64,000 nt of DNA, taken from assembly GCF_007671725.1 (NCBI RefSeq), contig NZ_VCNM01000003.1, positions 1 through 64,000 of the forward strand, written 5' to 3'. Under the pieces are notes generated by a model. The model had not been told where the DNA came from and searched no databases. It saw only the letters and a program-made list of their open reading frames with translations. The stretch comes from Halorubrum depositum. Its GTDB lineage: Archaea > Halobacteriota > Halobacteria > Halobacteriales > Haloferacaceae. Below are positions 1 through 64,000 of the stretch, one piece after another. Position 1 is the stretch's first letter, and the number at the start of each line of letters is the position of its first letter. The translations under genes were made by a program, and so were the position numbers.

Positions 1-306
1 GAGGGACGCGGTGAGCGCTCGAAGAGCGCGAACCGCGAGGCTGGGGAGGTGCGAGGCGTAGTTGCGGTGCGGCTGGGAGGGACTCAAAGGGGCAGCCGCG
101 AGGCGGTCGCAGGCGACGTAAGCACTGGAAGGAGCGAGCACCGCGAGCGACTGAAGCGCGCAGCGAGCGTGCGACCGCCTCGCGGCTGGGGCTTTGGAGG
201 TGTCCACCGACAATCCGTAATTGACCGTTTATAAATGAGCGGTTGGATCGTTGGAGGTGTTCCCCGTCGAGCCACGGTCGACTATCCATGAACGACCACC
301 ATCGAT
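1..306. other. Non-coding region with structured repeat-like DNA
   Basis: No convincing gene is present. The stretch is very GC-rich and contains a long imperfect inverted repeat (86-195, listed separately). Bases 25-60 and 90-100 share words such as CCGCGAGG and GGCTGGG, as if a second, degraded copy lay at the left edge. Bases 225-236 (ACCGTTTATAAA) look like a TATA-type promoter in the plus direction, but no gene follows on that strand. Short open frames here have the Arg/Gly-rich composition of translated GC-rich non-coding DNA. Confidence 0.5.
86..195. repeat. 25-bp inverted repeat enclosing a 60-nt loop
   Basis: The left arm at 86-110 (core GCAGCCGCGAGGCGGTCGC) pairs with the right arm at 171-195 (core GCGACCGCCTCGCGGCTGG). 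About 22-23 of 25 positions match, the mismatches lying near the outer ends. The loop is rich in GAGCGAG/GCGAGCG words. A dispersed palindromic element, a non-autonomous mobile element or a structured RNA would each fit. I believe similar GC-rich intergenic elements recur in haloarchaeal genomes, but this window has only this copy and a possible fragment at 25-80. Confidence 0.5.
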
Positions 307-2541
307 TCACCGCTCCTCGCTCGCCTCGGCGTCCGTCTCGAAGGCGACCCACTCCGGGTGCGCCTCCGGGTCGTCCGACAGATACGTCCCCTCCGTCCCG
401 CACTCGGTCGTGAGCCGACAGACGAAGCGCTCCGGCGGCCAGACGGCCTCGACCCTCCCGTCGGACTCCCGAACCGTCGCCTCCTGCCGGTAGGTGAACG
501 TCGAGCCCGCGGGGTCGACGAGCGTCACCGTCACGATCACCTCGTCGCCCGCCGGGTCGATCGGGACGGTTTGGTTCGGAGCCCCGTCCAACGTCGCGCC
601 CGCGGGCGTCAGCGACCAGTCGGCCGTGAGCGATCCGTCGGGGTCGCGCACGTCGTACTCGGCGCTACCGTCACCGCGTGCGGTCTCCAGCCGGACCACC
701 GCGCGCCGGACGCGGTCCGGGACGCCGACGGTCGCCGTCGCGTCGATCCGCGCCCCCTCGCGGACGTCGAGCGGTTCGAGTTTGGGGGCGACGTGTCGGT
801 TCGGGTCCGGCGTCCACTCCCCCCGATACGCGTAGCGGCGGAGGTCGCGGTCGGGGTACGCGTCGATCACCGCGAAATCCTCGGCCGGATCGCGGTCGAG
901 CGCGTACACGACCGGACCGTCCAGTCCGGGATCGTTCCGGAGCGCCTGGAAGGGGTGGTTGAGCCACTCGCCGTACGGCGTGGGGACGAAGACGAGGTCG
1001 TCGTCGAACTCCGCCGCCTCGATCGGCGCGTAGGCCGTCTCGTACTTCTCGGCGTGCGACGCGTGCCGGTCGAGCGGCGCCTCGGCCGCGGCGGCCGCGC
1101 CGAGCGCTCCGCCGAGGACCGCGAGGACCGCGACCGCGACGACGACCGCCCGCGCGGTTCCCGGCGTGACCCGGGACGCGAGCCGCGCGCGGAGCCGGGA
1201 GAGTCTTCGCCCGCCGGCGACGACGGCGACGCCGGCGAATATCGACAGCGGAACGAGGAGGTCGAAGTGGTAGAACGGTCCGAAGCCGGCGACCAGCCCG
1301 TCCGTCGGGTCCGAGAGCGTCGCGAGGAGGTTGTTCGTCCCCCAGAAGAAGAGGTTCCCGACGGCGACGGAGCCGGCGACGCCGACGAGGAGGAGCCCGG
1401 CGGTTCGCTCGAATCGCCGAGTAGGGGCGCCGCCGCGTCCGACGTTCCCGTCACCGAATCCGAGCGCGCGCCGCCCCGACAACCAGCGGCGCGCGGCCAG
1501 CCCGCCGCCAGTGAGTGCGAGCAGCGTGCCGAGCGGCCCGGCGACGACCCAGCGTGTTGCGAGGTACCACAGCGCATATCCGTTCGAGCGGAGAGCAAGT
1601 TCGGGCGTGTACGCCTCGCTGTGCCCGAGGATCCGGCGCTCGCCGAATCCGGGACCGTCCATCGGCGCGAACGCCTCGTACGGGAAGGTCAGGGGGGAGC
1701 CGGTCATCCGGAGGTTGTACGCGAGGGTGACGCCGACGAACAGGATCCCGAGAAGCGCCGTGAGCCCGTGGCGACGGATCGGGCCGGGAAAGGGCCAAAT
1801 GCCGGCCTCGCGAGCCGCGCCGAACTCGCGGACCGCGCCGGCGACTCGCCAGAGCGCGTGCAGGATGAACGGCGCCGCGAACAGGACAGCCGTGTACGGC
1901 CGGGCGAAGAAGGCGAGCCCGATCGCGACGCCCGCGAGCCCGGCGAGCGGGAGCGACCGGTCGCGGACGCCTCGGAGGTACGCGACCGCGAACAGCAGGT
2001 TCAACAGCGTCGTCGGCGCGTACGGGAGGAACACCGAAGAGGTGACGAGCGCCAGCGGCGACGCGACGAAGCAGACGGCGGCCGCGAGGCCGACCCGCCG
2101 GTCGAATATCGTCGACCCGAGCAGGTACACGAGCGCCGCGTTGCCGGCGGCGACCGCCGCGAGCGTCACCCGCGGCTCGCCGAACAGCGCCATCGACGCG
2201 GCGTACATCGCGGCGGGGACGGGGTTGTACTTCGGGTAGAGCCGTCCCCCGTCCTCGATAAAGAACCACGGGTGGACGGCGTCGGCCAGCGCGCCGGCGT
2301 GGATCTCGAGCTGCCCGGAGAGCAGCAGCGCGGCCTGCGTGAGGTACACCGCCTCGTCGTGGTTGACGGAGTGGTAGCGGAACAGCGTCGCGGCGACGAG
2401 GAAGGTGAGCGCTCCCGTCGCGAGGGCGACGAGGGCGGCCGAAAGCGTCAGCCGGTCGGTCTCGGCGAGCCGAACGCGCGCGCCGCTCGCGAGTCGGCGG
2501 GCGGACCGACGGAGACGGCGGAGGGCCGGAGGAGAAGCCAC
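307..2541 (-). CDS. GT-C family membrane glycosyltransferase (ArnT/PMT-like)
   Basis: This 744-residue polytopic protein has roughly eleven membrane segments in its first 480 residues and a soluble Asp-rich C-terminal domain. The first extracytoplasmic loop carries His-Asp-Glu followed by Ala-Val-Tyr (near residue 61), the acidic motif expected of GT-C enzymes that use polyprenyl-phosphate sugars. A second loop has a YPKYNPVPAAMY-type segment. It starts with GTG 16 bp after the stop of the binding lipoprotein gene, so it is probably the second gene of that operon and would share its TTTAGG-N4-CCTAAA operator. The sugar and acceptor are unknown. The family-level call is solid; a role in surface glycosylation under metal control is inferred from context. 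Confidence 0.75.
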   Translation of the reverse strand: MASPPALRRLRRSARRLASGARVRLAETDRLTLSAALVALATGALTFLVAATLFRYHSVNHDEAVYLTQAALLLSGQLEIHAGALADAVHPWFFIEDGGRLYPKYNPVPAAMYAASMALFGEPRVTLAAVAAGNAALVYLLGSTIFDRRVGLAAAVCFVASPLALVTSSVFLPYAPTTLLNLLFAVAYLRGVRDRSLPLAGLAGVAIGLAFFARPYTAVLFAAPFILHALWRVAGAVREFGAAREAGIWPFPGPIRRHGLTALLGILFVGVTLAYNLRMTGSPLTFPYEAFAPMDGPGFGERRILGHSEAYTPELALRSNGYALWYLATRWVVAGPLGTLLALTGGGLAARRWLSGRRALGFGDGNVGRGGAPTRRFERTAGLLLVGVAGSVAVGNLFFWGTNNLLATLSDPTDGLVAGFGPFYHFDLLVPLSIFAGVAVVAGGRRLSRLRARLASRVTPGTARAVVVAVAVLAVLGGALGAAAAAEAPLDRHASHAEKYETAYAPIEAAEFDDDLVFVPTPYGEWLNHPFQALRNDPGLDGPVVYALDRDPAEDFAVIDAYPDRDLRRYAYRGEWTPDPNRHVAPKLEPLDVREGARIDATATVGVPDRVRRAVVRLETARGDGSAEYDVRDPDGSLTADWSLTPAGATLDGAPNQTVPIDPAGDEVIVTVTLVDPAGSTFTYRQEATVRESDGRVEAVWPPERFVCRLTTECGTEGTYLSDDPEAHPEWVAFETDAEASEER

Positions 2542-2557
2542 GGGCGGCGGCGCGGGC

Positions 2558-3694
2558 CTACACCTCGACGCCGGCCTCGCGCATGAGGTCGATCGTCGGT
2601 TCGAGGTCGGACAGCTGCGTCAGATCGATGTCGGGGACGTCGAGCTCGTCGATCGTGGGCAGGTCCCCGATCGGCTCCACCTCGGGGATGAGGGGGTACT
2701 CGAACGTCGTCCGGGCGAAGTAGTCCTGCGCCTCGGCCGACAGCAGGTGACGGACGAAGTTCCCGGCGAGGGTCCCGTCGGCGGCGGTGTCGATGACCGC
2801 GGCGCCGGCGACGTTGAACACCGCGCCGGCGTCGCCGCTCGTGAACGCGGTGCCGATCGACGCGTTCGGGTTGCCGTCGAGGACGCGCTGGGTGTAGTAG
2901 TGGTTCGTGAACGCCGCGTCGATCTCGCCGTCGGCGATCGCCTGACAGGCCGCGAACTCGTCGGGGTAGCTGCTGATCCCGGACTCGACGATCGACTCCA
3001 GCCAGTCGCGCGTCGCCTCCGGGCCCTCGATGAGTCGCATCGCCGTGACGAACGCTTGGCAGGACCCGTACGAGGGAGCCCAGCCGAGGCTTCCGTCGAA
3101 CTCCTCGGGGTACGCCATCACGTCGTCCGGCAGGTCGTCGTCGGAGAACTCCTCGGTGTTGTACGGAACGGTGCGGGCGCGACCGGACGTGCCGATCCAC
3201 TGCTCGGTGCGGAACTCCGACCGGACCATCTCGGTGACCTCCGAGGGGAGCGCCTGCGTGCGTCCCTCGTCGGCCAGCGCGCCGAGCGATCCGGCGTTCA
3301 CCGAGTAGAACACGTCGGCCGGCGACCCCTCCCCCTCGTTGGCGATCTGGTTGACGAGGTCGGTGGAGCCGCCGTACCGGACGGTCAGGTCGAAGTCGTC
3401 GTACTGGTCGTCGATGTACTCGACGAGCTCGCCGACGAGGAACTCGCCGCGACCGGAGTACACCGTGAGCTCGCCCTCCAGGTCGGGCATCTCGGCGATG
3501 GGGGTACCGCCGGGGGCACCGCGACCCGCGCGGCCGGAGCCGATCTGTCCGATCGACCCCTCTGCGCCGCCGTCGTCGCCGTCGTCGCTCTCGTCGTCGC
3601 CGCCCATACAGCCGGCGAGCCCGGCCACGCCGAGCGCGCCCGTGGCCGCGAGGAACCGCCGGCGATCCACGTCGTCCGGGAAGTGGTGAGTCAT
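2558..3694 (-). CDS. Fe3+-type ABC transporter substrate-binding lipoprotein
   Basis: This 378-residue protein begins with a Tat signal (DRRRFLAATGALGVAGLAGC) whose lipobox Cys should be lipidated. A low-complexity Asp/Gly linker follows, then a periplasmic-binding fold starting at LTVYSGRGEFLVGEL, typical of FbpA/FutA-like iron binders. The Tyr pair in NHYYTQR (about residue 275) matches the Fe-coordinating Tyr residues of that family. No permease or ATPase gene lies within the window, so it is orphaned. It heads an operon with the GT-C gene. The start sits 4 bp after a perfect metal-repressor-like palindrome (3699-3714), with an AT-rich TATA element (TTAAAAGTA) upstream, implying a leaderless mRNA repressed when iron or manganese is plentiful. 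Confidence 0.8.
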   Translation of the reverse strand: MTHHFPDDVDRRRFLAATGALGVAGLAGCMGGDDESDDGDDGGAEGSIGQIGSGRAGRGAPGGTPIAEMPDLEGELTVYSGRGEFLVGELVEYIDDQYDDFDLTVRYGGSTDLVNQIANEGEGSPADVFYSVNAGSLGALADEGRTQALPSEVTEMVRSEFRTEQWIGTSGRARTVPYNTEEFSDDDLPDDVMAYPEEFDGSLGWAPSYGSCQAFVTAMRLIEGPEATRDWLESIVESGISSYPDEFAACQAIADGEIDAAFTNHYYTQRVLDGNPNASIGTAFTSGDAGAVFNVAGAAVIDTAADGTLAGNFVRHLLSAEAQDYFARTTFEYPLIPEVEPIGDLPTIDELDVPDIDLTQLSDLEPTIDLMREAGVEV

Positions 3695-3698
3695 GTGT

Positions 3699-3714
3699 TT
3701 TAGGCTTGCCTAAA
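3699..3714 (-). promoter_or_regulatory. DtxR/IdeR-like operator, copy 1
   Basis: TTTAGGCTTGCCTAAA is a palindrome with 7-bp arms and a 2-bp centre. It lies between a TATA-like TTAAAAGTA and the ATG at 3694, where a bound repressor would block the transcription start. Copies 2 (4927-4942) and 3 (6273-6288) share the TTTAGG-N4-CCTAAA form. The half-site resembles the TTAGGnTnnnCTAA sites of DtxR-family Fe/Mn repressors; no repressor gene is in the window. Confidence 0.75.
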
Positions 3715-3733
3715 TACTTTTAATCGTGTCGGT

Positions 3734-4915
3734 TCAGTCGTCCGCGGGCGCCGGCGTACGCTGAATCGCGTCGAGGCAGTCGAGCCAGTCGCGCATGTAC
3801 TCGCCGCAGTGGTTGAGAAACGCGCCGTTGTTCCACTCGGAGAAGTCCCCCTCCGCGAGCGCGTCGGCCATCTCCGCGAACGCCGCCGCGAACGAGTCGG
3901 CGTCGGCCCCCTCCTCGTCGATGACTTCCCAGACGTGTTCGTTCAGCTCCAGTCCGGCCACCTCGTTCGCGAGGTCGTCGAACGTCGAGCGCGCGGCCTT
4001 GTTGTGCTCGCACAGCGGACGGCCGTTGTAAATCCGCTTTCCGAGCACGTCGCAGGCGCGCTTGAGGAAGACGCCCGACCAGATGTCGTCGAAGCGACCC
4101 ACGTCCCACTCGTTGTCGTCCATCGGCATCTGGTAGAAGGCGGGGATCACCTCGCGGCGGAACGCGAGGTTCATCGAGCAGACGGTGAGGTAGTTGCCGC
4201 GCGCGGCGACGAAGTCGCCGCCGAAGTCGTCGGCGGTCGTCCGGGTCTGCGCCTGTCCCTCCAGGTCGCCGTCCATCAGGATCCGGACCGCGTCGAGGTC
4301 GGGGACGTTCGTCCACAACCCCTGCGAGGCGACGACCTCGCCGGACTCGACCTCGGCGGTCCCCGTCTCGACCGTCTCGTCCATCGCCGAGTACGGGTAG
4401 CCGCGGGGGTAGAGCCCGTGCTCGTCGGCGTTCTGATAGAGCACGTTCACCCACTGCTCGTCGGAGCTCACCGACTCGACTGCCCCCTCGAACGCGAGGT
4501 TCTCCATGTGGCGGCCGAAGTAGTCCTCGTCGTCGTGCGGGAGCGTGTCGTCGTCGATGAACAGGCCGTACTCGAAGGCGTTGTCGGCCCACATGTACAA
4601 CAGCCCGAAGCTCGTCTCGGCGTGGCTCGCGGCCGGGACGACGTGGCCGTACTCCGCGACGTCGTTGGCCTCGTACCACTCCTCGCGGCGGGAGCCGTCG
4701 AACACCTCGCCGGAGACGTCGAGGTCGTCGAGCATGGCGCGCATCTCCTCGACGTCGCAGAAGTCCTCGGTGACGAGCACGAAGTGGAGCCGGGAGACGT
4801 CGAACCCGTGCTCGCGGGCGTTCGCGACGTACGCGCGGAGGCACTCGTACTCCCGGATCGTGGGGACGATCACGCAGATGTCCCCGCTCGCGGCTGCTTC
4901 GCGGCGTCCTTCCAT
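3734..4915 (-). CDS. RGP-like (reversibly glycosylated polypeptide family) glycosyltransferase
   Basis: The 393-residue soluble protein opens with a GT-A-like strand (DICVIVPTIREYECLRAYV) and contains an acidic metal/nucleotide-sugar motif FIDDDTLPHDDEDYF near residue 120. This matches the family annotated in archaea as alpha-1,4-glucan-protein synthase or UDP-sugar mutase-like RGP. The C-terminal half has conserved-looking Trp/Asp segments (WDVGRFDDIWSGVFLKR) found in the same family. It is transcribed alone or with the downstream SBP gene from a promoter carrying operator copy 2, whose core ends 11 bp before the ATG. Substrate is unknown. Company with a GT-C enzyme and a flippase-like protein suggests a nucleotide-sugar step in a cell-surface glycan made under iron limitation; that role is inferred. 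Confidence 0.7.
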   Translation of the reverse strand: MEGRREAAASGDICVIVPTIREYECLRAYVANAREHGFDVSRLHFVLVTEDFCDVEEMRAMLDDLDVSGEVFDGSRREEWYEANDVAEYGHVVPAASHAETSFGLLYMWADNAFEYGLFIDDDTLPHDDEDYFGRHMENLAFEGAVESVSSDEQWVNVLYQNADEHGLYPRGYPYSAMDETVETGTAEVESGEVVASQGLWTNVPDLDAVRILMDGDLEGQAQTRTTADDFGGDFVAARGNYLTVCSMNLAFRREVIPAFYQMPMDDNEWDVGRFDDIWSGVFLKRACDVLGKRIYNGRPLCEHNKAARSTFDDLANEVAGLELNEHVWEVIDEEGADADSFAAAFAEMADALAEGDFSEWNNGAFLNHCGEYMRDWLDCLDAIQRTPAPADD

Positions 4916-4924
4916 ACTCCGATG

Positions 4925-4944
4925 TTTTTAGGCCAACCTAAAAA
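4925..4944 (-). promoter_or_regulatory. DtxR/IdeR-like operator, copy 2
   Basis: An extended palindrome, TTTTTAGG-CCAA-CCTAAAAA (core 4927-4942), lies 9-11 bp upstream of the ATG at 4915 on the minus strand. It also abuts the stop codon of the upstream UPF0104 gene at 4938, so it overlaps the end of that reading frame. The form matches copies 1 and 3. Confidence 0.75.
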
Positions 4945-6179
4945 TCTGACGGTCCGGGATGCGACGACCCGCTCTCATCGGTCGCGTTCGACGCCGCGTC
5001 GCCGGTGCTCTCCACGTCGGGGCCGGCGGCGCCTTCCGTCCCGGACTCCCCGACGACGCTCCCCCCGTCGGCCTGCACCGAGGGCGTCGGCTCCCCGTCT
5101 CCCGCCGGGCCGGCCGCGGGCGAGAGGCCGAGCGCGAGCGCGGCGAGGCCGCCGCCCGCGAGCGTGACGGCGTTCTTCAGCGCGTGGTCGAGGATCGCCG
5201 CCGCGAGCGCGGTCTCGACCGGCAGCCCGGTCGCGCTCACGACGAGACCGGTGAACGCCGCCTCGTACAGCCCGATCCCGCCCTGCGAGAGCGGGAGCAC
5301 CTTCGCGAGGTTGCCGACGCTGACCGCGAGCGTCCCGACGACGAGCAGCGTCGTCGCCGGGACCGGCCCACCGACGCCCCCCAGAAGCGCGGCGAGCACG
5401 AGCACCGCCGTGAGAACGTCCAGCGCCCAGACGGCGATACTCCAGAGGAACACCGCGCCGAGGCGCCGGGGGTCGGCGGCGACGACGCGGACGGACGCGC
5501 CGAACCGGACGGCGGCGTCGACGAGCCCCGCGAGTCGCGATCCGGATACGCGGGCGCGGAGCGCGGACCCGAACCGCCGGTCGCTCCGGGCGACCGCGAC
5601 GGTCGCGACCGAGAGCACCGCGGCGACGGCGGCGATGCCGGCGGCGGCCGCGAGCGCGGTCGACGGCGCGACGGCGCCGACGGACTCGCCCGAGCCGGGC
5701 GACCGACCGGTCAGGAACAGGAGCGCGAGCGCGACGCCCCCGAGGGCGCCGATCGCCACGAGGTCGAACGCCCGCTCGACGGCCAGCGAGGCGACGCCGG
5801 TCGGGTACGGCACGTCCCGGCGCTCCTTGAGCAGGTACGCGCGGACGCCGTCGCCGGCGCGGGCGGGGACGACGAGGTTCGCGGTCTGGCTGGCGAACAC
5901 GGTCGCGGTGAGGAAATCGGTCCGGCAGCGCCGGCCCATCGCCGCGAGCACGTCGCCGTACCGTCGCCCCCTGAGCGGCCACGAGAGCAGGTAGGCGCCG
6001 AACGCGACGGCGAGGAGCGTCGGATCGGCCGCCGTCACGGCCGCGACGACCGCGCCCGCGTCGAGACTCCGGGCGAGGATCGCCGCGCCGACTCCGAGGA
6101 CGAGGAGCGTCCCGAAGGCGGTGAGTCGCCCGCGCGAGAGCCCGGCGCGGAGGCGCGCCCGGAGGCCGGCCCCCGTCAT
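4938..6179 (-). CDS. UPF0104 / lysylphosphatidylglycerol synthase-like membrane protein
   Basis: This 413-residue protein has about eight hydrophobic segments across residues 15-345, followed by a disordered Ser/Gly/Asp tail. The pattern, with motifs such as VPARAGDGVRAYLLKERR (about residues 100-117) and a late LPLSQGGIGLYEAA, is typical of the UPF0104/AglD-TM/MprF flippase-like family. Members are thought to move or modify lipid-linked intermediates. The ATG at 6179 overlaps the TGA of a 29-codon mini-ORF, and an in-frame TAA upstream rules out a longer start. The likely promoter with operator copy 3 lies upstream of the mini-ORF. Its place beside two glycosyltransferases suggests lipid-linked sugar handling. 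Confidence 0.7.
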   Translation of the reverse strand: MTGAGLRARLRAGLSRGRLTAFGTLLVLGVGAAILARSLDAGAVVAAVTAADPTLLAVAFGAYLLSWPLRGRRYGDVLAAMGRRCRTDFLTATVFASQTANLVVPARAGDGVRAYLLKERRDVPYPTGVASLAVERAFDLVAIGALGGVALALLFLTGRSPGSGESVGAVAPSTALAAAAGIAAVAAVLSVATVAVARSDRRFGSALRARVSGSRLAGLVDAAVRFGASVRVVAADPRRLGAVFLWSIAVWALDVLTAVLVLAALLGGVGGPVPATTLLVVGTLAVSVGNLAKVLPLSQGGIGLYEAAFTGLVVSATGLPVETALAAAILDHALKNAVTLAGGGLAALALGLSPAAGPAGDGEPTPSVQADGGSVVGESGTEGAAGPDVESTGDAASNATDESGSSHPGPSDF

Positions 6180-6265
6180 GGACGCGACTCCCCGTACCGG
6201 GGAGATCGAAACCGGCCGGCGAGCGCGCCGGTCTGCAGGCGTTCGAGGCGCCGTTCGACGGTCAT
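6176..6265 (-). CDS. 29-aa mini-ORF translationally coupled to the UPF0104 gene
   Basis: The frame reads MTVERRLERLQTGALAGRFR and then nine more residues to a TGA overlapping the next ATG (ATGA). Its ATG is 7 bp from the TTTAGG-N4-CCTAAA operator, the same geometry as the two sister promoters. If those promoters give leaderless mRNAs, ribosomes would start here and reach the membrane-protein gene by coupling. The peptide is basic and resembles nothing I know. It may be a functional small protein, a leader for coupling only, or chance. Confidence 0.4.
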   Translation of the reverse strand: MTVERRLERLQTGALAGRFRSPRYGESRP

Positions 6266-6272
6266 GCGTTTA

Positions 6273-6288
6273 TTTAGGTCGCCCTAAA
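6273..6288 (-). promoter_or_regulatory. DtxR/IdeR-like operator, copy 3
   Basis: TTTAGG-TCGC-CCTAAA is a 6-bp-arm palindrome with a 4-bp spacer, identical in arm sequence to copies 1 and 2. It lies 7 bp before the mini-ORF ATG at 6265 and 93 bp before the UPF0104 ATG. Confidence 0.72.
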
Positions 6289-6409
6289 ACACATAACGCT
6301 GACGGTTCGGCGACCGCGTTCGACCGTCTCCACGTGGCGGACCGAACCGCGTTCCGAGGAGTTGACGACCGCCGAAAGGTGCTTTTGTGCGTCTATCGAA
6401 ATATTACAC

Positions 6410-6682
6410 ATGACAGACACCGTCCGAATGTGGCTCGTCGAGCGGACGTACTCCGACGACGAGCAGAACATGGTGATCCTCACCTACGCCACGCCCGACG
6501 GCGAGCGGTACTTCCGAAAGGAGCGCGCGCTCACCTCCTTCTCCGACGTCCGGGACACCACCGCCGCGGTCGACGCCGACCCGGCGAACGTCGGGACCGT
6601 CGACGACCCGGCCGAGCGAGAGCGATACGCGGCCGAGGCCGACCGGATGGCGGCGGCCCACGACCCCGACGACGTGATCTGA
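6410..6682 (+). CDS. Conserved-looking small acidic protein of unknown function
   Basis: I chose ATG 6410 because a T-rich TATA-like stretch (GTGCTTTTG, 6379-6387) lies about 25 bp upstream, the leaderless geometry usual in haloarchaea; the frame is also open back to 6362. The 90-residue product starts MTDTVRMWLVERTYSDDEQN, contains LTYATPDGERYFRKERAL and ends in an acidic Ala-rich tail. There is no signal peptide, Cys or membrane segment. It probably folds as a small alpha/beta domain. I do not recognise a named family. The neighbouring rhomboid gene has its own promoter, so the two are probably independent. Confidence 0.65.
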   Translation: MTDTVRMWLVERTYSDDEQNMVILTYATPDGERYFRKERALTSFSDVRDTTAAVDADPANVGTVDDPAERERYAAEADRMAAAHDPDDVI

Positions 6683-6753
6683 CCGGTGACTCGACCGGCG
6701 CGATCCGACCGGCGCGACCGTGCTTAAGTCGGTCCACCGCGAACGTGTCCCCG

Positions 6754-7314
6754 ATGCGCGCCACCCTCGAAACGCTCGCGATCGCGACGCTCGTCGGGGC
6801 CGTGCAGGCGGCGCTACGCGTCGTCGGGCTTGCAGGGCTCTTCGCGCTCGCGACGCCGCTGTCCGTCGCGCCTTGGACGGTCGTCACCAGCGTGTACGCG
6901 CACGGGTCGATCGGTCACCTGCTGGCGAACGCGCTCGCGCTCCTCCTCGTCGGCCCGCTCGTCGAGCGCCGGACGACGCGAGCGCGGTTCCACGCGTTCG
7001 TGGTGACGACCGGGGGACTGGCCGGGATCGCGCAGGTGACGGTCGGCGGGCTGGTCGGTCCGCCGACGGCGGTGCTGGGACTGAGCGGCGCCGTGTTCGC
7101 GCTCGGCGGCTACCTGCTCGCGGGCAACGTCGTGACCGCGACGCTGTTCGACCGGCTGCGGCTCCCGCCGCGCGCGCAGTTCGCGCTGTTCGGGCTCGCC
7201 GCCGTCGCGCTCACCGCGACGACCGCGGCGCCCGGCGTCGCGCTGATCGCCCACGCCGTCGGCGCGTTCTGCGGCCTCCTCGCTGGACGGGTCGGGCTGC
7301 TCGACGTTCGGTAA
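6754..7314 (+). CDS. Rhomboid-family intramembrane serine protease
   Basis: The 186-residue protein has about six membrane helices and the rhomboid signature. HGSIGHLLANALAL supplies the His-x4-His-x3-Asn of helix 2, VLGLSGAVFALGG the Gly-x-Ser-Gly nucleophile motif of helix 4, and ALIAHAVGAFCGLLAG the catalytic His of helix 6. It would cleave transmembrane substrates within the bilayer. The ATG at 6754 is supported by a CTTAAG TATA element about 27 bp upstream (6722-6727). It is compact, lacking the soluble or zinc-finger extension some haloarchaeal rhomboids carry. Substrates are unknown. Confidence 0.85.
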   Translation: MRATLETLAIATLVGAVQAALRVVGLAGLFALATPLSVAPWTVVTSVYAHGSIGHLLANALALLLVGPLVERRTTRARFHAFVVTTGGLAGIAQVTVGGLVGPPTAVLGLSGAVFALGGYLLAGNVVTATLFDRLRLPPRAQFALFGLAAVALTATTAAPGVALIAHAVGAFCGLLAGRVGLLDVR

Positions 7315-7391
7315 TGCGAGCGGAGAGAAGACCGCAACGCCGCCGCTGGCGACGGTGGAAAATGCGGAGAGAGCGAAATACGCCCTAGCGC

Positions 7392-7700
7392 TTAGTCTTC
7401 GAGAACGATCTCGATGCTGACGTCGTTCGGCACTTGGACGCGCATGAGCTGGCGGAGCGCGCGCTCGTCGGCGTCGATGTCGATCAGACGCTTGTGAACG
7501 CGCATCTCCCAGTGCTCCCACGTCGCCGTCCCCTCACCGTCCGGGGACTTTCGCGACGGGATCTCGAGCGTCTTCGTCGGCAGCGGGATCGGGCCCGACA
7601 GGGCGACCCCCGTCGAGTCCGCGATCTCGCGGACGTCGTCGCAGATGTCGTCGAGGTCCTCGGGGCTCGTGCCGGCGAGGCGGACGCGTGCCTGCTGCAT
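7392..7700 (-). CDS. rpsJ: 30S ribosomal protein uS10
   Basis: At 102 residues this is a full-length archaeal uS10, starting [20 protein letters not shown]. The conserved [20 protein letters not shown] loop reaches into the small-subunit head, and [19 protein letters not shown] is the usual continuation. It begins 3 bp after the EF-1alpha stop, so the two are co-transcribed, the standard archaeal tef1a-rpsJ arrangement. The protein is acidic and ends in ED, typical of haloarchaeal ribosomal proteins. Confidence 0.97.
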
Positions 7701-7703
7701 CGA

Positions 7704-8969
7704 TTATCGCTCGTTGACTTCGAGCACCTTGCCGGCCGCGATGGTCTGACCCATGTCGCGGATGGCGAAGCTGCCGAGTTCCGGGATCTCACCGGACGGC
7801 TCGATGCTGAGCGGCTTTTGCGGGCGCACGGTGACGACCGCGGCGTCGCCGGACTTGATGAAGTCCGGGTTCTCCTCGGCGACCTCGCCGGACGACGGGT
7901 CGATCTTCTGGTCGATCGACTCGATCGTACAGGCGACCTGCGCCGTGTGGGCGTGGAAGACGGGCGTGTACCCGGCCGTGATGACCGACGGGTGCTGCAT
8001 GACGACGACCTGGGCCTTGAACGTCTCGGCGACGCTCGGCGGGTCGTCGGCGGGGCCACAGACGTCGCCGCGACGGATGTCGTCCTTGCCGATGCCGCGG
8101 ACGTTGAACCCGACGTTGTCACCGGGCTCGGCCTTGGGCACCTCCTCGTGGTGCATCTCGACCGTCTTCACCTCGCCGCCCACGTCGGACGGCTGGAAGG
8201 AGACGTTGTCGCCGGTGTTGAGGATCCCGGTCTCGACGCGTCCCACGGGGACGGTCCCGATACCGGAGATGGTGTAGACGTCCTGGATGGGGAGTCGGAG
8301 CGGCGCGTCCGTCGGCGGCTCGGACTCCGGCAGGTCGTTGAGCGACTCCAGCAGAGTGGGGCCGTCGTACCACGGCGTGTTGTCGGACGCCTCGGCGACG
8401 TTGTCGCCCTCGAACGCGGAGATCGGCACGAAGGTCGTGTCGTCGGTCGCGAAGCGGACCTGGTTGAGCAGGTTCTTGACCTCCTCGATGACCTCGTTGT
8501 AGGTGGACTCCTGGTAGTCGACCAGGTCCATCTTGTTGACGCCGATGATGAGCTCGTTGATGCCCAGCGTGCGGGCCAGGAACACGTGCTCTCGGGTCTG
8601 AGGCGCGACGCCGTCGTCGGCCGCGACGACGAGCACCGCGTTGTCGGCCTGCGAGGCGCCCGTGATCATGTTCTTCACGAAGTCACGGTGGCCCGGGCAG
8701 TCGACGATGGTGAAGTAGTAGTTGTCCGTGTCGAACTCCTGGTGGGCGATGTCGATCGTGACGCCGCGCTCGCGCTCCTCGGCGAGGTTGTCCATCACGT
8801 AGGCGAACTCGAAGCCGCCCTTGCCCTTCTCTTCGGCTTCCTCGCGGTGCTGCTCGATTACGTGCTCGGGGACGCTCCCCGTCTCGAAGAGGAGGCGACC
8901 CACGAGCGTGCTCTTGCCGTGGTCGACGTGGCCGATGATGGCCAGGTTCTGGTGCGGTTTGTCACTCAT
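7704..8969 (-). CDS. tef1a: Translation elongation factor EF-1alpha (aEF1A)
   Basis: This 421-residue GTPase delivers aminoacyl-tRNA to the ribosome. G1 is GHVDHGKST near residue 13, the switch region has the GVTID motif, G3 is DCPGHRDF, and NKMD is the guanine-specificity motif. Two beta-barrel domains follow, with the GRVETG and HTAQVACTI segments. ATG 8969 is chosen because [18 protein letters not shown] is the family N-terminus; an open frame continues upstream but is not coding. The rpsJ start follows 3 bp after its stop. Confidence 0.97.
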
Positions 8970-9159
8970 GGGGTAATCACGCGCTAAGGCGCTCTGTGAG
9001 TAAGTTTCGGTTGATTCCACTAAAACGGTTTCGATACGGACCACAGAGTATCGCGCCGCCGTCGGGCGATTCTCGACAACGCGGGGCACGGCAGCGCGAC
9101 ACACAGACCCCCGCGGCGACCCGAGAGATCCGCCGCACCGAGAGCGTTCGCCCTGCCGG

Positions 9160-10146
9160 CTACTCCAGCCGCCCGACGTCGCCGAGCACCGCGCTCGCGG
9201 TCTCCGGGCCGCCGGCGCCGCGTCCCGAGATGTTGAGCCGGCCGGCGTGCGAGGTCTCGATCTGGACGATGTTCTGCGTCCCGGAGACCGCGAGCGTCCC
9301 GTTCTCGGGGACGAGCCGCGGGGCGACCCGGACCGTCTCACCGGTCGCCTCGCCGATGAGCCGGACCGTCCGGCCGTCCTCGGCGGCGAGCCGGAGCGCC
9401 GAGCCGGGCACGTCGCGGATCCCCGCCACGTCGGCGTCGTCGAGCGTGAACTCGCGGGCGTCGGCCGGGTCGTCGGCCGCGCCGAACGAGAGCACGTTCG
9501 CGAGGATGACGCACTTCAGCGCCGCGTCGGTCCCCTCGACGTCGAAGGAGGGGTCGGCCTCGGCGACGCCGAGGTCCTGCGCCTCCGCGAGCACGTGCTC
9601 GTAGTCGAGCCCCTCGGCGGCCATCCGCGTGAGGATGAAGTTCGCCGTGCCGTTGAGCACGCCGCGCACCGCCGTGACGTGCCCCGGTTCGATGTCCTCG
9701 ACGGTCGAGACCGCGGGGATGGCGCCGCCGACGGTGGCCTCGAACCGGATCTCCCCCGCGCTGTCGGCGACGGCCCGCCGGAGGTCGCCGAACCGCTCCG
9801 CGACCGGGCCCTTGTTCGCGAGCACGGCGTGGCGGTCGCGCTCCAGCGCGCGAGTCACGTGCGAGAAGCCGGGATCCGCGTCGTCCAGCGTCGTCGGCGT
9901 CGCCTCGACGAGGACGTCGTAGTCGGCCGCCAGCGCGTCCTCGGGGTCGTCGTCGCCGACGATCCCCCGCTCGGCCTTCCGGGCCACCACCGCGTCGGGG
10001 TCGACGCCCGCGTTCCGACCTCCCGTCCCGTCAGCGACGGCCGCCGTCGAGGAGTCCGCGACCGCGACGACCTCGTGACCGTACTCGCCCGCGAGCTCGA
10101 CGACGGAGCGGCCGACGGCGCCCGCGCCGATGACGGCGAGCCTCAC
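9160..10146 (-). CDS. hom: Homoserine dehydrogenase
   Basis: The 328-residue enzyme reduces aspartate semialdehyde to homoserine with NAD(P)H, on the way to Thr and Met. The Rossmann fingerprint is [14 protein letters not shown] at the N-terminus. The catalytic domain has [23 protein letters not shown] and [12 protein letters not shown], then [24 protein letters not shown] with the catalytic Asp/Lys region. GTG is the start and overlaps the stop of the ACT-domain gene as GTGA, so the two are translationally coupled. The length is that of haloarchaeal Hom proteins without a C-terminal ACT domain; regulation may instead come from the separate ACT protein upstream. Confidence 0.95.
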
Positions 10147-10733
10147 GCCTCCACCCCCGTGAGCGGCTCGACCAGCCGCAGCTCCTTCTCCTCGGCCAGC
10201 TCCCGGACCGCCGCGAGCGCGGCCTCGGTCTCGCCGGCGCGGGCCTCCAGGCGGAGCCGGGCGCTCGACACGTCCTCGGTGCCCTGCGGCGCCGCCAGCG
10301 ACACGTCGGCGACCGACGCCGACGCGCAGGCCTCGATCCGCGAGAGCGTGTCGGAGAGGTCGGTGTCGATGAGGTGGCCGAATAAGAGCAGCGTCACCTC
10401 CTCGGCGTACCGCTCCGTCCCGGCCTGCATCACGTTCACGCCCTCGGACCGGAGCGCCTCGACGATCCCCTCGAAGCGCTCCTGGGTCGCCTCGAAGTCG
10501 ACCTCGACCGGGATCCGGCCGCGGGGCGTCTTGTTCCCCCGCTCGTGGTAGATAGAGAGGAGGTTCCCGCCGTTGTCGGCGATCGGCCGGAGCGCGGCGA
10601 GCAGCTGCCCCGGCTCGTCGACGAGCTCGAGCCGCACCGTGTGCGTCGACGGCGTCGCCGAGGCGTGCCCGCCGTCGGGGCTGGCGTCCTCGTCGTCGGA
10701 CCGCCCGTCGACCCCCTCGTGGGCGTCGCTCAC
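10143..10733 (-). CDS. ACT-domain amino-acid-binding regulatory protein
   Basis: I place the start at GTG 10733 (196 aa). The frame can be extended to a GTG at 10949, but that extension would include the TATA element at 10893-10898. After an acidic disordered stretch of about 35 residues, an ACT domain starts at THTVRLELVDEPGQLLAALRPI, continuing to an NGGNLLSIYHERG loop. A second ACT-like half includes AEEVTLLLFGHLIDTDLSDTL and a C-terminal RLRLEARAGETEAAL segment. ACT domains bind small ligands such as amino acids. Overlap with hom (GTGA) suggests it senses Thr or a related amino acid and acts on homoserine dehydrogenase; the ligand is inferred. Confidence 0.85.
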   Translation of the reverse strand: MSDAHEGVDGRSDDEDASPDGGHASATPSTHTVRLELVDEPGQLLAALRPIADNGGNLLSIYHERGNKTPRGRIPVEVDFEATQERFEGIVEALRSEGVNVMQAGTERYAEEVTLLLFGHLIDTDLSDTLSRIEACASASVADVSLAAPQGTEDVSSARLRLEARAGETEAALAAVRELAEEKELRLVEPLTGVEA

Positions 10734-10870
10734 GCCGCCACCTCCGCGGGGGCCGCCGTCGACGCCGTCGGCGCTGTCGGCGCGATCCGGCACGGTCCTG
10801 TCGGCGACGCGGAGCGGTCGCTTGCTGGCTCCGTCGCGATGCGCCGAGCGGGAGTCGTGCCCGTCTGCAT
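10730..10870 (-). CDS. 46-aa leader ORF coupled to the ACT-hom operon
   Basis: The frame starts MQTGTTPARRIATEPASDRS and ends at a TGA overlapping the GTG of the ACT gene (GTGA). A good TATA element (TTATA within 10893-10898) lies about 25 nt upstream of this ATG, the distance of a leaderless transcript, so the mRNA should begin at this ORF. It is Thr-rich (8 of 46) with two Ile, but also Ala- and Pro-rich, as random GC-rich sequence would be. It could be a genuine leader peptide or only a coupling device. Confidence 0.45.
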   Translation of the reverse strand: MQTGTTPARRIATEPASDRSASPTGPCRIAPTAPTASTAAPAEVAA

Positions 10871-10892
10871 ACCCGAAAGGAGTCGGGGGATC

Positions 10893-10898
10893 CGGTAT
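10893..10898 (-). promoter_or_regulatory. TATA element of the ACT-hom operon
   Basis: On the minus strand the context reads GGCTTATACCGG. The spacing to ATG 10870 fits a leaderless start there and argues against any start further upstream. Confidence 0.55.
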
Positions 10899-11049
10899 AA
10901 GCCTTCGGCGATGGCAGGCGTTGCCTCGCTTCCGCCCGTGTGAACTCACGGCACGGACGGCGGCGAGGACGGAGCGAGCGCGAGAACCGCGAAAACGGAG
11001 AGAGAACGCGAAACAGCAGAAGACCGCGACCGCGGACCGCGCCGTCGAC

Positions 11050-13239
11050 TTAGAAGTAGTCGATCGACTGCGGCAGTTCGAGCTTCATCCCCTTGCGCTC
11101 GCGGATCTCCATGATCTTCTCGCGCTGGAGGTTGTCGACGAGGACGCGGAAGCCCGCATTCTCCGTGTTCCACGAGGCGCGGCCCTCGGTGGCCGAGCGG
11201 ATGTCGGAGGAGAAGCCGATCATCTCCTCGACGGGCGCGATGCCCTCGACGACCATGAGGTCGCCCTCCTGGTACATGTCGTCGACGCGGCCGCGGCGGC
11301 CTTGGATCTCGCCGGACGCCGCGCCCATGTGCTCCGAGGGCACGTCGATCCGGACGTCCTGGATCGGCTCGAGCAGGCGGACCTCGCCGTCGATCAGCGC
11401 GCGGTGGACCGCGTCGCGGACGGCGGGGATGACCTGCGCGGGCCCGCGGTGGATGGTGTCCTCGTGGAGCTTCGCGTCGTGCAGGCGGAACAGCGACCCC
11501 TGGACCGGCTCGGCGGCGAGCGGCCCGTCGTCGAGCGCCTCCTGGAGCCCCTCTAAGACGAGCTCCATCGTCTCGTTGAGGTGCTGAATCCCCTTCGTGT
11601 CGTCGATGAGGATGTTGGTCCGGTGGATGTCCTCGACGTTCTGCGAGGTGTCCTTGTCCATGCCGGCCTCCTGGAGCGCCTCGCGGCGCTCCAGTTCGGG
11701 CATGTCCATCGAGACCTCGCCGAGCTGGATGGCGTCGACGATGTCCTGGGACATCGGCTGGACGGTGATGTAGAACTTGTTGTGGCGGTTCGGCGAGACG
11801 CCCTCGACCTCGCGGGACGCCTCCTGGGGCTGTTCGCGGAAGACGACGATCGGCTCGCCGGTGATGACCGGGATCCCCTGGTTGTCGCGGATCCGCTGGG
11901 TGATCACTTCGAGGTGGAGCTCGCCCTGCCCGCTGATGAGGTGTTCGCCCGTGTCCTCGTTGATCTCGATCTGGATCGTCGGGTCCTCCTTCGCGACCTG
12001 CTGGAGCGTCTCGATGAGCTTCGGCAGGTCGTCCATGTTCTGCGCCTCGACGGACTTCGTGATGACCGGCTCGGAGATGTGCTCGATCGACTCGAACGGC
12101 GTCATCTCCACGGAGGAGACGGTGGAGCCGGCGATGGCGTCACGGAGGCCGGTGACCGAGGCGATGTTACCGGCCGGGACGTGCTCCACCTCCTCGCGCT
12201 CCGACCCCATGAAGAGGCCGACGCTCTGGATGCGGTTCTTGCCCGCCGTGCCGGAGACGTACAGCTCCTGGCCCTTCTCCAGCGTGCCGGAGAAGACGCG
12301 GCCCGTCGCGATCTCGCCCGCGTGCGGGTCCATCGAGATGTCGGTGACCATGAAGACGACCTCGCCGTCCTCGTCGACCAGTCGCATCGTGTCGGCCAGG
12401 TCGGACTCGGGGTCGCCGCGCCAGATGCGCGGGACGCGGCGGGGCTGGGCGTCGACCGGGTTCGGGAAGTGCTCGCAGACCATGTCGAGCACGACGTCCG
12501 ACAGCGGCGTCCGCTCGTGGAGCTCGTCGCGCTTGTCGTTCTGTTCGAGGTCCATGATGTCGCCGAAGTCCATGCCGGTCCGCTGCATCGACGGCATGGA
12601 GACGCCCCACTTGTACAGCGCGGAGCCGAACCCGACCGTGCCGTCCTCGACGGAGACGGTCCAGTCCTCGGGGATGTCGTCCATGTTCTCGGCCATCCCG
12701 CGGATGAGCTCGTTGACGTCGGCGATGACGGACATCAGCCGCTCCTGCATCTCCTGGGGCCCCTCCTGAAGCTCGGAGATGAGGCGGTCGACCTTGTTGA
12801 TGAACAGCGCCGGCTTCACGCCCTCGCGGAGCGCCTGCCGGAGCACCGTCTCGGTCTGAGGCATCGCGCCCTCGACGGCGTCGACGACCACTAAGGCGCC
12901 GTCGACCGCGCGCATCGCGCGGGTGACGTCGCCCCCGAAGTCGACGTGGCCCGGGGTGTCGATGAGGTTGACGAGGTGGTTGGTGTCCTCGTACTCGTGG
13001 GTCATCGAGACGTTCGCCGCGTCGATGGTGATACCGCGCTCCTGTTCGTCCTCCTTCGTGTCCATCGCGAGCTGCTCGCCCGCGGTGTCCTGGGAGATCA
13101 TGCCGGCGCCGGCCAGCAGGTTGTCGGAGAGCGTCGTCTTCCCGTGGTCGACGTGGGCGGCGATGGCGATGTTCCGGATGTTCTCCGGAGTGTCCATCAG
13201 CCGCTCGCACTCTTGAACGATCTTCTTGCGTCGGCCCAT
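11050..13239 (-). CDS. fusA: Translation elongation factor EF-2
   Basis: This 729-residue GTPase drives ribosomal translocation. The N-terminal [15 protein letters not shown] is the archaeal start; the frame is open 10 codons further but those are not conserved-looking. G motifs are [29 protein letters not shown] and NKVDRL. Domain IV carries [15 protein letters not shown], whose final His is the diphthamide site. The C-terminus SIDYF is typical of haloarchaeal EF-2. It is transcribed divergently from the aldolase gene with a T-rich TATA region about 30 bp upstream. Confidence 0.97.
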
Positions 13240-13446
13240 TATACCGCTTGTTACCGATAGCAGGGTCAAAAGGGTAGTGTTTCTCCGCGGCCGTTTCGCC
13301 GAGGATCACCCCCGATCGCTGGCGATTTCGTGTCGATCGGTCGCACGGTTCGGGGGCGAACCGGGGCCGATGTCGGCCCCGCCGTCCGCTGTGCGGCAGC
13401 GACCGCGTCCACGCGGATTTAAGTGCTCCGTGGGGGACCGAGGCGT

Positions 13447-14091
13447 ATGAACGAGACGCTCTCACGGCTCGCCGACACCGGCGTCGTCGCGGTGCTGCGC
13501 GGCGTCGAGGCCGACCAGCTCATCGAGATCACGGAGGCGCTCCGCGAGGGCGGAGTCACCGCCGTCGAGATCACCGCGGACACGCCCGACGTCGCCGGAA
13601 AGCTCGGCGAGGTGACGGGGTCGTTCGGCGACGAAGTGGTCGTCGGCACCGGCACCGTCCTCGACAGCGAGACCGCCCGGACGACGCTGATGGCCGGCGC
13701 GGAGTTCGTCGTCTCGCCGAGCCTCCACGAGGACGTGATCGAGACGTGCAACCGCTACGGCGCCGTCACCGCGCCCGGCGTGATGACCCCGACGGAGGCG
13801 ATCCGCGGCTACGAGGCCGGCGCCGACTTCGTGAAGGTGTTCCCCGCGAAGACCGTCGGCCCGGCCCACCTCGGCGCGATGAAGGGCCCGCTCGGCCAGA
13901 TCCCGATGATGCCGACCGGCGGCGTCAGCCCGGACAACGCCGGCGACTACGTCGAGGCCGGCGCGTTCGCGGTCGGCGCCGGCGGCGCCCTCGTCGACTA
14001 CGACGCCGCCGACCGCGGCGACTACGAGACGATCACCGAGACCGCCCGCGAGTTCACGCGGGTCGTCGAGGAGGCGCGGACCGACGGCTGA
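13447..14091 (+). CDS. eda: KDPG/KHG-type aldolase
   Basis: The 214-residue class I aldolase is of bacterial Eda type and would split 2-keto-3-deoxy-6-phosphogluconate into pyruvate and glyceraldehyde-3-phosphate in the Entner-Doudoroff pathway. Diagnostic segments are VAVLRG at the N-terminus, GGVTAVEIT with the catalytic Glu, GTGTVLD, and GADFVKVFPAKTVGP with the Schiff-base Lys. GGVSPDNAGDYVEAG forms the phosphate-binding end. ATG 13447 is preceded by a TTTAAG TATA element about 25 bp upstream, so the mRNA is probably leaderless. No other sugar-catabolic gene is adjacent. Confidence 0.9.
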   Translation: MNETLSRLADTGVVAVLRGVEADQLIEITEALREGGVTAVEITADTPDVAGKLGEVTGSFGDEVVVGTGTVLDSETARTTLMAGAEFVVSPSLHEDVIETCNRYGAVTAPGVMTPTEAIRGYEAGADFVKVFPAKTVGPAHLGAMKGPLGQIPMMPTGGVSPDNAGDYVEAGAFAVGAGGALVDYDAADRGDYETITETAREFTRVVEEARTDG

Positions 14092-14343
14092 GGAAACGAC
14101 CGGTGCCGTGACGGTCCCGCTATAATCCCATGCCATACCATGCCACAGGTACAAGCGTGCGAGTGCGCAAGCCCGAGGTGACTTCCAGCCCGCTCTGCGA
14201 GAGGTACACCCGTCTGGAAGTCATCCCGAGACCCCTGTCGGAACTAATCCCCCGGTCCGCCGCCGGGAATCCCCCTTCCCGGCGGGACCGGTCGGCCGTC
14301 GCGTCCCGCGCCGTGACGACACGCGTGCCGCGGCCGCGACGCC
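14092..14343. other. Convergent intergenic region with an inverted repeat
   Basis: This 252-bp gap lies between the ends of the eda and polC genes. It contains an inverted repeat of about 17 bp: CCCGAGGTGACTTCCAG (14172-14188) against CTGGAAGTCATCCCGAG (14214-14230), with a perfect 9-bp core GACTTCCAG/CTGGAAGTC and a 25-nt loop. A short direct repeat (ATGCCATACCATGCCA) lies near 14130-14146. The stem could act as a bidirectional terminator or processing site, or be a repeat element. No tRNA fold was found. Confidence 0.45.
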
Positions 14344-17300
14344 TCACATGAAGTCGGCGATGCCGGACTGCTTGTTCGTATCGTCCTCGAAGATCGATTC
14401 GAGCGACTCCTCTAACACCTTCAGCCGCTGTTTCGTGTAGGGCCGACAGCCGAACCGGTCGGCGACCTCGATCGCCGTGTCGACGTACTTGTTCACCGAC
14501 CCCTGGTGGACGGTGAGGTTCACCCGCCCGCCGCACTCGCGGCAGTCCCCCGAGAGGGGCATCCGGCGGTACTTCTCGCCGCAGTCGAGACACCGCGTCT
14601 CCTGCCGCGAGAACGCCCGGAGGTTCCCGATGATGTCCGGCAGGAAGTGGTACTCGATGACCCGCTCGGCCACGTCGGTCTCGTCGACCGCGCGGATCTT
14701 CCGGGCCAGCTCCAGCTGTGCGTCCATCTTCTCCATCATGTCCCCGAGCGTCTTGTACGCCGACAGGTCCGGCCCCATCGCGATGTCCGTCGTGTCGTGG
14801 GTGTGGTCGAACCCGTGGTACTCCTCGTCGGTCCCGAGCGTGTCCTCGCCGAGTTGGATGCGATCCTCCAGCTCCTCCGGGTCCGTCAGATCCAGCGTCG
14901 CCTCGTAGAACTCGCGCGGGTACTCGCGCACGATGTCCATGTTGTGCGCCTCGTCGTCGATCTCCGAGGGATCGATCCGCGAGGACATGACCAAGGGCGC
15001 GTCCATGCGCCCGCCCCGCTGGTCGGGGAGAAATTCTTTCGAGAAGTTGAGAAGTCCGTCCATGAGAAGCATCACGCAGTCTTCGTCACCATCGCAATTT
15101 CGACGCTTGGCGGCGTGAAAGTACGGATGAGCGTATCCCACCGCGGCCGACGTAAATCCTACCACTCTCCCGACAGTCGCGGCGCTCGTGTGGGGCGCCA
15201 TCCCGAAGACGAGCTCGCCGACGAGGTCGTCGCGCTCGTTCACCTCGTAGAAGCGGGGGAGGCCGTAGAACTGCTCGAGGAGGTCGTCGACGAAGTCGGC
15301 GGTCCGCAGCATGTGCTCGGCGGCGCCGTCCGAGAGGACGATGTCCTGCACCCGGAGCTCCACGAGCTGGTCGTCGTGGCGCAGCGGCTCGCCGTCGATG
15401 TCGGTCTCGTAGCCGATCTCGCGGAGGTGGTCGGCGGTGACGTCGAGCTCCTCGGGCCGGACCGACGTGACCGGGAGGTCCGTCATGTCGTACCTGACAG
15501 TGCCGTCCTTGAACGACGTGACGCCGTTCTTCGCGCGTAAGATCCCCTTCTCCATCGGCTCGGGCGTCTTGTTCCGCGAGGTGAGCCCCTGGACCCCCTT
15601 CAGGATCTCGAAGGACGCCTCGCGCTCGCCGACGTTCGCCAGCGCGGAGCGGTACGCGTCGTTGAGGTCGACCTCCTGGTACGTCGCCGCCCGCACCTCC
15701 CACTCGCAGCGCGGGCACTCGACGCGGCCGGCCTCGTCGGGCTCGCAGACGGTGCCGCAGTCGTTACACTCGTAGTGGGGCTCGGTGTGGACCTCGCAGT
15801 CGGGGCACCGCGCCTTGTAGGTGTGCTCGCCGCAGTCGGGACAGAGCCGGTCCGAGACCTGGAGCTCCAGCCGACCGCGGTGGCCCGAGTCGTCCATCAC
15901 GCTCGCGGCCTCGGCGACGTCGCGCTGGGGGCCGCCGGCCTCGTTGATCGGGAACAGCGTGTGGACCGCCGGGGAGAGGTCGCGGCTCTCCGACTTCTCG
16001 GGCCGGCCCATTCGGTTGCCGATCCGGGTCGGCGCCCGCTCTCTGATCGCGAACGGCGCGACCTCGTTGACGGCCTTCACGGCGTTCTCGCCGCCGTCCC
16101 ACTCGCGGGCCGCCGCCGAGAGGTCGCCCTCGTCCCACGTCTTCCGGAGGCCGTCGTCGACCCCGAGCGACCGCGCGAGCGGGCGCCACGTGGGGATCCG
16201 GAGCGCGTCGGGCGTGGCGACGTGCTCGACCAGCAGCGCCTCCAAGGCCGTTTGCGTCGTCTCGGTGCGCTCGATCGCGAGGACGCCCTCGACCACGTCG
16301 CCGGCGGCGACCGCCTCGGCGAGCGCCGCGAACGCCCCGACCGACACGTCGTGCCAGAGGTAGGTGTACTCCGGGTGGAGCGGGCAGTCGTACTCGCGCG
16401 CCCACGCGAGCGCCTCGTCGACGTCGGGGTGTTCGAGGTCGACGTGGGGGTCGTCCGCCATGGCCTGCACGTCGGCGCCGGCGTCGGCGAACTCCTTCAC
16501 CCACCACTCGTACACGTAGGAGGCGGGCGCGAGCGGGTGGTTGTTCTCGACGAACTCGCCGTAGTTGACGAGGTACTCGCCTAAGTCGAGCACCTTCTCC
16601 ACGCCGTTGCGGACTTCTTTCGCCTCCTCGGGGTCGTCGATGCGCCGGACCTCACCGTTGGCGAGCCGGACCGTCGGCCCCTCGATGGAGTCGACGGGGA
16701 CGACCCCGTGGGCCTTCCCCGGGCGCTCCGTCTTGATCTGCGTGCCGGCCGCGAGGAAGTCGTCGACGAGGTGCATCGTCGCCGGGTGGACGCCGCCGGT
16801 CGCGAACCCGTGGTTGCGCGCGCGACCGTACCGGAGCCGGAACCCGCCCGCCTCGCTCGGGTGGGTGAACACGGGGCGGCCCGCGATCAGGTCCCGGAGG
16901 AACTTCTGGGAGGGTTTCGCCCGTGGCGGGCCGTCCGGCTCGTCCGTTCCGTCCTCGTCGCCGTCGTCCCCGGTGTCGCCCGCGTCGCTCTCGGCGTCGT
17001 CTCCCGAGTCACCGTCTCCGGAGCCGTCGTCCGACCCCGCCGCGTCGCTCTCGCCGGAGCCGTCCTTCCCGATCGTCCCGTCGATCAGGTCCTGGAGCCA
17101 CGGCCAGTCGACCTCGTCGAGGTCGCGGGTGTACCGCTGGATCTTCGGGGCCTTCAGCGCGATCCCCTCGGCGGCGACGAGGCACATCCCGCCGCGCGCG
17201 GAGTTGGTGTCGACGCGTTCGAGGTCGCGGAAGCCGGAGACCTCCTCGTCGCTCGTCGCCTCCCCGTCGAGCATGATGGGGATGTGCTCCGCGATGAACT

Positions 17301-17907
17301 TCGACTCCTTGTCCTTCGGCGTGTACTGGAGCCCGGTCTCCTTGTCGTAGAGGGCGATCTCCTCGGCGTAGCGCTCGACCTCCACGTCGCGCGGCTTGTA
17401 CTCGTCAATGCCCAGCAGCGACCGGGCGTAGTCGGCGACGAGGACGGAAAGCGCCTGCGCGGTCCCGCCGGCCGACCGGATCGGCCCGGCGTAGTAGACG
17501 TTGACGAACTCGGTGCCGTCGTCGTTCTCCAACAGCTCGACGCGGTCGATCCCCTCGATCGGCGCGGCGACGACCCCCTCCGTGAGCAGGGCGACCGCGG
17601 TCCGGACCGCGCCCTCGACCTTCCCGGCGCGGGAGTCGTAGTCGCCGACGGTCCCCTCGACGAAGTCGGTGACGAGCTCCAAGGCCGCCTCCTCGCGGGA
17701 CATCTCCCCCTCCAGTTCGCGGACGCGCTCCGCGACGCCGTCGATGCCGAGGATGTTCTCGACCCGGTCGGCCATGTCGCGGGCGACGGGGATCTCGACC
17801 TCCGGCTCCGGGTCGTACCCCTGTCCCTTCGCCGTCTCCGCGAGCGCCAGCGCCTCGTCGAGCCGGTCTTCGATCCGGGCGAAGTAGCGCTCGTCGTCCG
17901 GCCTCAT
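14344..17907 (-). CDS. polC: DNA polymerase D large (catalytic) subunit DP2
   Basis: This 1187-residue protein is the polymerase subunit of the replicative archaeal PolD. The N-terminal part has IRSAGGTAQALSVL and ARGGMCLVAAEGIALKAPKI. An acidic Asp/Gly/Ser insert at about residues 282-330 looks disordered. Zinc-binding CPDCGEHTYKARCPDC-type clusters lie near 690-735, the catalytic segment HAAKRRNCDGDEDCVMLLMD near 930-950, and a last Cys cluster (CLDCGEKYRRMP) near 1100. No intein is present at N937/C938, but 49 codons around that point have foreign codon usage. It starts 16 bp after the PPC-domain gene, implying co-transcription. Confidence 0.96.
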   Translation of the reverse strand: MRPDDERYFARIEDRLDEALALAETAKGQGYDPEPEVEIPVARDMADRVENILGIDGVAERVRELEGEMSREEAALELVTDFVEGTVGDYDSRAGKVEGAVRTAVALLTEGVVAAPIEGIDRVELLENDDGTEFVNVYYAGPIRSAGGTAQALSVLVADYARSLLGIDEYKPRDVEVERYAEEIALYDKETGLQYTPKDKESKFIAEHIPIMLDGEATSDEEVSGFRDLERVDTNSARGGMCLVAAEGIALKAPKIQRYTRDLDEVDWPWLQDLIDGTIGKDGSGESDAAGSDDGSGDGDSGDDAESDAGDTGDDGDEDGTDEPDGPPRAKPSQKFLRDLIAGRPVFTHPSEAGGFRLRYGRARNHGFATGGVHPATMHLVDDFLAAGTQIKTERPGKAHGVVPVDSIEGPTVRLANGEVRRIDDPEEAKEVRNGVEKVLDLGEYLVNYGEFVENNHPLAPASYVYEWWVKEFADAGADVQAMADDPHVDLEHPDVDEALAWAREYDCPLHPEYTYLWHDVSVGAFAALAEAVAAGDVVEGVLAIERTETTQTALEALLVEHVATPDALRIPTWRPLARSLGVDDGLRKTWDEGDLSAAAREWDGGENAVKAVNEVAPFAIRERAPTRIGNRMGRPEKSESRDLSPAVHTLFPINEAGGPQRDVAEAASVMDDSGHRGRLELQVSDRLCPDCGEHTYKARCPDCEVHTEPHYECNDCGTVCEPDEAGRVECPRCEWEVRAATYQEVDLNDAYRSALANVGEREASFEILKGVQGLTSRNKTPEPMEKGILRAKNGVTSFKDGTVRYDMTDLPVTSVRPEELDVTADHLREIGYETDIDGEPLRHDDQLVELRVQDIVLSDGAAEHMLRTADFVDDLLEQFYGLPRFYEVNERDDLVGELVFGMAPHTSAATVGRVVGFTSAAVGYAHPYFHAAKRRNCDGDEDCVMLLMDGLLNFSKEFLPDQRGGRMDAPLVMSSRIDPSEIDDEAHNMDIVREYPREFYEATLDLTDPEELEDRIQLGEDTLGTDEEYHGFDHTHDTTDIAMGPDLSAYKTLGDMMEKMDAQLELARKIRAVDETDVAERVIEYHFLPDIIGNLRAFSRQETRCLDCGEKYRRMPLSGDCRECGGRVNLTVHQGSVNKYVDTAIEVADRFGCRPYTKQRLKVLEESLESIFEDDTNKQSGIADFM
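15031..15177 (-). other. Codon-usage anomaly flanking the vacant DP2 intein site
   Basis: Within polC, 21 of the 49 codons from 15177 down to 15031 end in A or T (for example AGA, GTA, TTT, CGT-CGA-AAT, GAT-GGT, AAA-GAA-TTT). The coding DNA on both sides is almost entirely GC-ending. The patch is roughly centred on the Asn-Cys codon boundary at 15097/15096, where DP2 inteins are inserted in other archaea, as I recall the site. The protein sequence itself remains canonical. Confidence 0.7.
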
Positions 17908-17923
17908 CGCCGCCGGACCCGCC

Positions 17924-18343
17924 TCACAGCCATAGGTCGAGGTCGGTCGTCGGGTCGTGCGACCGCTCCAGCGGCTCGTCGAACGCGCGCATGTGACACT
18001 CGCCCGCCCAGACGGTCCCCGAGTCGAGGTGGCCGGCGAGCGCCTGTCCGCTCGGCCGCGACAGCACGGCGTGGGTGTGCGCGAACACGTCGCCGTCGAG
18101 CAGCGAGACGTTCCCGACGCAGGCGGCGACCTCCAGCGGCTCGTCGAACGTCACCGACTGGTACTCGGTGTCCTCCTGGTCGTAGAACCAGACGTCCGCG
18201 TCCTGCACGGCGCCGAGCGCCGTGAACCAGCCCGCCTCGACGTCCTCCGCGCGGGCGAGGTCCTCGATCTCCTCGCGCCAGTCGGCGCCGGTCTCGAACC
18301 GAGCCACGTACTCCGCCGTCGTCTCGACTTCCCGGTGGTGCAT
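17924..18343 (-). CDS. PPC/DUF296-domain protein
   Basis: The 139-residue protein is a single PPC (plants and prokaryotes conserved, DUF296) domain, a trimeric fold with metal-binding His residues. Seen motifs are GWFTALGAVQDADVWFYD, GNVSLLDGDVFAHTHAVLSR with the His pair, and a late GTVWAGECHMRAFDEPL. Haloarchaeal members are often annotated as DNA-binding, but there is no AT-hook here and the biochemical role is unknown. It precedes polC by 16 bp and likely shares its promoter, suggested by the T-rich GCCTTTTTGCC about 28 bp upstream of the ATG. Confidence 0.85.
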   Translation of the reverse strand: MHHREVETTAEYVARFETGADWREEIEDLARAEDVEAGWFTALGAVQDADVWFYDQEDTEYQSVTFDEPLEVAACVGNVSLLDGDVFAHTHAVLSRPSGQALAGHLDSGTVWAGECHMRAFDEPLERSHDPTTDLDLWL

Positions 18344-18532
18344 AGGAACCGTCCACGGTGGCCGGGGGCAAAAAGGCTTCAGTCGCGGTGAGCGCGGCCG
18401 GCCTTGACAGAATTAATATAGCGATATCTAGTTTATTTACGGACGACGGCGCCACGGCGGAAGAGCGAGAGACGCGCCGCTACGGCGTCGGAATCGGGAT
18501 AAAACGGAGAATCGAGAGCTACCGGAGGCGGT
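18344..18532. other. Intergenic region with an AT-rich island
   Basis: Between the PPC and NifU-type genes, 18408-18442 is strikingly AT-rich (AGAATTAATATAGCGATATC then TAGTTTATTTACGG), unlike the surrounding 65-70% GC. It resembles one or two TATA elements. No ORF follows convincingly on either strand, so an unannotated small RNA is possible. The left part contains the promoter of the PPC-polC unit. Confidence 0.35.
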
Positions 18533-18910
18533 TCAGAACGGGGCCTGCGGGCCTTCGTCGTCGCCGCCGTCGTCGGTCGTCTCGCCGGGGAACGACGGCG
18601 ACATGCCGCCGCTGCTGGTGCCACCGAGGTCGCCGTCGGCGCCGGAGTCCATGCCGGTGTCGGCGTGGACCGTCTCGATCTCCGGGATCTCCTTGACCAT
18701 CCGGGACTTGATCGCCTGGATCGTCATCGGCGAGATCCCGCAGCCGGAGCAGGCGCCGCCGAGTTGGATCGTGACCTCGCCGTTCTCGCGGTCGAGGTGG
18801 CTGATGGCGGCGCTCCCGCCGTGCATCTGGATCTGCGGGAAGTTGCGCCGCAGGAAGTTCGTGATCCGCTCGCGGAGCTCGTTTTCCCCGTCGGCAGTGT
18901 CCGTGCTCAT
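18533..18910 (-). CDS. NifU-type Fe-S cluster scaffold protein
   Basis: The 125-residue protein has a NifU C-terminal domain: ELRERITNFLRRNFPQIQMHGG, then GEVTIQLGGACSGCGISPMT with the Cys-x2-Cys pair that holds a 4Fe-4S cluster, then IKSRMVKEIPEIETV. A Ser/Gly/Asp tail of about 40 residues is disordered. It would assemble or carry Fe-S clusters in the cytoplasm. ATG 18910 is preceded by a GGCATAAGCC TATA element about 25 bp upstream. The open frame continues to 19405 but that part overlaps the neighbouring gene and is not coding. Confidence 0.9.
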   Translation of the reverse strand: MSTDTADGENELRERITNFLRRNFPQIQMHGGSAAISHLDRENGEVTIQLGGACSGCGISPMTIQAIKSRMVKEIPEIETVHADTGMDSGADGDLGGTSSGGMSPSFPGETTDDGGDDEGPQAPF

Positions 18911-19005
18911 GCCAGCGAATTGGCGGTCGGCGGGCTTATGCCTTTGGTTCGACCGGACTCGAACCGCGAGAACCGACGTTTCGGACGACGAGCCGGTGGC
19001 GATCG

Positions 19006-19332
19006 CTACTCCGGCCGGTCGACCTGAAACGTCCGGTGGAGCTCCGTTTCGATCCGCTCGACGTACTCCTCGAGCGTCTCCTCGAACGTCTCGTCGTCGA
19101 CGAGGACGCCCTCCAGCCGATCGCGCGGGTTCTCGGGGAGCTCGACGCGGAACTCGCCGTCCTCGTAGAACGGCTCGGACTCGTTGAGGACCGTCTGGTC
19201 GATCCCGTGGATGAGCTGGGAGTCGCGACGCTCGTTCATGTGGTTGAACGCGTTCTTGTACGCGCGCTGGAGCTCCTGGAAGTAGTGGACGTACTTGTCC
19301 TCGAACTTCTCGGGGTCGAACTCGTCGGCCAT
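19006..19332 (-). CDS. Small haloarchaeal protein, possibly DUF5783
   Basis: The 108-residue acidic protein starts MADEFDPEKFEDKYVHYFQE and contains LQRAYKNAFNHMNERRDSQLIHGIDQTVLNES. The rest is predicted mainly alpha-helical. It has no Cys, signal peptide or membrane helix. I believe it matches a family restricted to halophilic archaea (DUF5783), but this is from memory. Function is unknown. It is spaced 95 bp upstream of the NifU-type gene, which has its own promoter. Confidence 0.75.
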   Translation of the reverse strand: MADEFDPEKFEDKYVHYFQELQRAYKNAFNHMNERRDSQLIHGIDQTVLNESEPFYEDGEFRVELPENPRDRLEGVLVDDETFEETLEEYVERIETELHRTFQVDRPE

Positions 19333-19992
19333 GTTCTGAGCGAGGATTCGACGGGGAAAAAGGCGCTCGATCGGCGTCCGAGTGGCTTAGATGGGCAGAC
19401 ACCACGACAGAGGCAGCGTGACGACCGTGTCCGGCGACTGCCCGGTAGGCTGATCGAGCCCGAATAAACCGTATTCAGCGATATCAAAATGACATTCGGT
19501 GCCAGACTGCAGTGCAGGAGAGGAGTCAGTTTTGACGGAATTGCCGTCGACTCGCGGTGACCCGCTCTAGTTACTACTCGATCTTGAGCTTCTGTGATTG
19601 AACGACGAGACGAGCGGACGAAACCGCGAGGTTTCCGTACTGCCGGTGGGCTGACGCTCCCAGGCGGTAGGCTCAGTAAAGGGCACCCGATCGGTCGTGC
19701 AGGACCGGCACCGGGGCAATGAGCGCGACGCACTCACCGTAAACACGAGTGGTAGTCCATTCGTCAGCGGGCCCTCTCCGGGAGTGTTCTGGGTGGTCTC
19801 ACTCTCGGGTCGCACTTCGGGCGCTGAGATGTTCGGTCGCGGACTCCCTTGATCGAGGTGGGCCGCAGTCGACGCGCTCGTGGGTCGGCTAAGTGGGTGG
19901 CCGCTCCGATTCGATAGCGGACGCTTAGGTCCCGAGTAATAACGTCTTCCGTCCTACTTCAGGGCATATTGCAACGGTTGCCCCCTTCGAAG
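19333..19992. other. 660-bp region without a clear gene
   Basis: GC content drops here and stop codons are frequent in all frames. The best open frame, 19567-19815 on the minus strand (82 codons, Ser/Arg-rich), has no initiation signals and no recognised family. The stretch may be a decayed insertion or old gene. The right end holds the promoter of the permuted binding-protein gene: GAGTAATAACGTC at 19936-19948 is the most TATA-like element. Confidence 0.4.
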
Positions 19993-21795
19993 ATGTCATC
20001 TCTCAAACTCAGTAGACGGTCGATTCTGGCGCTCGCCGGTGTCGGGCTGACGGGTGGGTGTACTCGGCGGGCCGAGACCGCAGCCTCCCGCGACGAACAG
20101 CGACCGCTCTCAGTACGAATCAAGACAGTTCCTGCCGACCGGGACGCGGCAGCGATGAAACTCGCGCGATACCTAGCGACGCAACTCCAACAGGTCGGGA
20201 TCGGTGCTACCGTCGTCCCAATGAGTCGCGAGCAACTCCGCCAGTCGGTCCTCACGAACCACGACTTCGAGATGTACGTCTACCGCCTCCCGCTCCGTCG
20301 AGACCCGGATTTTCTTCGTCCGGCCCTGCACTCCCGATTTGCACCCGACGGCGGGTGGCAGAATCCATTCGGGACCGAGGACCGACCGCTCGACAAACTA
20401 CTGAAGCGGCAGCGGACCGAACGCGGAACAGCTCGGACCTCGACGCTACGTGAGATCCAAACCCGCCTCGTCGGGGACCAGCCGTTCACCCCCATCGCAG
20501 TCCCGGACTCGACGTGGGCGAGTCGCCCTGATCGGGTCGAATGGCCCGGCAGAGTACCGCCGCACAGCGCCTTGTCGTACCTCTCGGCCCGAACGGTCGA
20601 CTCCGATTCGACCGCGACGACGTCGACGACGGCGACGTCGACTTCGGAAACCCGGCTTCGGATGGCGCTGACCGACGCGCGACCGACCGAGAACCTGAAC
20701 CCGTTATCCGCGTCGTTCCGGGCCGGCAGATCGATCGTTCGACTCGTCTACGATTCGCTCGGCCGGACGTACGACGGAGCCGTTCGGCCGTGGATGGCCT
20801 CGTCGTGGACGTGGCACGAGGGCGACTCTAACGCGCTGTCCGTCGACCTCCGCGAGGGCGTCGAGTGGCACGACGGGAGGTTGGTAACCGCATCCGACGT
20901 GGCGTTCACGTTCGACCTCCTCTCCGATACCGCTCTCGGGTCGCTCGACCGACCGGTCCCGTCGCCGCGGTACCGTGGCCGCACGTCGCTCGTCAACGAG
21001 ATCACCACGCAGTCGTCGCACGAGCTGACGCTCGAGTTTGGCGACGTGGACGAGTCGGTCGCCAAGCGCGCGTTGTCGGTCCCGATACTCCCGAAACACG
21101 TCTGGGAGCAGTACGCGCGCCGGACGAAAGCGGCCCGGATCGACGGTAGCGACCGCACGGAGGCACTCGAGCGGAAGAACCTCGATCCGGTCGGAAGCGG
21201 CCCGCTTCGGGTGACCGAGGCGGCCCCGGGAGAGTCGCTCTCGATGGAACCGTTCGAGTCGCACTTCCTCTCGACGGGGGGCGTCGGCGAGTCGCTCGTC
21301 GAGTTCGACGGCGGCTTCTCGTTCGACGCGCTGGAGTTCACCGTCCTCCCGTCCGGTGGAGCCGTCGTCGAACTGCTGTCGGATGGCACCCTCGACGCGT
21401 CGGCGAACTCGCTGTCCCCCGGAGCGGCGAAGAAGGCGAGGGAAGACGACGAACTCGCCGTGGAAACCGGAGAACCGCAGTGGTGCTATCACGTCGGCTA
21501 CAATCACCGAAGGCCGCCGTTCGACGATGCCGGGTTCAGACGGGCGGTCGCCCGACTCGTGGACCGGTCGTCCCTCGTTGACACGCTGTTCGACGGCGAG
21601 GCGACACGGGTCGTGTCTCCGCTCGGGACGACGCGGTACGCGCCCGAGGGCGACGAGTGGGACGACTCGCTCGCCGACGTCCGGTTCCTCGGCGAACCCG
21701 GAAGCGACTCTCTCGACGTCAAAAGAGCGAAGTCGACGTTCTGTGACGCCGGGTACACGTATTCGTCTGACGGCGAGCTGCTGATAGACGAATGA
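19993..21795 (+). CDS. Circularly permuted peptide-type ABC substrate-binding lipoprotein (SBP_bac_5)
   Basis: The 600-residue protein begins with a Tat-like signal (KLSRRSILALAGVGLTGGC) ending in a lipobox Cys. Residues about 35-205 match the C-terminal lobe of family-5 solute-binding proteins: a YLATQLQQVGIGATVV helix, the NHDFEMYVYRLPLRRDPDF strand, and TLREIQTRLVGDQPFTPI. A Ser/Thr linker follows (about 206-217). Residues about 218-600 match the N-terminal lobe and hinge: ENLNPLSA, VYDSLGR, LREGVEWHDGRLVTASDVAFTF, PILPKHVWE, PVGSGPLRV, then YNHRRPPFDDAGFRRAVARLVDR. The chain ends at DAGYTYSSDGELLIDE, where normal family members continue into what is here the N-terminus. No permease genes are adjacent; the PAP2 gene overlaps its stop. 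Confidence 0.85.
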   Translation: MSSLKLSRRSILALAGVGLTGGCTRRAETAASRDEQRPLSVRIKTVPADRDAAAMKLARYLATQLQQVGIGATVVPMSREQLRQSVLTNHDFEMYVYRLPLRRDPDFLRPALHSRFAPDGGWQNPFGTEDRPLDKLLKRQRTERGTARTSTLREIQTRLVGDQPFTPIAVPDSTWASRPDRVEWPGRVPPHSALSYLSARTVDSDSTATTSTTATSTSETRLRMALTDARPTENLNPLSASFRAGRSIVRLVYDSLGRTYDGAVRPWMASSWTWHEGDSNALSVDLREGVEWHDGRLVTASDVAFTFDLLSDTALGSLDRPVPSPRYRGRTSLVNEITTQSSHELTLEFGDVDESVAKRALSVPILPKHVWEQYARRTKAARIDGSDRTEALERKNLDPVGSGPLRVTEAAPGESLSMEPFESHFLSTGGVGESLVEFDGGFSFDALEFTVLPSGGAVVELLSDGTLDASANSLSPGAAKKAREDDELAVETGEPQWCYHVGYNHRRPPFDDAGFRRAVARLVDRSSLVDTLFDGEATRVVSPLGTTRYAPEGDEWDDSLADVRFLGEPGSDSLDVKRAKSTFCDAGYTYSSDGELLIDE

Positions 21796-22604
21796 ACGCC
21801 TCGCCCCTGCTGTCGATACTGGGAGCGGTCCTCAGTGGAGCGGCGCTCGCGCTCCTCGGTGCGACGCTCATCGTCGTCGGTCCGACTCGGCTTCGGCTCA
21901 GCGTCGGCACCGTCCGTGAGCGCGTTCGAGACGCCGCGCCGTACCTCGGGTTGCTCGCCGTGGTACTCGTCGTAAACAAGGTCGCTCGTGACGTCGGTCC
22001 GGCGGTCTCGTGGGCCATCGGGTGGAACGTGACCGGCCTCATCTACGCTATCGAGGGCGACTTCGTCGAACACGTCCAGTCGCTGGCGACGCCCACGCTC
22101 ACTGCCGTCTTCTCGACGGTGTACCTCTCCGGCTACGTCTTCCTGCTCTCGTTCCCGTTCGTGGCCTACCTCTTCTCGGACGACCGGCGACCGCTGAAAC
22201 TCACCGCGGTGGCGTACGCGGCGAACTACGTGATCGGGCTGACCTGCTACATCCTTTTCATCTCGTACGGGCCGCGAAACCTCCTCCCGGAGCACGTCGA
22301 CTCGCTCCTCTACGCGACGTACCCGCAGACGCAGATCCTCACCGGCGAGGTGAACGTGAACACGAACGTCTTCCCCTCGCTCCACACCTCGCTGTCGGTG
22401 ACGACGGCCATCGTTGCCCTGCGGACGCGGAGGACGTATCCCGTGTGGGCGGTCGTCGCCCCGATCATCGCGGCCATGGTCGCCTTCGCGACGATGTATC
22501 TCGGAATCCACTGGGCCGTCGACGTCGCCGCCGGGTGCGTCCTCGGCGCCGTGAGCGTCGCCGTCGGAGACCGGCTCATCGACCGCCGCACGAACGGGAC
22601 ATAA
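21792..22604 (+). CDS. PAP2-superfamily membrane phosphatase/transferase
   Basis: The 270-residue protein has six or so membrane helices. The PAP2 active-site motifs are present: GPRNLLP, FPSLHTSLS (in place of PSGH), and LGIHWAVDVAAG, in which the His and Asp are the catalytic pair. The PSLH-T form is typical of Aur1/inositolphosphotransferase-like and archaeal PAP2 enzymes acting on phospholipids or polyprenyl pyrophosphate. Its ATG overlaps the stop of the permuted binding-protein gene (ATGA), so the two are translationally coupled. The pairing suggests both act at the outer face of the membrane, but the substrate is unknown. Confidence 0.85.
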   Translation: MNASPLLSILGAVLSGAALALLGATLIVVGPTRLRLSVGTVRERVRDAAPYLGLLAVVLVVNKVARDVGPAVSWAIGWNVTGLIYAIEGDFVEHVQSLATPTLTAVFSTVYLSGYVFLLSFPFVAYLFSDDRRPLKLTAVAYAANYVIGLTCYILFISYGPRNLLPEHVDSLLYATYPQTQILTGEVNVNTNVFPSLHTSLSVTTAIVALRTRRTYPVWAVVAPIIAAMVAFATMYLGIHWAVDVAAGCVLGAVSVAVGDRLIDRRTNGT

Positions 22605-22777
22605 CCACCAGTGACCGGGGCGGTCCGTCCTCGTCGCCGTTCGTTCTCACCGTCCGCCCCGTACCGACGTACCGGCCGGTGGTCCGAGAGGCCGTCGAGC
22701 GCGTCTCCACTGCGAGATCGTCCCGCGCTTCCGGGGCATCCCAAACATAGTTGGTGGAAGACCCAACACCGTGAAGA

Positions 22778-22788
22778 CGGTATTACCG
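22778..22788 (+). promoter_or_regulatory. Palindrome just before an HTH-protein start
   Basis: CGGTA-T-TACCG is a perfect 11-bp palindrome ending 2 bp before ATG 22791. It could be an autoregulatory operator. A looser pair, GTTGG...CCAAC, lies just upstream (22750-22766). Confidence 0.35.
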
Positions 22789-22790
22789 AT

Positions 22791-23339
22791 ATGCCGAAAC
22801 GAACCGACGACGAAGCTCATTCGTCCCTCCTCTACCCCGATCGGATCGAGGATGAGTCTTCATCCAATCAACGGTCGTCACCGCGTACGCCGGTTCTCTC
22901 GACGCTCAAGCGTGCGCTCACCGCCGTCGTGCTCTCCCTCTGGACGGTCGTCGAAACGAACGCTGCAGCGACACGGTCCGCCGGCGCGGAGTTCCGCAGG
23001 TCGTCCGCCGCTCTCGGTACGCAGTCGGACGAGCGGTCTGCGGTGGCCGCCGGCTCGGGCTCCGGTCGAACGAGTGTCGAATCCCGCGTCTCCGCGACGG
23101 ACGCCGACCATCCGCTGGTGGGTGTCGACCCCGAACTCCTCAATCCCGAGCGCCGCACCCTCCAAGTCCTCATCGTCGAAGGCGGCGTGGTCGAACAGTC
23201 GGCGTTGGTCGAACGCACCCGCTGGACGGACTCGACGATCAGTCGAACCCTCTGTCGGATGGAGACTCAGGGGCGGATCGAGCGACGACGAGAGGGAACC
23301 GGGAAGCTCGTTCTCCTGCCGCAGAACCGGGAGAACTGA
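22791..23339 (+). CDS. MarR-like winged-helix protein (DUF7343 type)
   Basis: The 182-residue protein has a disordered N-terminus and a modestly hydrophobic stretch (ALTAVVLSLWTVVETNAA, about residues 42-60) that might be a membrane helix or only an amphipathic one. After a Ser/Ala-rich linker comes a C-terminal winged helix (ERRTLQVLIVEGGVVEQSAL to GRIERRREGTGKLVLLP, about residues 120-178). The same wHTH type occurs at the C-terminus of the membrane regulator at 31430-32755. ATG 22791 is directly preceded by an 11-bp palindrome. Targets are unknown; nearby candidates are the SBP-PAP2 pair or the glycan locus. Confidence 0.65.
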   Translation: MPKRTDDEAHSSLLYPDRIEDESSSNQRSSPRTPVLSTLKRALTAVVLSLWTVVETNAAATRSAGAEFRRSSAALGTQSDERSAVAAGSGSGRTSVESRVSATDADHPLVGVDPELLNPERRTLQVLIVEGGVVEQSALVERTRWTDSTISRTLCRMETQGRIERRREGTGKLVLLPQNREN

Positions 23340-23511
23340 CCGACCTCCGACACGCCACGTCGCCGTTGAGGGGCGATTCGATCCCAAATCAATTAGGTTC
23401 CTTCGAGAAATGGACGCGTATCAGTATTTGCGCTGCTCGTTTCGGGACTGACCTCGATACGCGTTGCGGGTACGCGTCGGGGGACAGCGACCGGGGGTAA
23501 CAGAGACACCG

Positions 23512-26500
23512 ATGACATCTCAGACAACTGTTCCACAGGATTCGAAGGAAACGGTCCTCGGACGAATGACGGACGCGGTCTTCGCGCTTGACGACCGATG
23601 GCGGTTCACGCATCTCAACGATCGCGCGGAGGAGGTGCTGGACGCCGAGGAGGAAAACCTCCTCGGCGAGGCGGTGTGGGACGAGTTCCCAGAGGCCCGC
23701 AACACGACGTTCTACCGGGAGTACCGCCGAGCGGTCGAAGCGCAGGAACCCGTCTCGTTCGAGGAGTACTTCGAGCCGTTGGAGGCGTGGTTCTCCGTCC
23801 GGGCGTATCCCTCGGAGTCCGGCCTCACCGTCTACTTCCGTGACGTGACCGACGAGCACGACCGGCGAGCCGAACTCGAACGCGAACGCGCGCGGCTCGC
23901 GGTTCGCGAGCGGTTCGACGACGTCCTCACCGACGTGTCGAAACTGGGAACGAACGCGCCGAGCCTCGCCGACTTCCAGAGCCGACTGACCGATCGCTTC
24001 CACCGTGTCGACGGGATCCGCGCCGTTCGGATCGACGAGGTCGAAACCGGGGAGCCCGCGGCGGACCGACAGGACGGCGTCGGGAACCTCGAGTTCGGTC
24101 CGGAGCTCCCGGGCGGGTTCGTCGACGCCGTCGACCGCCGCGACGTCACGCGGGTGTCGACCGCACAGACGAACGCGGAGTGGTCGGATATCGCCGGTGA
24201 CGAGTTAGTGTTCGTTCCGCTCGTCACCGGGAGCCAGTTCTACGGCGTCGCGACGTTCTCCGTCGAGGAGCGTCTCGGCTCGTACGCGTGCGAGTCGTTG
24301 TTCGGTCACGTGGCCGAGACGATCGGGTGCGCCGTCGAGAACCTGTTCCGGCGTGAAAAGTGGCGATCGGTCGCCCACACCCTCGAACAGGTCGACGCGG
24401 GAGCGTACGTCGTCGATGCCGACGACGACATCGTGTGGGTGAACGACTCGTTCGCCGAGTACGTCGGCATCGACCCCGTCGACATCGTCGGCAGCGACAA
24501 CGAGCTGTTCGTCGAACACCGTCTCGCGTCGGTGCTCGCCGACGCCGAGCAGTTCACGCGGCGTCTCTCGGGCGCCAGGTCGACGAGCGACGACCGACCG
24601 GAGGACCGTACCGCCCGGGTCACCGAGAGTTACGACCGGGAGGAACGGGTGCTCGAACACGAGGCGGAACCGGTCGAGGTCGGCAGGTTCGAGGGCGGAA
24701 CCGCTCACGTCTTCGAGGACGTCACCGAAGAGGCGGCCGCGGAGCGATCGTTGGCCGAGACCGAATGGATCCGCGAGTCGCTCCTCGAGAGCTTCCCGGG
24801 GATGGCGTATCGGTGCCGAGACGACAGCGAATGGGAGATGGACTTCGTCGCCGGGACCGTCGAGTCGCTCACTGGGTACGGCGCCGGAGAGATCCAGTCG
24901 ACCGTTTCGTGGGGCGACACGGTCGTGGACCCGCGAGACCGACGGAACGCCTGGGAGTCGATCCGATCGCAACTCGAAGACGGCGACACGTTCGAGGTGA
25001 ACTACCGGATCGCCCGCCGCGACGGCACGACCCGATGGGTCTGGGAGCGCGGGCGCCGCGTCGAGACGCGAGACGGGACGCGTCTCGCCGGGTTCGTCAG
25101 TGACGTGACGGAGAAGCGAAACACGGAGGACCGCCTCAAGTGGGAGGAAGGCCGGTTCCAGTCGCTCGTCGAGCACGTCTCCGGATACGCCATCTTCACC
25201 GTGAACCGCGAGGGGCGCATCGAAAGCTGGAACGACGGTGCGGAGGCCATCACCGGATACGATGCGGACGAAGCGACCGGAAGACACCTCTCGTCGTTCG
25301 CCCCTGCCGATAGGGACGACAGCTGCCTCTCCGAGTCACACCTGACCGAAGCGTCCCTCTCCGGCGAGTCGTACGACGAGGGGTGGGTACAGACCAGCGA
25401 CGGCCGCCCGTTTTGGGGCCGCGTGGTCCTTCGGGCGATCACCGACGAGGACGGCGGTGACGTGTACGGGTTCGTTGCAGTCATCCGGGACATGACCGAG
25501 CAGCGGGAGCGACGGCGTGAGCTCGAACACCAGCGCGACGAACTCGTCACGCTGAACCGAATCAACGCCGTCGTTCGCGACATCGACCGGGCGCTCGTTC
25601 AGGCGCGGAGTCGCGAGGAGATCCGTACCGCGATCTGTGAGCGACTCGCGGACGACGAGCGGTACGAACTGGCGTGGATCGGCGAGAGCGACCACGCCCG
25701 CAACGTGGTCACTCCCATCGAGTGGGCCGGAGACGAGACGGAGTACGTGGACGGCCTCGACGTGAGGATCGACGGCGAGCGCGGGGGCGGCCCGGTCGGA
25801 CGGTCACTCGAGTCCGGGACCATCTCGGTCGTCCAGCGGATCGCCGACAACCCGGCGTTCGGCCCGTGGCGCGAGGACGCGCTCGAAAACGGGTTCGAAT
25901 CGAGCGCGTCGATCCCCATCGAGTACGGCGGCGTCCCCTACGGCGTCCTCTGCGTCTACAGCGGCGAGGCCGGGGCGTTCGACGAGCGCGAAAAGCGACT
26001 GCTCGCCGAACTCGGAGAGATGGTCGGATACGCCCTCAACGCCGTCGACCGGAAGCAGGCGCTCGTCGAAGAGTCGATGACCGAGATATCGATGGAGCTG
26101 ACCGAGAGCCTCTCGGATTTCACCGACCTCACGCACGGCACTGACGGCCGCGTGACGCTCACCAGTTCGGTCGAGACGGGCGACGGGGCGTTCCGGCAGT
26201 ACATTCGAACGGACGGCATCGACCCCAACGACGTCGCCGAGGTCCTGGAGGAGAACGAGCGGGTCCGTTCCGTCGAGGTCCTCAGCGACCACGCGGCGAA
26301 CGGGTCGCTCGCGATCAGTACGGACACCGCTCCCCTCATGCAGACCGTCGCCGTCTACGGCGGTCGCGTCGGCGAGGTCGTCGCCGAGGGCGATACGGTC
26401 TCCATCGACGCTCGGTTCCCCACGGAAACGAACATCCGTTCAGTCATCGAGCGGTTCCGCGAGCTGTACCCGGACCTCGAAGTGATCGCTAAGCGCCCCG

Positions 26501-26736
26501 TCTCGCCGGAGGACGAGGCGGAGCGTCTCGCGACGCTGGTCGCAGACGAACTGACTGGTCGGCAGGCCGAGGTGCTGGAGACGGCGTATCAGGCCGGCTA
26601 CTACGAGTGGCCGCGCGATACGGACGGGACGGAGCTCTCGAACCAACTGAACGTGTCGGCGGCAACGCTGTCTCAACACCTTCGCACCGCACACGACAAA
26701 GTCGTCGGGAGCATCGTCAAACAGCGACTGGAGTGA
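23512..26736 (+). CDS. Multi-PAS/GAF sensor with bacterio-opsin-activator output (Bat-like)
   Basis: At 1074 residues this is a large cytosolic one-component regulator. The order read from sequence is: PAS about 1-105, GAF about 120-275, PAS about 290-400, PAS about 420-540, PAS about 550-665, GAF about 690-855, bacterio-opsin-activator domain about 855-975, and a C-terminal HTH_10 (LTGRQAEVLETAYQAGYYEWPR, then LNVSAATLSQHLRTAHDKVV). ATG 23512 starts MTSQTTVPQDSKET; codons upstream are weakly open but unsupported. There is no histidine kinase domain. Such proteins integrate light, redox or small-molecule signals. No opsin gene is in the window, so its target is open. Confidence 0.88.
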   Translation: MTSQTTVPQDSKETVLGRMTDAVFALDDRWRFTHLNDRAEEVLDAEEENLLGEAVWDEFPEARNTTFYREYRRAVEAQEPVSFEEYFEPLEAWFSVRAYPSESGLTVYFRDVTDEHDRRAELERERARLAVRERFDDVLTDVSKLGTNAPSLADFQSRLTDRFHRVDGIRAVRIDEVETGEPAADRQDGVGNLEFGPELPGGFVDAVDRRDVTRVSTAQTNAEWSDIAGDELVFVPLVTGSQFYGVATFSVEERLGSYACESLFGHVAETIGCAVENLFRREKWRSVAHTLEQVDAGAYVVDADDDIVWVNDSFAEYVGIDPVDIVGSDNELFVEHRLASVLADAEQFTRRLSGARSTSDDRPEDRTARVTESYDREERVLEHEAEPVEVGRFEGGTAHVFEDVTEEAAAERSLAETEWIRESLLESFPGMAYRCRDDSEWEMDFVAGTVESLTGYGAGEIQSTVSWGDTVVDPRDRRNAWESIRSQLEDGDTFEVNYRIARRDGTTRWVWERGRRVETRDGTRLAGFVSDVTEKRNTEDRLKWEEGRFQSLVEHVSGYAIFTVNREGRIESWNDGAEAITGYDADEATGRHLSSFAPADRDDSCLSESHLTEASLSGESYDEGWVQTSDGRPFWGRVVLRAITDEDGGDVYGFVAVIRDMTEQRERRRELEHQRDELVTLNRINAVVRDIDRALVQARSREEIRTAICERLADDERYELAWIGESDHARNVVTPIEWAGDETEYVDGLDVRIDGERGGGPVGRSLESGTISVVQRIADNPAFGPWREDALENGFESSASIPIEYGGVPYGVLCVYSGEAGAFDEREKRLLAELGEMVGYALNAVDRKQALVEESMTEISMELTESLSDFTDLTHGTDGRVTLTSSVETGDGAFRQYIRTDGIDPNDVAEVLEENERVRSVEVLSDHAANGSLAISTDTAPLMQTVAVYGGRVGEVVAEGDTVSIDARFPTETNIRSVIERFRELYPDLEVIAKRPVSPEDEAERLATLVADELTGRQAEVLETAYQAGYYEWPRDTDGTELSNQLNVSAATLSQHLRTAHDKVVGSIVKQRLE

Positions 26737-26862
26737 CGGCGGACACCGCCGCGAGCGCGAGAGCGTGGTCCGGGTCGGTGACGGAGGCAGACCGCGACCG
26801 AACTGATACCGGGACTCGCGTTCGCTCCCCGGGCGCAGCGTTCGTGGCTGTGACCGATCCGG

Positions 26863-27036
26863 TTACAGTGCGAGCGACACGGTCCCGCAGAACATGAACA
26901 GGGAGACGAACTGCCGTGCGCGAACCATGGAGACGTCGAAGTATTCCGAGTGACCCAGTCCCGAGGAGACGAGCGCCAGTGCGACGAACGCCGCGCTGAC
27001 CGGCGCGAAACGACCGGTGAACATCGGTTTACGCAT
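26863..27036 (-). CDS. Small membrane-protein ORF (57 aa), unknown
   Basis: The frame begins MRKPMFTGRFAPVSAAFVAL and ends FVSLFMFCGTVSLAL before TAA. It has two hydrophobic segments separated by a polar GHSEYFDVSMVRARQ stretch, so it could be a two-helix membrane peptide. Codon usage is compatible with coding. No clear TATA element precedes it on the minus strand, and a longer frame cannot be excluded. It lies in an otherwise empty 535-bp gap, which raises the chance it is real or a gene remnant. Confidence 0.4.
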   Translation of the reverse strand: MRKPMFTGRFAPVSAAFVALALVSSGLGHSEYFDVSMVRARQFVSLFMFCGTVSLAL

Positions 27037-27271
27037 CGCCTCCGGTGCGCCGTCGTGAGGTGTCGGTACGGCCTGTCGATCCCTGAATGACCATGAGTGC
27101 CAATCGACGCACCGACATTTATTTATCAGGTGTGTAAGCGCTCCGGGAGAGTCAGCGACGGGAGTCTCGGGGTCCCTCTCCGGCGTACGCGTAGCTCCGC
27201 CGGGGGTGCGGACTGCCGTTACGGATGGGAAGCGCGACGCGATCGGGGCGGACCGTCACCGTACCCGCCCG
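27037..27271. other. Intergenic region without clear gene
   Basis: This 235-bp stretch contains an AT-rich CATTTATTTATCAGG (27116-27130) resembling a plus-strand promoter, but no frame longer than about 60 codons follows. Nothing else stands out. Confidence 0.3.
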
Positions 27272-27889
27272 TCAGTCGCGCGTGAGTGCTCGATGGCCGA
27301 AGAAGAGCACGACGAGTGCCGCGGGAATGAGCGAGGTCGACGTACCGAACGGGTTGAGGCTCGAGACGGCGAGGGCGACGCCGGCGACGCCGAAGAGGAG
27401 CACCCCTAGTTCGACGGCCCGTTCTCCCGATACCTCGCCGTCTCCGATGGACCGCATCGCCGTGCGACTATCGCTGTTCCGTTCAGTCGCAAAGGTGGGT
27501 CGGCGCGCCCCGCTGTCGGCGGTCGCGCCCTCGGTCTCGTCCGCGGTCAGGGCGTCTGCGGCACGCGACGAGAACACCTGGCCGGTCTCTCGTTCGAATT
27601 CGAGTCGGCCGGCCGAGTCGAGGTGCGGGAGGTCGAAGTCGTAGAGGACGCTGTGGATCTCCTCGTCGGTGGGGACCATTTCGTCGGTCTCCTCCTCGAA
27701 CCACTCCGAGAGGGCGGTGGTCAGCTCACCGATCGTAACGGGGGTCTGAGGGCGTTCGTCGACGATCGAGACGATGGTGTCCCGGCGCTGCAGCTCGGAG
27801 ACGCCGCCGAGGCCGGGTCTGTCGTCGAGCCTTGGCCCCGACCCCTCTTCGAAGTCGTCCGAGCCGGTCGGCGACCAAGGGGGTACCAT
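27272..27889 (-). CDS. DUF7344-type HTH protein with C-terminal membrane helices
   Basis: The 205-residue protein has a winged-helix-like domain at about 30-110 (QRRDTIVSIVDERPQTPVTI, then HSVLYDFDLPHLDSAGRLEFE). A polar linker follows, then two hydrophobic segments near 156-176 and 183-200 that should anchor it in the membrane. This DUF7344 architecture recurs in haloarchaea. A minus-strand TATA element (ATTTTTATAG, 27911-27920) lies 21 bp upstream of the ATG. It is divergent from the aminotransferase operon, so it may regulate it. It is paralogous in layout to the protein at 30530-31126. Confidence 0.75.
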   Translation of the reverse strand: MVPPWSPTGSDDFEEGSGPRLDDRPGLGGVSELQRRDTIVSIVDERPQTPVTIGELTTALSEWFEEETDEMVPTDEEIHSVLYDFDLPHLDSAGRLEFERETGQVFSSRAADALTADETEGATADSGARRPTFATERNSDSRTAMRSIGDGEVSGERAVELGVLLFGVAGVALAVSSLNPFGTSTSLIPAALVVLFFGHRALTRD

Positions 27890-27982
27890 TGACGGGAGGA
27901 ACTATGGGATCTATAAAAATAAAACCCGTGGTGGCGCTGGGGCCTGATTCGGGATATTTCCCCTTGTTAGCCTCCGAGACCC

Positions 27983-28000
27983 TTATCTTACCCATAATAA
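27983..28000 (+). promoter_or_regulatory. Glycan-locus promoter element 1
   Basis: TTATCTTACCCATAATAA fits the shared 18-bp consensus YTAYC-N6-CSATAATAA. It precedes the aminotransferase-dehydrogenase operon, but at 142 bp from the ATG, farther than other copies, so a leader of about 115 nt is implied. That leader contains a 30-codon ORF from ATG 28054 whose TGA overlaps the aminotransferase ATG. Confidence 0.5.
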
Positions 28001-28142
28001 TTGCCGCATAGGACTTGGAACCCGACAGCGGGAGCGGGACCGCACGCGAAGCTATGAGAGGATCACACCTATTCAACGACGGATGCGAGCGACCGTCCGA
28101 CGACGGCATGAGCGCGACGAACGACAGCGACGGGAGGCGTCA

Positions 28143-29285
28143 ATGAGCGGAGACGTCAACATCGCCGATCCGATCCTGGGCGACGAAGAGGTCTCGCGCA
28201 TCGAGTCGGTCGTCGACTCCGGGATGATCGCCGACGGTCCCGAAGTTCGCGAGTTCGAAGCCGAGTTCGCGGACTACTGCGACGCCGACGAGGCCGTCGC
28301 GACGTCGAACGGCACCACGGCGCTCCACACGGCGCTCGAAGCGGTCGGTGTCGGGCCCGGTGACACGGTGCTCACCACGCCGTTCTCGTTCGTCGCGACG
28401 GCGAACGCCATTCGGTTCGCGGGCGCCACGCCGGTGTTCGCGGACGTCGACCCCGAGACGTTCAACCTCGACCCCGAACGCGTCGAGGCGAAGCTCGAAG
28501 CGCTCGATGGACGCGTCGACGCGATGGTCGTCGTCCACCTCTACGGGCTCCCGGCACCGATGGACCGGTTGCGCGAACTCGCGGACGAGTACGACGTGGC
28601 CATCGTCGAAGACGCCGCACAGGCTCACGGGGCGACGTACCACGACAGCCCGGTCGGGTCGCTCGGCGACGCCGCGTGTTTCTCGTTTTACCCGACGAAG
28701 AACATGACCACGGGCGAGGGCGGCATGGTCGTCACCGACGACCAACGGGTCGCCGACGCCGCGGCGAGTTTCATCAATCACGGCCGCGAGACCGACGGGT
28801 ATCGACACGTCTCGCTCGGACACAATTTCCGAATGACGAGCATCGCCGCCGCGATGGGGCGGGCGCAACTCGAACGGCTGCCCGGGTTCGTCGAGCGCCG
28901 CCGTGAGAACGCGGCGAGACTCGATGAACTGCTCGCGGAGACGAACGCCGTCACACCGGTGAGTCCCGACGGCTGTGGGCACTCCTACCACCAGTACACG
29001 ATCCGCGTCGGCAACCGCGATTCGGTCGCCGAGCGGCTCGACGAACACGGGATCGGAAGCGGAGTGTACTACCCGCGATGTATCCACGACCAACCCGCAT
29101 ATGACGCACTCGACGTGAGTGCCCCGGCCGCGGAGCGCGTCGCTGATCAGGCGCTGTCACTCCCAGTGCATCCGGCGCTCGACGAGGAGGAAGTCGAACG
29201 AGTCGGGAGCGTCCTCCGCGACGAGGTGACCGTCGAGCCGCCGGCCGACCCCGCGCGGACGACCGTGGAGGTGTCCAATGACTGA
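28143..29285 (+). CDS. DegT/DnrJ/EryC1-family nucleotide-sugar aminotransferase (WbpE-like)
   Basis: The 380-residue PLP enzyme would install an amino group on a keto-sugar nucleotide. Key segments are ATSNGTTALHTAL (phosphate-binding), the EDAAQAHGA motif, and SFYPTKNMTTGEGGM with the PLP-binding Lys. ATG 28143 gives the family N-terminus NIADPILGDEEVSRI. The frame is open to 28083, and a separate 30-codon ORF (28054-28146) overlaps the start as ATGA. Its stop overlaps the next ATG by 8 bp. Pairing with a Gfo/Idh/MocA dehydrogenase is that of WbpE-WbpB in 2,3-diamino-uronate synthesis; this pathway assignment is inferred. Confidence 0.88.
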   Translation: MSGDVNIADPILGDEEVSRIESVVDSGMIADGPEVREFEAEFADYCDADEAVATSNGTTALHTALEAVGVGPGDTVLTTPFSFVATANAIRFAGATPVFADVDPETFNLDPERVEAKLEALDGRVDAMVVVHLYGLPAPMDRLRELADEYDVAIVEDAAQAHGATYHDSPVGSLGDAACFSFYPTKNMTTGEGGMVVTDDQRVADAAASFINHGRETDGYRHVSLGHNFRMTSIAAAMGRAQLERLPGFVERRRENAARLDELLAETNAVTPVSPDGCGHSYHQYTIRVGNRDSVAERLDEHGIGSGVYYPRCIHDQPAYDALDVSAPAAERVADQALSLPVHPALDEEEVERVGSVLRDEVTVEPPADPARTTVEVSND

Positions 29286-30267
29286 CGACACCGTCAGCGC
29301 GGGCGTCGTCGGCGTCGGCAGCATGGGGCAGAACCACGCCCGCGTCTACGACGAACTCGAGGAGACGGACCTCGTCGGCGTCTTCGACGTGGACGACGAC
29401 AACGCGGCGGACGTCGCCGCGGAGTACGGGACGACTTCGCGGTCGATGGCCGATCTCCTCGACGTCGTCGACGTCGTCTCCGTCGCCGTGCCGACCCAGT
29501 TCCACTACGAGAACGCGAAGCGCGCCCTCGAAGCCGACGTGGACGTGCTCGTGGAGAAACCGTTCGTCGCCGACCCCGAGAAGGGCCAAGAGCTCATCGA
29601 CATCGCGGACGAGCGCGACCTCACGTTACAGGTCGGCCACATCGAACGGTTCAACCCCGCGGTCCAGACGCTTCGTGACCTCGTGGACGAGTTGAACATC
29701 TACGCGGTGTCGACCGAACGGGTCGGGCCGCCGATAGACCGCGCCATCGACGACTCGGTCATCATGGATCTGATGATCCACGACCTCGACATCGTGCTCG
29801 ACATCGTCGACGGCGACGTCGACTCGTACAGTTCGGTCGGCACCCCCGACTGCCGCTACGCCAACGCAACCCTCCGATTCGACTCCGGCGTGACTGCGTC
29901 TCTCACCACGAGCCGCGTCACCCAAGAGAAGGTCCGCGGACTCACCATCTCAGCGGAGGAGTGCCGCGTCAAGGTCGACTACATCGACCAGAGCATCGAA
30001 ATCCACCGCTCGTCGGTGCCGGCGCACATCGACGACGACTCCTTCGTGCGCCACCGACACGAGAACTTCGTCGAGACGCTCACCGTCGAACAGGTCGAAC
30101 CCCTGAAGAGCGAACTCAGCTCGTTCGCGCACGCCGCCGAGACGGGAGAAGACCCCGTCGTGGACGGAAAGCAGGGGCTCCGCGTGCTGAAATTGACGAA
30201 ATCGCTGGACAGCGCGGCGCAGTCGGGATCGGCCGATAGCCCGAACATTTCTGCCGACGCGGACTGA
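29278..30267 (+). CDS. Gfo/Idh/MocA-family sugar-nucleotide dehydrogenase (WbpB-like)
   Basis: The 329-residue NAD(P)-dependent oxidoreductase begins VSAGVVGVGSMGQNHARVY, a Rossmann dinucleotide site. It has the family EKPF motif (VDVLVEKPFVADP) with the catalytic Lys, then HIERFNPAVQTL and MDLMIHDLDIVLDIV with the catalytic His/Asp. It overlaps the aminotransferase by 8 bp and is surely co-translated. WbpB oxidises C3 of UDP-GlcNAcA for transamination by WbpE, so this pair fits the middle of the route to UDP-GlcNAc(3NAc)A. Confidence 0.87.
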   Translation: MTDDTVSAGVVGVGSMGQNHARVYDELEETDLVGVFDVDDDNAADVAAEYGTTSRSMADLLDVVDVVSVAVPTQFHYENAKRALEADVDVLVEKPFVADPEKGQELIDIADERDLTLQVGHIERFNPAVQTLRDLVDELNIYAVSTERVGPPIDRAIDDSVIMDLMIHDLDIVLDIVDGDVDSYSSVGTPDCRYANATLRFDSGVTASLTTSRVTQEKVRGLTISAEECRVKVDYIDQSIEIHRSSVPAHIDDDSFVRHRHENFVETLTVEQVEPLKSELSSFAHAAETGEDPVVDGKQGLRVLKLTKSLDSAAQSGSADSPNISADAD

Positions 30268-30529
30268 CCGTCGCCGATCGACGGCGTGAACCGACGTAAC
30301 CGGCTGCAACAATCCGAATTAAGCCGATTTTCAACCCGACGATGTCTGACGGTTGTTGAAAACCCAACAATGCCCCCGTCTTGCGATTTGGGGCGTTGAA
30401 ACAGTGTGAAACAGTCGTGGAAACGGAAATGAAATACCTTAGAGCCGGGCGTAAACAGACGAAAACATTTGGAAAATCCGGAACTATCTCACCGGTTTAT
30501 TTGGTCCCTCTGTGATGGTACGAGCGACG
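30268..30529. promoter_or_regulatory. AT-rich intergenic control region with inverted repeats
   Basis: This 262-bp gap between the dehydrogenase and a membrane HTH gene is unusually AT-rich. It holds TTGTTG-AAAACC-CAACAA (30353-30370), an 8-bp inverted pair TTTTCAAC/GTTGAAAA (30328-30335 and 30355-30362), and a direct repeat TGAAACAG (near 30396-30413). A TTTATTT TATA element (30496-30502) sits about 30 bp before ATG 30530. The arrangement suggests an operator region for the HTH protein or a small RNA. Confidence 0.4.
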
Positions 30530-31126
30530 ATGACTGCCCAAGTAGACGTCCCCGAAGACTCGCTGCTCGAACCGCAAGCGGAGGAAGAGACGACAGATCT
30601 CGACGCTGACGAGGTGTACCATCTACTCCAGAACGAGCGCCGCCGGAAGGTCCTCGAGTATCTGCGCGGCCGCGAGGGCCCGGTCCAGATGCGCGACATC
30701 GCGGAGCAGGTCGCCGCGTGGGAGCACGACACGACGGTGCAGGCGCTGATGTCCGACCAGCGGCAGCGCGTGTACATCGCGCTGTACCAGGCGCACCTCC
30801 CGAAACTCGACGAAGAGGGGGTCATCGACTACAACCAGAGCCGAGGGATCGTCGAGAAGAACCCCCCCGCCCAGGAGCTCATCGCCCACCTCGAACAGCC
30901 GGGAGACGACGACGAGTCCGACGCCGACGAGTCGGAGCAGGCGTGGGGGAAGTACTACCTCGGCGTGTCGGGCGTGAGCGCGCTCCTGATCGGTGCGTCG
31001 GGACTGGGTCTCCCCGCGATCAGTTCCGTTCCGCACCTGTTCGTCGCCCTCGCGGTAATGAGCGTGTACACCGCGCTCTCGTTCTGGCAAGTGCTCGACG
31101 AGTCCGGCGACGCGGACGAAGAATAA
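30530..31126 (+). CDS. DUF7344-type HTH protein with two C-terminal membrane helices
   Basis: The 198-residue protein (start ATG 30530; in-frame ATG 30515 is possible but closer to the TATA element) begins MTAQVDVPEDSLLEPQAEEE. The HTH domain runs from YHLLQNERRRKVLEYLRGRE to YIALYQAHLPKLDEEGVIDY, the signature layout of DUF7344. An acidic linker leads to two hydrophobic helices (YYLGVSGVSALLIGASGLG and LFVALAVMSVYTALSFW). It probably binds DNA while held at the membrane. It stands between the WbpB-like gene and the calcium-domain regulator and may control the surface-glycan genes. Confidence 0.78.
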   Translation: MTAQVDVPEDSLLEPQAEEETTDLDADEVYHLLQNERRRKVLEYLRGREGPVQMRDIAEQVAAWEHDTTVQALMSDQRQRVYIALYQAHLPKLDEEGVIDYNQSRGIVEKNPPAQELIAHLEQPGDDDESDADESEQAWGKYYLGVSGVSALLIGASGLGLPAISSVPHLFVALAVMSVYTALSFWQVLDESGDADEE

Positions 31127-31429
31127 GGCTTTCCGCACCAGACGCCCGGCGACGCGCCGACTGCTCCGATATAAACGCCGCTTGCGGTGTGAGATGAGTA
31201 TCTGAGCGTTGTAGAGCGGTGAGTACCCAGTACGACCACCGGAGGTCGTCGAATCTGTCCTCCGTGAGATTAATACGGGAGAGCCTGATTCAGGGATATA
31301 CGAGTTAGATCTGATGAACATAACTGTGCGTTCGCAGCCGAGTCGAGAAGGCGGAACGCTCGACTGCGGAGTGACTCACCACCACTATCCGAGTGACCAC
31401 ACCCGCACAGAGCCGCGTTCCTCGTGACG
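31127..31429. other. Intergenic region, no gene seen
   Basis: About 300 bp between two membrane regulator genes. An AT-rich GAGATTAATACGGG (31265-31278) and GGGATATACGAGTTAG (31296-31311) may be promoter parts. No open frame with coding character, no strong repeat and no copy of the 18-bp glycan-locus element was seen. Confidence 0.35.
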
Positions 31430-32755
31430 ATGTCTCAGACCCGAGCCTTGTTCGTGATGGCCGCGTTCGTCTTCCTCGCGGCCATCGCCCCTGCGTCCGT
31501 CACCGCGACGCCGGTCGCACAGCAGAACGGGACGATCGTCCAAGCCGAGTTCACCGACCCGGTGCCGGTCGAAGGCGCCAACGGGTCCGCGTACCTCTGG
31601 GAGTCGGAACCCAACGGCCTGCGGGTGACGGTCCCCCCCTCTAACGGGTCGGAGCTCTACGAGGTCTGCGTGCAGAACGAGACCGGTGCGCAGATCGTCT
31701 GCGACAACCAGAGAGCCGCGTCAGGGGACCGAGCGGTGACGATGGACCTCGCCGACCTCTCGGCGTTTCGGGAGACGCAGAACGTCACCGTCGTCCTCTG
31801 GCCCGGCTCTCCGGGCGAGTCCGAGCCGATCGGCTCCGACACGATCAGCATCAGGGTCGTCGAGAAGGACGGCGACATCGACGGCGACAAACTCTCGAAT
31901 GCGGAGGAGCTGTCGCACAACACCTCGATGCTCCTGATGGACACCGACAGGGACAGCCTCAGCGACGGGGCCGAGGTGAACAACTACGGCACGTCGCCGA
32001 CGTCGGCCGACACCGACGGCGACAACCTGTCGGACGCGGCCGAGCTGTCGAGATCGCTCGACCCGACGGACCCGGACACCGATGGCGACGGGATTCCCGA
32101 CGGCGTCGAGGTGGAACGCGGGTTGGCGCCGAAGGACCCGAACGCCGATACGGACGGTGACGGCCTGTCAGACGCCTACGAGTACGAACACGGTAGCGAC
32201 CCGACGAAAGTGGACACCGACGGCGACGGACTGAACGACGGGTTGGAGGCGCGGCTGGGGACGGGTCCGGACGACGGCCGTACCACGCCGATGCTCCTGT
32301 TCGCGGGCCTGACGCTCTTCGGTATCTCCGTGCTCGCGGCGCGCTGGGCCTGGCCCTCGTGGCGTCACCGGGTCGACCGGTACGTTCCCTCGTGGCTTGT
32401 GGCGGGACGTGCGTCCACCGACGACGGGGCGTCCGCCGACGACGAGGCGTCCGCCGAACGCGATACAGACGAGCCAGCGGTCGCACCGGGGTTCGACCGC
32501 GCGGAACGTCAGGAGTCGTCGCAACCGGTACTGACTGACGAGGACAGAGTCCTCCGGATCCTCCGCGAGAACGACGGGTGGGTGTATCAGAGCGTCATCG
32601 TCGAGGAGACCAGTTGGTCCAAGTCGAAGGTGAGCCGACTGCTCTCCGAGATGGCCGACGATGGGGTGATCGAGAAGGTCAGCGTTGGGCGACAGAACGT
32701 CGTGGCGGAGGAGGGGTCGATGCCCGACGGGTTCGGGTCGCCGTTCGAGGAGTGA
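31430..32755 (+). CDS. Membrane-anchored winged-helix regulator with extracellular calcium-binding repeats
   Basis: The 441-residue protein has a signal peptide (residues 1-28, ending near ATPVAQQ) and a beta-rich outer domain to about 140. Residues about 146-278 hold five or six thrombospondin type-3-like DxDxDG loops (DTDGDNLSDAAEL, DTDGDGIPDGVEV, DTDGDGLSDAYEY and others), which bind Ca2+ in known proteins. One membrane helix (MLLFAGLTLFGISVLAARWA, about 286-307) follows, then a Ser/Asp linker. A cytosolic winged helix (DRVLRILRENDGWVYQSVIV to DGVIEKVSVGRQNVV, about 370-428) closes the chain and is of the same type as at 22791-23339. It looks like a one-component signalling protein linking outside Ca2+ or surface state to transcription. 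ATG 31430 is preferred over GTG 31424. Confidence 0.82.
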   Translation: MSQTRALFVMAAFVFLAAIAPASVTATPVAQQNGTIVQAEFTDPVPVEGANGSAYLWESEPNGLRVTVPPSNGSELYEVCVQNETGAQIVCDNQRAASGDRAVTMDLADLSAFRETQNVTVVLWPGSPGESEPIGSDTISIRVVEKDGDIDGDKLSNAEELSHNTSMLLMDTDRDSLSDGAEVNNYGTSPTSADTDGDNLSDAAELSRSLDPTDPDTDGDGIPDGVEVERGLAPKDPNADTDGDGLSDAYEYEHGSDPTKVDTDGDGLNDGLEARLGTGPDDGRTTPMLLFAGLTLFGISVLAARWAWPSWRHRVDRYVPSWLVAGRASTDDGASADDEASAERDTDEPAVAPGFDRAERQESSQPVLTDEDRVLRILRENDGWVYQSVIVEETSWSKSKVSRLLSEMADDGVIEKVSVGRQNVVAEEGSMPDGFGSPFEE

Positions 32756-32820
32756 CGGCGGCTGACGGCCGTGATCCGTCCCTCAGAGCTCTCGACGAAG
32801 GGGCACCGACTGCCACGTTT

Positions 32821-33735
32821 TCAGGCGTCGAGTCGCGTCCGGACACCTTTGATCACGTTGAAACAGAGTCCCGGTAGCTGACGCGGTGACGGCGTCGTTC
32901 CGTCGCGGAGGAACGAGACACCGGAGCCGAATCGGCCCTCTCGTAGATACAGCGACGCGAGGGCGTAGTGGTGGGTTCCGGTCACGTCGTATCCCTCGGT
33001 CTCCAGTTCGACGACGTCGTCGGCGAACGTCCGGAGAAAGTGTCTGTTCGCCTCCCGGACGGCACCGGCGCTCGGACCGCCCGACGGGTAGCGCCGTAAG
33101 AGCGGTTCGTCGACGTAAGCCAACTTCCCCTGCTTGAGCACGCGGATGAGGAACTCGGTGTCCTGATACCGGTCGAACGATTCGTCGAACCCGTCGATGC
33201 GGTCCACGACGTCCGACTCGACGATGAGCGTCGACCCGGCGCTGGTGTGGAGGTTCTCCATGAGCACATCCTTTACGAGCTCTTCACCGCCCTCTGCGCC
33301 CTCTCTCGAGCCGTGTCCTCCGAAGAACGACTTGAGGCGTTCCCACCCGGGAGCCGCGTCCGCATCGTCGACGACGGTCGTTCCGCAGTAGGCGGCGACC
33401 CACTCGTCGGACCGCCGTTCTAGCGTCTCGACCTGCTGTTCGAGTTTCGTTGGTGCCCACACGTCGTCCGAGTCGAGGAGCGCGATATAATCGCCAGTCG
33501 CGGCTTCGATGCCGGTGTTTCGGGCGGCGCTACCGCCTCGATTCGTCTCGTGTTCGAGGTAGGTTAGACGCGAGTCGTCGTATTCGTTCACGACGGACGC
33601 CGTGTCGTCGTCGGAGGCGTCGTCGACGACGACGACCTCGACGTCCTCCAACGTCTGGTCGAGCGCGCTGTCGATGGACCGCGGCAGGACGTCCGCTCGG
33701 TTGTACGTGGGGATAATGACGCTCACTGTAGGCAT
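32821..33735 (-). CDS. Family 2 glycosyltransferase
   Basis: The 304-residue GT-A enzyme starts MPTVSVIIPTYNRADVLPRS; ATG 33735 is preferred over the open frame to 33759. Motifs are VEVVVVDDASDDDT (nucleotide binding), NRGGSAARNTGIEAATGDYIALLDSDDVW with the Asp-x-Asp metal site, and a later GFDESFDRYQDTEFLIRVL. It would add a sugar from a nucleotide donor to a lipid-linked glycan on the cytoplasmic face. It is divergent from the MoxR-like gene, and the spacer holds two copies of the 18-bp glycan-locus promoter element. Confidence 0.9.
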   Translation of the reverse strand: MPTVSVIIPTYNRADVLPRSIDSALDQTLEDVEVVVVDDASDDDTASVVNEYDDSRLTYLEHETNRGGSAARNTGIEAATGDYIALLDSDDVWAPTKLEQQVETLERRSDEWVAAYCGTTVVDDADAAPGWERLKSFFGGHGSREGAEGGEELVKDVLMENLHTSAGSTLIVESDVVDRIDGFDESFDRYQDTEFLIRVLKQGKLAYVDEPLLRRYPSGGPSAGAVREANRHFLRTFADDVVELETEGYDVTGTHHYALASLYLREGRFGSGVSFLRDGTTPSPRQLPGLCFNVIKGVRTRLDA

Positions 33736-33769
33736 CGAGAATCGAGTGAGACTCGTCACGGGGAGTGCT

Positions 33770-33787
33770 TTATTATCGCTCCGGTAA
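33770..33787 (-). promoter_or_regulatory. Glycan-locus promoter element 2
   Basis: Read on the minus strand: TTACCGGAGCGATAATAA, an exact fit to the YTAYC-N6-CSATAATAA consensus, 34 bp from ATG 33735. Its first 15 bases (plus 33773-33787) form the imperfect palindrome TTATCG-CTC-CGGTAA. Confidence 0.65.
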
Positions 33788-33807
33788 CGCGGACGACGGC
33801 CGGCGGC

Positions 33808-33825
33808 TTATCGCTCCGATAATAA
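33808..33825 (+). promoter_or_regulatory. Glycan-locus promoter element 3
   Basis: TTATCGCTCCGATAATAA, 26 bp from ATG 33852 of the MoxR-like gene. Bases 33808-33822 are a perfect palindrome with a 3-bp centre (TTATCG-CTC-CGATAA). Elements 2 and 3 face away from each other 35 bp apart. Confidence 0.7.
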
Positions 33826-33851
33826 TAGTCGGACGGACCGAGCGGGGGGAT

Positions 33852-34901
33852 ATGGACACCACCGAGTTACAAACGCAGAGTACGCGCGTCCTCGACGAGG
33901 TATCTCGTGCCGCCGTCGTTGACCGCGATGTCCTCCGACGGATCCTCACAGGCGTACTCTCACGGGGACACGTGCTCCTCGAGGGCGTCCCGGGGAGTGG
34001 AAAGACGCTGACCGCACGGGGGTTCGCGACCGCGCTGGGCCTCTCGTTTTCGCGGATCCGGTTCACGCCCGACCTCCTCCCCGCCGACGTGACCGGGACG
34101 CACGTCGGCGGCGAACGCGACGGGTCGGCCGAGTTCAGCGAGGGACCGGTGTTCGCGAACGTCGTCCTCGCCGACGGGATTACCCGCGCCCCACGGAAGA
34201 CGCAGGCCGCGCTCCTCGAAGCGATGGCCGAGGGGCAGGTGACGGTCGACGGTGAGACGCATCCGCTTCCCGAACCGTTCGTCGTCATCGCCACACGGAA
34301 CCGCGTCGAACAGGGCGAGGAAACGTTCCCGCTCTCGGAGGCGCAGAAGGATCGCTTCCTGATCAAGGACAGCCTCAGCTATCCCGACGACGAGGCGGAG
34401 CTGACGTTACTCGACCGACGCGACGCTCGGGACGAACGGACGCCGTCCGTCTCGACGGTCCTCTCGAAGGGGAGCGTCCTCGTGATGCAACGTGTCCCGG
34501 AGCGGATTCGCGTCGACGACGAAATCAAGCAGTACATCGTTGACATCGTCCAGCAGACTCGCTCTGACGAGCGTGTCGCCGTCGGCGTCTCCCCGCGCGG
34601 GTGCCAGCACCTCTTCGAAGCCGCCCGGGCGACGGCCGCAGTGCGGGGGCGCGAGTTCGTCGTCCCGGACGACGTAACGGACGTCGCCCACTCGACCATC
34701 GCACACCGTCTCGTTCCGGCTGCAGAGGCGACGGTGGATGGCGTCGACCGAACGCGACTGGTCGACGAACTGCTCTCCGCAGTCACGGCCCCGAGGGTCA
34801 GCGGTGAAGCGGGCGTGAGCACCGTCGGCGCGACTGCGAGCGTGACAACTCGCTCGCAGAACGCCGAAACGACCTCCGAACGTCCGAACGAGACGCGTTG
34901 A
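33852..34901 (+). CDS. MoxR-like AAA+ ATPase with altered Walker B
   Basis: The 349-residue protein has a Walker A (GVPGSGKTLTA, about 50-60) and the MoxR hallmarks PDLLPADVTGT, APRKTQAALLEAMAEGQVTV and LSEAQKDRF. In normal MoxR proteins the Walker B reads LADEINRA; here it reads LADGITRA, so the catalytic Glu is Gly. ATP may bind but hydrolysis should be impaired. MoxR proteins usually sit beside DUF58/von Willebrand partners; none is adjacent. The C-terminal 50 residues are a Ser/Thr-rich tail. Start ATG 33852 follows promoter element 3. It may act as a nucleotide-switched chaperone or scaffold for the glycan machinery; this is inference. Confidence 0.83.
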   Translation: MDTTELQTQSTRVLDEVSRAAVVDRDVLRRILTGVLSRGHVLLEGVPGSGKTLTARGFATALGLSFSRIRFTPDLLPADVTGTHVGGERDGSAEFSEGPVFANVVLADGITRAPRKTQAALLEAMAEGQVTVDGETHPLPEPFVVIATRNRVEQGEETFPLSEAQKDRFLIKDSLSYPDDEAELTLLDRRDARDERTPSVSTVLSKGSVLVMQRVPERIRVDDEIKQYIVDIVQQTRSDERVAVGVSPRGCQHLFEAARATAAVRGREFVVPDDVTDVAHSTIAHRLVPAAEATVDGVDRTRLVDELLSAVTAPRVSGEAGVSTVGATASVTTRSQNAETTSERPNETR

Positions 34902-34931
34902 GCGGACTCGCCCGCGCTCGCGCCCGCCGCT

Positions 34932-34971
34932 TTACCGGTCCGATAAGTCGGGGCTACCAGGTCGATAATAA
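34932..34971 (+). promoter_or_regulatory. Glycan-locus promoter element 4 (double)
   Basis: Two related sites are in tandem: TTACCGGTCCGATAAG (34932-34947) and CTACCAGGTCGATAATAA (34954-34971). The second ends 30 bp before ATG 35002 and fits the consensus with C at position 1. The first keeps the palindromic TTACCG-GTC-CGATAA core but lacks the final ATAATAA, so it may be an operator only. Confidence 0.6.
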
Positions 34972-35001
34972 CGGAGGGGCATTGTGATGAACGAACCGGA
35001 T

Positions 35002-35976
35002 ATGGAACGGCAATCGCGGACACTGAAACGCGCGAGTATGGCGCTCATCGTCGGACTGCTGGTGGCGACCGCGGGCTGTGCGGGCCTCCCGGGCGGCGAT
35101 GCGGGAACGGCAGCACCCGACTCGGCCGGCGAAGGGGCGGCTGAGACGGCCGATTCGAACACGACGAACACGACGGGCACGTCGGAGACGACGACGGAAT
35201 CGAACGAATCGGACGGCCACTCACACAGCCACGAGAACGAGTCCGACTCGAACGCGTCGACCTCTATTGAGGCGGAGCACACCGGGGAAATGGCCGTGAT
35301 GGTCGGCGACGAACGCGTCGACCTCGCGGCGAACGCCGACGGCGAGGACGCCATCAACATGGCCGACAGAGACACCTGGTACACGAACGAGAGCGTGACG
35401 CTCTCGGAGGCGCTCGAGGTCGCCGACGTCGAGGCTGCGGAGTCGACGCTCACCTACGACGGCGAGACCTACGACGAGTCCACGGACGGGACGAAGATCA
35501 GCTACCGCGTCGGTAGCCACGAAGTCGACCCCGAGGAGTACACGCTCGAATCGGACGACAAGATCTGGGTTCTCGTCGTGACTGACGACTCGGACGTCAC
35601 CACGCCGGGCGAGTACATCCCGCCGGAGGACCTCCACGTCCACGGGAGTATCGACTTCACCGTCGACGGTGAGGAGCTCGACTTCAGTCGTGACAAGTAT
35701 CAGCAGGCCGGCCACAACGACCACTTCCACTTCGAAGGCGGACACGCCAGCCCGTGGCACGCGCACTCCGCGCACGTCACGGTCGGCTACGCGATGTCGA
35801 CGCTCGAAGGCATCAACGTGAGCGACGACGCCATCACCTACAACGGGACGGCGTACGCCTTCGACGGCGAAGACGGAGCGGCCACCGTGAAGGTGAACGG
35901 TGAGTCGGTCGATCCGAACGAGTACTACCTCAAAAACGGCGACTCGGTCACGATCGCGATCGAACCGTCTGACTGA
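35002..35976 (+). CDS. His-rich secreted lipoprotein with duplicated domain
   Basis: The 324-residue protein has a lipoprotein signal (MALIVGLLVATAGC) and a Ser/Thr/Asn linker with many N-glycosylation sequons and a HSHSHE cluster. Two copies of an about 80-residue beta-rich domain follow. Compare LTYDGETYDESTDGTKISYRV...DPEEYTLESDDKIWV with ITYNGTAYAFDGEDGAATVKV...DPNEYYLKNGDSVTI. Between them lies a second His-rich segment (GHNDHFHFEGGHASPWHAHS). These could bind Zn2+, Cu2+ or Ni2+ at the cell surface. ATG 35002 fits the promoter spacing best; ATG 34987 is an alternative. I do not recognise the family. Confidence 0.7.
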   Translation: MERQSRTLKRASMALIVGLLVATAGCAGLPGGDAGTAAPDSAGEGAAETADSNTTNTTGTSETTTESNESDGHSHSHENESDSNASTSIEAEHTGEMAVMVGDERVDLAANADGEDAINMADRDTWYTNESVTLSEALEVADVEAAESTLTYDGETYDESTDGTKISYRVGSHEVDPEEYTLESDDKIWVLVVTDDSDVTTPGEYIPPEDLHVHGSIDFTVDGEELDFSRDKYQQAGHNDHFHFEGGHASPWHAHSAHVTVGYAMSTLEGINVSDDAITYNGTAYAFDGEDGAATVKVNGESVDPNEYYLKNGDSVTIAIEPSD

Positions 35977-36102
35977 GATCGCTCCGTTGTCAATGCATAC
36001 GAACCACCGGACAGCACGTGACCAGTACCCGAGACACCACCGAGAGAGGCGTCTCGAACGGCCGATGTCACTCGTCGAGCGCGACGAGCGGGGGCATCGA
36101 CC

Positions 36103-38553
36103 GTGAGTCGGAACATGGTCACGGCGTTCCTCTCCGTCGTGGGCGGGCGTATCTTCATCGTGCTGTCGTCGGTGGTGCTCACCCCGATTCTCATCACGAC
36201 CCTCGGGTTCGAACTCTACGGGCGCTACAGCACCCTCACGGCGGTGTTCGGTATCTCGACCATTCTGATGAGTTCGGGCATCAACAGCGGCGCCCGCAAG
36301 TTCCTCTCCGAGGAGCGCTCGATTCGGAACTGGAAGACGCACGTCTTCGGCTACTACTTCCGCCTCGGGGCGCTCCTCGCGGTGCTGACTGCGCTGGCGT
36401 TCGCCGGCGCGGCGCGCTTCGGTCTCGTCACCCAGCACCTCGGTGAGCAGTACGTCGTCGGCTTCTACGGCCTGGCGGGACTGACTATCGCGACGCAGTT
36501 CCGCGAATTCTCTCGCCGGTCGCTGATGGGCCTCAAGCAGGAACACCTCTCGGAACCGCTGCGCGTGTTCAACAAGGTCGGTTCGCGGATAGCGCTCATC
36601 GGAATCGCCTTCCTCGGCTTCGAGATCGGAGGGATGATGGTCGGCCTCATCGTCGTCAACGGCCTCGTCGCCCTGCTCGCGCTGTGGTGGCTTCGAACCA
36701 ACATCTCGCTCCGCGGTATCGTCACCAGGTCGCCGGGCGGGTTCCCGACGAGGGAGCTGTTCAGCTTCAACCACCTCTCGGTGGTTTACATGCTGTTTCT
36801 CACGTCGATGTACCACGTCGACGTGTTGATGCTCGCCTCGGTCGTCACCGAGACGCAGGTCGGCTACTACAAGTCCGCGCTGGTCATCACTCAGTTCCTC
36901 TGGGTGATCCCGCGGTCCATTCAGTCGATGCTCATCCAGTCCGTCTCGGACCTCTGGGCGAAGGGCCGCATCGACCAGATAAACGAGATCGCGTCGCGAG
37001 TCACCCGGTACGGGATGCTCGTCGTCGTGCTGTTGTCGATCGGGCTCGGGGCGCTCGCGAAGGACTTCGTCCCGCTGTATCTCGGTGACGGGTCGATGCC
37101 GGTCGTCACGCCGCTCCTCATTCTCCTCCCCGGGACGATCGGATTCGCCATCGTTAGACCGATCCTCGCCATCAGTCACGCGAAGGCGGACATGAAACCG
37201 CTCATCGCGGCGACCGGGGCCGCAGCGCTTCTGAACCTCGGCCTCAACGCGGTTCTCATCCCCCGATACGGAATTCTCGGGGCGGCGGTCGCGACGACCG
37301 TCGGCTACTCGTCGTTGCCGGTGTTCAACCTCCTCAGCGCCCGTCACCTCGGATTTAAACCGTTCTCGGACGCGCGAGTCGGTCGGGTGTTGGCGACGGG
37401 AGCCATCGCGATCGTCCCCATCTACCTCCTCTCGGTGACGCTCGAGAACAGCCTCGTCGCGTTGGCGGTCGTCCCCCCGATCGGGTTCCTCGTCTTCGTG
37501 ACGACGGCGTTCCTGGTCGGCGCCGTCGGGGTCGACGAGGTGCTGGACGTGATGGGGTCGCTCCCGGGCCCCATAGGGTCGCGCGCATCCGCCGCCCTCG
37601 CGAGCGACGGCGGCCCCGGCGGGGTCGGGAGGCGCTCGCGGAGGACCACGTCGTGGACCGACCGACACGCGGACACACTTCAACGCGCCCTCCTCGTCCT
37701 CGGTATCCTCCTCTCGATTTCCGGGGTCGTGCTCGCCGCGGGCGTGCCCGGCGTCGACGTGGGACCGTCCATCGACGGCGACTCGCCGATCCCGGATGTG
37801 AACAACACCGAACCGGTCACCGACGCGCCGTCGCCGACGAACGAGACGCAGACCACGGACTCGCCGTCGAACACCTCCGACGGTTCGACGGATCAAAGCG
37901 GTGACTCATCGACGGACGATCCGCCAACCACGACGGAGAACAGCAGTGCGACAGGGAACGCCACGACGGAGAACAGCAGTGCAACCGAGAACAGCACCAC
38001 GACTGAGGACAGCAGTTCGACTGAGGACAGCAGTTCGACTGAGGACAGCAGTTCGACTGAGGACAGCAGTTCGACCGAGGACAGCAGTTCGACTGAGGAC
38101 AGCAGTTCGACCGAGGACAGTTCGACTGAAAACAGCACGACTGAAGACAGCAATACGACCGAAAACAGCACGACTGAAAATAGCACCACGACCGAGAACA
38201 CTACGACGGAAAATAGTACGACTGAAAACACTACGACCGAGAACAGCACGACTGAAAACACTACGACCGAGAACAGCACGACTGAAAACACTACGACCGA
38301 GAACAGCACGACTGAAAACACCACCATGACCGAGAACACTACGACCGAGAACAGCACGACTGAAAACACCACCATGACCGAGAACACTACCACAACGTTG
38401 TCATTGACGACGATGGCAACCACAACCGAGAGCGTCACGGCAACGTATAGCGACATGTCGGCGTTCCTGACGGGGCGTCCCACGACGGCGAGGAACTGGC
38501 TTCTCTCGTCGTGGCCCCCCACCAGCGGGACGCCGTGGTTTCAGTCGAGTTAG
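36103..38553 (+). CDS. MOP-family polysaccharide flippase (Wzx-like) with mucin-like C-terminal tail
   Basis: Residues 1-480 form a 12-14 helix Wzx/MATE-type exporter (VVGGRIFIVLSSVVLTPILI at the start; later GYYKSALVITQFLWVIPRSI and YGILGAAVATTVGYSSLPVF), expected to flip lipid-linked oligosaccharides. An Arg-rich linker and an extra membrane helix (ALLVLGILLSISGVVLAAG, about 526-545) follow. Then comes an extracytoplasmic Ser/Thr/Glu/Asn tail of about 250 residues with 6-residue TEDSSS repeats and 10-residue TTENTTTENS repeats. The tail is full of Asn-x-Ser/Thr sequons, so it is likely glycosylated like a mucin. Such a tail is unusual for flippases. The start is GTG 36103 or ATG 36115. It probably shares the upstream lipoprotein promoter. 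Confidence 0.83.
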   Translation: MSRNMVTAFLSVVGGRIFIVLSSVVLTPILITTLGFELYGRYSTLTAVFGISTILMSSGINSGARKFLSEERSIRNWKTHVFGYYFRLGALLAVLTALAFAGAARFGLVTQHLGEQYVVGFYGLAGLTIATQFREFSRRSLMGLKQEHLSEPLRVFNKVGSRIALIGIAFLGFEIGGMMVGLIVVNGLVALLALWWLRTNISLRGIVTRSPGGFPTRELFSFNHLSVVYMLFLTSMYHVDVLMLASVVTETQVGYYKSALVITQFLWVIPRSIQSMLIQSVSDLWAKGRIDQINEIASRVTRYGMLVVVLLSIGLGALAKDFVPLYLGDGSMPVVTPLLILLPGTIGFAIVRPILAISHAKADMKPLIAATGAAALLNLGLNAVLIPRYGILGAAVATTVGYSSLPVFNLLSARHLGFKPFSDARVGRVLATGAIAIVPIYLLSVTLENSLVALAVVPPIGFLVFVTTAFLVGAVGVDEVLDVMGSLPGPIGSRASAALASDGGPGGVGRRSRRTTSWTDRHADTLQRALLVLGILLSISGVVLAAGVPGVDVGPSIDGDSPIPDVNNTEPVTDAPSPTNETQTTDSPSNTSDGSTDQSGDSSTDDPPTTTENSSATGNATTENSSATENSTTTEDSSSTEDSSSTEDSSSTEDSSSTEDSSSTEDSSSTEDSSTENSTTEDSNTTENSTTENSTTTENTTTENSTTENTTTENSTTENTTTENSTTENTTTENSTTENTTMTENTTTENSTTENTTMTENTTTTLSLTTMATTTESVTATYSDMSAFLTGRPTTARNWLLSSWPPTSGTPWFQSS
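38002..38390 (+). repeat. In-frame tandem repeats encoding the mucin-like tail
   Basis: Six copies of an 18-bp unit (ACTGAGGACAGCAGTTCG, with single-base variants) run from 38002 to 38109. Three identical 30-bp units (ACGACTGAAAACACTACGAC followed by CGAGAACAGC) run from 38218 to 38307, with diverged copies on both sides. All units are multiples of 3, so copy-number change would alter tail length without shifting frame. Confidence 0.85.
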
Positions 38554-38568
38554 AGCGCAGGCGGAATG

Positions 38569-40044
38569 CTACAGTCGTTTCGGACGGTGGTTTGGGCCGA
38601 TTTCGTCGTCAGTCGCCGCGAGCGATAACACTCTCGTCGACGAATCACGGTCATCTCCGGTTGCTTTCACGTAGATTCCATGATCGGTCACGACGGGTGT
38701 TTGGGCGAACAGTTCGTCCTCTCCGCCGCTTTCTGGCGGTTCGGCGTACGCCCAAGACACCTCTCCGTCTGCGGTGTCAACGGCGACGACTGTCGGATAC
38801 TCGCTGATCGGTGCGACGTCGTAGTAGCGACCTGACGCGTCTTCGGTAAGCGGGGCGTCCGTCCCGAGGTACACGTGGCCGTCCGTGGCCGTTGGAGACC
38901 CGTAGAGGGGGTAGGGTGAGGTCCAGACCCACTCGCGCGTTCCTGACGCCGTGTCGACCGACCACAGCGATGCGGAGATCGCGGCGTCCACGGAGGAGTC
39001 GACTGTCGTGAAGGCGTAGACAGAGCCGTCGGCCACGACGAGCTCACTGAGCGTGTCACGGGGGTCGCCACACGACTGAGTGAGCGAGCAATTCCACTTG
39101 ACGCTCCCGTCTGCGAGCGACTGGGCGACGAGGGCGTTTTCGTGTTCGGTTTGGGTCGCGTAGTAGATCGTCTCGTCGTGGACGGCTGCGTCAGGCGCGT
39201 TGCCGGGTCGCTGCGCTGCGGCGACGTCTGCAGGGAGTTCGTGACGCCACTGTTCGGACCCATCTGCCACGGATAAGCCCACGATATAGCGGGAATCGGG
39301 TCCTGCCAGACGGGCGTAGACCGTCTCGTTTCGAACCGCGAACAACGTCGTCGTGGTCAGGTCAGTTTGGCGCACCCACAGCTGCTCCCCCGACTCAGCA
39401 TCGAAGGCGTTCACGTTGTTGTTCTCCAGATTCTGTGCAACGAGGGTCCCGTCTGCGACCAGTGGATTCCGCCAGTTGTAACTGTCTTGATTCTTCCACT
39501 CGAGGGCGCCCGTCTGGGTATCGAACGCGAACACCCCGCCGTATTCCCATTCGCCATCGTTGTTCGACCCATCACTCGCGACGATGACCGTGCCATCACT
39601 GACCACTGGTGCGTCGAGCACTCGGCCGACTCCACTGGCTGTCGCGTCATCGCCACGTGACGGCGGGACGTGCTCCCACACCTGTTTACCAGAGTCCTTG
39701 TCGTAGGCAACGAGTCGGCTTCGACCCGAGACGTCGTCGAGGAGTTCGGTCGTGAACACGTGTCCGTCACCGACGGCCAGTTCGGTCGGATCGGACGGAT
39801 TGGTCGATTCCGGCGTGTAGAACCGAGTCGTTACCGACGGACCGACAGCAGCAGCGGTGGCGTACCCGGTTTGCGCGCCGTTACCTCGCCGCATCGGCCA
39901 ACCGGGAGTGTCGGCTGCGGACCCGTCTTCCGTGGATTCGTCACTCGCCTGTGCGAGGGCAGAGAAACTGCCCGTAGCGAGGAGGGCTGTACCGACAGCA
40001 CTGCCAGCGGCTTCGAGGACCGATCGACGTGGAATGTCTGTCAT
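38569..40044 (-). CDS. Tat-exported PQQ-like beta-propeller protein
   Basis: The 491-residue protein has a Tat signal (DIPRRSVLEAAGSAVGTALLA, cut near LAQA). The mature part is built of repeated blades such as LVAYDKDSGKQVWEHV, VFAFDTQTGALEWKN, VNAFDAESGEQLWVR, WSVDTASGTREWVW and VAVDTADGEVSWAY. That is the PQQ/BamB-type propeller, seven or eight blades. No PQQ-dehydrogenase catalytic residues are evident, so it is more likely a binding or scaffold protein at the cell surface. Codon usage is less GC-biased than neighbours, hinting at a later arrival. It converges on the flippase gene with 15 bp between the ends and has promoter element 5. Confidence 0.8.
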   Translation of the reverse strand: MTDIPRRSVLEAAGSAVGTALLATGSFSALAQASDESTEDGSAADTPGWPMRRGNGAQTGYATAAAVGPSVTTRFYTPESTNPSDPTELAVGDGHVFTTELLDDVSGRSRLVAYDKDSGKQVWEHVPPSRGDDATASGVGRVLDAPVVSDGTVIVASDGSNNDGEWEYGGVFAFDTQTGALEWKNQDSYNWRNPLVADGTLVAQNLENNNVNAFDAESGEQLWVRQTDLTTTTLFAVRNETVYARLAGPDSRYIVGLSVADGSEQWRHELPADVAAAQRPGNAPDAAVHDETIYYATQTEHENALVAQSLADGSVKWNCSLTQSCGDPRDTLSELVVADGSVYAFTTVDSSVDAAISASLWSVDTASGTREWVWTSPYPLYGSPTATDGHVYLGTDAPLTEDASGRYYDVAPISEYPTVVAVDTADGEVSWAYAEPPESGGEDELFAQTPVVTDHGIYVKATGDDRDSSTRVLSLAATDDEIGPNHRPKRL

Positions 40045-40335
40045 GATTCCGAGTGCCGTTTGCTCGGGTGGACGGGTTATTATTCCTCAGATAAAGACGG
40101 GGTGACAGTTGCAATCGAACGTGAAAACCGGCAGAGGAGAGTCGAACGGACAGCATAGATCGTGCAATGTGCTAACGTGGATGACAGTGCACGGAGCTAC
40201 GGCCGATCGATTCACTCCGAAGAGAGCTAGAACGAGTCGGGTGCCCCGCTGAACCGGTTCGCTGTGGCTCGCAAGGGGCCTCTATCAACGACCGAGTCTT
40301 CACGGGGGCCTCGCCCTAATCACGTCGACGCAGAC
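40045..40335. other. Intergenic region upstream of the propeller gene
   Basis: This 291-bp gap holds the propeller-gene promoter (element at 40077-40094) near its left end. The rest, down to the end of the GT4 gene, has no open frame with coding character and lower GC than its surroundings. No repeats or RNA gene were recognised. Confidence 0.4.
40077..40094 (-). promoter_or_regulatory. Glycan-locus promoter element 5
   Basis: Read on the minus strand: TTATCTGAGGAATAATAA, 32 bp before ATG 40044. It fits the consensus except for a G in place of C before the AATAATAA block. Confidence 0.55.
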
Positions 40336-41556
40336 TCAGTGCCCCGCCGGAATCGGCTCTGTTCGCCGCTCTTCGAGGACCTCGACGTAGAGGTCCGCGA
40401 TCTCCTCGCAGACGTTCTCCCACGTGAACTCGTTCGCGTAGGCCTCGATGGCGTCGGCGTCCCAGTCCCGGTCCAACGCCTCGAGGACGGCGTCGGCGAG
40501 TTCGTCGTGTGACTCAGGCCCCTCGACGAGCAGTCCGTAGTCGTCGCTCGTGATGACCTCTTCACTGCCGCCGTTTTCCGTTGCGACGACCGGCGTTCCG
40601 CAGGCCATCGCTTCCAGTTGAACGACGCCGAAACTCTCGCTGTAACTCGGGAGGACCATCAGGTCGGCGGCGTTCATCCAGTCGTTCAGCGTCTCCGACT
40701 CGACGTAGCCGAGGAGCTCCGTCCGGTCGGCGATGCCGAGTTCCTCGGCGAGCGATTCGAGTTCGTCGCGCATCCCGCCCTGCCCGCCGATGACGAGTCT
40801 GGCGTTCGGCTCGGCGTCTCGGACTCGCGTCATCGCGCGCATGAGGTGTTGGAACCCCTTCCGCGGCTTCAGCGTCCCGAGGGCGAACACGACCGGCGTG
40901 TCGCCGCCGATACCGAGCCGCTCGCGCGCCGATTCGGTCGGAACCCGCTCGAAGATGTCCGTGTCGTACCCGTTCGGAACGTGGACGACGTCGTCGTTGT
41001 ACGGTTCGAGTTTCGAGCGATCGCGTCGGTTGACGCGGATCAGTCGATCGGCGTCGGTCCACGCCCGTGTCAGTCGGTCGTTGTCGGAGTCCAGCTGTTC
41101 CTGGAACCAGTTGCGGTTCGCGTGAACGGTGAGGAGGTACGGGACGTCGAGCTCCTCTTTCAGGCGCGCGCCGACGTACCCCGACGTCCACGACATGTGG
41201 CAGTGGATCAGGTCGAACGAGACCGGGTGGCTCTCGAGTTCCGTTCGAACCTTCCGGGCGTGTTGCTGTCCGAGGAAGTGATCGCGGTGGAAGTCGACGG
41301 GGAGATACAAGAGGGGCGTCTCGACGACGTGGACGTTTTCCGGGACGTCCGACCGGGCGATCTTCGAGTCTTTGCCGAATCCGTCTCCGCTGTCACCCGG
41401 GAGCCGCGAGGCCACGTCCGCGAACCAGTTGTACCTGACACAGACGGTGACCGTGTCGAAGTACTCCGCGAGCACGTCGACCTGTGACTTGACGAAGTGT
41501 TTGTACCCGTGCGAGACGACGAGGAGGTTCTTGTCGACCAGCCGGTCCCGGTCCAT
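40336..41556 (-). CDS. Family 4 glycosyltransferase
   Basis: The 406-residue GT-B enzyme starts MDRDRLVDKNLLVVSHGYKH. It shows the GT4 layout: an acceptor-side HCHMSWTSGYVGARL segment, VVHVPNGYDTDIF at the hinge, FALGTLKPRKGFQHLMRAM, and the donor-binding end PSYSESFGVVQLEAMACGTPVVATENGGSEEV with the E-x7-E motif. It would transfer a sugar from a nucleotide donor with retention, probably onto the lipid-linked glycan. It has its own upstream promoter (element 6). Confidence 0.9.
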   Translation of the reverse strand: MDRDRLVDKNLLVVSHGYKHFVKSQVDVLAEYFDTVTVCVRYNWFADVASRLPGDSGDGFGKDSKIARSDVPENVHVVETPLLYLPVDFHRDHFLGQQHARKVRTELESHPVSFDLIHCHMSWTSGYVGARLKEELDVPYLLTVHANRNWFQEQLDSDNDRLTRAWTDADRLIRVNRRDRSKLEPYNDDVVHVPNGYDTDIFERVPTESARERLGIGGDTPVVFALGTLKPRKGFQHLMRAMTRVRDAEPNARLVIGGQGGMRDELESLAEELGIADRTELLGYVESETLNDWMNAADLMVLPSYSESFGVVQLEAMACGTPVVATENGGSEEVITSDDYGLLVEGPESHDELADAVLEALDRDWDADAIEAYANEFTWENVCEEIADLYVEVLEERRTEPIPAGH

Positions 41557-41582
41557 GGCCTCACGTGTCCGCGCCGGGCCCT

Positions 41583-41600
41583 TTCTTATCGGGTAGGTAA
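41583..41600 (-). promoter_or_regulatory. Glycan-locus promoter element 6
   Basis: Read on the minus strand: TTACCTACCCGATAAGAA, 26 bp before ATG 41556. Bases 41586-41600 form TTATCG-GGT-AGGTAA, one mismatch from a palindrome. Confidence 0.55.
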
Positions 41601-41613
41601 GCCGAGAGCCGCC

Positions 41614-43251
41614 TCAGGCGGGCGGCATCTCGGTGTTGTCGACGACGAAGCCTTCCGCCCCCTTGTCGATGTACCCGCCGTAGAGGACGGAGTCCGTGAT
41701 GACCACGTCAGTGCCATCCGCGTACAGTTTGATGGCTTCCCGACCGCTGTACGACTGCGCAGTGATCTCGTCGAACCGCGTCCGGCCCCCCGAGTTGATG
41801 AAGGGGTGGTGCGTCGCCTTGTAGGTCCCGCCAACGAACAGGTTGTCGTCGGCCAGAACCTGGACGCAGCGACGGTAGCTGTCTCCGGGTTGGTCGATGG
41901 TCAAGTTCTCGTAGCGGCCGTTTGCCCGCTCGACGCGAAGTGCCTCTCGTTGGGCGTCCCCCGGGGCAGACCCGGTGATGGTGACGTTCTTCAGCAGGAC
42001 CATCGCGTCTTCCGGGGTGTCGTTCCCCTGGACGAACACTGCGAAGTTCGACCCGTGGATGTCGATGGTCGTGTCGAGGACGTCGACGCTGCCGGAATCG
42101 TCGGTCACCTGGATACCGCGAGAACACCCCCCGTCGTCGTTCAACGCGATGGAACAGTTCTGAATCGTCGCCGTCTCGACGTCGTCGAGGACGAGGATGG
42201 CGTTCTCTGCCGGGCCGGTGACCTCGACGTGGGTGTTCTCGACGCGGAGGTCGGACCCCTCGTCGAGGCGAATGCCGCGTTGACTGATTCCCGGGACCAT
42301 CTCGTCGATGACGACCGTGGCGTCGCGAATACTGCTTTGGTACCCCTTGATGCGGATCGAGGAGACGGAGCTGTTCTTGTAGGTTCCGCCCTCGACGTGA
42401 ACCGTCCCGTGCGCACCCGAGGCGTACAGCCCGTTGTCCGGGAACCGGCCGAGTTCACAGTCCACGACGCGGATCGTCCCCGCGCTGTACGGATCGATGA
42501 GCATCCCCGTCGGGCCGAGGTTGATGTCGCCGATGGTGTCTTCGGAGTACGCGCCGCCGTCCGGCGCGCGGAACCGTTCGACGAGTCCGCGTCCGTTCGC
42601 CGCGGTCACGCTGAACAGCGCCGGACCGAGCGTGCCGGTGTCGTGCTGTCCCTCGATCGTGACGTCTCGGACTTCGAGCCCGTCGGTGACGTACGCCTCG
42701 ATGGCGCGGATCCCCGACTGTGCGCCCGTGAAATCGAAGGTGAAGCCTTCGAAGAGGAGGTCGCGACCGGGCGAGTAGATGACGCCGAGCCGGAAGAGCC
42801 GAGCCGCCCCGGAGAACTCGCCCGCGGTGACCAAGTTGCCGTCAATCGCGTCGATTCGCCCGTGGCTGATCGTGGCGTTCGGGCCGTAGAACCCGAGGTT
42901 GTCGAACCCGGTCACCCTGAGTTGCTCGTTCATCAGGTACCGCCCCTCCGGGAAGACGAGCAGGGTGTCGTCGTCGACGGCGTCCGAGAGAGCGTCGTCG
43001 ATCGGGACGCCTCCGGTCGGGTCCGCGCCGGCCTCGACGACGTTCACCACGCTGGAGAACCGGTCGAGATACGCCTGCGGAACGTCGACTGTCATCGTGC
43101 TTGCTCGGACGCTGGCCACGGGTTTCGTGAGCGTTCCCCCGACCGCGAGCGCGCCGACCGCGCCGAACAGATAGCTTCGTCTGGTGATGTTCGAGCCGGC
43201 GGTGTCGTCCCCCTCGCGGGCCGACCCGGACGCTGAGATATTTTCCTTCAC
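41614..43251 (-). CDS. Tat-exported right-handed beta-helix protein
   Basis: The 545-residue protein starts at GTG (MKENISASGSAREG) and has a Tat motif (NITRRSYLFGAVGALAVGG). The mature chain has the ADPTGG...FPEGRYLM opening of pectate-lyase/epimerase-like beta-helices and then many rungs (IRVVDCELGRFPDNGLYASG, VHVEGGTYKNSSVSSIRIKG, LRVENTHVEVTGPAENAILVLDD). Such proteins cleave, epimerise or bind polysaccharides; no catalytic set can be named safely. A second copy of the same architecture lies at 45316-46830, with matching segments, so the two are paralogues. The promoter has an ordinary TATTTAAAG TATA element (43308-43316). Confidence 0.8.
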   Translation of the reverse strand: MKENISASGSAREGDDTAGSNITRRSYLFGAVGALAVGGTLTKPVASVRASTMTVDVPQAYLDRFSSVVNVVEAGADPTGGVPIDDALSDAVDDDTLLVFPEGRYLMNEQLRVTGFDNLGFYGPNATISHGRIDAIDGNLVTAGEFSGAARLFRLGVIYSPGRDLLFEGFTFDFTGAQSGIRAIEAYVTDGLEVRDVTIEGQHDTGTLGPALFSVTAANGRGLVERFRAPDGGAYSEDTIGDINLGPTGMLIDPYSAGTIRVVDCELGRFPDNGLYASGAHGTVHVEGGTYKNSSVSSIRIKGYQSSIRDATVVIDEMVPGISQRGIRLDEGSDLRVENTHVEVTGPAENAILVLDDVETATIQNCSIALNDDGGCSRGIQVTDDSGSVDVLDTTIDIHGSNFAVFVQGNDTPEDAMVLLKNVTITGSAPGDAQREALRVERANGRYENLTIDQPGDSYRRCVQVLADDNLFVGGTYKATHHPFINSGGRTRFDEITAQSYSGREAIKLYADGTDVVITDSVLYGGYIDKGAEGFVVDNTEMPPA

Positions 43252-43353
43252 CTAGGAGCGAACGGGCTCCCCCGGTCACTCTCTTTCTCTTCAAATAGAC
43301 ATTCTTTAAATACAGACAGTCTTCAACTCTTGAGATTCGATCGGTCGTGACGG

Positions 43354-44379
43354 TTACTCGGTGGGAACCGTCGTGTCGTACGTGTCGTCGTCTACCTGCA
43401 TCTCGAGCGCCTGATTATCGTCGTGGTCGAAGACCGTTCCGAGGAGGAGGAACGCGGCGCCGAAGAGGAGTCCGATGGCCCAACTGCCGGTGCCGGACGG
43501 TCCGTCGCCGTCGCCGGAGAGCCCCGAGCCGGCGAGGCCGAGGGCCGAGATGCCCGAGACGGCGGTTCCGAGGAGGTAGAACGCCGCCAGCGGGTGGAAG
43601 TCGCGGAGCATGTACTTGTTTTTCACCCGCCAGAAGTAGTTCTGGAGCAGCATCCCCGAGACGCGCGGGATGTACTCGCCGTAGTCGATGTGACTCTTCC
43701 AGTCGTCGTCGTACAGGTACTCGGCCGAACACGCGACGTCGGCGACGCGGAGGTTCTCCGTGTTGAGTTTGACGAGCAGGTCGTTGCAGTACCCGTAGTA
43801 TTCGTACATGCTCTCGATGTCTGCCTCTTTCAGCGCCTCGTGGGAGATGGCGGTGTACCCGTTCTGCGGGTCCATCGTCTTCCAGTACCCGCTCGAAATC
43901 TTCGTCAGGTACGAGAGCACGGAGTTACCGACGAGGCGGAAACTCGGCATGGCCGCCAGGTCGTCGCTCTTCATGAAGCGGTTGCCTTTCGAGTAGTCGG
44001 CGTCGCCTTCGGCGATGGGGTCGAGGTACTTCGCGAGCTCGTTGGGGTCCATCTGCCCGTCGCCGCCGAGGACCGCGGTGATATCGACTCCGTCCTCGAG
44101 CGCCCGGAGGTAGCCCGTCTTGAGCGCCCCGCCGACGCCGCGGTTCTCGTCGTGTTGGATGGGAACGATGACGTCGTCGTAGGCCGGCGATTCGGGGGTG
44201 TGGTCGGCGTTGAACGCGTCGGCAGATTCAACGATCTCGTTCCACGTCCCGTCGGTGGATCCGTCGTCGATGACGTACGCGACGTCGACGAACGAGGGCA
44301 TCGTGTCGATGACGGCTCCGACGTATCCCTCTTCGTTGTACGCCGGCACGACGACGGCGATTGAGTTGTCTTTGTACAT
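43354..44379 (-). CDS. Family 2 glycosyltransferase with C-terminal membrane helices (dolichyl-phosphate type)
   Basis: The 341-residue protein begins MYKDNSIAVVVPAYNEEGYV, with VAYVIDDGSTDGTW and AVLGGDGQMDPNEL (metal-binding Asp region). It has a conserved NRFMKSDD and PQNGYTAISHEAL. Two hydrophobic helices lie near 265-285 and 305-322. The fold and length match dolichyl-phosphate-sugar synthases and AglJ-like first transferases of archaeal N-glycosylation. It is divergent from the HTH gene at 44546; elements 7 and 8 lie between them. Confidence 0.88.
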   Translation of the reverse strand: MYKDNSIAVVVPAYNEEGYVGAVIDTMPSFVDVAYVIDDGSTDGTWNEIVESADAFNADHTPESPAYDDVIVPIQHDENRGVGGALKTGYLRALEDGVDITAVLGGDGQMDPNELAKYLDPIAEGDADYSKGNRFMKSDDLAAMPSFRLVGNSVLSYLTKISSGYWKTMDPQNGYTAISHEALKEADIESMYEYYGYCNDLLVKLNTENLRVADVACSAEYLYDDDWKSHIDYGEYIPRVSGMLLQNYFWRVKNKYMLRDFHPLAAFYLLGTAVSGISALGLAGSGLSGDGDGPSGTGSWAIGLLFGAAFLLLGTVFDHDDNQALEMQVDDDTYDTTVPTE

Positions 44380-44419
44380 TTGAGTGGTGCGCTATCAGTC
44401 AGTTGGCGCCTACTGGACG

Positions 44420-44437
44420 TTATTATAGGCATCGTAG
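44420..44437 (-). promoter_or_regulatory. Glycan-locus promoter element 7
   Basis: Read on the minus strand: CTACGATGCCTATAATAA, 40 bp before ATG 44379. It fits the consensus spacing, with T instead of S before ATAATAA. Confidence 0.5.
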
Positions 44438-44497
44438 TGTGTCGTGCCGAACTGACGGCGAGTAGTCACGAATCTCCGGCATGTCAGCTTCGCGGTC

Positions 44498-44515
44498 TTA
44501 CTATCTATATAATAA
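44498..44515 (+). promoter_or_regulatory. Glycan-locus promoter element 8
   Basis: TTACTATCTATATAATAA, 30 bp before ATG 44546. It keeps the TTAY start and ATAATAA end at the same 18-bp spacing, though the centre is AT-rich. Confidence 0.5.
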
Positions 44516-44545
44516 CCCGTCTACCTCGGTGACGACGACGTATCG

Positions 44546-45229
44546 ATGACCGAGAGACGTGAGAGCGTTTCGCATCCGATATGTCTCGAGGTGCGTCTCG
44601 AAGACTCTCGACTGATCTTATCCTCGTTCACCGCGTCGCATCAGGGTCCGGTGACACTGGCGTTCCAACCGACGCAGGGACTCGGATGGGACTGCGCGTT
44701 CGTCGCCGTCGAGGAGAGCGACGTTGCGGGAAGCGACATCGAGCGGCTGAGGACCGAGCTGGAGCGTGATCCCACGGTGACGGAAGCGGAGTATATCGGA
44801 ACGATCGGCGACGAAAGCCGGTTCAAAGTCCTCTTCGAGGGCGGAGTCCCGCTCCTTCCCCCGGAGACGACTGAGATGGGCGTACACGTCATCTCCGCTC
44901 GGCACGCCGATGGGGATTGGAACATCCTGATGCACGTTCCCGCCCACTCGACGCTGCACCGCATACAGTCCCATTATCACGACCACGGGATCACGTTTCG
45001 CGTCAAACGACTTCACGTCGCTCGAGAGACGGATATCGGTGCCGAGACGACGCTGCCACCGGGACAGCACAAAGCGCTGCTCGTCGCCTACCGAAACGGC
45101 TACTTTCAGGTCCCTCGGGACGTCTCACAGGAGGAAATCGCCGACGAGCTCGACATCTCAAAGTCGGGTGTGTCACAGCGCCTTCGTCGAGCGATCGACC
45201 GTCTCATCGAAGCGACGCTGGACCCGTAA
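44546..45229 (+). CDS. Bacterio-opsin-activator-type HTH_10 regulator
   Basis: The 227-residue protein has an N-terminal ligand-type domain (residues 1-155), then a C-terminal HTH_10: LPPGQHKALLVAYRNGYFQVPRDVSQEEIADELDISKSGVSQRLRRA. This is the Bat-type output domain that binds upstream of TATA elements in haloarchaea. It lies in the middle of the glycan locus, is the only soluble classical transcription factor there, and itself carries promoter element 8. That makes it the leading candidate to recognise the shared 18-bp element; this is inference. Confidence 0.85.
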   Translation: MTERRESVSHPICLEVRLEDSRLILSSFTASHQGPVTLAFQPTQGLGWDCAFVAVEESDVAGSDIERLRTELERDPTVTEAEYIGTIGDESRFKVLFEGGVPLLPPETTEMGVHVISARHADGDWNILMHVPAHSTLHRIQSHYHDHGITFRVKRLHVARETDIGAETTLPPGQHKALLVAYRNGYFQVPRDVSQEEIADELDISKSGVSQRLRRAIDRLIEATLDP

Positions 45230-45315
45230 TAGGCCCCGTCAGTCGGCGGTAACGCTGTCGTCGGTGGCGGGCCGGAGAGCGCTCCGCGTACGCGTCGGGG
45301 ACCGACCGGAGCCGA

Positions 45316-46830
45316 TTAGAGGAACCAGTTGCCGTCGTAGTCGACGTCGACGGTACCGGACTCCCAGACGCCGTTGTAGAGTGTGGATTCGACGATGTCG
45401 ACGCCCGAGGAGCCGTCGAGTATCTTCATCCCCTCGTCGTCGCCGAGCGACCGCGCAGTGATTCCGCGGACCCTCGTCCCGTCGGCGTCGTTGACGAGCG
45501 GAATGTGCGTCGTCTCGAGGTCGCCCCAGCGGAAGGTACAGCCGTCGCCCGTGACCTTGATACCGCGTCGGTAGTCGTCGCCCGTCTGCTCGACGTCGAA
45601 CCGATCGAACGTCCCGTTACCCCGCTCGATACGGACGGCGTGGCGACCGTTGGAGCCGTCGCCGCTCCCCGTGACGCTCGATTTCAGGACGTACACCGGA
45701 TCCGCGTCCGCGCTGCTCGGCCCCTGGACGTGGAGCGCCTGACCGGGCGTGTTGAACTCGATCTCGGTGCCGATGATGTCGATCTTTCCCGCGTTCGGCG
45801 AGACGGAGACCGCCCTTGTGGGGGTCTCGCCGTCGACGACGACCCGCGAGTTCTGAATTCGTGCCCACTCGACGCCGTTCAGAACGCTGATCGCATGGCC
45901 GTTGGGCTCCGTCAGGTGAACGTCCGTGTTCTCTATCCAGTTGTATTTCCCGCCGTCGAGGCGGATCCCGCGCTGGTTCGCGTCGCTGTCGCGTCGATCG
46001 TCGACGATGACCGTGGCGTCGTGGATCGAACTGTAGTCACCCGAGAGCCGGATGCTCGCGATGTTACTGTTCTTGAAGAGGCCTCCGTCGACGACGACTC
46101 GTCCGCCCTCGGTCGAACAGTAGAGGCCGTTATCCGGCCACGGGCCGACCTCACAGTCGCGAACCCAGATTTTGCCGTCGTGGTGCGAGGTGACGATGAT
46201 CCCCGTCGGCCCCACGTTGATATCTCCCGACGTGTTCGCCGAGAACTCGCCCCCGTCCGGTATCCGGACGTTCGCGATGGTTCCGATACCGGACGGGTCG
46301 GTGATATCGAAGAGGAACGGGCCTTTGTTTCCGCTGTCGTGTTCCCCGCGCACTTCGAGGTCCTCGACGAGCAGATCGTCGCTGACCTGTGCCTGCAGCG
46401 CTCGCAGACCGGTGTCGTCGGCCGTGAAGTCGAAGTCGAACCCCTCGACGTAGAGGTCCTCCCCCGGCTGGTCGAACGTCCCCAGTTTGAACAGCCACTG
46501 CCCGTCGTAGTCGGCCGCCGGGACGATGGTCGCGTTGTCCCCGCGAAGGTCGAACCCACGGAAGCCGACGTGGCGGACGGTGTCGTCCATCAGGTATTCC
46601 CCCTCCGGGAAATACAGCGTCGTCCCGTCGTCGAACGGTATCGCGTCTAAGACCGGGTTGATAGACTCCCCTCCCGTCGGATCCGCTCCCTCCTCGACGA
46701 CGTTTATCCAGTCGTCTTCGGCGGTCGCGGTTCCCGCGAACGAGAGCGCCCCGAGTACCCCTCCGATTCCCTGTACTGCTCGCCGACGCGTTAGTCTCTC
46801 ACTGCCTTCATCTACGCTCGTCTTGCGCAT
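45316..46830 (-). CDS. Tat-exported right-handed beta-helix protein (paralogue)
   Basis: The 504-residue protein has a Tat signal (ERLTRRRAVQGIGGVLGAL) and a mature start INVVEEGADPTGGESINPVL. The rungs align with those of the 41614-43251 protein: PDNGLYCSTEGGRVVVDGGLFKNS corresponds to PDNGLYASGAHGTVHVEGGTYKNS (compare in segments), and INVGPTG corresponds to INLGPTG. It may modify or bind the same polysaccharide. It converges on the HTH gene. A half-site of the locus promoter element (GCGATAAAC) lies about 44 bp upstream of the ATG. Confidence 0.8.
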   Translation of the reverse strand: MRKTSVDEGSERLTRRRAVQGIGGVLGALSFAGTATAEDDWINVVEEGADPTGGESINPVLDAIPFDDGTTLYFPEGEYLMDDTVRHVGFRGFDLRGDNATIVPAADYDGQWLFKLGTFDQPGEDLYVEGFDFDFTADDTGLRALQAQVSDDLLVEDLEVRGEHDSGNKGPFLFDITDPSGIGTIANVRIPDGGEFSANTSGDINVGPTGIIVTSHHDGKIWVRDCEVGPWPDNGLYCSTEGGRVVVDGGLFKNSNIASIRLSGDYSSIHDATVIVDDRRDSDANQRGIRLDGGKYNWIENTDVHLTEPNGHAISVLNGVEWARIQNSRVVVDGETPTRAVSVSPNAGKIDIIGTEIEFNTPGQALHVQGPSSADADPVYVLKSSVTGSGDGSNGRHAVRIERGNGTFDRFDVEQTGDDYRRGIKVTGDGCTFRWGDLETTHIPLVNDADGTRVRGITARSLGDDEGMKILDGSSGVDIVESTLYNGVWESGTVDVDYDGNWFL

Positions 46831-46979
46831 CGGGTGAATCTGACAGAGTCCGCCTATTGAGTATTTTCGGGGTTTATCGCACTATTCAGCTGGAAAATGC
46901 GGATTGAAGTACATATGCCCATGTCGATTCTCGCATCGAGGCGCGTGTGTTACGATATGTCGGGGGCGACGGCGCGGAA

Positions 46980-47549
46980 TCAGCGGCCCGCGTCGACGAT
47001 CCGTCGAACTCGACGAATCCCGGGCGTCCCGTCGAGCACCCAGAGGACGACGACGCACGCGAAAACCCCGCCGTATCCCAGGACCAACACGAGGTTCTCC
47101 GGGTCCGTCATCTGCGCGACGAACGACCCGAAGTAGGTCGCGAAGCGTTCGATAAACCCGAGGCGAGTCTCGTAGGCGTCGAACGTCACGACGGGCCAGA
47201 GGAGGCGTCCGAGGTTCGGGCCGTTCGCTCGGAGAGCGAGGGCGTCACCGGCGAGGTGCGAGCCGTAAGACAGGAGGAACGCGGCCGCGACGCGCGCCCG
47301 GTTCCGCGTCCACAGCGCGCCCGCGACGAGGGCCGCGACCGGAAGGCCGATCAGCACCGAGTGTGCGGGACCGTACCCCGACGGGACGACGCCGAGCGTC
47401 CACGACAGCGTCTTGTCGACGAGGTCAGGCGCCTGCGTCGCCAGCGCGAGAGTCAGCCCTTCGGTGTCGCTGATAGGCTTTCCCCAGGCGATCCGATGCA
47501 GGACGGAGTACCAGACGTAGCCGAAGATCAGGTGCTCCCACGGCCACAT
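46980..47549 (-). CDS. DUF457/YdjM-type membrane metal-dependent hydrolase
   Basis: The 189-residue protein has four or five membrane helices and the family residues: WEHLIFGYV near the N-terminus with a His, AHSVLIGLP, and LLSYGSHLAGDALAL with the His/Asp that bind metal. It starts one base inside the upstream DUF1616 gene (TGATG), so the two are coupled. Members are annotated as membrane-bound metal-dependent hydrolases of unknown substrate and often appear in haloarchaeal glycosylation loci beside DUF1616. Confidence 0.8.
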   Translation of the reverse strand: MWPWEHLIFGYVWYSVLHRIAWGKPISDTEGLTLALATQAPDLVDKTLSWTLGVVPSGYGPAHSVLIGLPVAALVAGALWTRNRARVAAAFLLSYGSHLAGDALALRANGPNLGRLLWPVVTFDAYETRLGFIERFATYFGSFVAQMTDPENLVLVLGYGGVFACVVVLWVLDGTPGIRRVRRIVDAGR

Positions 47550-48631
47550 CAGGCGCTCGCGCCCCCAGTCGGCGGCGACCGAATCGCCGGCGTACCGCCG
47601 TCGCCGTCGCCGACGGTGACGACCAGTTGGACGGTCCGGTAGGCGTTCTGGCGGGTCGGGTTCTCGGGGGCCTCACCCCGGTAGACGTGGAATACGAGTC
47701 GGAGCGAATCACCCGACATCGTGGGCGTCACGTCGCGCTGGAGGTACGCCGTCTCCCCGTCTTCGACCGACTGTTGCGCCCGCCAGAGCTCGCGCTTCTC
47801 GACGACTCGCGACCCGTTGGCGGTTCTGTCTAACCGCTGGAGTTCACTGACCACGGTGTACCTCTGGGTCTGGTGTTCGTGGTTCGCGATAGCGAGCGTC
47901 GTCTGGGTGGGTTCACCCCGCGTGAGCTGCTGCGGATACCCGCCGGCGTCGTACTCGGACCCGTTCTCGGTCACGAGGTACGCTTCGGTGAACTCCGCGT
48001 CGGGAGACTGCGTCTCGACCATAGCGAAGCCCACGCTGCTGAGGAACAGGAGGACGCTCACGACGACGAGCACGTGGACGACGAGCGAGATCGACGACCC
48101 GCGAGACCCGCCGGAGAGCGGTGATCTGGTGTCGCCAACCGCGTCCGGCAGGCTTCCCAGCGCGACGGCGAGGGAGGGGAGCCCGGCGCGCGTTTCTCTC
48201 GGGAGCGTCGCTCGCCGCACGATGGCGACGGCGGTGAACAGCATCGTCACCGCGAACGCGCCCACGCCGGTGATCGGCGCGGCGAAGCCGAGTCCGAGGA
48301 AGTTCGTGATCAGCGCGATGCCGCCGACGATAGCGAGGCTCAACGCCGCCGCGAGGGCCAGCCGGACCGAGAAGAGGAGGCCCGCGGTGTGCGTTGTCGG
48401 GCGCGTCAGCGCCTGGTCGGCGTCCATCCTATCGGATTCGACGTCCGAACGTCGCTCCGGGAAGACGGCCGCGAGGACCGCGTATCCCGGGTAGAGGACG
48501 ATGAGCGGGACGACGAAGAGACTTCGGAGGATCGACCCCGGCACGCCGAGGAGGATGACCGCGAGTGCGGTCACCGCGCCCACGACGACGAGGAGCAAGT
48601 CGAGTGTCCACCGGGGGTGAGACGTGTTCAT
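47549..48631 (-). CDS. DUF1616 membrane protein
   Basis: The 360-residue protein opens with two hydrophobic helices (LLLVVVGAVTALAVILLGVPG) and VVPLIVLYPGYAVLAAVFPER, the DUF1616 signature. More helices follow near 85-135 and 180-205. An outer C-terminal domain (AYLVTENGSEYDAGGYPQQL, NHEHQTQRYTVVSELQRL, LVFHVYRGEAPENP) resembles the family's beta-sandwich region. Its role is unknown, but the family is a regular companion of archaeal surface-glycan genes. A TTACGG-AGC-CGATAA palindrome lies at 48705-48719, about 75 bp upstream. Confidence 0.82.
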   Translation of the reverse strand: MNTSHPRWTLDLLLVVVGAVTALAVILLGVPGSILRSLFVVPLIVLYPGYAVLAAVFPERRSDVESDRMDADQALTRPTTHTAGLLFSVRLALAAALSLAIVGGIALITNFLGLGFAAPITGVGAFAVTMLFTAVAIVRRATLPRETRAGLPSLAVALGSLPDAVGDTRSPLSGGSRGSSISLVVHVLVVVSVLLFLSSVGFAMVETQSPDAEFTEAYLVTENGSEYDAGGYPQQLTRGEPTQTTLAIANHEHQTQRYTVVSELQRLDRTANGSRVVEKRELWRAQQSVEDGETAYLQRDVTPTMSGDSLRLVFHVYRGEAPENPTRQNAYRTVQLVVTVGDGDGGTPAIRSPPTGGASA

Positions 48632-48704
48632 CGACCGCGGCTTGTCGTGCCCACCTCAAAAATGGCCGAGATCGTTCACACCCGAAACACGGCGAATACA
48701 GCCC

Positions 48705-48719
48705 TTACGGAGCCGATAA
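48705..48719. promoter_or_regulatory. Palindromic core site without ATAATAA extension
   Basis: TTACGG-AGC-CGATAA matches the palindromic core at 5 of 6 arm positions. It could serve the DUF1616 gene (minus) or act as an extra operator for the plus-strand operon. Confidence 0.4.
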
Positions 48720-48855
48720 GGACGGTATCTAAACACCGGCCGTACCCCCGTGAAGCGAGCGATACGCCGATATTTCGACGAGTCGCCCGGCGGCGTCTCG
48801 GTGGAATTCGCCCTACGAAACCCCCAATGTGGCACGCTCACGGGCGCTCTGGGCC

Positions 48856-48873
48856 TTACTGTCCCGATAATAA
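48856..48873 (+). promoter_or_regulatory. Glycan-locus promoter element 9
   Basis: TTACTGTCCCGATAATAA lies 64 bp before ATG 48938 and 189 bp before the acetyltransferase ATG. It probably drives the whole operon 48938-53343. Confidence 0.6.
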
Positions 48874-48937
48874 TGGCTCTCTCGTGTGACCGGTAGTTCG
48901 AGTCGCGGGCTACGGCGGTCCGCGGAGTGATACACAG

Positions 48938-49066
48938 ATGCGTACCAGAATCAAATTCGCCGCGTTGCTCGTCGCACTGCTCGTACTCGCTACCACCCTC
49001 CGCTCGACCGACGACGGGTCGAGTCCGAACGGGACCGAGGCGACCGTCGACTCGACAGGGCCATGA
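48938..49066 (+). CDS. 42-aa secreted or membrane small protein, coupled to the acetyltransferase
   Basis: The frame reads MRTRIKFAALLVALLVLATT, then a polar Ser/Asp tail ending STGP. It has a basic N-terminus and one hydrophobic helix, like a signal anchor. Its TGA overlaps the ATG of the acetyltransferase gene (ATGA). With promoter element 9 upstream it would be the first cistron of the operon. I know no homologue. It may be a real small membrane protein or a coupling ORF; the coherent signal-like sequence favours the former. Confidence 0.5.
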   Translation: MRTRIKFAALLVALLVLATTLRSTDDGSSPNGTEATVDSTGP

Positions 49067-49644
49067 GCTCGTACGTCACGGGAACCGGGTGTGAGATCGA
49101 CGACGACGTTACCATCGGCTATCCCGCCGGTGATGACCCCGAGCGGACGGTCATCGGGGACGACGCGACGATTCGCTCCGGAACCGTCATCTACAGCGAC
49201 GTCGAGATCGGTGACGGATTCGCCACGGGCCACGACGCGCTCGTGCGGGAGGACACCCGACTCGGCGACGACGTGGTCGTCGGCACCAAGACCGTCGTCG
49301 ACGGGACCTCAGTCGTCGGCTCGAACGTCAGCCTCCAGAGCCGCGTCTACGTGCCCACCGACACCCGCATCGGCAACGACGTCTTCGTCGGCCCCGGGTC
49401 GGTGCTGACGAACGACCCGTATCCGGTCCGCCAGGACATCGAGATGGTCGGCCCGACGCTCGAGGACGGCGTCTCCGTCGGCGGCAACGCGACCGTGCTC
49501 CCCGACGTGACCGTCGGCGAGGACGCGTTCGTCGCCGCCGGGGCGGTCGTCACCGAAGACGTACCGCCGGAGACGCTGGCCGTCGGAACGCCCGCTGAAC
49601 ACCGTCGGCTGCCGCCGAAACTGCAAGCAGAGAACTCGATATGA
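49063..49644 (+). CDS. Left-handed beta-helix acyltransferase (WbpD-like)
   Basis: The 193-residue protein consists of hexapeptide repeats of a trimeric left-handed beta-helix (for example IGDDATIRSGTVIYSDVEIG, VVGSNVSLQSRVYVPTD, IGNDVFVGPGSVLTNDPYPV). It ends VAAGAVVTEDVPPETLAVGTPAE, typical of sugar-nucleotide N-acetyltransferases. WbpD acetylates the 3-amino group of UDP-GlcNAc(3NH2)A, and the aminotransferase/dehydrogenase pair needed for that is at 28143-30267. It overlaps both neighbours by 4 bp, so it belongs to a tight operon with two UDP-sugar dehydrogenases. Confidence 0.88.
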   Translation: MSSYVTGTGCEIDDDVTIGYPAGDDPERTVIGDDATIRSGTVIYSDVEIGDGFATGHDALVREDTRLGDDVVVGTKTVVDGTSVVGSNVSLQSRVYVPTDTRIGNDVFVGPGSVLTNDPYPVRQDIEMVGPTLEDGVSVGGNATVLPDVTVGEDAFVAAGAVVTEDVPPETLAVGTPAEHRRLPPKLQAENSI

Positions 49645-51029
49645 GCTCACAAACAGCCCTGACTAACCTCTACGGTTCGACTCGCTCCGAAGACGAACAG
49701 ATCGCTGCACTCACCTCCGGTGACGTCCCGGTCGGCGTCTACGGACTCGGCAAGATGGGCCTCCCGCTCGCCTCGGTCTACGCCGACACCACCGGCAACG
49801 TGACCGGTGCGGACATCGACGGCGACGTCGTCCGCGAGATCAACGGCGGACGAAGCCACATCGTCGGTGAGCCCGGTCTCGGGGACCTCGTGGAGGACCT
49901 CGTCGCGGACGGCGCGCTCACCGCGAGCACCGAACCCCGCGAAGTCGCCGAAGCGGCGGCCGTCCACGTGGTTATCGTCCCGACGCTCGTCGACGAGGAC
50001 GACCGCCCGGACCTCTCGGTCATCGAGGCGGTGACCGACGCCATCGGCAGGGGGCTCGACGAGGGCGACCTCGTCATCTTCGAGTCGACGCTTCCGCCGC
50101 GTTCCTGTCGCGACGTCCTCCTCCCCCAGCTCGAGGCCGAAAGCGGCCTCTCGCTGGGCGAGTTCGGCCTCGCGTTCTGTCCCGAGCGGACCTCCTCCGG
50201 GCGCGCGCTCGAGGACATCCGCGGCGCGTACCCGAAAGTCGTCGGCGGTGCCGACGCCGAGAGCGCCCGCGCCGCGGCGCTCATCTACGACCAGATCTCC
50301 TCGAACGAGGTCATCACCGTCTCGGACACGACGACGGCGGAAGCGGTCAAGGTGTTCGAAGGCGTCTACCGCGACGTCAACATCGCCCTCGCGAACGAGC
50401 TCGCGACCCACGCCGACGAGTTCGGGATCGACGTCACCGAGGCCATCGACGTGGCCAACACCCAGCCCTTCTGTGAGATCCACACGCCTGGCGCCGGCGT
50501 CGGCGGCCACTGCATCCCCTACTATCCGCAGTTCCTGATCAAGCAGTTCGAGACCGAGGCGCCCCTCATGCGGACCGCTCGCGACGTGAACGACGAGATG
50601 CCGCACGTCACCGCACAGACGGCGCTCGACGAGCTGCGGGCGCGCGGCGTCGACCCGGAAGACGCCTCCGTCCTCGTCCTCGGACTGACCTACCGGGCCG
50701 GCGTCGAGGAGATTCGCAAGACGCCGGCGCTCCCCGTCATCGAGCATCTCGACGACGCGGGCGCTGGCGTGTTCGCGAGCGACCCGATTCTCGACGACAC
50801 CGCCGTCTTCGAGGACGCGGGCGCGACCATCGTCGGTGACGTGAACGGCCACGACCTGTCGGTGGACGCCGTCGTCCTCGTGACCGCTCACGAGTCGTTC
50901 GACTACCTCGACGTCCCGGAGCTCGGCGTCGACTCCCGCCCGGTCGTGTTCGTCGACGGGCGACAGGCCGCGACCGAGTACCGCGACGACGAGGACGTCG
51001 CCTACCGAGGAATCGGTCTCCATGACTGA
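49641..51029 (+). CDS. UDP-HexNAc 6-dehydrogenase family protein (WecC-like)
   Basis: The 462-residue enzyme begins after a 30-residue lead-in with VGVYGLGKMGLPLASVYAD (NAD site). It carries VIVPTLVDEDDRPDLS, ESTLPPRSCRDVLLPQL, FCPERTSSGRAL and the catalytic-Cys motif GVGGHCIPYYP. These enzymes oxidise the C6 hydroxyl of UDP-GlcNAc or UDP-ManNAc to the uronic acid. The lead-in is longer than in the paralogue downstream. It overlaps the acetyltransferase by 4 bp and the next dehydrogenase by 8 bp. Two different dehydrogenases in tandem suggest two uronic acids or a heteromer. Confidence 0.88.
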   Translation: MSSQTALTNLYGSTRSEDEQIAALTSGDVPVGVYGLGKMGLPLASVYADTTGNVTGADIDGDVVREINGGRSHIVGEPGLGDLVEDLVADGALTASTEPREVAEAAAVHVVIVPTLVDEDDRPDLSVIEAVTDAIGRGLDEGDLVIFESTLPPRSCRDVLLPQLEAESGLSLGEFGLAFCPERTSSGRALEDIRGAYPKVVGGADAESARAAALIYDQISSNEVITVSDTTTAEAVKVFEGVYRDVNIALANELATHADEFGIDVTEAIDVANTQPFCEIHTPGAGVGGHCIPYYPQFLIKQFETEAPLMRTARDVNDEMPHVTAQTALDELRARGVDPEDASVLVLGLTYRAGVEEIRKTPALPVIEHLDDAGAGVFASDPILDDTAVFEDAGATIVGDVNGHDLSVDAVVLVTAHESFDYLDVPELGVDSRPVVFVDGRQAATEYRDDEDVAYRGIGLHD

Positions 51030-52308
51030 GACCGTCTGCGTCGTCGGGCTGGGCTACGTCGGCCTGCCGTTGGCCATCGAGTTCGACGACGCCGGGAAGT
51101 CGGTCATCGGCTACGACGTGGACCCCGACAAGGTCGCCGATCTCGACGCCGGGATCGACCCGACCGGGGACGTCACCGACGAGGGCGTCGCGAGCTCCGA
51201 CGTGACGTTCACGACCGCCGAGTCGCGGATCTGGGAGGCGGACTACGTCATCGTGACGGTGCCGACGCCGGTCGACAGCATGGAGAACCCGAACCTTCAG
51301 TACGTGGAGTCGGCCGCCGAGACCATCGGCGGACACGTCTCGCCCGGAACGACCGTCGTCCTCGAGTCGACGGTCTACCCCGGCGCGACGGAGTCCGTCC
51401 TCGCCCCGGCCCTCGAGTCCGAGTCGGAGTTCACCGTCGGCGAGGACGTCTTCGTCGGCTACTCGCCGGAGCGCGCCTCGCCCGGTGACACCGGACGGAG
51501 CGTCAGCGACGTGGTCAAGGTCGTCGGAGCGAACAGCGAGGAGGTCCGCGAGGACCTCGCCGACCTCTACGGGAGCATCGTGGACGCCGGTATCCATCGG
51601 GCGCCGGACATCGAGACCGCGGAGGCGTCGAAGGTCATCGAGAACGTCCAGCGGGACATGAACATCGCCCTGATCAACGAGCTGGCCATCGCCTGCGACC
51701 ACATGGGGCTGACGACGAAAGACGTCCTCGAGGCGTCCGGGACCAAGTGGAACTTCCACGACGAGTACTCGCCCGGGTTCGTCGGCGGGCACTGCATCCC
51801 CGTCGACCCGTTCTACCTCACCTATCAGTCGAAGCGCGACGGGTTCTCGCCGAAACTCGTGTTGCAGGCGCGCGAGATCAACGAGTACGTCCCCGTCCAC
51901 GCCGCCCGCAAGACGGTCAAGACGATCAACGACGCCGGTCGGGTCCTGCAGGACACGCGCCTGTTAGTCCTGGGTCTCGCCTACAAACCCGGCGTCGGCG
52001 ACATCCGCAGTTCCGAAGTCGGATCGATGATAGAGAAGCTAGACGAGTTCGACATCGACTGCGTGGGGTACGACCCGCACGCGAACCCGGAGGAGTCGCG
52101 GGACGTCTTCGACATCGAGGTGACCGAATCGGTCGACCTCGCGGCCTACGACGGAGTCGTCGTCGCGACGGCCCACGAGGAGTTCTCCGGCTACGAACTC
52201 GAGTCGATGGCGTCGGCGCTCGATTCCGACCCGGTCATGGTCGACGTGGCGGACGTGTTCGACGCCGACGAGGCCGCCGAGCACGGGTTCCACTACGCAC
52301 AGCTGTGA
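51022..52308 (+). CDS. UDP-GlcNAc 6-dehydrogenase family protein (WbpA/TviB-like)
   Basis: The 428-residue protein starts MTETVCVVGLGYVGLPLAIE and has YVIVTVPTPVDSMENPNLQY, VLESTVYPGATESV, VGYSPERASPGDTGRS and the catalytic GFVGGHCIPVDPFYLTYQS. The last motif and the following LQAREINEYVP resemble WbpA/TviB, which make UDP-GlcNAcA. It is paralogous to the preceding gene and overlaps it by 8 bp. With the WbpB-, WbpE- and WbpD-like genes it completes a predicted UDP-GlcNAc(3NAc)A pathway. Confidence 0.9.
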   Translation: MTETVCVVGLGYVGLPLAIEFDDAGKSVIGYDVDPDKVADLDAGIDPTGDVTDEGVASSDVTFTTAESRIWEADYVIVTVPTPVDSMENPNLQYVESAAETIGGHVSPGTTVVLESTVYPGATESVLAPALESESEFTVGEDVFVGYSPERASPGDTGRSVSDVVKVVGANSEEVREDLADLYGSIVDAGIHRAPDIETAEASKVIENVQRDMNIALINELAIACDHMGLTTKDVLEASGTKWNFHDEYSPGFVGGHCIPVDPFYLTYQSKRDGFSPKLVLQAREINEYVPVHAARKTVKTINDAGRVLQDTRLLVLGLAYKPGVGDIRSSEVGSMIEKLDEFDIDCVGYDPHANPEESRDVFDIEVTESVDLAAYDGVVVATAHEEFSGYELESMASALDSDPVMVDVADVFDADEAAEHGFHYAQL

Positions 52309-52317
52309 GTGATTGAC

Positions 52318-53343
52318 ATGGATGTCCTCATCACGATCCAGCATCCCGCGCACGTCCACTTCTTCAAGCACGCCATCGAGGAGCTGGAGGAACTCGGCCA
52401 CGAGGTCTACGTCCGCGCGCTCGACAAGGACGTCGCGTTGTCGCTCCTGAACGGATACGACATCGACTACGAGGTCGTCGGGTCTCGCGGTGGGTCGCTG
52501 GCCGGTACGGCGGTGTCGACGCTCGCGATCGAGTACCGCCTGTACCGCGACGCGAGAGCGATCGGCCCCGACGTGATGACGGCGATCGGCGGTATCGAGG
52601 CCGCACACGTCGCGAAGCTGATCGACGCGGACAGCGTCATCTTCACCGACACCGAGCACGCGACGCTGTCGAATCGGTTGACGTTCCCCTTCGCGGACGA
52701 GATCGCGACGCCCGACTGTTATCTCGACGACGCCGGCCCCAACCAGTACCGATACCCGAGTTACCACGAGCTCGCCTACCTCCACCCCGACCGGTTCGAC
52801 CCGGATCCGTCCGTGCTCGACGAACTCCCCGTCGACGCCGACGACACCTACGCAGTCCTTCGGTTGGTCAGTTGGGGTGCGGCGCACGACGTCGGCGACG
52901 AGGGACTCGCCGACCTCACGGAACTGGTCGATCGCCTCGAGGAGACGGGGGCGGACATCCTCGTCTCGGCCGAGGACGACGCACTCCCCCCGGGGCTCGA
53001 CGGGTACGGTATCGACATCGACCCGAACCTCATCCATCACGTTCTCGCGTACGCCGATCTCTTCGTCGGAGAGAGCGGGACGATGGCGTCCGAGAGTGCC
53101 GTCCTCGGCACGCCGTCGGTGTACGTCCACAGTGCGAACCCCGGCCTCATGCGTGACCTCTCGGCGCACGACCTGCTGTTCGGGTATCACGGTGAGCGTC
53201 GGAACGAACGCGCCGCGAGTCGGGCAGTCGACATCCTCGAGTCGCCGGAGATTGACTGGGAGCAGCGCCGCCGGGACCTCCTCGACCAGAAGACCGACGC
53301 GACGGACGTCGTCGTCGATCGAGTGCTCTCGGCCGCCAAGTAG
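52318..53343 (+). CDS. DUF354-family GT-B-like protein
   Basis: The 341-residue protein starts MDVLITIQHPAHVHFFKHAI and contains EVVGSRGGSLAGTAVSTL, SVIFTDTEHATLSNRLTF and GESGTMASESAVLGTPSVYVHS. That layout resembles a WecB/MurG-type GT-B fold. DUF354 proteins occur widely in archaeal surface-sugar loci and are thought to be glycosyltransferases or epimerases, but the reaction is unproven. ATG 52318 is preferred; an in-frame GTG lies at 52309. It is the last gene of the 48938-53343 operon. Confidence 0.82.
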   Translation: MDVLITIQHPAHVHFFKHAIEELEELGHEVYVRALDKDVALSLLNGYDIDYEVVGSRGGSLAGTAVSTLAIEYRLYRDARAIGPDVMTAIGGIEAAHVAKLIDADSVIFTDTEHATLSNRLTFPFADEIATPDCYLDDAGPNQYRYPSYHELAYLHPDRFDPDPSVLDELPVDADDTYAVLRLVSWGAAHDVGDEGLADLTELVDRLEETGADILVSAEDDALPPGLDGYGIDIDPNLIHHVLAYADLFVGESGTMASESAVLGTPSVYVHSANPGLMRDLSAHDLLFGYHGERRNERAASRAVDILESPEIDWEQRRRDLLDQKTDATDVVVDRVLSAAK

Positions 53344-53684
53344 CCTCGAATCCGCCGTCCGCCGGACGTGATGCGTCACCGGTCGAACGACCGAACGACG
53401 TTCGGAACGGCTCGTCGCGATCGGACGCGCGTCGCCGGCGGCGTCGTCTCTGTTCTCGCGTTCGTCGTCCCGGGCGTGAGCGAGTCGTCCCGTGTGAGTC
53501 CGGGCGGGTCGTCGGCGGACCGGGTCCCCACCGGGAGTCGAGGTCGGGGAGTACCCGTCCGGCCCGTCGCGCTGAGCGTGCGGCCACGCACAGAGACCCC
53601 GATCCGGCTATACGGTCGAATTTCGACGGGAGAGCACATTTATCGGCTACATAATAAGGGGCCTATGGCGCCCGTACTCTCCTG
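53344..53684. other. Intergenic region with promoter element 10
   Basis: A 341-bp gap. A 105-codon frame (53368-53685) overlaps the next ATG but contains the promoter element and has poor coding character. The right end carries the 18-bp glycan-locus element listed separately. Nothing else was seen. Confidence 0.4.
53640..53657 (+). promoter_or_regulatory. Glycan-locus promoter element 10
   Basis: TTATCGGCTACATAATAA, 27 bp before ATG 53685. The left half-site TTATCG is perfect, and the ATAATAA end is conserved. Confidence 0.6.
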
Positions 53685-54773
53685 ATGACGCTACCAGATA
53701 CAGCTCGACGTTCCGGTCGGGAGCGGGACGTGACCGTGATGGTGACGGGTGCCGGCACGCCCGGTGCTTTGGGCATCATCAAGGCCGTCCGCCGGACCGA
53801 TGCGTTCGATCCTCACATCGTCGGCGTCGAAACGATCCCCGACGCGAGCGGATTCCCCCTCGTTGACACCGCGGAGACCGTCTCCGCGGGCGACGACTTC
53901 ATCCCGGACGTGATTGACGTCGCGCGGCGTGAGGACGTCGACGTGGTGTTCCCGCTCCAGCCGACGGACCTCCGGTCGCTCTCCGAGGCGAAGCCCAGAT
54001 TCGAGAGCGAGGGTATCGAGGTGATGGTCTCGGATCCCGGAACGTTGTCCACCGCGACGGACACCGGGCGACTGTACGACCATCTCGTTCGACATGGCCA
54101 TCACATCGTACCGGAGTTCTACCGCGTCTCGACCTGCGACGAGTTCGTCGACGCGGTTCGCGCGCTCGGATACCCCGATCGGCGCGTCTGTTTCAAGCGC
54201 TCCGACGGCGACGAGGTACGCGTCCTCGACTCGGAGGCGGACCGCTCCAACGTCCTGCTGGATACGCAGCCGAACAACACGGTGAACACGCTGGACGGCG
54301 TCCTCCCGGTTTTCGAGGAGACCGAACCGTTTCCGGATCTCATCGTGACGGAGTATCTCCCGGGCGACGAGTACAGCGTCGACGTCGTCGCCCGCGAAGA
54401 CGACGTTCCGGTTACGGTCTCTCGTTCTCACGACGAAATCGATGCCGGACGCTCGTACACGGGGACGATCGAAGAGGCGCCGGAACTCATCGAAAGCGCG
54501 CGCCAGATCTGCGCGCTCCTCGACGTAGAGTACAACGCCAACGTCCGGTTTAAGTACGCCGCCGACGGCACGCCGAAGCTCGTCGGGGTCAACCCGTACC
54601 TCTCCGAGTCCGTCACCGCGTGTGTCGGTGCAGGCGCGAACATCCCCTCACAGAGCGTGCAGCACGCACTCGGCTGGGACCTCCCGGAGGTCACCGTCGA
54701 TTGGGGGACGCACGTCACCCACGACTGGCAGGAGATCGTCTTCCGCCCCGAGAAGAGCCCGACAACAATCTAA
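53685..54773 (+). CDS. ATP-grasp ligase (carbamoyl-phosphate-synthase-like)
   Basis: The 362-residue protein starts with a pre-ATP-grasp Rossmann domain (VTVMVTGAGTPGALGIIKAV). The ATP-grasp core follows: GYPDRRVCFKRSDGDEVRVL, DLIVTEYLPGDEYSVDVV and VRFKYAADGTPKLVGVNPYL, with the acidic/Asn metal-binding end. Such enzymes join a carboxylate to an amine or thiol, or make carbamoyl-type intermediates. In surface-glycan loci they often decorate uronic acids with amino acids or other groups. That role fits the uronate pathway here but is inferred. Confidence 0.83.
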   Translation: MTLPDTARRSGRERDVTVMVTGAGTPGALGIIKAVRRTDAFDPHIVGVETIPDASGFPLVDTAETVSAGDDFIPDVIDVARREDVDVVFPLQPTDLRSLSEAKPRFESEGIEVMVSDPGTLSTATDTGRLYDHLVRHGHHIVPEFYRVSTCDEFVDAVRALGYPDRRVCFKRSDGDEVRVLDSEADRSNVLLDTQPNNTVNTLDGVLPVFEETEPFPDLIVTEYLPGDEYSVDVVAREDDVPVTVSRSHDEIDAGRSYTGTIEEAPELIESARQICALLDVEYNANVRFKYAADGTPKLVGVNPYLSESVTACVGAGANIPSQSVQHALGWDLPEVTVDWGTHVTHDWQEIVFRPEKSPTTI

Positions 54774-54779
54774 CGACCC

Positions 54780-54805
54780 GCCGAGTCGGCATTCTCTGAC
54801 TCGGC
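54780..54805 (+). other. Intercistronic hairpin
   Basis: GCCGAGTC (54780-54787) pairs with GACTCGGC (54798-54805) across a 10-nt loop, between the ATP-grasp gene and the polytopic membrane protein. No poly-T tract follows, so it is more likely an mRNA-processing or stability hairpin than a terminator. Confidence 0.45.
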
Positions 54806-54821
54806 ACTCACACCTCGATAC

Positions 54822-56789
54822 ATGAATCCGATTTCATCGATACACGGACGGTTACGACAGGCAGAACTCGACGTACTGGTAGCGATTGTCGGCCTGGTGC
54901 TCGCCCTCGGGATGTTCCCCCTGCGGTTCCTGTCGTCACAGATATTCATCGTGACGCTCCCGCCGATATTGGGTGTCGGCTGTCTCCTCTACCTCGCGGC
55001 GGCCCGCGGGACCCGGACGACTGACGGACTCCCGACGCTGACGCCGTCAGCGACGAGACTGCTCTCCGTCGGCGTCTTCCTCGGCCTCGCCGCGATGGTC
55101 TTCTTGGCCGCGTTACAGGGGCAGCGAAGCGTCCTGTTCATGGACGTCGGCGGCGTCGTCGGGGTCCTGCTCCTCGGGCAGATACTGCTCGCACCGGACG
55201 AGGAGCTGCGCCCGGGAGTGTTCCTCGCGCAGGTCATCGTGTTCTCGTTCGTCGTCCGATTCGCCGCGCTCTACACCACGACGGGGTACGTCGGCATCGA
55301 CATCTGGTCGCACACGACGTTCATCGAGACGATACTCCGGACCGACTCGCTGTCGGCTATCAGCGAGATCAAGTACTACGCGTCGCCGCTGTACCATCTG
55401 CTCGCCGCGACGTCCACCAATCTGTTAGGCCTGTCGCTGCGGAACGCGCTGTACCTCTCTCTCGGCGTCGTGATGCCGCTCATTCCGCTGTTCGTCTACG
55501 GCACGGCCCGTCTGCTCGTGCCGCTCCGGTGGTCGCTCGCGGCGGCGGCGCTCTACGCGATGGGCGACCAGGTCATCCGATGGGGAATCCACCTCATCCC
55601 GACGAGCATGGGACTCGTGTTCTTCCTCGCGTGCATGTACAGTCTCGTGCGGATCACCCACGCCAGCGAGCGATGGCGCGACTTCGGTCTGCTCGTACTA
55701 TTTAGCACCGCCATCATCCTCACGCACCAGGTGTCGTCGTTCATCATGCTAGTGTTGCTCTTCGCGGGGCTCGCCGCGCAGATACTGCTCCAGTTCAGCT
55801 TCTTCACCGAGGAACCGGACGCCCTGTCGTTCACTGGCGGGGGGTCGAACCCGGTGAACCTCATCGGTCTCGTGGGGTTCAACCTCGGGCTCATCGTCTT
55901 CACGTGGTCGCTGACCCCGTACAAGGGCGACACCTTCCTCGAGACCGTCCTCAGCTACCTCTACGTGAACTTGTTCAACGCCGGGTTCCTGACCGGTGTC
56001 AGCGGGAGCGGGGGGTCCGAGGGCGCCTCCGGCGTCGCCGGCGGCGGCGGGCAGACGCTCCTCTCGCAGATGTCGACGTACGTCACCGAAGCGGGATTCC
56101 TCCTGCTGATCTTCGCAGGCGTCTTGGGGTGTCTCACCGTCCTCAAGCGGTCGCGTGCGACACAGACGACGTACACCTTCGTCGGTGCCATCGTCGCGAT
56201 GCTGTTCGTCGTCCTCGGCCTCCCGCTGTTCGGTATCGAGAGCTTCGTGCCGGGCCGCTGGATCGGGTTCCTCTACGCGCTCCTCGCCATCGTCGGCGTC
56301 CTCGGGTTCCGTCACCTCGCGAACCGAACGTCGCTCAAGGTCGCCGGCGTCGTCCTGCTCATGCTCGTGCTGATCTACCCGAACGTGATGATCATGTCGA
56401 ACGACGGCGCGATGGACAGTCCGGTGTTCTCGGACCAACACGAACGGCTCTCGTACACCGACCAGGAGCTCGCCGCGGTCGACACGTACGGCAACGCCCG
56501 TCCGACCGACGAAGGAGGCGAGATCTACACCGACTTGCCGTACGGGACAGTGTGGGAACGAACAGACGCGCATCCGGCCGAACCGCTCCCCGCGGAGGCG
56601 GGACGGCCGGTGCCGCAAGGGACTTCGGTGTACCGGGACTACCAGTCCGAGAGCGCCTCGTACTTCATGAACAGTCAGACCGAGGCGGCAACGAACCTCA
56701 ACCCGTCGAAGACGGACGTCTGCCCGTCGACGACCAACCACGTCTACGCGAACGGGCAGGTCACCGTCTGCACGCTGCCCGGGTCCTGA
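54822..56789 (+). CDS. Large polytopic membrane protein, possible GT-C transferase or polymerase
   Basis: The 655-residue protein has about 13-14 hydrophobic helices up to residue 530, then an outer domain of about 120 residues. An early loop reads TTGYVGIDIWSHTTFIETIL, with acidic and His residues placed like the first loop of GT-C enzymes. Later loops contain Gly-rich SGGSEGASGVAGGGGQ. It could be a Wzy-like polymerase, a GT-C transferase or an oligosaccharyltransferase-like protein; no WWDYG motif of AglB was found. Co-transcription with the ATP-grasp gene is likely. Confidence 0.65.
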   Translation: MNPISSIHGRLRQAELDVLVAIVGLVLALGMFPLRFLSSQIFIVTLPPILGVGCLLYLAAARGTRTTDGLPTLTPSATRLLSVGVFLGLAAMVFLAALQGQRSVLFMDVGGVVGVLLLGQILLAPDEELRPGVFLAQVIVFSFVVRFAALYTTTGYVGIDIWSHTTFIETILRTDSLSAISEIKYYASPLYHLLAATSTNLLGLSLRNALYLSLGVVMPLIPLFVYGTARLLVPLRWSLAAAALYAMGDQVIRWGIHLIPTSMGLVFFLACMYSLVRITHASERWRDFGLLVLFSTAIILTHQVSSFIMLVLLFAGLAAQILLQFSFFTEEPDALSFTGGGSNPVNLIGLVGFNLGLIVFTWSLTPYKGDTFLETVLSYLYVNLFNAGFLTGVSGSGGSEGASGVAGGGGQTLLSQMSTYVTEAGFLLLIFAGVLGCLTVLKRSRATQTTYTFVGAIVAMLFVVLGLPLFGIESFVPGRWIGFLYALLAIVGVLGFRHLANRTSLKVAGVVLLMLVLIYPNVMIMSNDGAMDSPVFSDQHERLSYTDQELAAVDTYGNARPTDEGGEIYTDLPYGTVWERTDAHPAEPLPAEAGRPVPQGTSVYRDYQSESASYFMNSQTEAATNLNPSKTDVCPSTTNHVYANGQVTVCTLPGS

Positions 56790-57162
56790 TCGACCGCGGC
56801 CGCTCTTCTCGGATCTCGCGTCCCCGCCGCGCCGACGGACGGTCGTCCTGCGGAACGCGAAGCGCGGATCGGTCAGTGCGTCTCGACGGACGGTCGAACC
56901 GCCGTCGGCGACGATGCCACGCGGTGCGTTCCTCGCGTTGCGGCGACGCCCCGCGAGGGACGGTCGACCGTCTACTCGGGGTCGGCGTGTTCTTCCGCGG
57001 GGTTTCCGGACGGGTCGAGGAGAATCCGCCCGCGACGGTCGGCACGGAACACGCGTCAACCGCTGAGCGCCTGCGGCTGGAAACGGTGCGAAAACACGGG
57101 AGTTGCCTCCGCGAAGCGGCTCTCGTCCGACTGCTCGGGTTCGTTGGAGTCCGCGGCCGCGT
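56790..57162. other. Convergent intergenic region, no gene seen
   Basis: This 373-bp gap lies between the ends of two convergent genes. GC content is high, and open frames on both strands have the Arg/Ser/Pro-rich look of non-coding GC-rich DNA. The words GACGGACGGTCG and GACGGTCG recur several times (56835-56970), but not as a clean repeat. Confidence 0.4.
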
Positions 57163-58053
57163 CTAGTTTCCGTCGGTCGCGGTGCCGTTACCGCCGGACG
57201 AGTCGTCGCCGGATCCCGACGCCCCGTCGGCCGCCCGTTCGAACTGCTCGCGGGTCGACTCGGGGTCGACGGTCGGTGCCGTCACGGAGTCGCCGTAGGC
57301 GACGCGCGGAACGGTCGTGATCTCGAGTCCGTCGGCGCGTTCGGCGGACTGTTCGACGCTCCGATTGTACGTTCGGGAGCGAATGGCCTGTCGGATCTGG
57401 TCGAGTCCGTCGACGTCCGCGTGCTCGGCGAAGCGAACGAGGTTGTCGGTCGTCGCCCACTCGAATCGCCCCTGCGGCTGGTTGGCGAAGACGTACGCGA
57501 AGTAGTCCCAGAACGACGACGGGTCGATGTCCCAGACGGCGAGGCCCGCCTCGGTCGCTCTCGGCGCGTCCTCGCCGAGATACGGTTCGCCGTCTACGTA
57601 CGCCACGTTTCGGAACTCGACGGAGACGTCGCCGGTGGCGACGAAGTCGTCGACGAGGTCGTCGAACTGTTCGTTGACGAACTCCTGCGTGTACGGGCAC
57701 TTCCAGTTCCCGTAGAGGGTGACCGTCGTGTCGGCGGTCCCCAGCGTCGGATATCGTTGACGCGGTCGCTCTTCGAGGAGGGAGCTGCTCGGCACGTCGA
57801 TGTCCGGTTCGGAGATCGTCTCCGGCCGGTCGCCCGGGGCCACTTGATCGTCGGTCGCGGTCCCGTTTTCGGTCGCGGCATCGCTCTCGGTCGCGTTCGT
57901 CGCGGTGTTCTGTGGCGCCGAGGCGTTCGTCGACGTTCGTTCGGGCTCCGAGTCGGTCTGATCGACGACGCTCGCACAGCCGCTCAGTACCGGCACCGCG
58001 GCGACCGCTGATACTCCGAGCAACCGTCGTCTGCTCACCGGGTTGTCGTCCAT
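57163..58053 (-). CDS. Secreted DsbA-family thioredoxin-fold lipoprotein with single active-site Cys
   Basis: The 296-residue protein has a Tat lipoprotein signal (SRRRLLGVSAVAAVPVLSGC) and a long Thr/Asn/Glu linker. A DsbA-type domain follows: TTVTLYGNWKCPYTQEFVNEQ, then VSVEFRNVAYVDGEPYLGED, and GLEITTVPRVAYGD with the cis-Pro loop. The active site reads CPYT rather than CPxC, so it lacks the resolving Cys and may act as a monothiol isomerase, chaperone or binding protein. A Gly/Ser/Asp tail ends the chain. Promoter element 11 lies upstream, tying it to the glycan locus. Confidence 0.85.
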   Translation of the reverse strand: MDDNPVSRRRLLGVSAVAAVPVLSGCASVVDQTDSEPERTSTNASAPQNTATNATESDAATENGTATDDQVAPGDRPETISEPDIDVPSSSLLEERPRQRYPTLGTADTTVTLYGNWKCPYTQEFVNEQFDDLVDDFVATGDVSVEFRNVAYVDGEPYLGEDAPRATEAGLAVWDIDPSSFWDYFAYVFANQPQGRFEWATTDNLVRFAEHADVDGLDQIRQAIRSRTYNRSVEQSAERADGLEITTVPRVAYGDSVTAPTVDPESTREQFERAADGASGSGDDSSGGNGTATDGN

Positions 58054-58078
58054 ACATACTACCCGGGCGTGAACGACA

Positions 58079-58096
58079 TTATTATCGGTCGTGTAA
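58079..58096 (-). promoter_or_regulatory. Glycan-locus promoter element 11
   Basis: Read on the minus strand: TTACACGACCGATAATAA, 25 bp before ATG 58053, a good consensus fit. Confidence 0.6.
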
Positions 58097-58225
58097 GGCG
58101 TGCTGGAAGGCGTTCTCGCTTCTGACGTCGTGCCTAAACCGGGAGCAACGGAGCACGGACGGGATCCGTCCGGAAACCGCTCGACTCGGCGGCCATGAGT
58201 CCTCGGTTGTCAGCCGTATCGTCCC

Positions 58226-58243
58226 TTAGCGCATCTATAGTAA
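58226..58243 (+). promoter_or_regulatory. Weak glycan-locus promoter element 12
   Basis: TTAGCGCATCTATAGTAA has the 18-bp spacing but G at position 4 and ATAGTAA instead of ATAATAA. It lies 177 bp before the glmS ATG, so it is the weakest member of the set. Confidence 0.35.
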
Positions 58244-58406
58244 TGGGGCTCTCAGCGCATGGAGGTTGTCAGGGGCAACCCGTCCGCCCGCGGACCCCGA
58301 TAACCATGAAACGCCAGACTCAACGCTCGGCTGCGACGAACCAGACCACACCGACCAGTTCGAATGCAAAGACCGGTCGTACAGACCGCCGCGCCCCCGC
58401 CCGTAG

Positions 58407-58413
58407 GGAGGTG
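58407..58413 (+). promoter_or_regulatory. Shine-Dalgarno site of glmS
   Basis: GGAGGTG is a strong match to the 16S rRNA tail, 7 bp before ATG 58421. Most first genes in this window appear leaderless, so an SD here agrees with a long leader. Confidence 0.65.
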
Positions 58414-58420
58414 CGCTGAT

Positions 58421-60229
58421 ATGTGTGGCATCATCGCCCACATCGGGGACGAGCGAGTGCTGAATCCGATCGTGACCGGCCTCGAGAAGCTCGAATACCG
58501 CGGCTACGATTCGGCGGGGATCGCGGTGAAGAACGGGTCCGGACTCGACGTCTGGAAGTGCTCGGGCCGCGTCTCGGACCTCAAGGAAACCATCGACGGC
58601 GAGGAGTCCAAAGCGAACCTCGGTATCGGCCACACGCGGTGGAGTACTCACGGTCCGCCGAGCGACGAGAACGCACATCCGCACACGGACGGTTCAGACC
58701 GCGTCGCCGCCGTTCACAACGGCATCATCGAGAACCACGAGTCCATCAAGGAGCGGCTGATCGAGGAGGGGTACGAGTTCACGAGCGACACCGACACCGA
58801 GGTCATCCCCAACCTCATCGCGTACTACCTCGACCGAGGGAACGAAGCGCTCAGCGCGTTCGAGCAGACGATAGACGACCTAGAGGGGAGCTACGCCATC
58901 GCGGTGATCGTTGACGGCATCGACTCCATCTTCGCCGCCCGCCGAGGGTCGCCACTCGTCCTCGGTATCGAGGACGAGAGTTACTACCTCGCAAGCGACG
59001 TTCCGGCGTTCCTCGACCACACGGACGAGGTCGTCTACCTCGAGGACGGCGACAGCATCGAAGTCCGGGAGGAGCGGGTCAACTTCATCGACGAGAACGA
59101 TCAGACGGCCCAACACGAGATCGAGCAGGTCGACTGGCAACCCGAGGAGACGGGCAAGGGCCAGTACGACCACTTCATGCTGAAGGAGATCCACAGCCAA
59201 CCGACCTCGCTTCAGAAGACCGTCGAGGGCCGTCTCGACACCGACGCCGGTACCACGGACCTCGACATCGACAAGGACCTCTCCGACATCGACACCGTCC
59301 ACCTCGTCGGATGTGGTACCTCGTACCACGCCGCCCTCTTCGGGGCGAGCCTGCTGAACCGCTGTGACGTCTCCGCGCGAGCGATCCGTGCCAGCGAGTA
59401 CGAGGCCAACACCGGTACGCCGCCGGGGAACAGACTCTTCGTCGCCGTCACCCAGAGCGGCGAGACGGCCGACACGCTCGGTGCGCTCTGGCAGGCCAAC
59501 GAGGCGGGCGTCGAGACGCTCGCAGTGACGAACGTCGTCCAATCGACGGCGGCGCGGGAGGCGGACGAGGCCCTGTACATCCGCGCGGGGCCCGAGATCG
59601 GCGTCGCGGCGACGAAGACGTTCTCGTCGCAGGCCGTGCTGCTCACGATGCTCAGTCAGCACCTCGCTCGCGTTAACGAGAGCGGGAATCGGGTCGAGGA
59701 CGCGGACGAACTCGTGGCGGACCTCATGGAGCTGCCTGACGAGGTCGAGCACATTCTCCAGTCGAGTGACACCGCCCGATTGGCGCGGAAGTTCCTCCAC
59801 AGCGAGTCCTACTTCTTCATCGGCCGCGGCCTCGGCTGTTCGGTCGCGAAGGAGGGCGCGCTGAAGTTCAAGGAGATCACCTACGAACACGCCGAGGGGT
59901 TCGCTTCCGGCGAACTCAAACACGGCCCCCTGGCGCTCGTCACTGAGAAGACGCCGGTGTTCGCGGTCTGTGCCGAGGACAACGAGAAGACGGTGACGAA
60001 CGCGAAGGAAGCCCAGGCGCGAGGCGCATCGATCGTCGCCGTCTCGCCGCCCGACCACGGCATCGTCGACACCGCCGACGACCACCTCTACGTGCCCGAC
60101 CTGCACTCCGTCTGTTCGAACCTCCTGGCGAACGTTCAGCTGCAGCTGCTGTCGTACCACTGCGCGACCGAGCTGGATCGGGCCATCGACAAACCGCGTA
60201 ACCTCGCGAAGAGCGTCACCGTCGAATGA
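58421..60229 (+). CDS. glmS: Glutamine-fructose-6-phosphate aminotransferase (isomerising)
   Basis: The 602-residue enzyme makes glucosamine-6-phosphate from fructose-6-phosphate and Gln, the entry to aminosugars. It begins MCGIIAHIGD with the Cys1 nucleophile, then YRGYDSAGIAV, GHTRWSTHGPPSDENAHPH and HNGIIENH of the glutaminase domain. Two SIS domains follow (VGCGTSYHAALFGA, FVAVTQSGETADTL; later GRGLGCSVAKEGALKFKEIT and EHAEGFASGELKHGPLAL). The C-terminus KPRNLAKSVTVE is conserved in the family. It supplies UDP-GlcNAc together with the GlmU-like gene at 62371-63552. The next gene starts 28 bp downstream and is probably co-transcribed. Confidence 0.96.
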   Translation: MCGIIAHIGDERVLNPIVTGLEKLEYRGYDSAGIAVKNGSGLDVWKCSGRVSDLKETIDGEESKANLGIGHTRWSTHGPPSDENAHPHTDGSDRVAAVHNGIIENHESIKERLIEEGYEFTSDTDTEVIPNLIAYYLDRGNEALSAFEQTIDDLEGSYAIAVIVDGIDSIFAARRGSPLVLGIEDESYYLASDVPAFLDHTDEVVYLEDGDSIEVREERVNFIDENDQTAQHEIEQVDWQPEETGKGQYDHFMLKEIHSQPTSLQKTVEGRLDTDAGTTDLDIDKDLSDIDTVHLVGCGTSYHAALFGASLLNRCDVSARAIRASEYEANTGTPPGNRLFVAVTQSGETADTLGALWQANEAGVETLAVTNVVQSTAAREADEALYIRAGPEIGVAATKTFSSQAVLLTMLSQHLARVNESGNRVEDADELVADLMELPDEVEHILQSSDTARLARKFLHSESYFFIGRGLGCSVAKEGALKFKEITYEHAEGFASGELKHGPLALVTEKTPVFAVCAEDNEKTVTNAKEAQARGASIVAVSPPDHGIVDTADDHLYVPDLHSVCSNLLANVQLQLLSYHCATELDRAIDKPRNLAKSVTVE

Positions 60230-60257
60230 CACCGATTTTCAACCGTCCCTACGAACG

Positions 60258-61967
60258 ATGAACAAGGAACTGTTTGGCGTACTCGACGACGACGGCGCGT
60301 TCAACGAGCTAGCGTCGCGGCCGAGCTTCGACCGGGTCGCCGACGGCGAGAGCGCGACCGTCGCGATCCGAGACCCGGCAATCGGGTTCCCCGGTCGGTC
60401 GGCCATCCACAGCGACGAGCGCGGTCACTGTATCCTCTGGGGGGAGATATTTCCCCCGGACGGCGTTTCGACCCAGGTCGCCGAGTACACCCTGGATCGA
60501 TACGAGGAGGTCGGCACCGACGCGTTCGCCGAGCTCAACGGGTCGTTCCTGGCGTTCGTCGAACTCGACGACGAGGCGATCGTCGCCACCGACCCGGCAC
60601 GGACGTGGCAGTGCTTCTACGCGGACACGCCCGACGGTCGGGTCTTCGGAACGAACCCGCAACGCGTGCTCTCGGCGGTTCCGAACACGGAGGTCGACAG
60701 GCGCGGCTTGCTCGAATTCGCCCACATGGGCGTCGTCGTCGACGAGCGAACCGTGTTCGACCGCCTCAGTACGATCCCGTTCGACGGCTACATCACGGGG
60801 GAGGAGACGGGAACGCTGTCTCGGTTCGTCTACGACCCGGCGGACCCGGAGGCGTTCGACTACGTCGACGAACTCGCCGACCGTATCGAGCGTGCAATCG
60901 CCCGCCGGTCGAACTACCCGGGGAAGACGGGGCTCCTCCTGAGTGGGGGGTACGACTCTCGCACGATCGTCGCCCAACACCCGGGAATCGATATCTGTTA
61001 CACGCTCGGGGAACCCGACCATCCAGAGGTCGAAGTTGCACGTGACATCGCCGGTCAGTACGGAGCCGACCACAAGACGCTCGTCGCGGACGACGACTAC
61101 CTCAACGTGGACGAGGACGTCATCGAGTACTCCATGGGGACCCGCGAGTCGGTCCACGTCCACCATGCGGGGTGTGACGAGAAGATGGACGTCGACACCA
61201 TCTTCCACGGGTTGTTCTTCGACACGTTCCTTCGTGGCCACTTCCTCCCACGGAACGCCATCGAGTTCCTCGGGAACAGGTTCCCGCTTCAGGGGCTCAA
61301 CCCGGACCCGAACCCGACGGAGGTACTCTCCTCGAAGTTCGGCTATCACCCTGCGTGCGACCACATCTTCCCCGAGTGCTACGAGGAGTTCGACACGAGC
61401 ATGGACCTGATCGACGACGTGGTCGACGAGCAGTTCGACAAATGGTCGGACCGCTACGACAACGTCTACGATAGCATCGCGCTCATCGGCATCCAGAACC
61501 AGCCGACGCTTCCGTTCCACTTCGAGCTGGCCGACAACTACATCGAGTCGTTCGTCGCCGCCGACGCCGAACTCATCGACTGGCACCTGAAGACGCCGCC
61601 GGAAAAACGCAACACGAAGACGATGAAGAAAGCGGTGCGGAAACTGAACCCGGACATCTTCCGTCACCGCCCGCCGGACCGGCCACACCACTCGTTCCGG
61701 AAGAATCAGGTCGAGAAGTTCCTGCGGCGGAAGATGCCGGTTATCGACCCGTTCAGTTCGCCGTGGCCGGACATGGACGCCCAGTACGCCGAAAACGAGC
61801 TCGATCGCAAACTGTTCCCCGGCTATCCGAGCATCCACGAGCTACCGGTGAGGGTCAAACTCCGCATCAACGACATCACCAAATGGATGAACTCGTCCGT
61901 CGATGAGAACCTCCTCACACCGAACGACGTGCTGTGTCCGCCGCCGAAGATTCCCACGGAGCCCTGA
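60258..61967 (+). CDS. Asparagine-synthase-like amidotransferase lacking the glutaminase Cys
   Basis: The 569-residue protein has an N-terminal Ntn-type domain remnant (HCILWGEIFPPDG, FAELNGSFLAFVELDD, TDPARTWQCFYADT) and a C-terminal ATP-pyrophosphatase domain with the P-loop LLLSGGYDSRTIVAQ. The chain starts MNKELFG, so the Cys2 needed to release ammonia from Gln is missing. Ammonia must come from elsewhere, or the enzyme uses another amine. In surface-glycan loci such enzymes amidate uronic acids, as WbpS does. Following glmS and sharing the locus with uronate synthesis, it may make a uronamide; this is inferred. Confidence 0.82.
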   Translation: MNKELFGVLDDDGAFNELASRPSFDRVADGESATVAIRDPAIGFPGRSAIHSDERGHCILWGEIFPPDGVSTQVAEYTLDRYEEVGTDAFAELNGSFLAFVELDDEAIVATDPARTWQCFYADTPDGRVFGTNPQRVLSAVPNTEVDRRGLLEFAHMGVVVDERTVFDRLSTIPFDGYITGEETGTLSRFVYDPADPEAFDYVDELADRIERAIARRSNYPGKTGLLLSGGYDSRTIVAQHPGIDICYTLGEPDHPEVEVARDIAGQYGADHKTLVADDDYLNVDEDVIEYSMGTRESVHVHHAGCDEKMDVDTIFHGLFFDTFLRGHFLPRNAIEFLGNRFPLQGLNPDPNPTEVLSSKFGYHPACDHIFPECYEEFDTSMDLIDDVVDEQFDKWSDRYDNVYDSIALIGIQNQPTLPFHFELADNYIESFVAADAELIDWHLKTPPEKRNTKTMKKAVRKLNPDIFRHRPPDRPHHSFRKNQVEKFLRRKMPVIDPFSSPWPDMDAQYAENELDRKLFPGYPSIHELPVRVKLRINDITKWMNSSVDENLLTPNDVLCPPPKIPTEP

Positions 61968-62370
61968 GCCGGCTGGTCGATTTGGGTGTCGGCCGCGGTG
62001 GTCCGAACTGACGCCATGCGGTCGCTGTCGACGGGTCGAGTGCCGTCTGTAGCCGCTCGCGTCGACGGCTCGTCTGACCGCGCCTGGTTCACTGCGCCGT
62101 GAATCCCGGAGAGGAGCCGAACCGCTGTTGAACCCGCAGCGACTACTCGTAAGAGCGTCGAATGCGGGCTCGAAATGCGGCACACGAGGCTTGTCAGTTG
62201 TCGATGGAGGCCGCGGAGTCGCCCGATCGATCCGGTCCGTGCCTCGCAGGTGGCTCGTCAACGGAAAGCGCCGCGTCGAGTGCGGTTCGTCGAGCGCCGA
62301 GCGGAGGAGGGGCGGTGGTCGGCAGACGGACACCCGTTTCGGCGGTGCGGGTCACTCGGTCACGTCGGCG
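61968..62370. other. Convergent intergenic region, no gene seen
   Basis: This 403-bp gap lies between the amidotransferase and GlmU-like gene ends. Overlapping frames on both strands are long only because of high GC content and show no coding signature. No tRNA, repeat or terminator with a clear T-tract was recognised. Confidence 0.4.
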
Positions 62371-63552
62371 TCACTTGTCGTGCGCCACGATCTCGCCGGG
62401 GGTGGTTCGAGCGCCCTCCGACAGTGTCACACCGGCGTTGAGACCGGTGTTGATGCCGGTCTTCACGCCGTCACCCACGACGACGCCGAACTTCTTGCGG
62501 CCCGTCGAGACGCGCTCGCCTTTGACCGTGAGTTCGACGTCCTCGTCGTCGTGGCGGAGGTTCGCGACGTTGGTGCCGGCACCGAAGTTCGCGTTCCGGC
62601 CGACGACGCTGTCGCCGACGTACGAGAGGTGCCCGACGTTCGTGTTCTCCAGGACGACGCTGTTTTTGATCTCGACGGCGTGGCCGATGTGGACGTCGGG
62701 GGCGATGAACGTGCTCCCCCGGACGTAGGCGTTCGGTCCGACGGACGCCCCCTTCGAGACGTACGCCGGTCCCTCGATGACGCTGCCGCCGCGAACGGTC
62801 GCGCCGTCCTCGACGACGACGGACCCCTGAATCGTCGCGTCGTCGCTCACCTCGCCGTCGACGCGGCGGTCGAACGTTCCGAGCTTCCACTCGTTCGCTT
62901 CGAGTAGCTCCCACGGCCGGCCGACGTCCATCCAGCGGTCGAGGGTGACGGGTGAGACGGTGTACTCCGAGATGACTCGGTCGAGCACGTCGGTGAGTTC
63001 GCGTTCGCCGCGCTCGCTCGGCGACACGTCGAGCATGTCGCGTGCTTCCTCGGGGAAGACGTACGCGCCGGCGTTCACGAGGTCGTTTTGCGGAGCGTCG
63101 GGCTTCTCCACGATGTTCGTCACCGCGCCGTCGGAGACGTTCAGGACGCCGTAGTTCGAGGGGTTCGGGACCCGAATCGAGGCGATACTCGGCGCGGCGT
63201 CGAACAGCCTGTCGATCCCCTCGGGGTCGTAGAGGTTGTCGCCGTAGAGCACCGAGAAGGGGCCGTCGATGTGTTCTTTGGTGGCGTGGACGGCGTCGGC
63301 GGTTCCCTGCTGTTCGTCTTGGACGACGTACGAGACGGGGACGCCGCGATACGACGATCCGAAGTAGTCTCGGACGATCTCTTCGCCGTATCCGACGACG
63401 AACACGAGTTCGTCGGCACCGGCCTCGACCGCCGCCTCGGCGGTGTGGGCGGTGATCGGTTGGCCGGCGACCGACAGCATCGGTTTGGGGACCTCGTTCG
63501 ACAACGGCCGCATTCGAGTGCCTTTGCCCGCCGCGAGAACGATCGCTTGCAT
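62371..63552 (-). CDS. Bifunctional sugar-1-phosphate nucleotidyltransferase/acetyltransferase (GlmU-like)
   Basis: The 393-residue protein starts MQAIVLAAGKGTRMRPLSNE, with KPMLSVAGQPI, a nucleotidyltransferase domain that uses UTP or dTTP. VLYGDNLYDPEG and NAGAYVFPEE follow. The C-terminal left-handed beta-helix (GSVVVEDGATVRGGSVIEGP, LSYVGDSVVGRNANFGAGTN, GDGVKTGINTGLNAGVTL) resembles archaeal GlmU acetyltransferase domains. It would form UDP-GlcNAc from GlcN-1-P, downstream of GlmS. ATG 63552 is preferred over the open frame to 63591, which would contain promoter element 13. Confidence 0.88.
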   Translation of the reverse strand: MQAIVLAAGKGTRMRPLSNEVPKPMLSVAGQPITAHTAEAAVEAGADELVFVVGYGEEIVRDYFGSSYRGVPVSYVVQDEQQGTADAVHATKEHIDGPFSVLYGDNLYDPEGIDRLFDAAPSIASIRVPNPSNYGVLNVSDGAVTNIVEKPDAPQNDLVNAGAYVFPEEARDMLDVSPSERGERELTDVLDRVISEYTVSPVTLDRWMDVGRPWELLEANEWKLGTFDRRVDGEVSDDATIQGSVVVEDGATVRGGSVIEGPAYVSKGASVGPNAYVRGSTFIAPDVHIGHAVEIKNSVVLENTNVGHLSYVGDSVVGRNANFGAGTNVANLRHDDEDVELTVKGERVSTGRKKFGVVVGDGVKTGINTGLNAGVTLSEGARTTPGEIVAHDK

Positions 63553-63578
63553 GCCCAAGCGTAGTCGAATGATGCGGT

Positions 63579-63596
63579 TTATTATACGCAAAATAA
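63579..63596 (-). promoter_or_regulatory. Glycan-locus promoter element 13
   Basis: Read on the minus strand: TTATTTTGCGTATAATAA, 26 bp before ATG 63552. The TTAY start and ATAATAA end are conserved at 18-bp spacing; the centre is AT-rich. Confidence 0.5.
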
Positions 63597-63655
63597 GCGT
63601 CTATCGGGGCCGAAACGTCAGTTGCGGGAGCGTTTAGTACTGTGGTAGCGACGGC

Positions 63656-64000
63656 TCACCCGAACAGGAAGCCGTGCTGCCAGAGCAACGCTTCCGCGGC
63701 GGCGGTTCCCCACACCACCTGGTCCTCGATGTAGGTCCCTTTGCGCGTCGTCTCGACGAGGTATCCGGGGAGATGCAGGTCACCGTACACCTTGTGGATG
63801 AGGAGCGGTCGCGACCCGTCGAGCGAGTTCCCGCAGTCGAAGTCGTAGTACGACGGGTACTCCGAGAGGTCGACGTAGTGGTCGTCGACCCGGGCGCACG
63901 CGTCCACGGCGTTTTCCGGCGTGGCACGAGTCGGGAAGACGGCCTGTCCGACCTTCCCGTCGTGCTTGTAGATCCCGCTCGAACTGTGGAGGTCGACGAC
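63656..64000 (-). CDS. C-terminal part of a protein running off the window, possibly a zinc peptidase/deacylase
   Basis: The frame is open from the right edge (first visible codons VVDLHSSSGIYKHDGK) to a stop at 63656, giving 114 residues of C-terminus. VDLHSSSGIY resembles the metal-binding DLH-x-S segment of M14/succinylglutamate-desuccinylase-like enzymes. DFDCGNSLDGSRPLLIHKVY and YIEDQVVWGTAAAEALLWQH follow. A GTG at 63907 is inside the frame and should not be taken as the start. The family call is tentative because the N-terminal half is not visible. Confidence 0.6.
   Translation of the reverse strand, partial: VVDLHSSSGIYKHDGKVGQAVFPTRATPENAVDACARVDDHYVDLSEYPSYYDFDCGNSLDGSRPLLIHKVYGDLHLPGYLVETTRKGTYIEDQVVWGTAAAEALLWQHGFLFG

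Follow-up and report, generated by a model that had tools for sequence, protein, structure and literature searches.

A circularly permuted peptide-type binding protein of Halorubrum depositum whose gene overlaps a PAP2-superfamily gene

The gene at 19993-21795 (forward strand) of the window, a 64,000-nucleotide stretch of Halorubrum depositum contig NZ_VCNM01000003.1, encodes a 600-residue lipoprotein in which the two halves of an SBP_bac_5 solute-binding protein (SBP) seem to stand in exchanged order. This raises the question of whether the protein is a circular permutation of one complete fold and, if so, what it does beside the PAP2-superfamily gene that overlaps it. An earlier note had placed both halves in one frame, and the gene is indeed a single open-reading frame from an ATG at 19993 to a stop at 21795, with no internal stops. 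This uninterrupted frame argues against a misjoining of two neighboring reading frames by assembly or gene prediction, an explanation that is ruled out because the same order is present in dozens of independent genome assemblies, including annotated plasmid records.

The protein, all of whose parts are encoded on the forward strand, begins with a signal containing a twin arginine (SRR) and a lipobox leading to Cys23 (LTGGC; 19993-20061, by motif). The arginine pair and lipobox cysteine are kept in all 62 haloarchaeal members that were aligned, and Tat export and lipidation of the protein are predicted. Profiles place the block that is ordinarily C-terminal at residues 36-193 (20098-20571), with DPDF at residues 104-107 and GWQNPFG at 121-127, and the block that is ordinarily N-terminal at residues 221-600 (20653-21792), ending in AGYTYSSDGELLIDE at the permutation breakpoint. 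Between the two, the alignment places a variable Ser/Thr-rich linker (approximately residues 194-220; 20572-20652) that connects the former C- and N-termini. The Ser/Thr linker described earlier is present in this protein but was rejected as a defining part of the architecture, because the join varies in composition and in length, from a few to ~ 40 residues in haloarchaea, and is short (~ 9 residues) in bacterial relatives. GC3 is unequal across 19993-21792, at 0.71 in the first block and 0.85 in the second.

In a Pfam search, the 600-residue protein scored 148.2 bits against SBP_bac_5 (PF00496; cut-off 32.4), with residues 264-595 aligned to model positions 2-285. With the first 200 residues searched alone, residues 10-99 aligned to model positions 271-346 (E = 7.5e-5), a match that by itself lies under the Pfam cut-off; against a C-lobe profile made from normal-order proteins only, the N-terminal block matched at E = 3.7e-13. 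A full-length profile drew only on proteins with the normal order, taken from H. depositum and from other genomes, and to this profile the native protein aligned in two pieces of reversed order, residues 203-588 to positions 41-377 (198 bits) and residues 37-179 to positions 391-531 (43 bits). Once the first block had been transferred to the C-terminal end, the sequence gave one collinear match of 252 bits over profile positions 57-531, compared to no more than 200 bits in any of 200 controls in which this block was shuffled before rotation. Normal-order proteins that were rotated artificially gave two out-of-order matches, as the native protein does. The permuted order claimed in the earlier note was thus recovered with Pfam and with the full-length profile, the native coordinates being swapped in both and, for the full-length profile, collinear after rotation. 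The usual order of the halves, which the Pfam definition of SBP_bac_5 does not include, is thus exchanged in a protein that otherwise belongs to this family (cluster C) with both lobes, as seen from the one-piece match of the rotated sequence and the high pTM of the model described below.

An AlphaFold2 model, computed from an alignment of 60 permuted proteins, had a pLDDT of 88.6 and a pTM of 0.86, with low values confined to the signal and a portion of the linker, which agrees with the earlier claim of one complete fold. Strands at residues 36-38 and 596-599 flank the breakpoint, one on each side, and the pTM together with the C-terminal strand suggests a single hinge at which the new termini come together. 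A Foldseek search of the PDB returned cluster C proteins with AppA at the top, over ~ 400 aligned columns and with a best TMq of 0.46, a value that covers one part of the protein because Foldseek aligns sequentially and is unable to show the whole permuted match. The permuted order was not found among the PDB chains listed by the profile search. A monomer prediction of this kind is compatible with domain swapping, and the chain might be read as two incomplete half-domains brought together by fusion that fold only as a domain-swapped dimer, or as a degenerate remnant. We consider this highly improbable, as each half occurs exactly once per chain, the join shrinks to ~ 9 residues in bacterial members, the pTM is high, and conservation is strong over many genera. 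Swapped profile coordinates, collinearity after rotation, a single confident model, and conservation in relatives together make the natural circular permutation of this binding protein solid.

The H. depositum genome contains six SBP_bac_5 proteins, three of them permuted: the 19993-21795 protein, C3:82719-84602, and C1:1196283-1198085, the last of which is ~ 21% identical to the first. Among 125 SBP open-reading frames at the related loci that were fetched, 87 were permuted and 38 had the normal order, a proportion that is enriched by the query and does not represent a natural frequency. Other haloarchaea, which the earlier note had proposed to search for the order, do carry it: within the class Halobacteria, a permuted ABC-type profile matched 88 of 145 genomes at E of 1e-60 or better, nearly all over the whole profile. 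Permuted relatives were found in Halobacteria, Halomonadaceae, Rhodobacterales, Desulfobacterota, Actinomycetota, and others, and the permuted order was seen in the bacterial isolates tested (Halomonas relatives, Pararhodobacter, Aliihoeflea, and Phytoactinopolyspora). In tblastn searches, matches on plasmids of Nitratireductor, Ketogulonicigenium, Microvirga, and Neorhizobium were collinear over most of the permuted query. The view of the permutation as a haloarchaea-only oddity was rejected, since bacterial ABC operons contain the same order. Near-identical permuted SBPs also occur on contigs of soda-lake MAGs that are placed in different phyla (L083, L084, L085, L086, and L088), a mixture that is probably due to binning errors.

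In a tree of rotated sequences, 52 of 53 permuted proteins formed one group (SH-aLRT 96). The exception, L090:4947-6725, is a permuted SBP from a Thermoproteota MAG with the same breakpoint, a proline stalk, and a C-terminal membrane anchor. Its place outside the main permuted clade makes an independent permutation possible in this case and would fit a history in which the rearrangement arose several times at one loop. Such repeated origin is conceivable but is, in our judgment, the less probable history, given the grouping of the other 52 proteins and the fact that a single clade of all permuted rows was not rejected when forced (p-AU 0.105, on a 38-row subset under a simple model). From these comparisons, the permutation appears to be ancient and common to many archaea and bacteria.

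The permuted SBPs are of two genomic kinds, ABC-type and PAP2-linked (P0001-type). At ABC-type loci, a permease gene adjoins the SBP gene in 12 of 12 haloarchaeal loci, in most bacterial loci, and at the C1 paralog, which lies in a complete ABC operon. At P0001-type loci, a PAP2 gene is found directly downstream, mostly overlapping, in 54 of 57 loci as well as in the window, and in four of four further loci; no permease was seen at these 57 loci, in the window, or at the four further loci. A single P0001-type locus (L051) has ABC genes nearby, on the opposite strand and past the PAP2 gene. The PAP2 gene was not found in the locus DNA examined at L029, L033, and L039, three loci of one genus, and in Natrialbaceae some second permuted copies have no PAP2 gene after them. 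Natrialbaceae also contain tandem cassettes (L053, L059, L066, and L070) in the order permuted SBP, PAP2, permuted SBP, which in L066 is followed by a second PAP2 gene. In the window, no ABC genes lie beside 19993-21795, and the 189-kb contig on which it resides has no binding-protein-dependent permease. The designation "ABC binding protein" used in the earlier note thus has support in the wider permuted class, whose ABC-type branch has partner permease and ATPase genes, but none from the surroundings of the 19993-21795 protein and its orthologs, which are coupled to PAP2 and have no such partner genes beside them. It is doubtful whether this protein should be labeled an "ABC transporter component", and "peptide-type" refers here to the fold class, with any ligand putative.

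The partner gene (21792-22604, forward strand) shares a 4-base overlap (ATGA) with the SBP gene and encodes a 270-residue PAP2_3 membrane protein containing NVFPSLHTS and YLGIHW..D, as seen by Pfam, alignment, and model. It scored 60.7 bits against PF14378 (cut-off 27), and the PSLH and GIHW..D motifs are of catalytic type and invariant or nearly so in 41 members. By profile and catalytic motifs, the protein belongs to the PAP2 superfamily, and its enzyme activity is putative. Its predicted model (pLDDT 89.8) has as its nearest solved structures Aur1 and inositol phosphorylceramide synthase (9ivc and 9vj4), with which it shares the PAP2 superfamily fold; the match is modest (E = 4e-4, TM 0.56 for Aur1) and identity is 16-19%. 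Archaeal membranes, unlike the setting of those enzymes, are not known to contain ceramide.

Downstream of the cassette (22611-26736), the window contains a DUF7343 gene and a PAS sensor with a Bat-like HTH. The DUF7343 gene encodes a winged-helix protein (22611-23339, forward strand, open-reading frame as listed) that may be a regulator and whose true start may lie downstream. The permuted SBP-PAP2 cassette on Haloferax gibbonsii plasmid pHG2, which in its public annotation has the identical 4-base overlap, has a DUF7343 homolog nearby (75% over 81 residues); the related DUF7343 and HTH genes follow that cassette in an order reversed compared to the window. Upstream, most loci, including most Halorubrum-type loci, have a conserved uncharacterized protein directly 5′ of the cassette (e.g., L009:5414-6613 and L123:6468-7937), with an extracellular N-terminal part and hydrophobic C-terminal segments and with no Pfam or NCBIfam family over cut-off. 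The ~ 560 bp upstream of 19993-21795 do not contain this membrane-protein gene, which is present 5′ of most relatives.

The closest relatives of the 19993-21795 protein belong to a different genus within the family (59-61% identity) or lie on H. gibbonsii plasmids (57-60%), while sampled genomes of its own genus gave only matches in the 38-45% class. Because the nearest relatives lie outside the genus and matches within it are weaker, this copy was likely acquired by horizontal transfer from a Haloferax-like source.

Given these results, we are highly confident that the gene product is a Tat-exported, membrane-anchored SBP_bac_5 (cluster C) solute-binding protein that is naturally permuted, the linker joining the ordinary termini and the new termini lying in the loop after "...AGY...DG.L". 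The permutation is old and was shared with permuted SBPs of haloarchaea and bacteria that continue to work with ordinary ABC importers. One branch within Halobacteria, that of 19993-21795, lacks ABC neighbors, and its gene overlaps one for a PAP2-superfamily membrane protein; order, tree, and neighbors are observed, and the direction of descent is inferred. The gene overlap is no proof of joint function, and we rate the permutation combined with some form of functional connection to PAP2 at slightly better than even.

The SBP might still feed an ABC importer encoded elsewhere through a shared permease, with the PAP2 adjacency incidental or serving a downstream step. Orphan SBPs that share permeases exist, and the genome holds a permuted SBP in the complete ABC operon on contig C1, but that SBP shares only ~ 21% identity, the PAP2 link is kept across many genera with ABC genes absent, and all four peptide-class ABC systems detected in the genome come with a binding protein of their own, which leaves the two PAP2-linked SBPs over. 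On this evidence, the protein is unlikely to be an orphan receptor for an ABC importer encoded at a distance, and a PAP2-accessory role is favored. In that accessory role, the SBP would still close on a small extracellular ligand and, instead of taking part in import, would act together with PAP2 at the exterior face of the membrane, where it may present a substrate or head group to PAP2 or regulate it. We put ligand closure and work with PAP2 at the outer face at a little short of an even chance. A more specific proposal, in which a haloarchaeal branch of an ancient, widespread class of permuted peptide-type SBPs was repurposed from import to an extracellular receptor-enzyme module made up of two genes, the second coding for an Aur1-like PAP2 phosphotransferase or phosphatase, is offered tentatively.

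The protein resembles other cluster C SBPs (AppA, 1xoc; NikZ; OppA; DppA) in profile over both halves, in conserved motifs, and in its best fold matches over ~ 400 columns, and differs from them in the swapped order of the halves. A naturally permuted bilobed binding lipoprotein that maintains its fold is Tp0684/MglB-2 of Treponema pallidum ("Type Ic / Cluster Bc"), a glucose-binding protein of type I, cluster B, in which the permuted part has a large insertion and poor sequence conservation (PMC4990184). The 19993-21795 protein is likewise a naturally permuted binding lipoprotein, but of another fold class and with another breakpoint: it matches cluster C structures, with neither a type I/cluster B fold nor homology to MglB, and both of its halves are recognizable by profile. 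A search limited to open-access full texts, with subscription papers outside its scope, found no description of permuted peptide-type binding proteins, Treponema MglB-2 being the sole permuted class encountered. Annotated records name the permuted members simply ABC transporter substrate-binding proteins; profile searches score mostly one half, so the rearrangement is missed. This large natural set of permuted proteins with both halves recognizable allows the effect of permutation on hinge, anchoring, and transporter docking to be tested, and the PAP2-linked branch, if the link is true, would represent a binding protein no longer tied to ABC transport.

Follow-up and report, generated by a model that had tools for sequence, protein, structure and literature searches.

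The gene at positions 31424 to 32755 of the analysed stretch of Halorubrum depositum DNA (64,000 nucleotides, hereafter the window) probably encodes a kinase-free, membrane-anchored transcription regulator of the surface-glycan locus that surrounds it, acting with a neighbouring DUF7344 protein and controlling its own expression. The architecture of this protein, its linkage to partner and glycan genes and the DNA elements of the locus are supported by profile matches, a structural model and sequence comparison, and they lead us to propose how the state of the cell envelope might reach the promoters of a glycan pathway.

Architecture and fold of the TSP3-DUF7343 protein

The open reading frame is real, starting at GTG 31424 (443 aa) or ATG 31430 (441 aa) and ending at 32755 on the + strand. 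Its parts are listed below, with residues counted from GTG 31424; the Pfam coordinates quoted for DUF7343 are counted from ATG 31430.

31424..32755, + strand: TSP3-DUF7343 membrane regulator (ORF, Pfam, orthologues, AlphaFold model)
31433..31510, + strand: signal peptide, aa 4 to about 29, hydrophobic core aa 8-26 (hydropathy, model helix 4-20; cleavage site tentative)
31529..31870, + strand: outer Ig/CARDB-like beta-sandwich, aa 36-149 (model, fold search)
31874..32275, + strand: six TSP3 calcium repeats, aa 151-284, spacing 22-24 aa (Pfam, motif scan)
32282..32374, + strand: single membrane helix, aa 287-317, basic residues at its C-terminal (predicted inner) side (hydropathy, model)
32537..32710, + strand: predicted cytosolic winged helix DUF7343, aa 372-429 (Pfam, model, AntR fold match)

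The original prediction had placed a signal peptide, an outer beta domain, thrombospondin type-3 (TSP3) loops, one membrane helix and a C-terminal winged helix in a single chain, and this layout is borne out by Pfam and by AlphaFold. The profile matches are strong for both DUF7343 (PF24034; aa 367-426, E 5e-25, 87.5 bits against a curated cut-off of 27.6) and TSP3_bac (PF18884; E 1.6e-19, 69.8 bits against a cut-off of 25), and no kinase domain was found by Pfam in the protein. The structure prediction that had been proposed as a check yields a model with a sandwich, a TSP3 rod, a membrane helix and a winged helix (mean pLDDT 84.9), in which all structured parts except the signal peptide are confident (block means of 95-98 for the TSP3 region and 95-97 for the winged helix) and a disordered linker of some 45-50 residues (aa 325-367) separates the membrane helix from the winged helix. 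The latter is MarR/IclR/ArsR-like; it has a winged-helix fold closest to that of AntR (Z 10.0, rmsd 1.9, 62 residues).

The outer domain is less sharply placed. In a Foldseek search the PF1109 CARDB structure comes second (E 8e-4, TM 0.54 by target length), with many Ig-like folds scoring alike, and Pfam gives no CARDB profile match for this domain. The Ig-like domain also dominates the full-length fold search, which barely probes the TSP3 part, so that the latter is identified by sequence. Many homologues end in a conserved tail (SPFDE, SPFEE or SPLEE) after the winged helix; the corresponding tail of the window protein spans aa 433-443.

Relatives and distribution

Full-length orthologues at 54-60% identity occur in Haloferax, where H. 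larsenii and H. elongans carry a syntenic copy, and no orthologue at an E-value of 1e-25 or better was found in 51 other genomes of the window's own genus. Given this absence from congeneric genomes in spite of its presence in Haloferax, the locus would seem to be patchy and may perhaps have been acquired laterally. A search for the same architecture elsewhere, likewise put forward by the original prediction, returned at least 67 proteins in the Halobacteriales, and among the loci taken for comparison the architecture spans 27 genera and 8 families.

The DUF7343 domain itself is present in 116 of 120 genomes of the phylum, and the host genome encodes DUF7343 paralogues with other ectodomains (DUF7345). 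Because of this phylum-wide occurrence and of these paralogues, the class of membrane-anchored archaeal winged-helix regulators is to be regarded as already known, and the novelty resides in the present ectodomain and its genetic setting. Our literature search returned no paper naming DUF7343 and no earlier description of this architecture. Two variants were also observed among the relatives. At L052 (7974-9544, genome G112, devoid of the TTAYC box described below), the TSP3-DUF7343 relative is split into two ORFs of 231 and 292 aa, possibly by a frameshift, and at L047, L048 and L054 (g11) the glycan locus that encodes the TSP3 protein also contains, a few genes away, the gene of a DUF7343 protein without TSP3 repeats.

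The DUF7344 partner and the surface-glycan locus

The main neighbours of the gene in the window are the following.

30512..31126, + strand: DUF7344 partner, N-terminal winged helix and C-terminal two-helix membrane hairpin, next gene upstream (Pfam, neighbourhood comparison)
28083..30267, + strand: DegT aminotransferase and Gfo/Idh oxidoreductase (annotation)
32821..33759, - strand: family 2 glycosyltransferase (GT2), conserved downstream neighbour (annotation, neighbourhood comparison)
36103..38553, + strand: Wzx-like polysaccharide flippase (annotation)
49063..63591, no strand assigned: rest of the glycan locus, with a hexapeptide acetyltransferase, two UDP-sugar dehydrogenases, DUF354, ATP-grasp, GlmS, asparagine-synthase-like and nucleotidyltransferase genes (annotation)

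The gene had been described as bordering a surface-glycan locus; it is in fact flanked by glycan genes on either side and sits inside the locus. To judge by known WbpA/B/E/D-type pathways, from which the assignment is drawn, these genes appear to form a pathway leading to an acetamido-uronic acid glycan. The DUF7344 (PF24035) match of the upstream partner reaches 105.9 bits against a cut-off of 27.8, and the association recurs well beyond the window. Among 71 TSP3-bearing loci, which were picked by similarity to the window protein and whose proportions are thus not random-sample rates, DUF7344 lies within two genes in 42 (immediately upstream and on the same strand in 29) and two or more glycan genes lie within six genes in 37, against one case of DUF7344 proximity and none of glycan genes in a background of 20 random 16-kb regions. 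Both features coincide in 32 loci from 12 genera and 6 families, a stronger link to glycan loci than had been claimed. The glycan and partner label is clustered on the tree, yet it requires several gains or losses, and TSP3-bearing members outside glycan loci and without a DUF7344 partner also exist (L087, L093, L103, L113 and L121).

The window holds four DUF7343 or DUF7344 genes within 10 kb. They include a second DUF7344 membrane winged-helix protein (27272-27889, - strand), about 18% identical to the partner at 30512 and kept in some nine of the compared loci, and a small protein that has DUF7343 at its C-terminus and perhaps a hydrophobic segment (22785-23336, + strand). A MoxR-type AAA ATPase gene (33765-34901, + strand), preceded by a TTAYC box, is conserved in the locus as well.

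A tandem repeat upstream of the pair

When nine syntenic loci were compared, the DUF7344 gene proved to be preceded by a direct repeat, GAAACAGTnnGAAACAGT, which in the window takes the following form.

30398..30415, + strand: tandem direct repeat GAAACAGTgtGAAACAGT, candidate operator of the pair (motif comparison, genome scan)

The underlying pattern, GMAACRGTnnGMAACRGT, has a period of 10 bp and, with up to one mismatch allowed, a single site in the 3.18-Mb genome, at 30398-30415. When a matrix trained on the syntenic group was scanned over independent genomes, high scores were obtained for 9 of 44 DUF7344 upstream regions versus 5 of 711 other genes (Fisher 5e-9), and the signal was specific to the 10-bp period. 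At L105 and L125, where the TSP3-DUF7343 gene has no nearby DUF7344, the repeat precedes the TSP3-DUF7343 gene itself, and this gives a weak hint that DUF7343 might be the binder of the repeat. The repeat was also considered as a broad regulon motif and rejected, since no tested genome contains more than one or two sites.

A promoter element of the glycan genes

The glycan-gene promoters of the locus share a second element, TTAYC-N5-SATAATAA (the TTAYC box), often placed 25-35 nt before the start codon, which is the expected position of a TATA box. The window contains nine copies with up to one mismatch, versus 0.00 expected, all located by motif scan.

27983..28000, + strand: TTAYC box before the DegT/Gfo-Idh genes
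33770..33787, - strand: TTAYC box before the GT2 gene
33808..33825, + strand: TTAYC box before the MoxR gene
34954..34971, + strand: TTAYC box, one mismatch, before ORF 34984-35976
40077..40094, - strand: TTAYC box, one mismatch, before ORF 38569-40044 (PQQ-type beta-propeller)
41583..41600, - strand: TTAYC box, one mismatch, before the GT4 gene
48856..48873, + strand: TTAYC box, one mismatch, upstream of the acetyltransferase/UDP-sugar dehydrogenase genes
53640..53657, + strand: TTAYC box before the ATP-grasp gene
58079..58096, - strand: TTAYC box, one mismatch, before ORF 57163-58053 (Thioredoxin_4)

The 3.18-Mb genome has only five exact boxes, four of them in the window, and most genomes of the genus have none, on which grounds we rejected the box as a general promoter element. 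Across 36 genomes, about 58 of 79 exact boxes fall within 30 kb of a TSP3-DUF7343 gene; in the genus Haloferax (g28), the eight tested genomes with the syntenic locus carry 2 to 6 copies and the seven without it carry none. Within the close group, a box with up to one mismatch precedes 40 of 67 glycan-locus genes, as compared with 9 of 57 other genes and 0 of 29 DUF7344 or TSP3-DUF7343 genes. In other clades the element reads TTAGC-N5-TATARTAA and is found at GlmS and UDP-sugar dehydrogenase promoters. A search for box-bearing genomes without the TSP3 protein, meant to single out the reader of the box, favoured no candidate: the boxes of G495 lie at a glycan locus adjoining a DUF7343-DUF7344 pair of the C1 type, and G006, whose boxed glycan genes have no pair within about 10 kb, speaks against the preferred reading. 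The sporadic boxes of G104 and G147 fall inside genes and look like chance occurrences. The fifth exact box of the host genome (C1:975326-975343; L136, about 5194) has no clear downstream gene and lies 1.8 kb away from a paralogous TSP3-DUF7343 gene that is accompanied by a DUF7344 of its own, and a similar box in G495 (L205, 7167) stands beside the same neighbour, with a full glycan locus adjoining.

The protein that reads the box could be DUF7344 or an HTH_10/Bat-type regulator of the locus instead of the TSP3-DUF7343 protein. The window encodes two candidate readers of the latter type, a PAS/GAF/BAT/HTH_10 sensor (23464-26736, + strand) and a BAT/HTH_10 protein (44546-45229, + strand), and a relative of the gene at 44546 is itself preceded by the box in H. 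larsenii and H. elongans. The upstream activator site of Bat sits next to the TATA element, and the TTAYC box likewise adjoins one. It is thus a serious, if less probable, alternative that a Bat/HTH_10-type regulator reads the glycan box and that the membrane pair controls only its own expression or some other target. The pair's own promoter has no TTAYC box, an absence that does not discriminate between the two readings. On the other hand, among neighbourhoods of 15-17 kb, those that combine glycan genes with the pair far outnumber those that combine them with the HTH_10 gene, which speaks against this alternative.

The calcium repeats as rod or sensor

Five to six DxDxDG loops had been predicted for the ectodomain; the TSP3 loops are indeed present, but they number exactly six and only three are literal DxDxDG. 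They begin at aa 151, 173, 196, 218, 242 and 264, and all six match DxDxDx[LIV]x[DN]xxE, a motif never found more than once in any of 20,000 shuffles of the ectodomain. The D1, D3, D5 and E12 ligands are intact in all six repeats, and every calcium ligand is kept in 397 of the 401 repeats (99%) of 67 homologues, as delimited by a repeat finder that ignored D1, D3 and D5. This conservation makes Ca2+ binding likely. A profile search of solved structures retrieved Ca2+-binding OmpA-TSP3, COMP, Bap and EF-hand chains (PDB 5wtl, 3fby, 7c7r).

The role of the bound calcium is most likely structural. Repeat number ranges from 2 to 12 among relatives, some members having a single repeat, and even inside the glycan loci of a single family it varies among relatives from 4 to 9: L043-L045 and L056 have 4 repeats, the window protein and most of those from Haloferax have 6, and L047, L048 and L054 have 8-9. 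A spacer tolerates such variation more easily than a dose sensor would, and the repeats therefore look like a Ca2+-stabilised stalk. The original prediction that outside Ca2+ is coupled directly to transcription without a kinase thus stands as regards a kinase-free chain with an ectodomain of Ca2+-binding type, but the coupling to Ca2+ itself agrees poorly with a repeat number of 2 to 12. The intact ligands and the similarity to solved Ca2+-binding chains would also suit a sensor of Ca2+ or ionic strength, in which low Ca2+ would leave the TSP3 array unfolded, high Ca2+ would let it fold, and the transition would drive the winged helix. We consider this unlikely in view of the unequal repeat numbers; moreover, nothing in the sequence singles out Ca2+ as the signal. 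Brines usually contain millimolar Ca2+, and the sites may stay loaded there.

Topology and conservation

The outer sandwich holds two nearly invariant cysteines (Cys82 and Cys93) and four of the seven sequons, a fifth beginning at aa 35. Exactly two ectodomain cysteines are present in 64 of 67 homologues, and sequons are 2.5 times more frequent in the ectodomains than expected by shuffling (484 versus 196), with no enrichment in the cytosolic parts (33 versus 39). The cysteine pair and the asymmetry of the sequons fit an outside ectodomain with an inside winged helix, as had been predicted, although the net charge rises across the membrane helix (positive-inside trend) in only 51 of the 67. 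By its predicted layout, which places the sensor and DNA-binding sides in one chain across the membrane with no kinase, the protein is thus supported as a membrane one-component regulator.

Invariant columns, 17 in all, are found only in the TSP3 ligands and in the recognition helix and wing of the winged helix, and the recognition helix (WSKSKVSRLL) and wing (GR.N) rank among the most conserved parts of 62 homologues, a pattern that would be consistent with DNA binding by DUF7343. It is rather improbable that regulated intramembrane or linker proteolysis releases the winged helix as a soluble factor: the disordered linker between membrane and winged helix might well be easy to cut, but no protease is found among the annotated conserved neighbours, and archaeal regulators of the ArnR type are membrane-bound (PMC6396743). 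It is very unlikely that the protein acts at the surface or in adhesion, with a winged helix that no longer binds DNA and is kept for assembly alone. TSP3 and CARDB-like modules are indeed common in surface proteins, but the conservation of the recognition helix and wing and the dedicated tandem repeat preceding the unit speak against such a role.

Relation to known systems

The closest known parallels are with ArnR and ArnR1 of Sulfolobus acidocaldarius, two related membrane-bound one-component regulators of surface structures (PMC6396743), which resemble the present case as archaeal membrane one-component regulators formed by two related membrane proteins. ArnR consists of an N-terminal HTH, a HAMP and a sensory domain, and two C-terminal membrane helices; it acts at inverted repeats (TCGAC-N5-GTCGA) of the archaellin promoter, and its targets are the archaellum and pili, not glycan genes (PMC6396743). 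The DUF7344 partner also combines an N-terminal HTH with two C-terminal membrane helices, with no HAMP according to Pfam. The TSP3 protein, on the contrary, has a C-terminal winged helix and falls outside the ArnR family, and no TSP3 rod has been described for ArnR.

The bacterial ToxR, CadC and TcpP regulators similarly place a domain outside and a winged helix inside, joined in one chain by a single membrane helix, often with a second membrane protein encoded next door (cf. PMC5430869). Their winged helix is N-terminal and of the OmpR type, in a type II orientation and with no signal peptide, whereas the protein studied here has an N-terminal signal peptide and a C-terminal winged helix, a reversed polarity that sets it apart from the ToxR/CadC family. 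By analogy, it would work like ArnR and ToxR/CadC while being a member of neither; by profile, it is a member of DUF7343.

The DUF7345-DUF7343 proteins of the same genome share the order of signal peptide, ectodomain, membrane helix, linker and C-terminal DUF7343. What sets the present protein apart from them is its ectodomain, an Ig-like sandwich mounted on TSP3 repeats, and the link of its gene to DUF7344 and the glycan locus. With the TSP3 rods of OmpA-family proteins, COMP and Bap the likeness lies in the repeated calcium-binding loop; we know of no membrane-tethered DNA-binding domain on any of these rods. CsmR was examined as a precedent and set aside, being a small winged-helix protein unrelated to this architecture.

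A proposed envelope-to-gene circuit

Our preferred reading of the TSP3-DUF7343 protein as a regulator of its glycan locus suggests the following sequence of events. The beta-sandwich would be carried outside the cell on the TSP3 rod with its intact Ca2+ sites, while the membrane helix and the disordered linker would hold the winged helix in the cytosol. Loaded with Ca2+, the rod would most likely place the sandwich at the height of the S-layer, where it may contact the S-layer or surface glycan at a fixed distance. A change at the envelope might then affect how the winged helix, by itself or together with DUF7344, oligomerises or is placed at the membrane. The pair would bind the tandem repeat, leading to autoregulation, and would set, directly or indirectly, the output of the boxed glycan promoters. 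S-layer sensing is a plausible function.

Little is settled about the means by which archaea perceive the condition of their S-layer and glycan coat. The locus analysed here offers an uncharacterised family whose architecture is conserved and whose partner recurs, together with a candidate operator that has one genomic site and a promoter element specific to the locus. It also provides a working hypothesis for two nameless Pfam domains, DUF7343 and DUF7344. More tentatively, and with a good deal less confidence than we attach to regulation of the locus as such, one may envisage a conserved two-protein envelope-to-gene circuit of haloarchaea in which a Ca2+-stiffened rod of variable length gauges the S-layer or glycan coat and, with DUF7344, drives a dedicated promoter class (TTAYC-N5-SATAATAA, or TTAGC-type in other clades) that is all but confined to the surface-glycan locus. 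If true, such a circuit would be an archaeal, kinase-free counterpart of the bacterial envelope-stress systems, endowed with a regulon code of its own.
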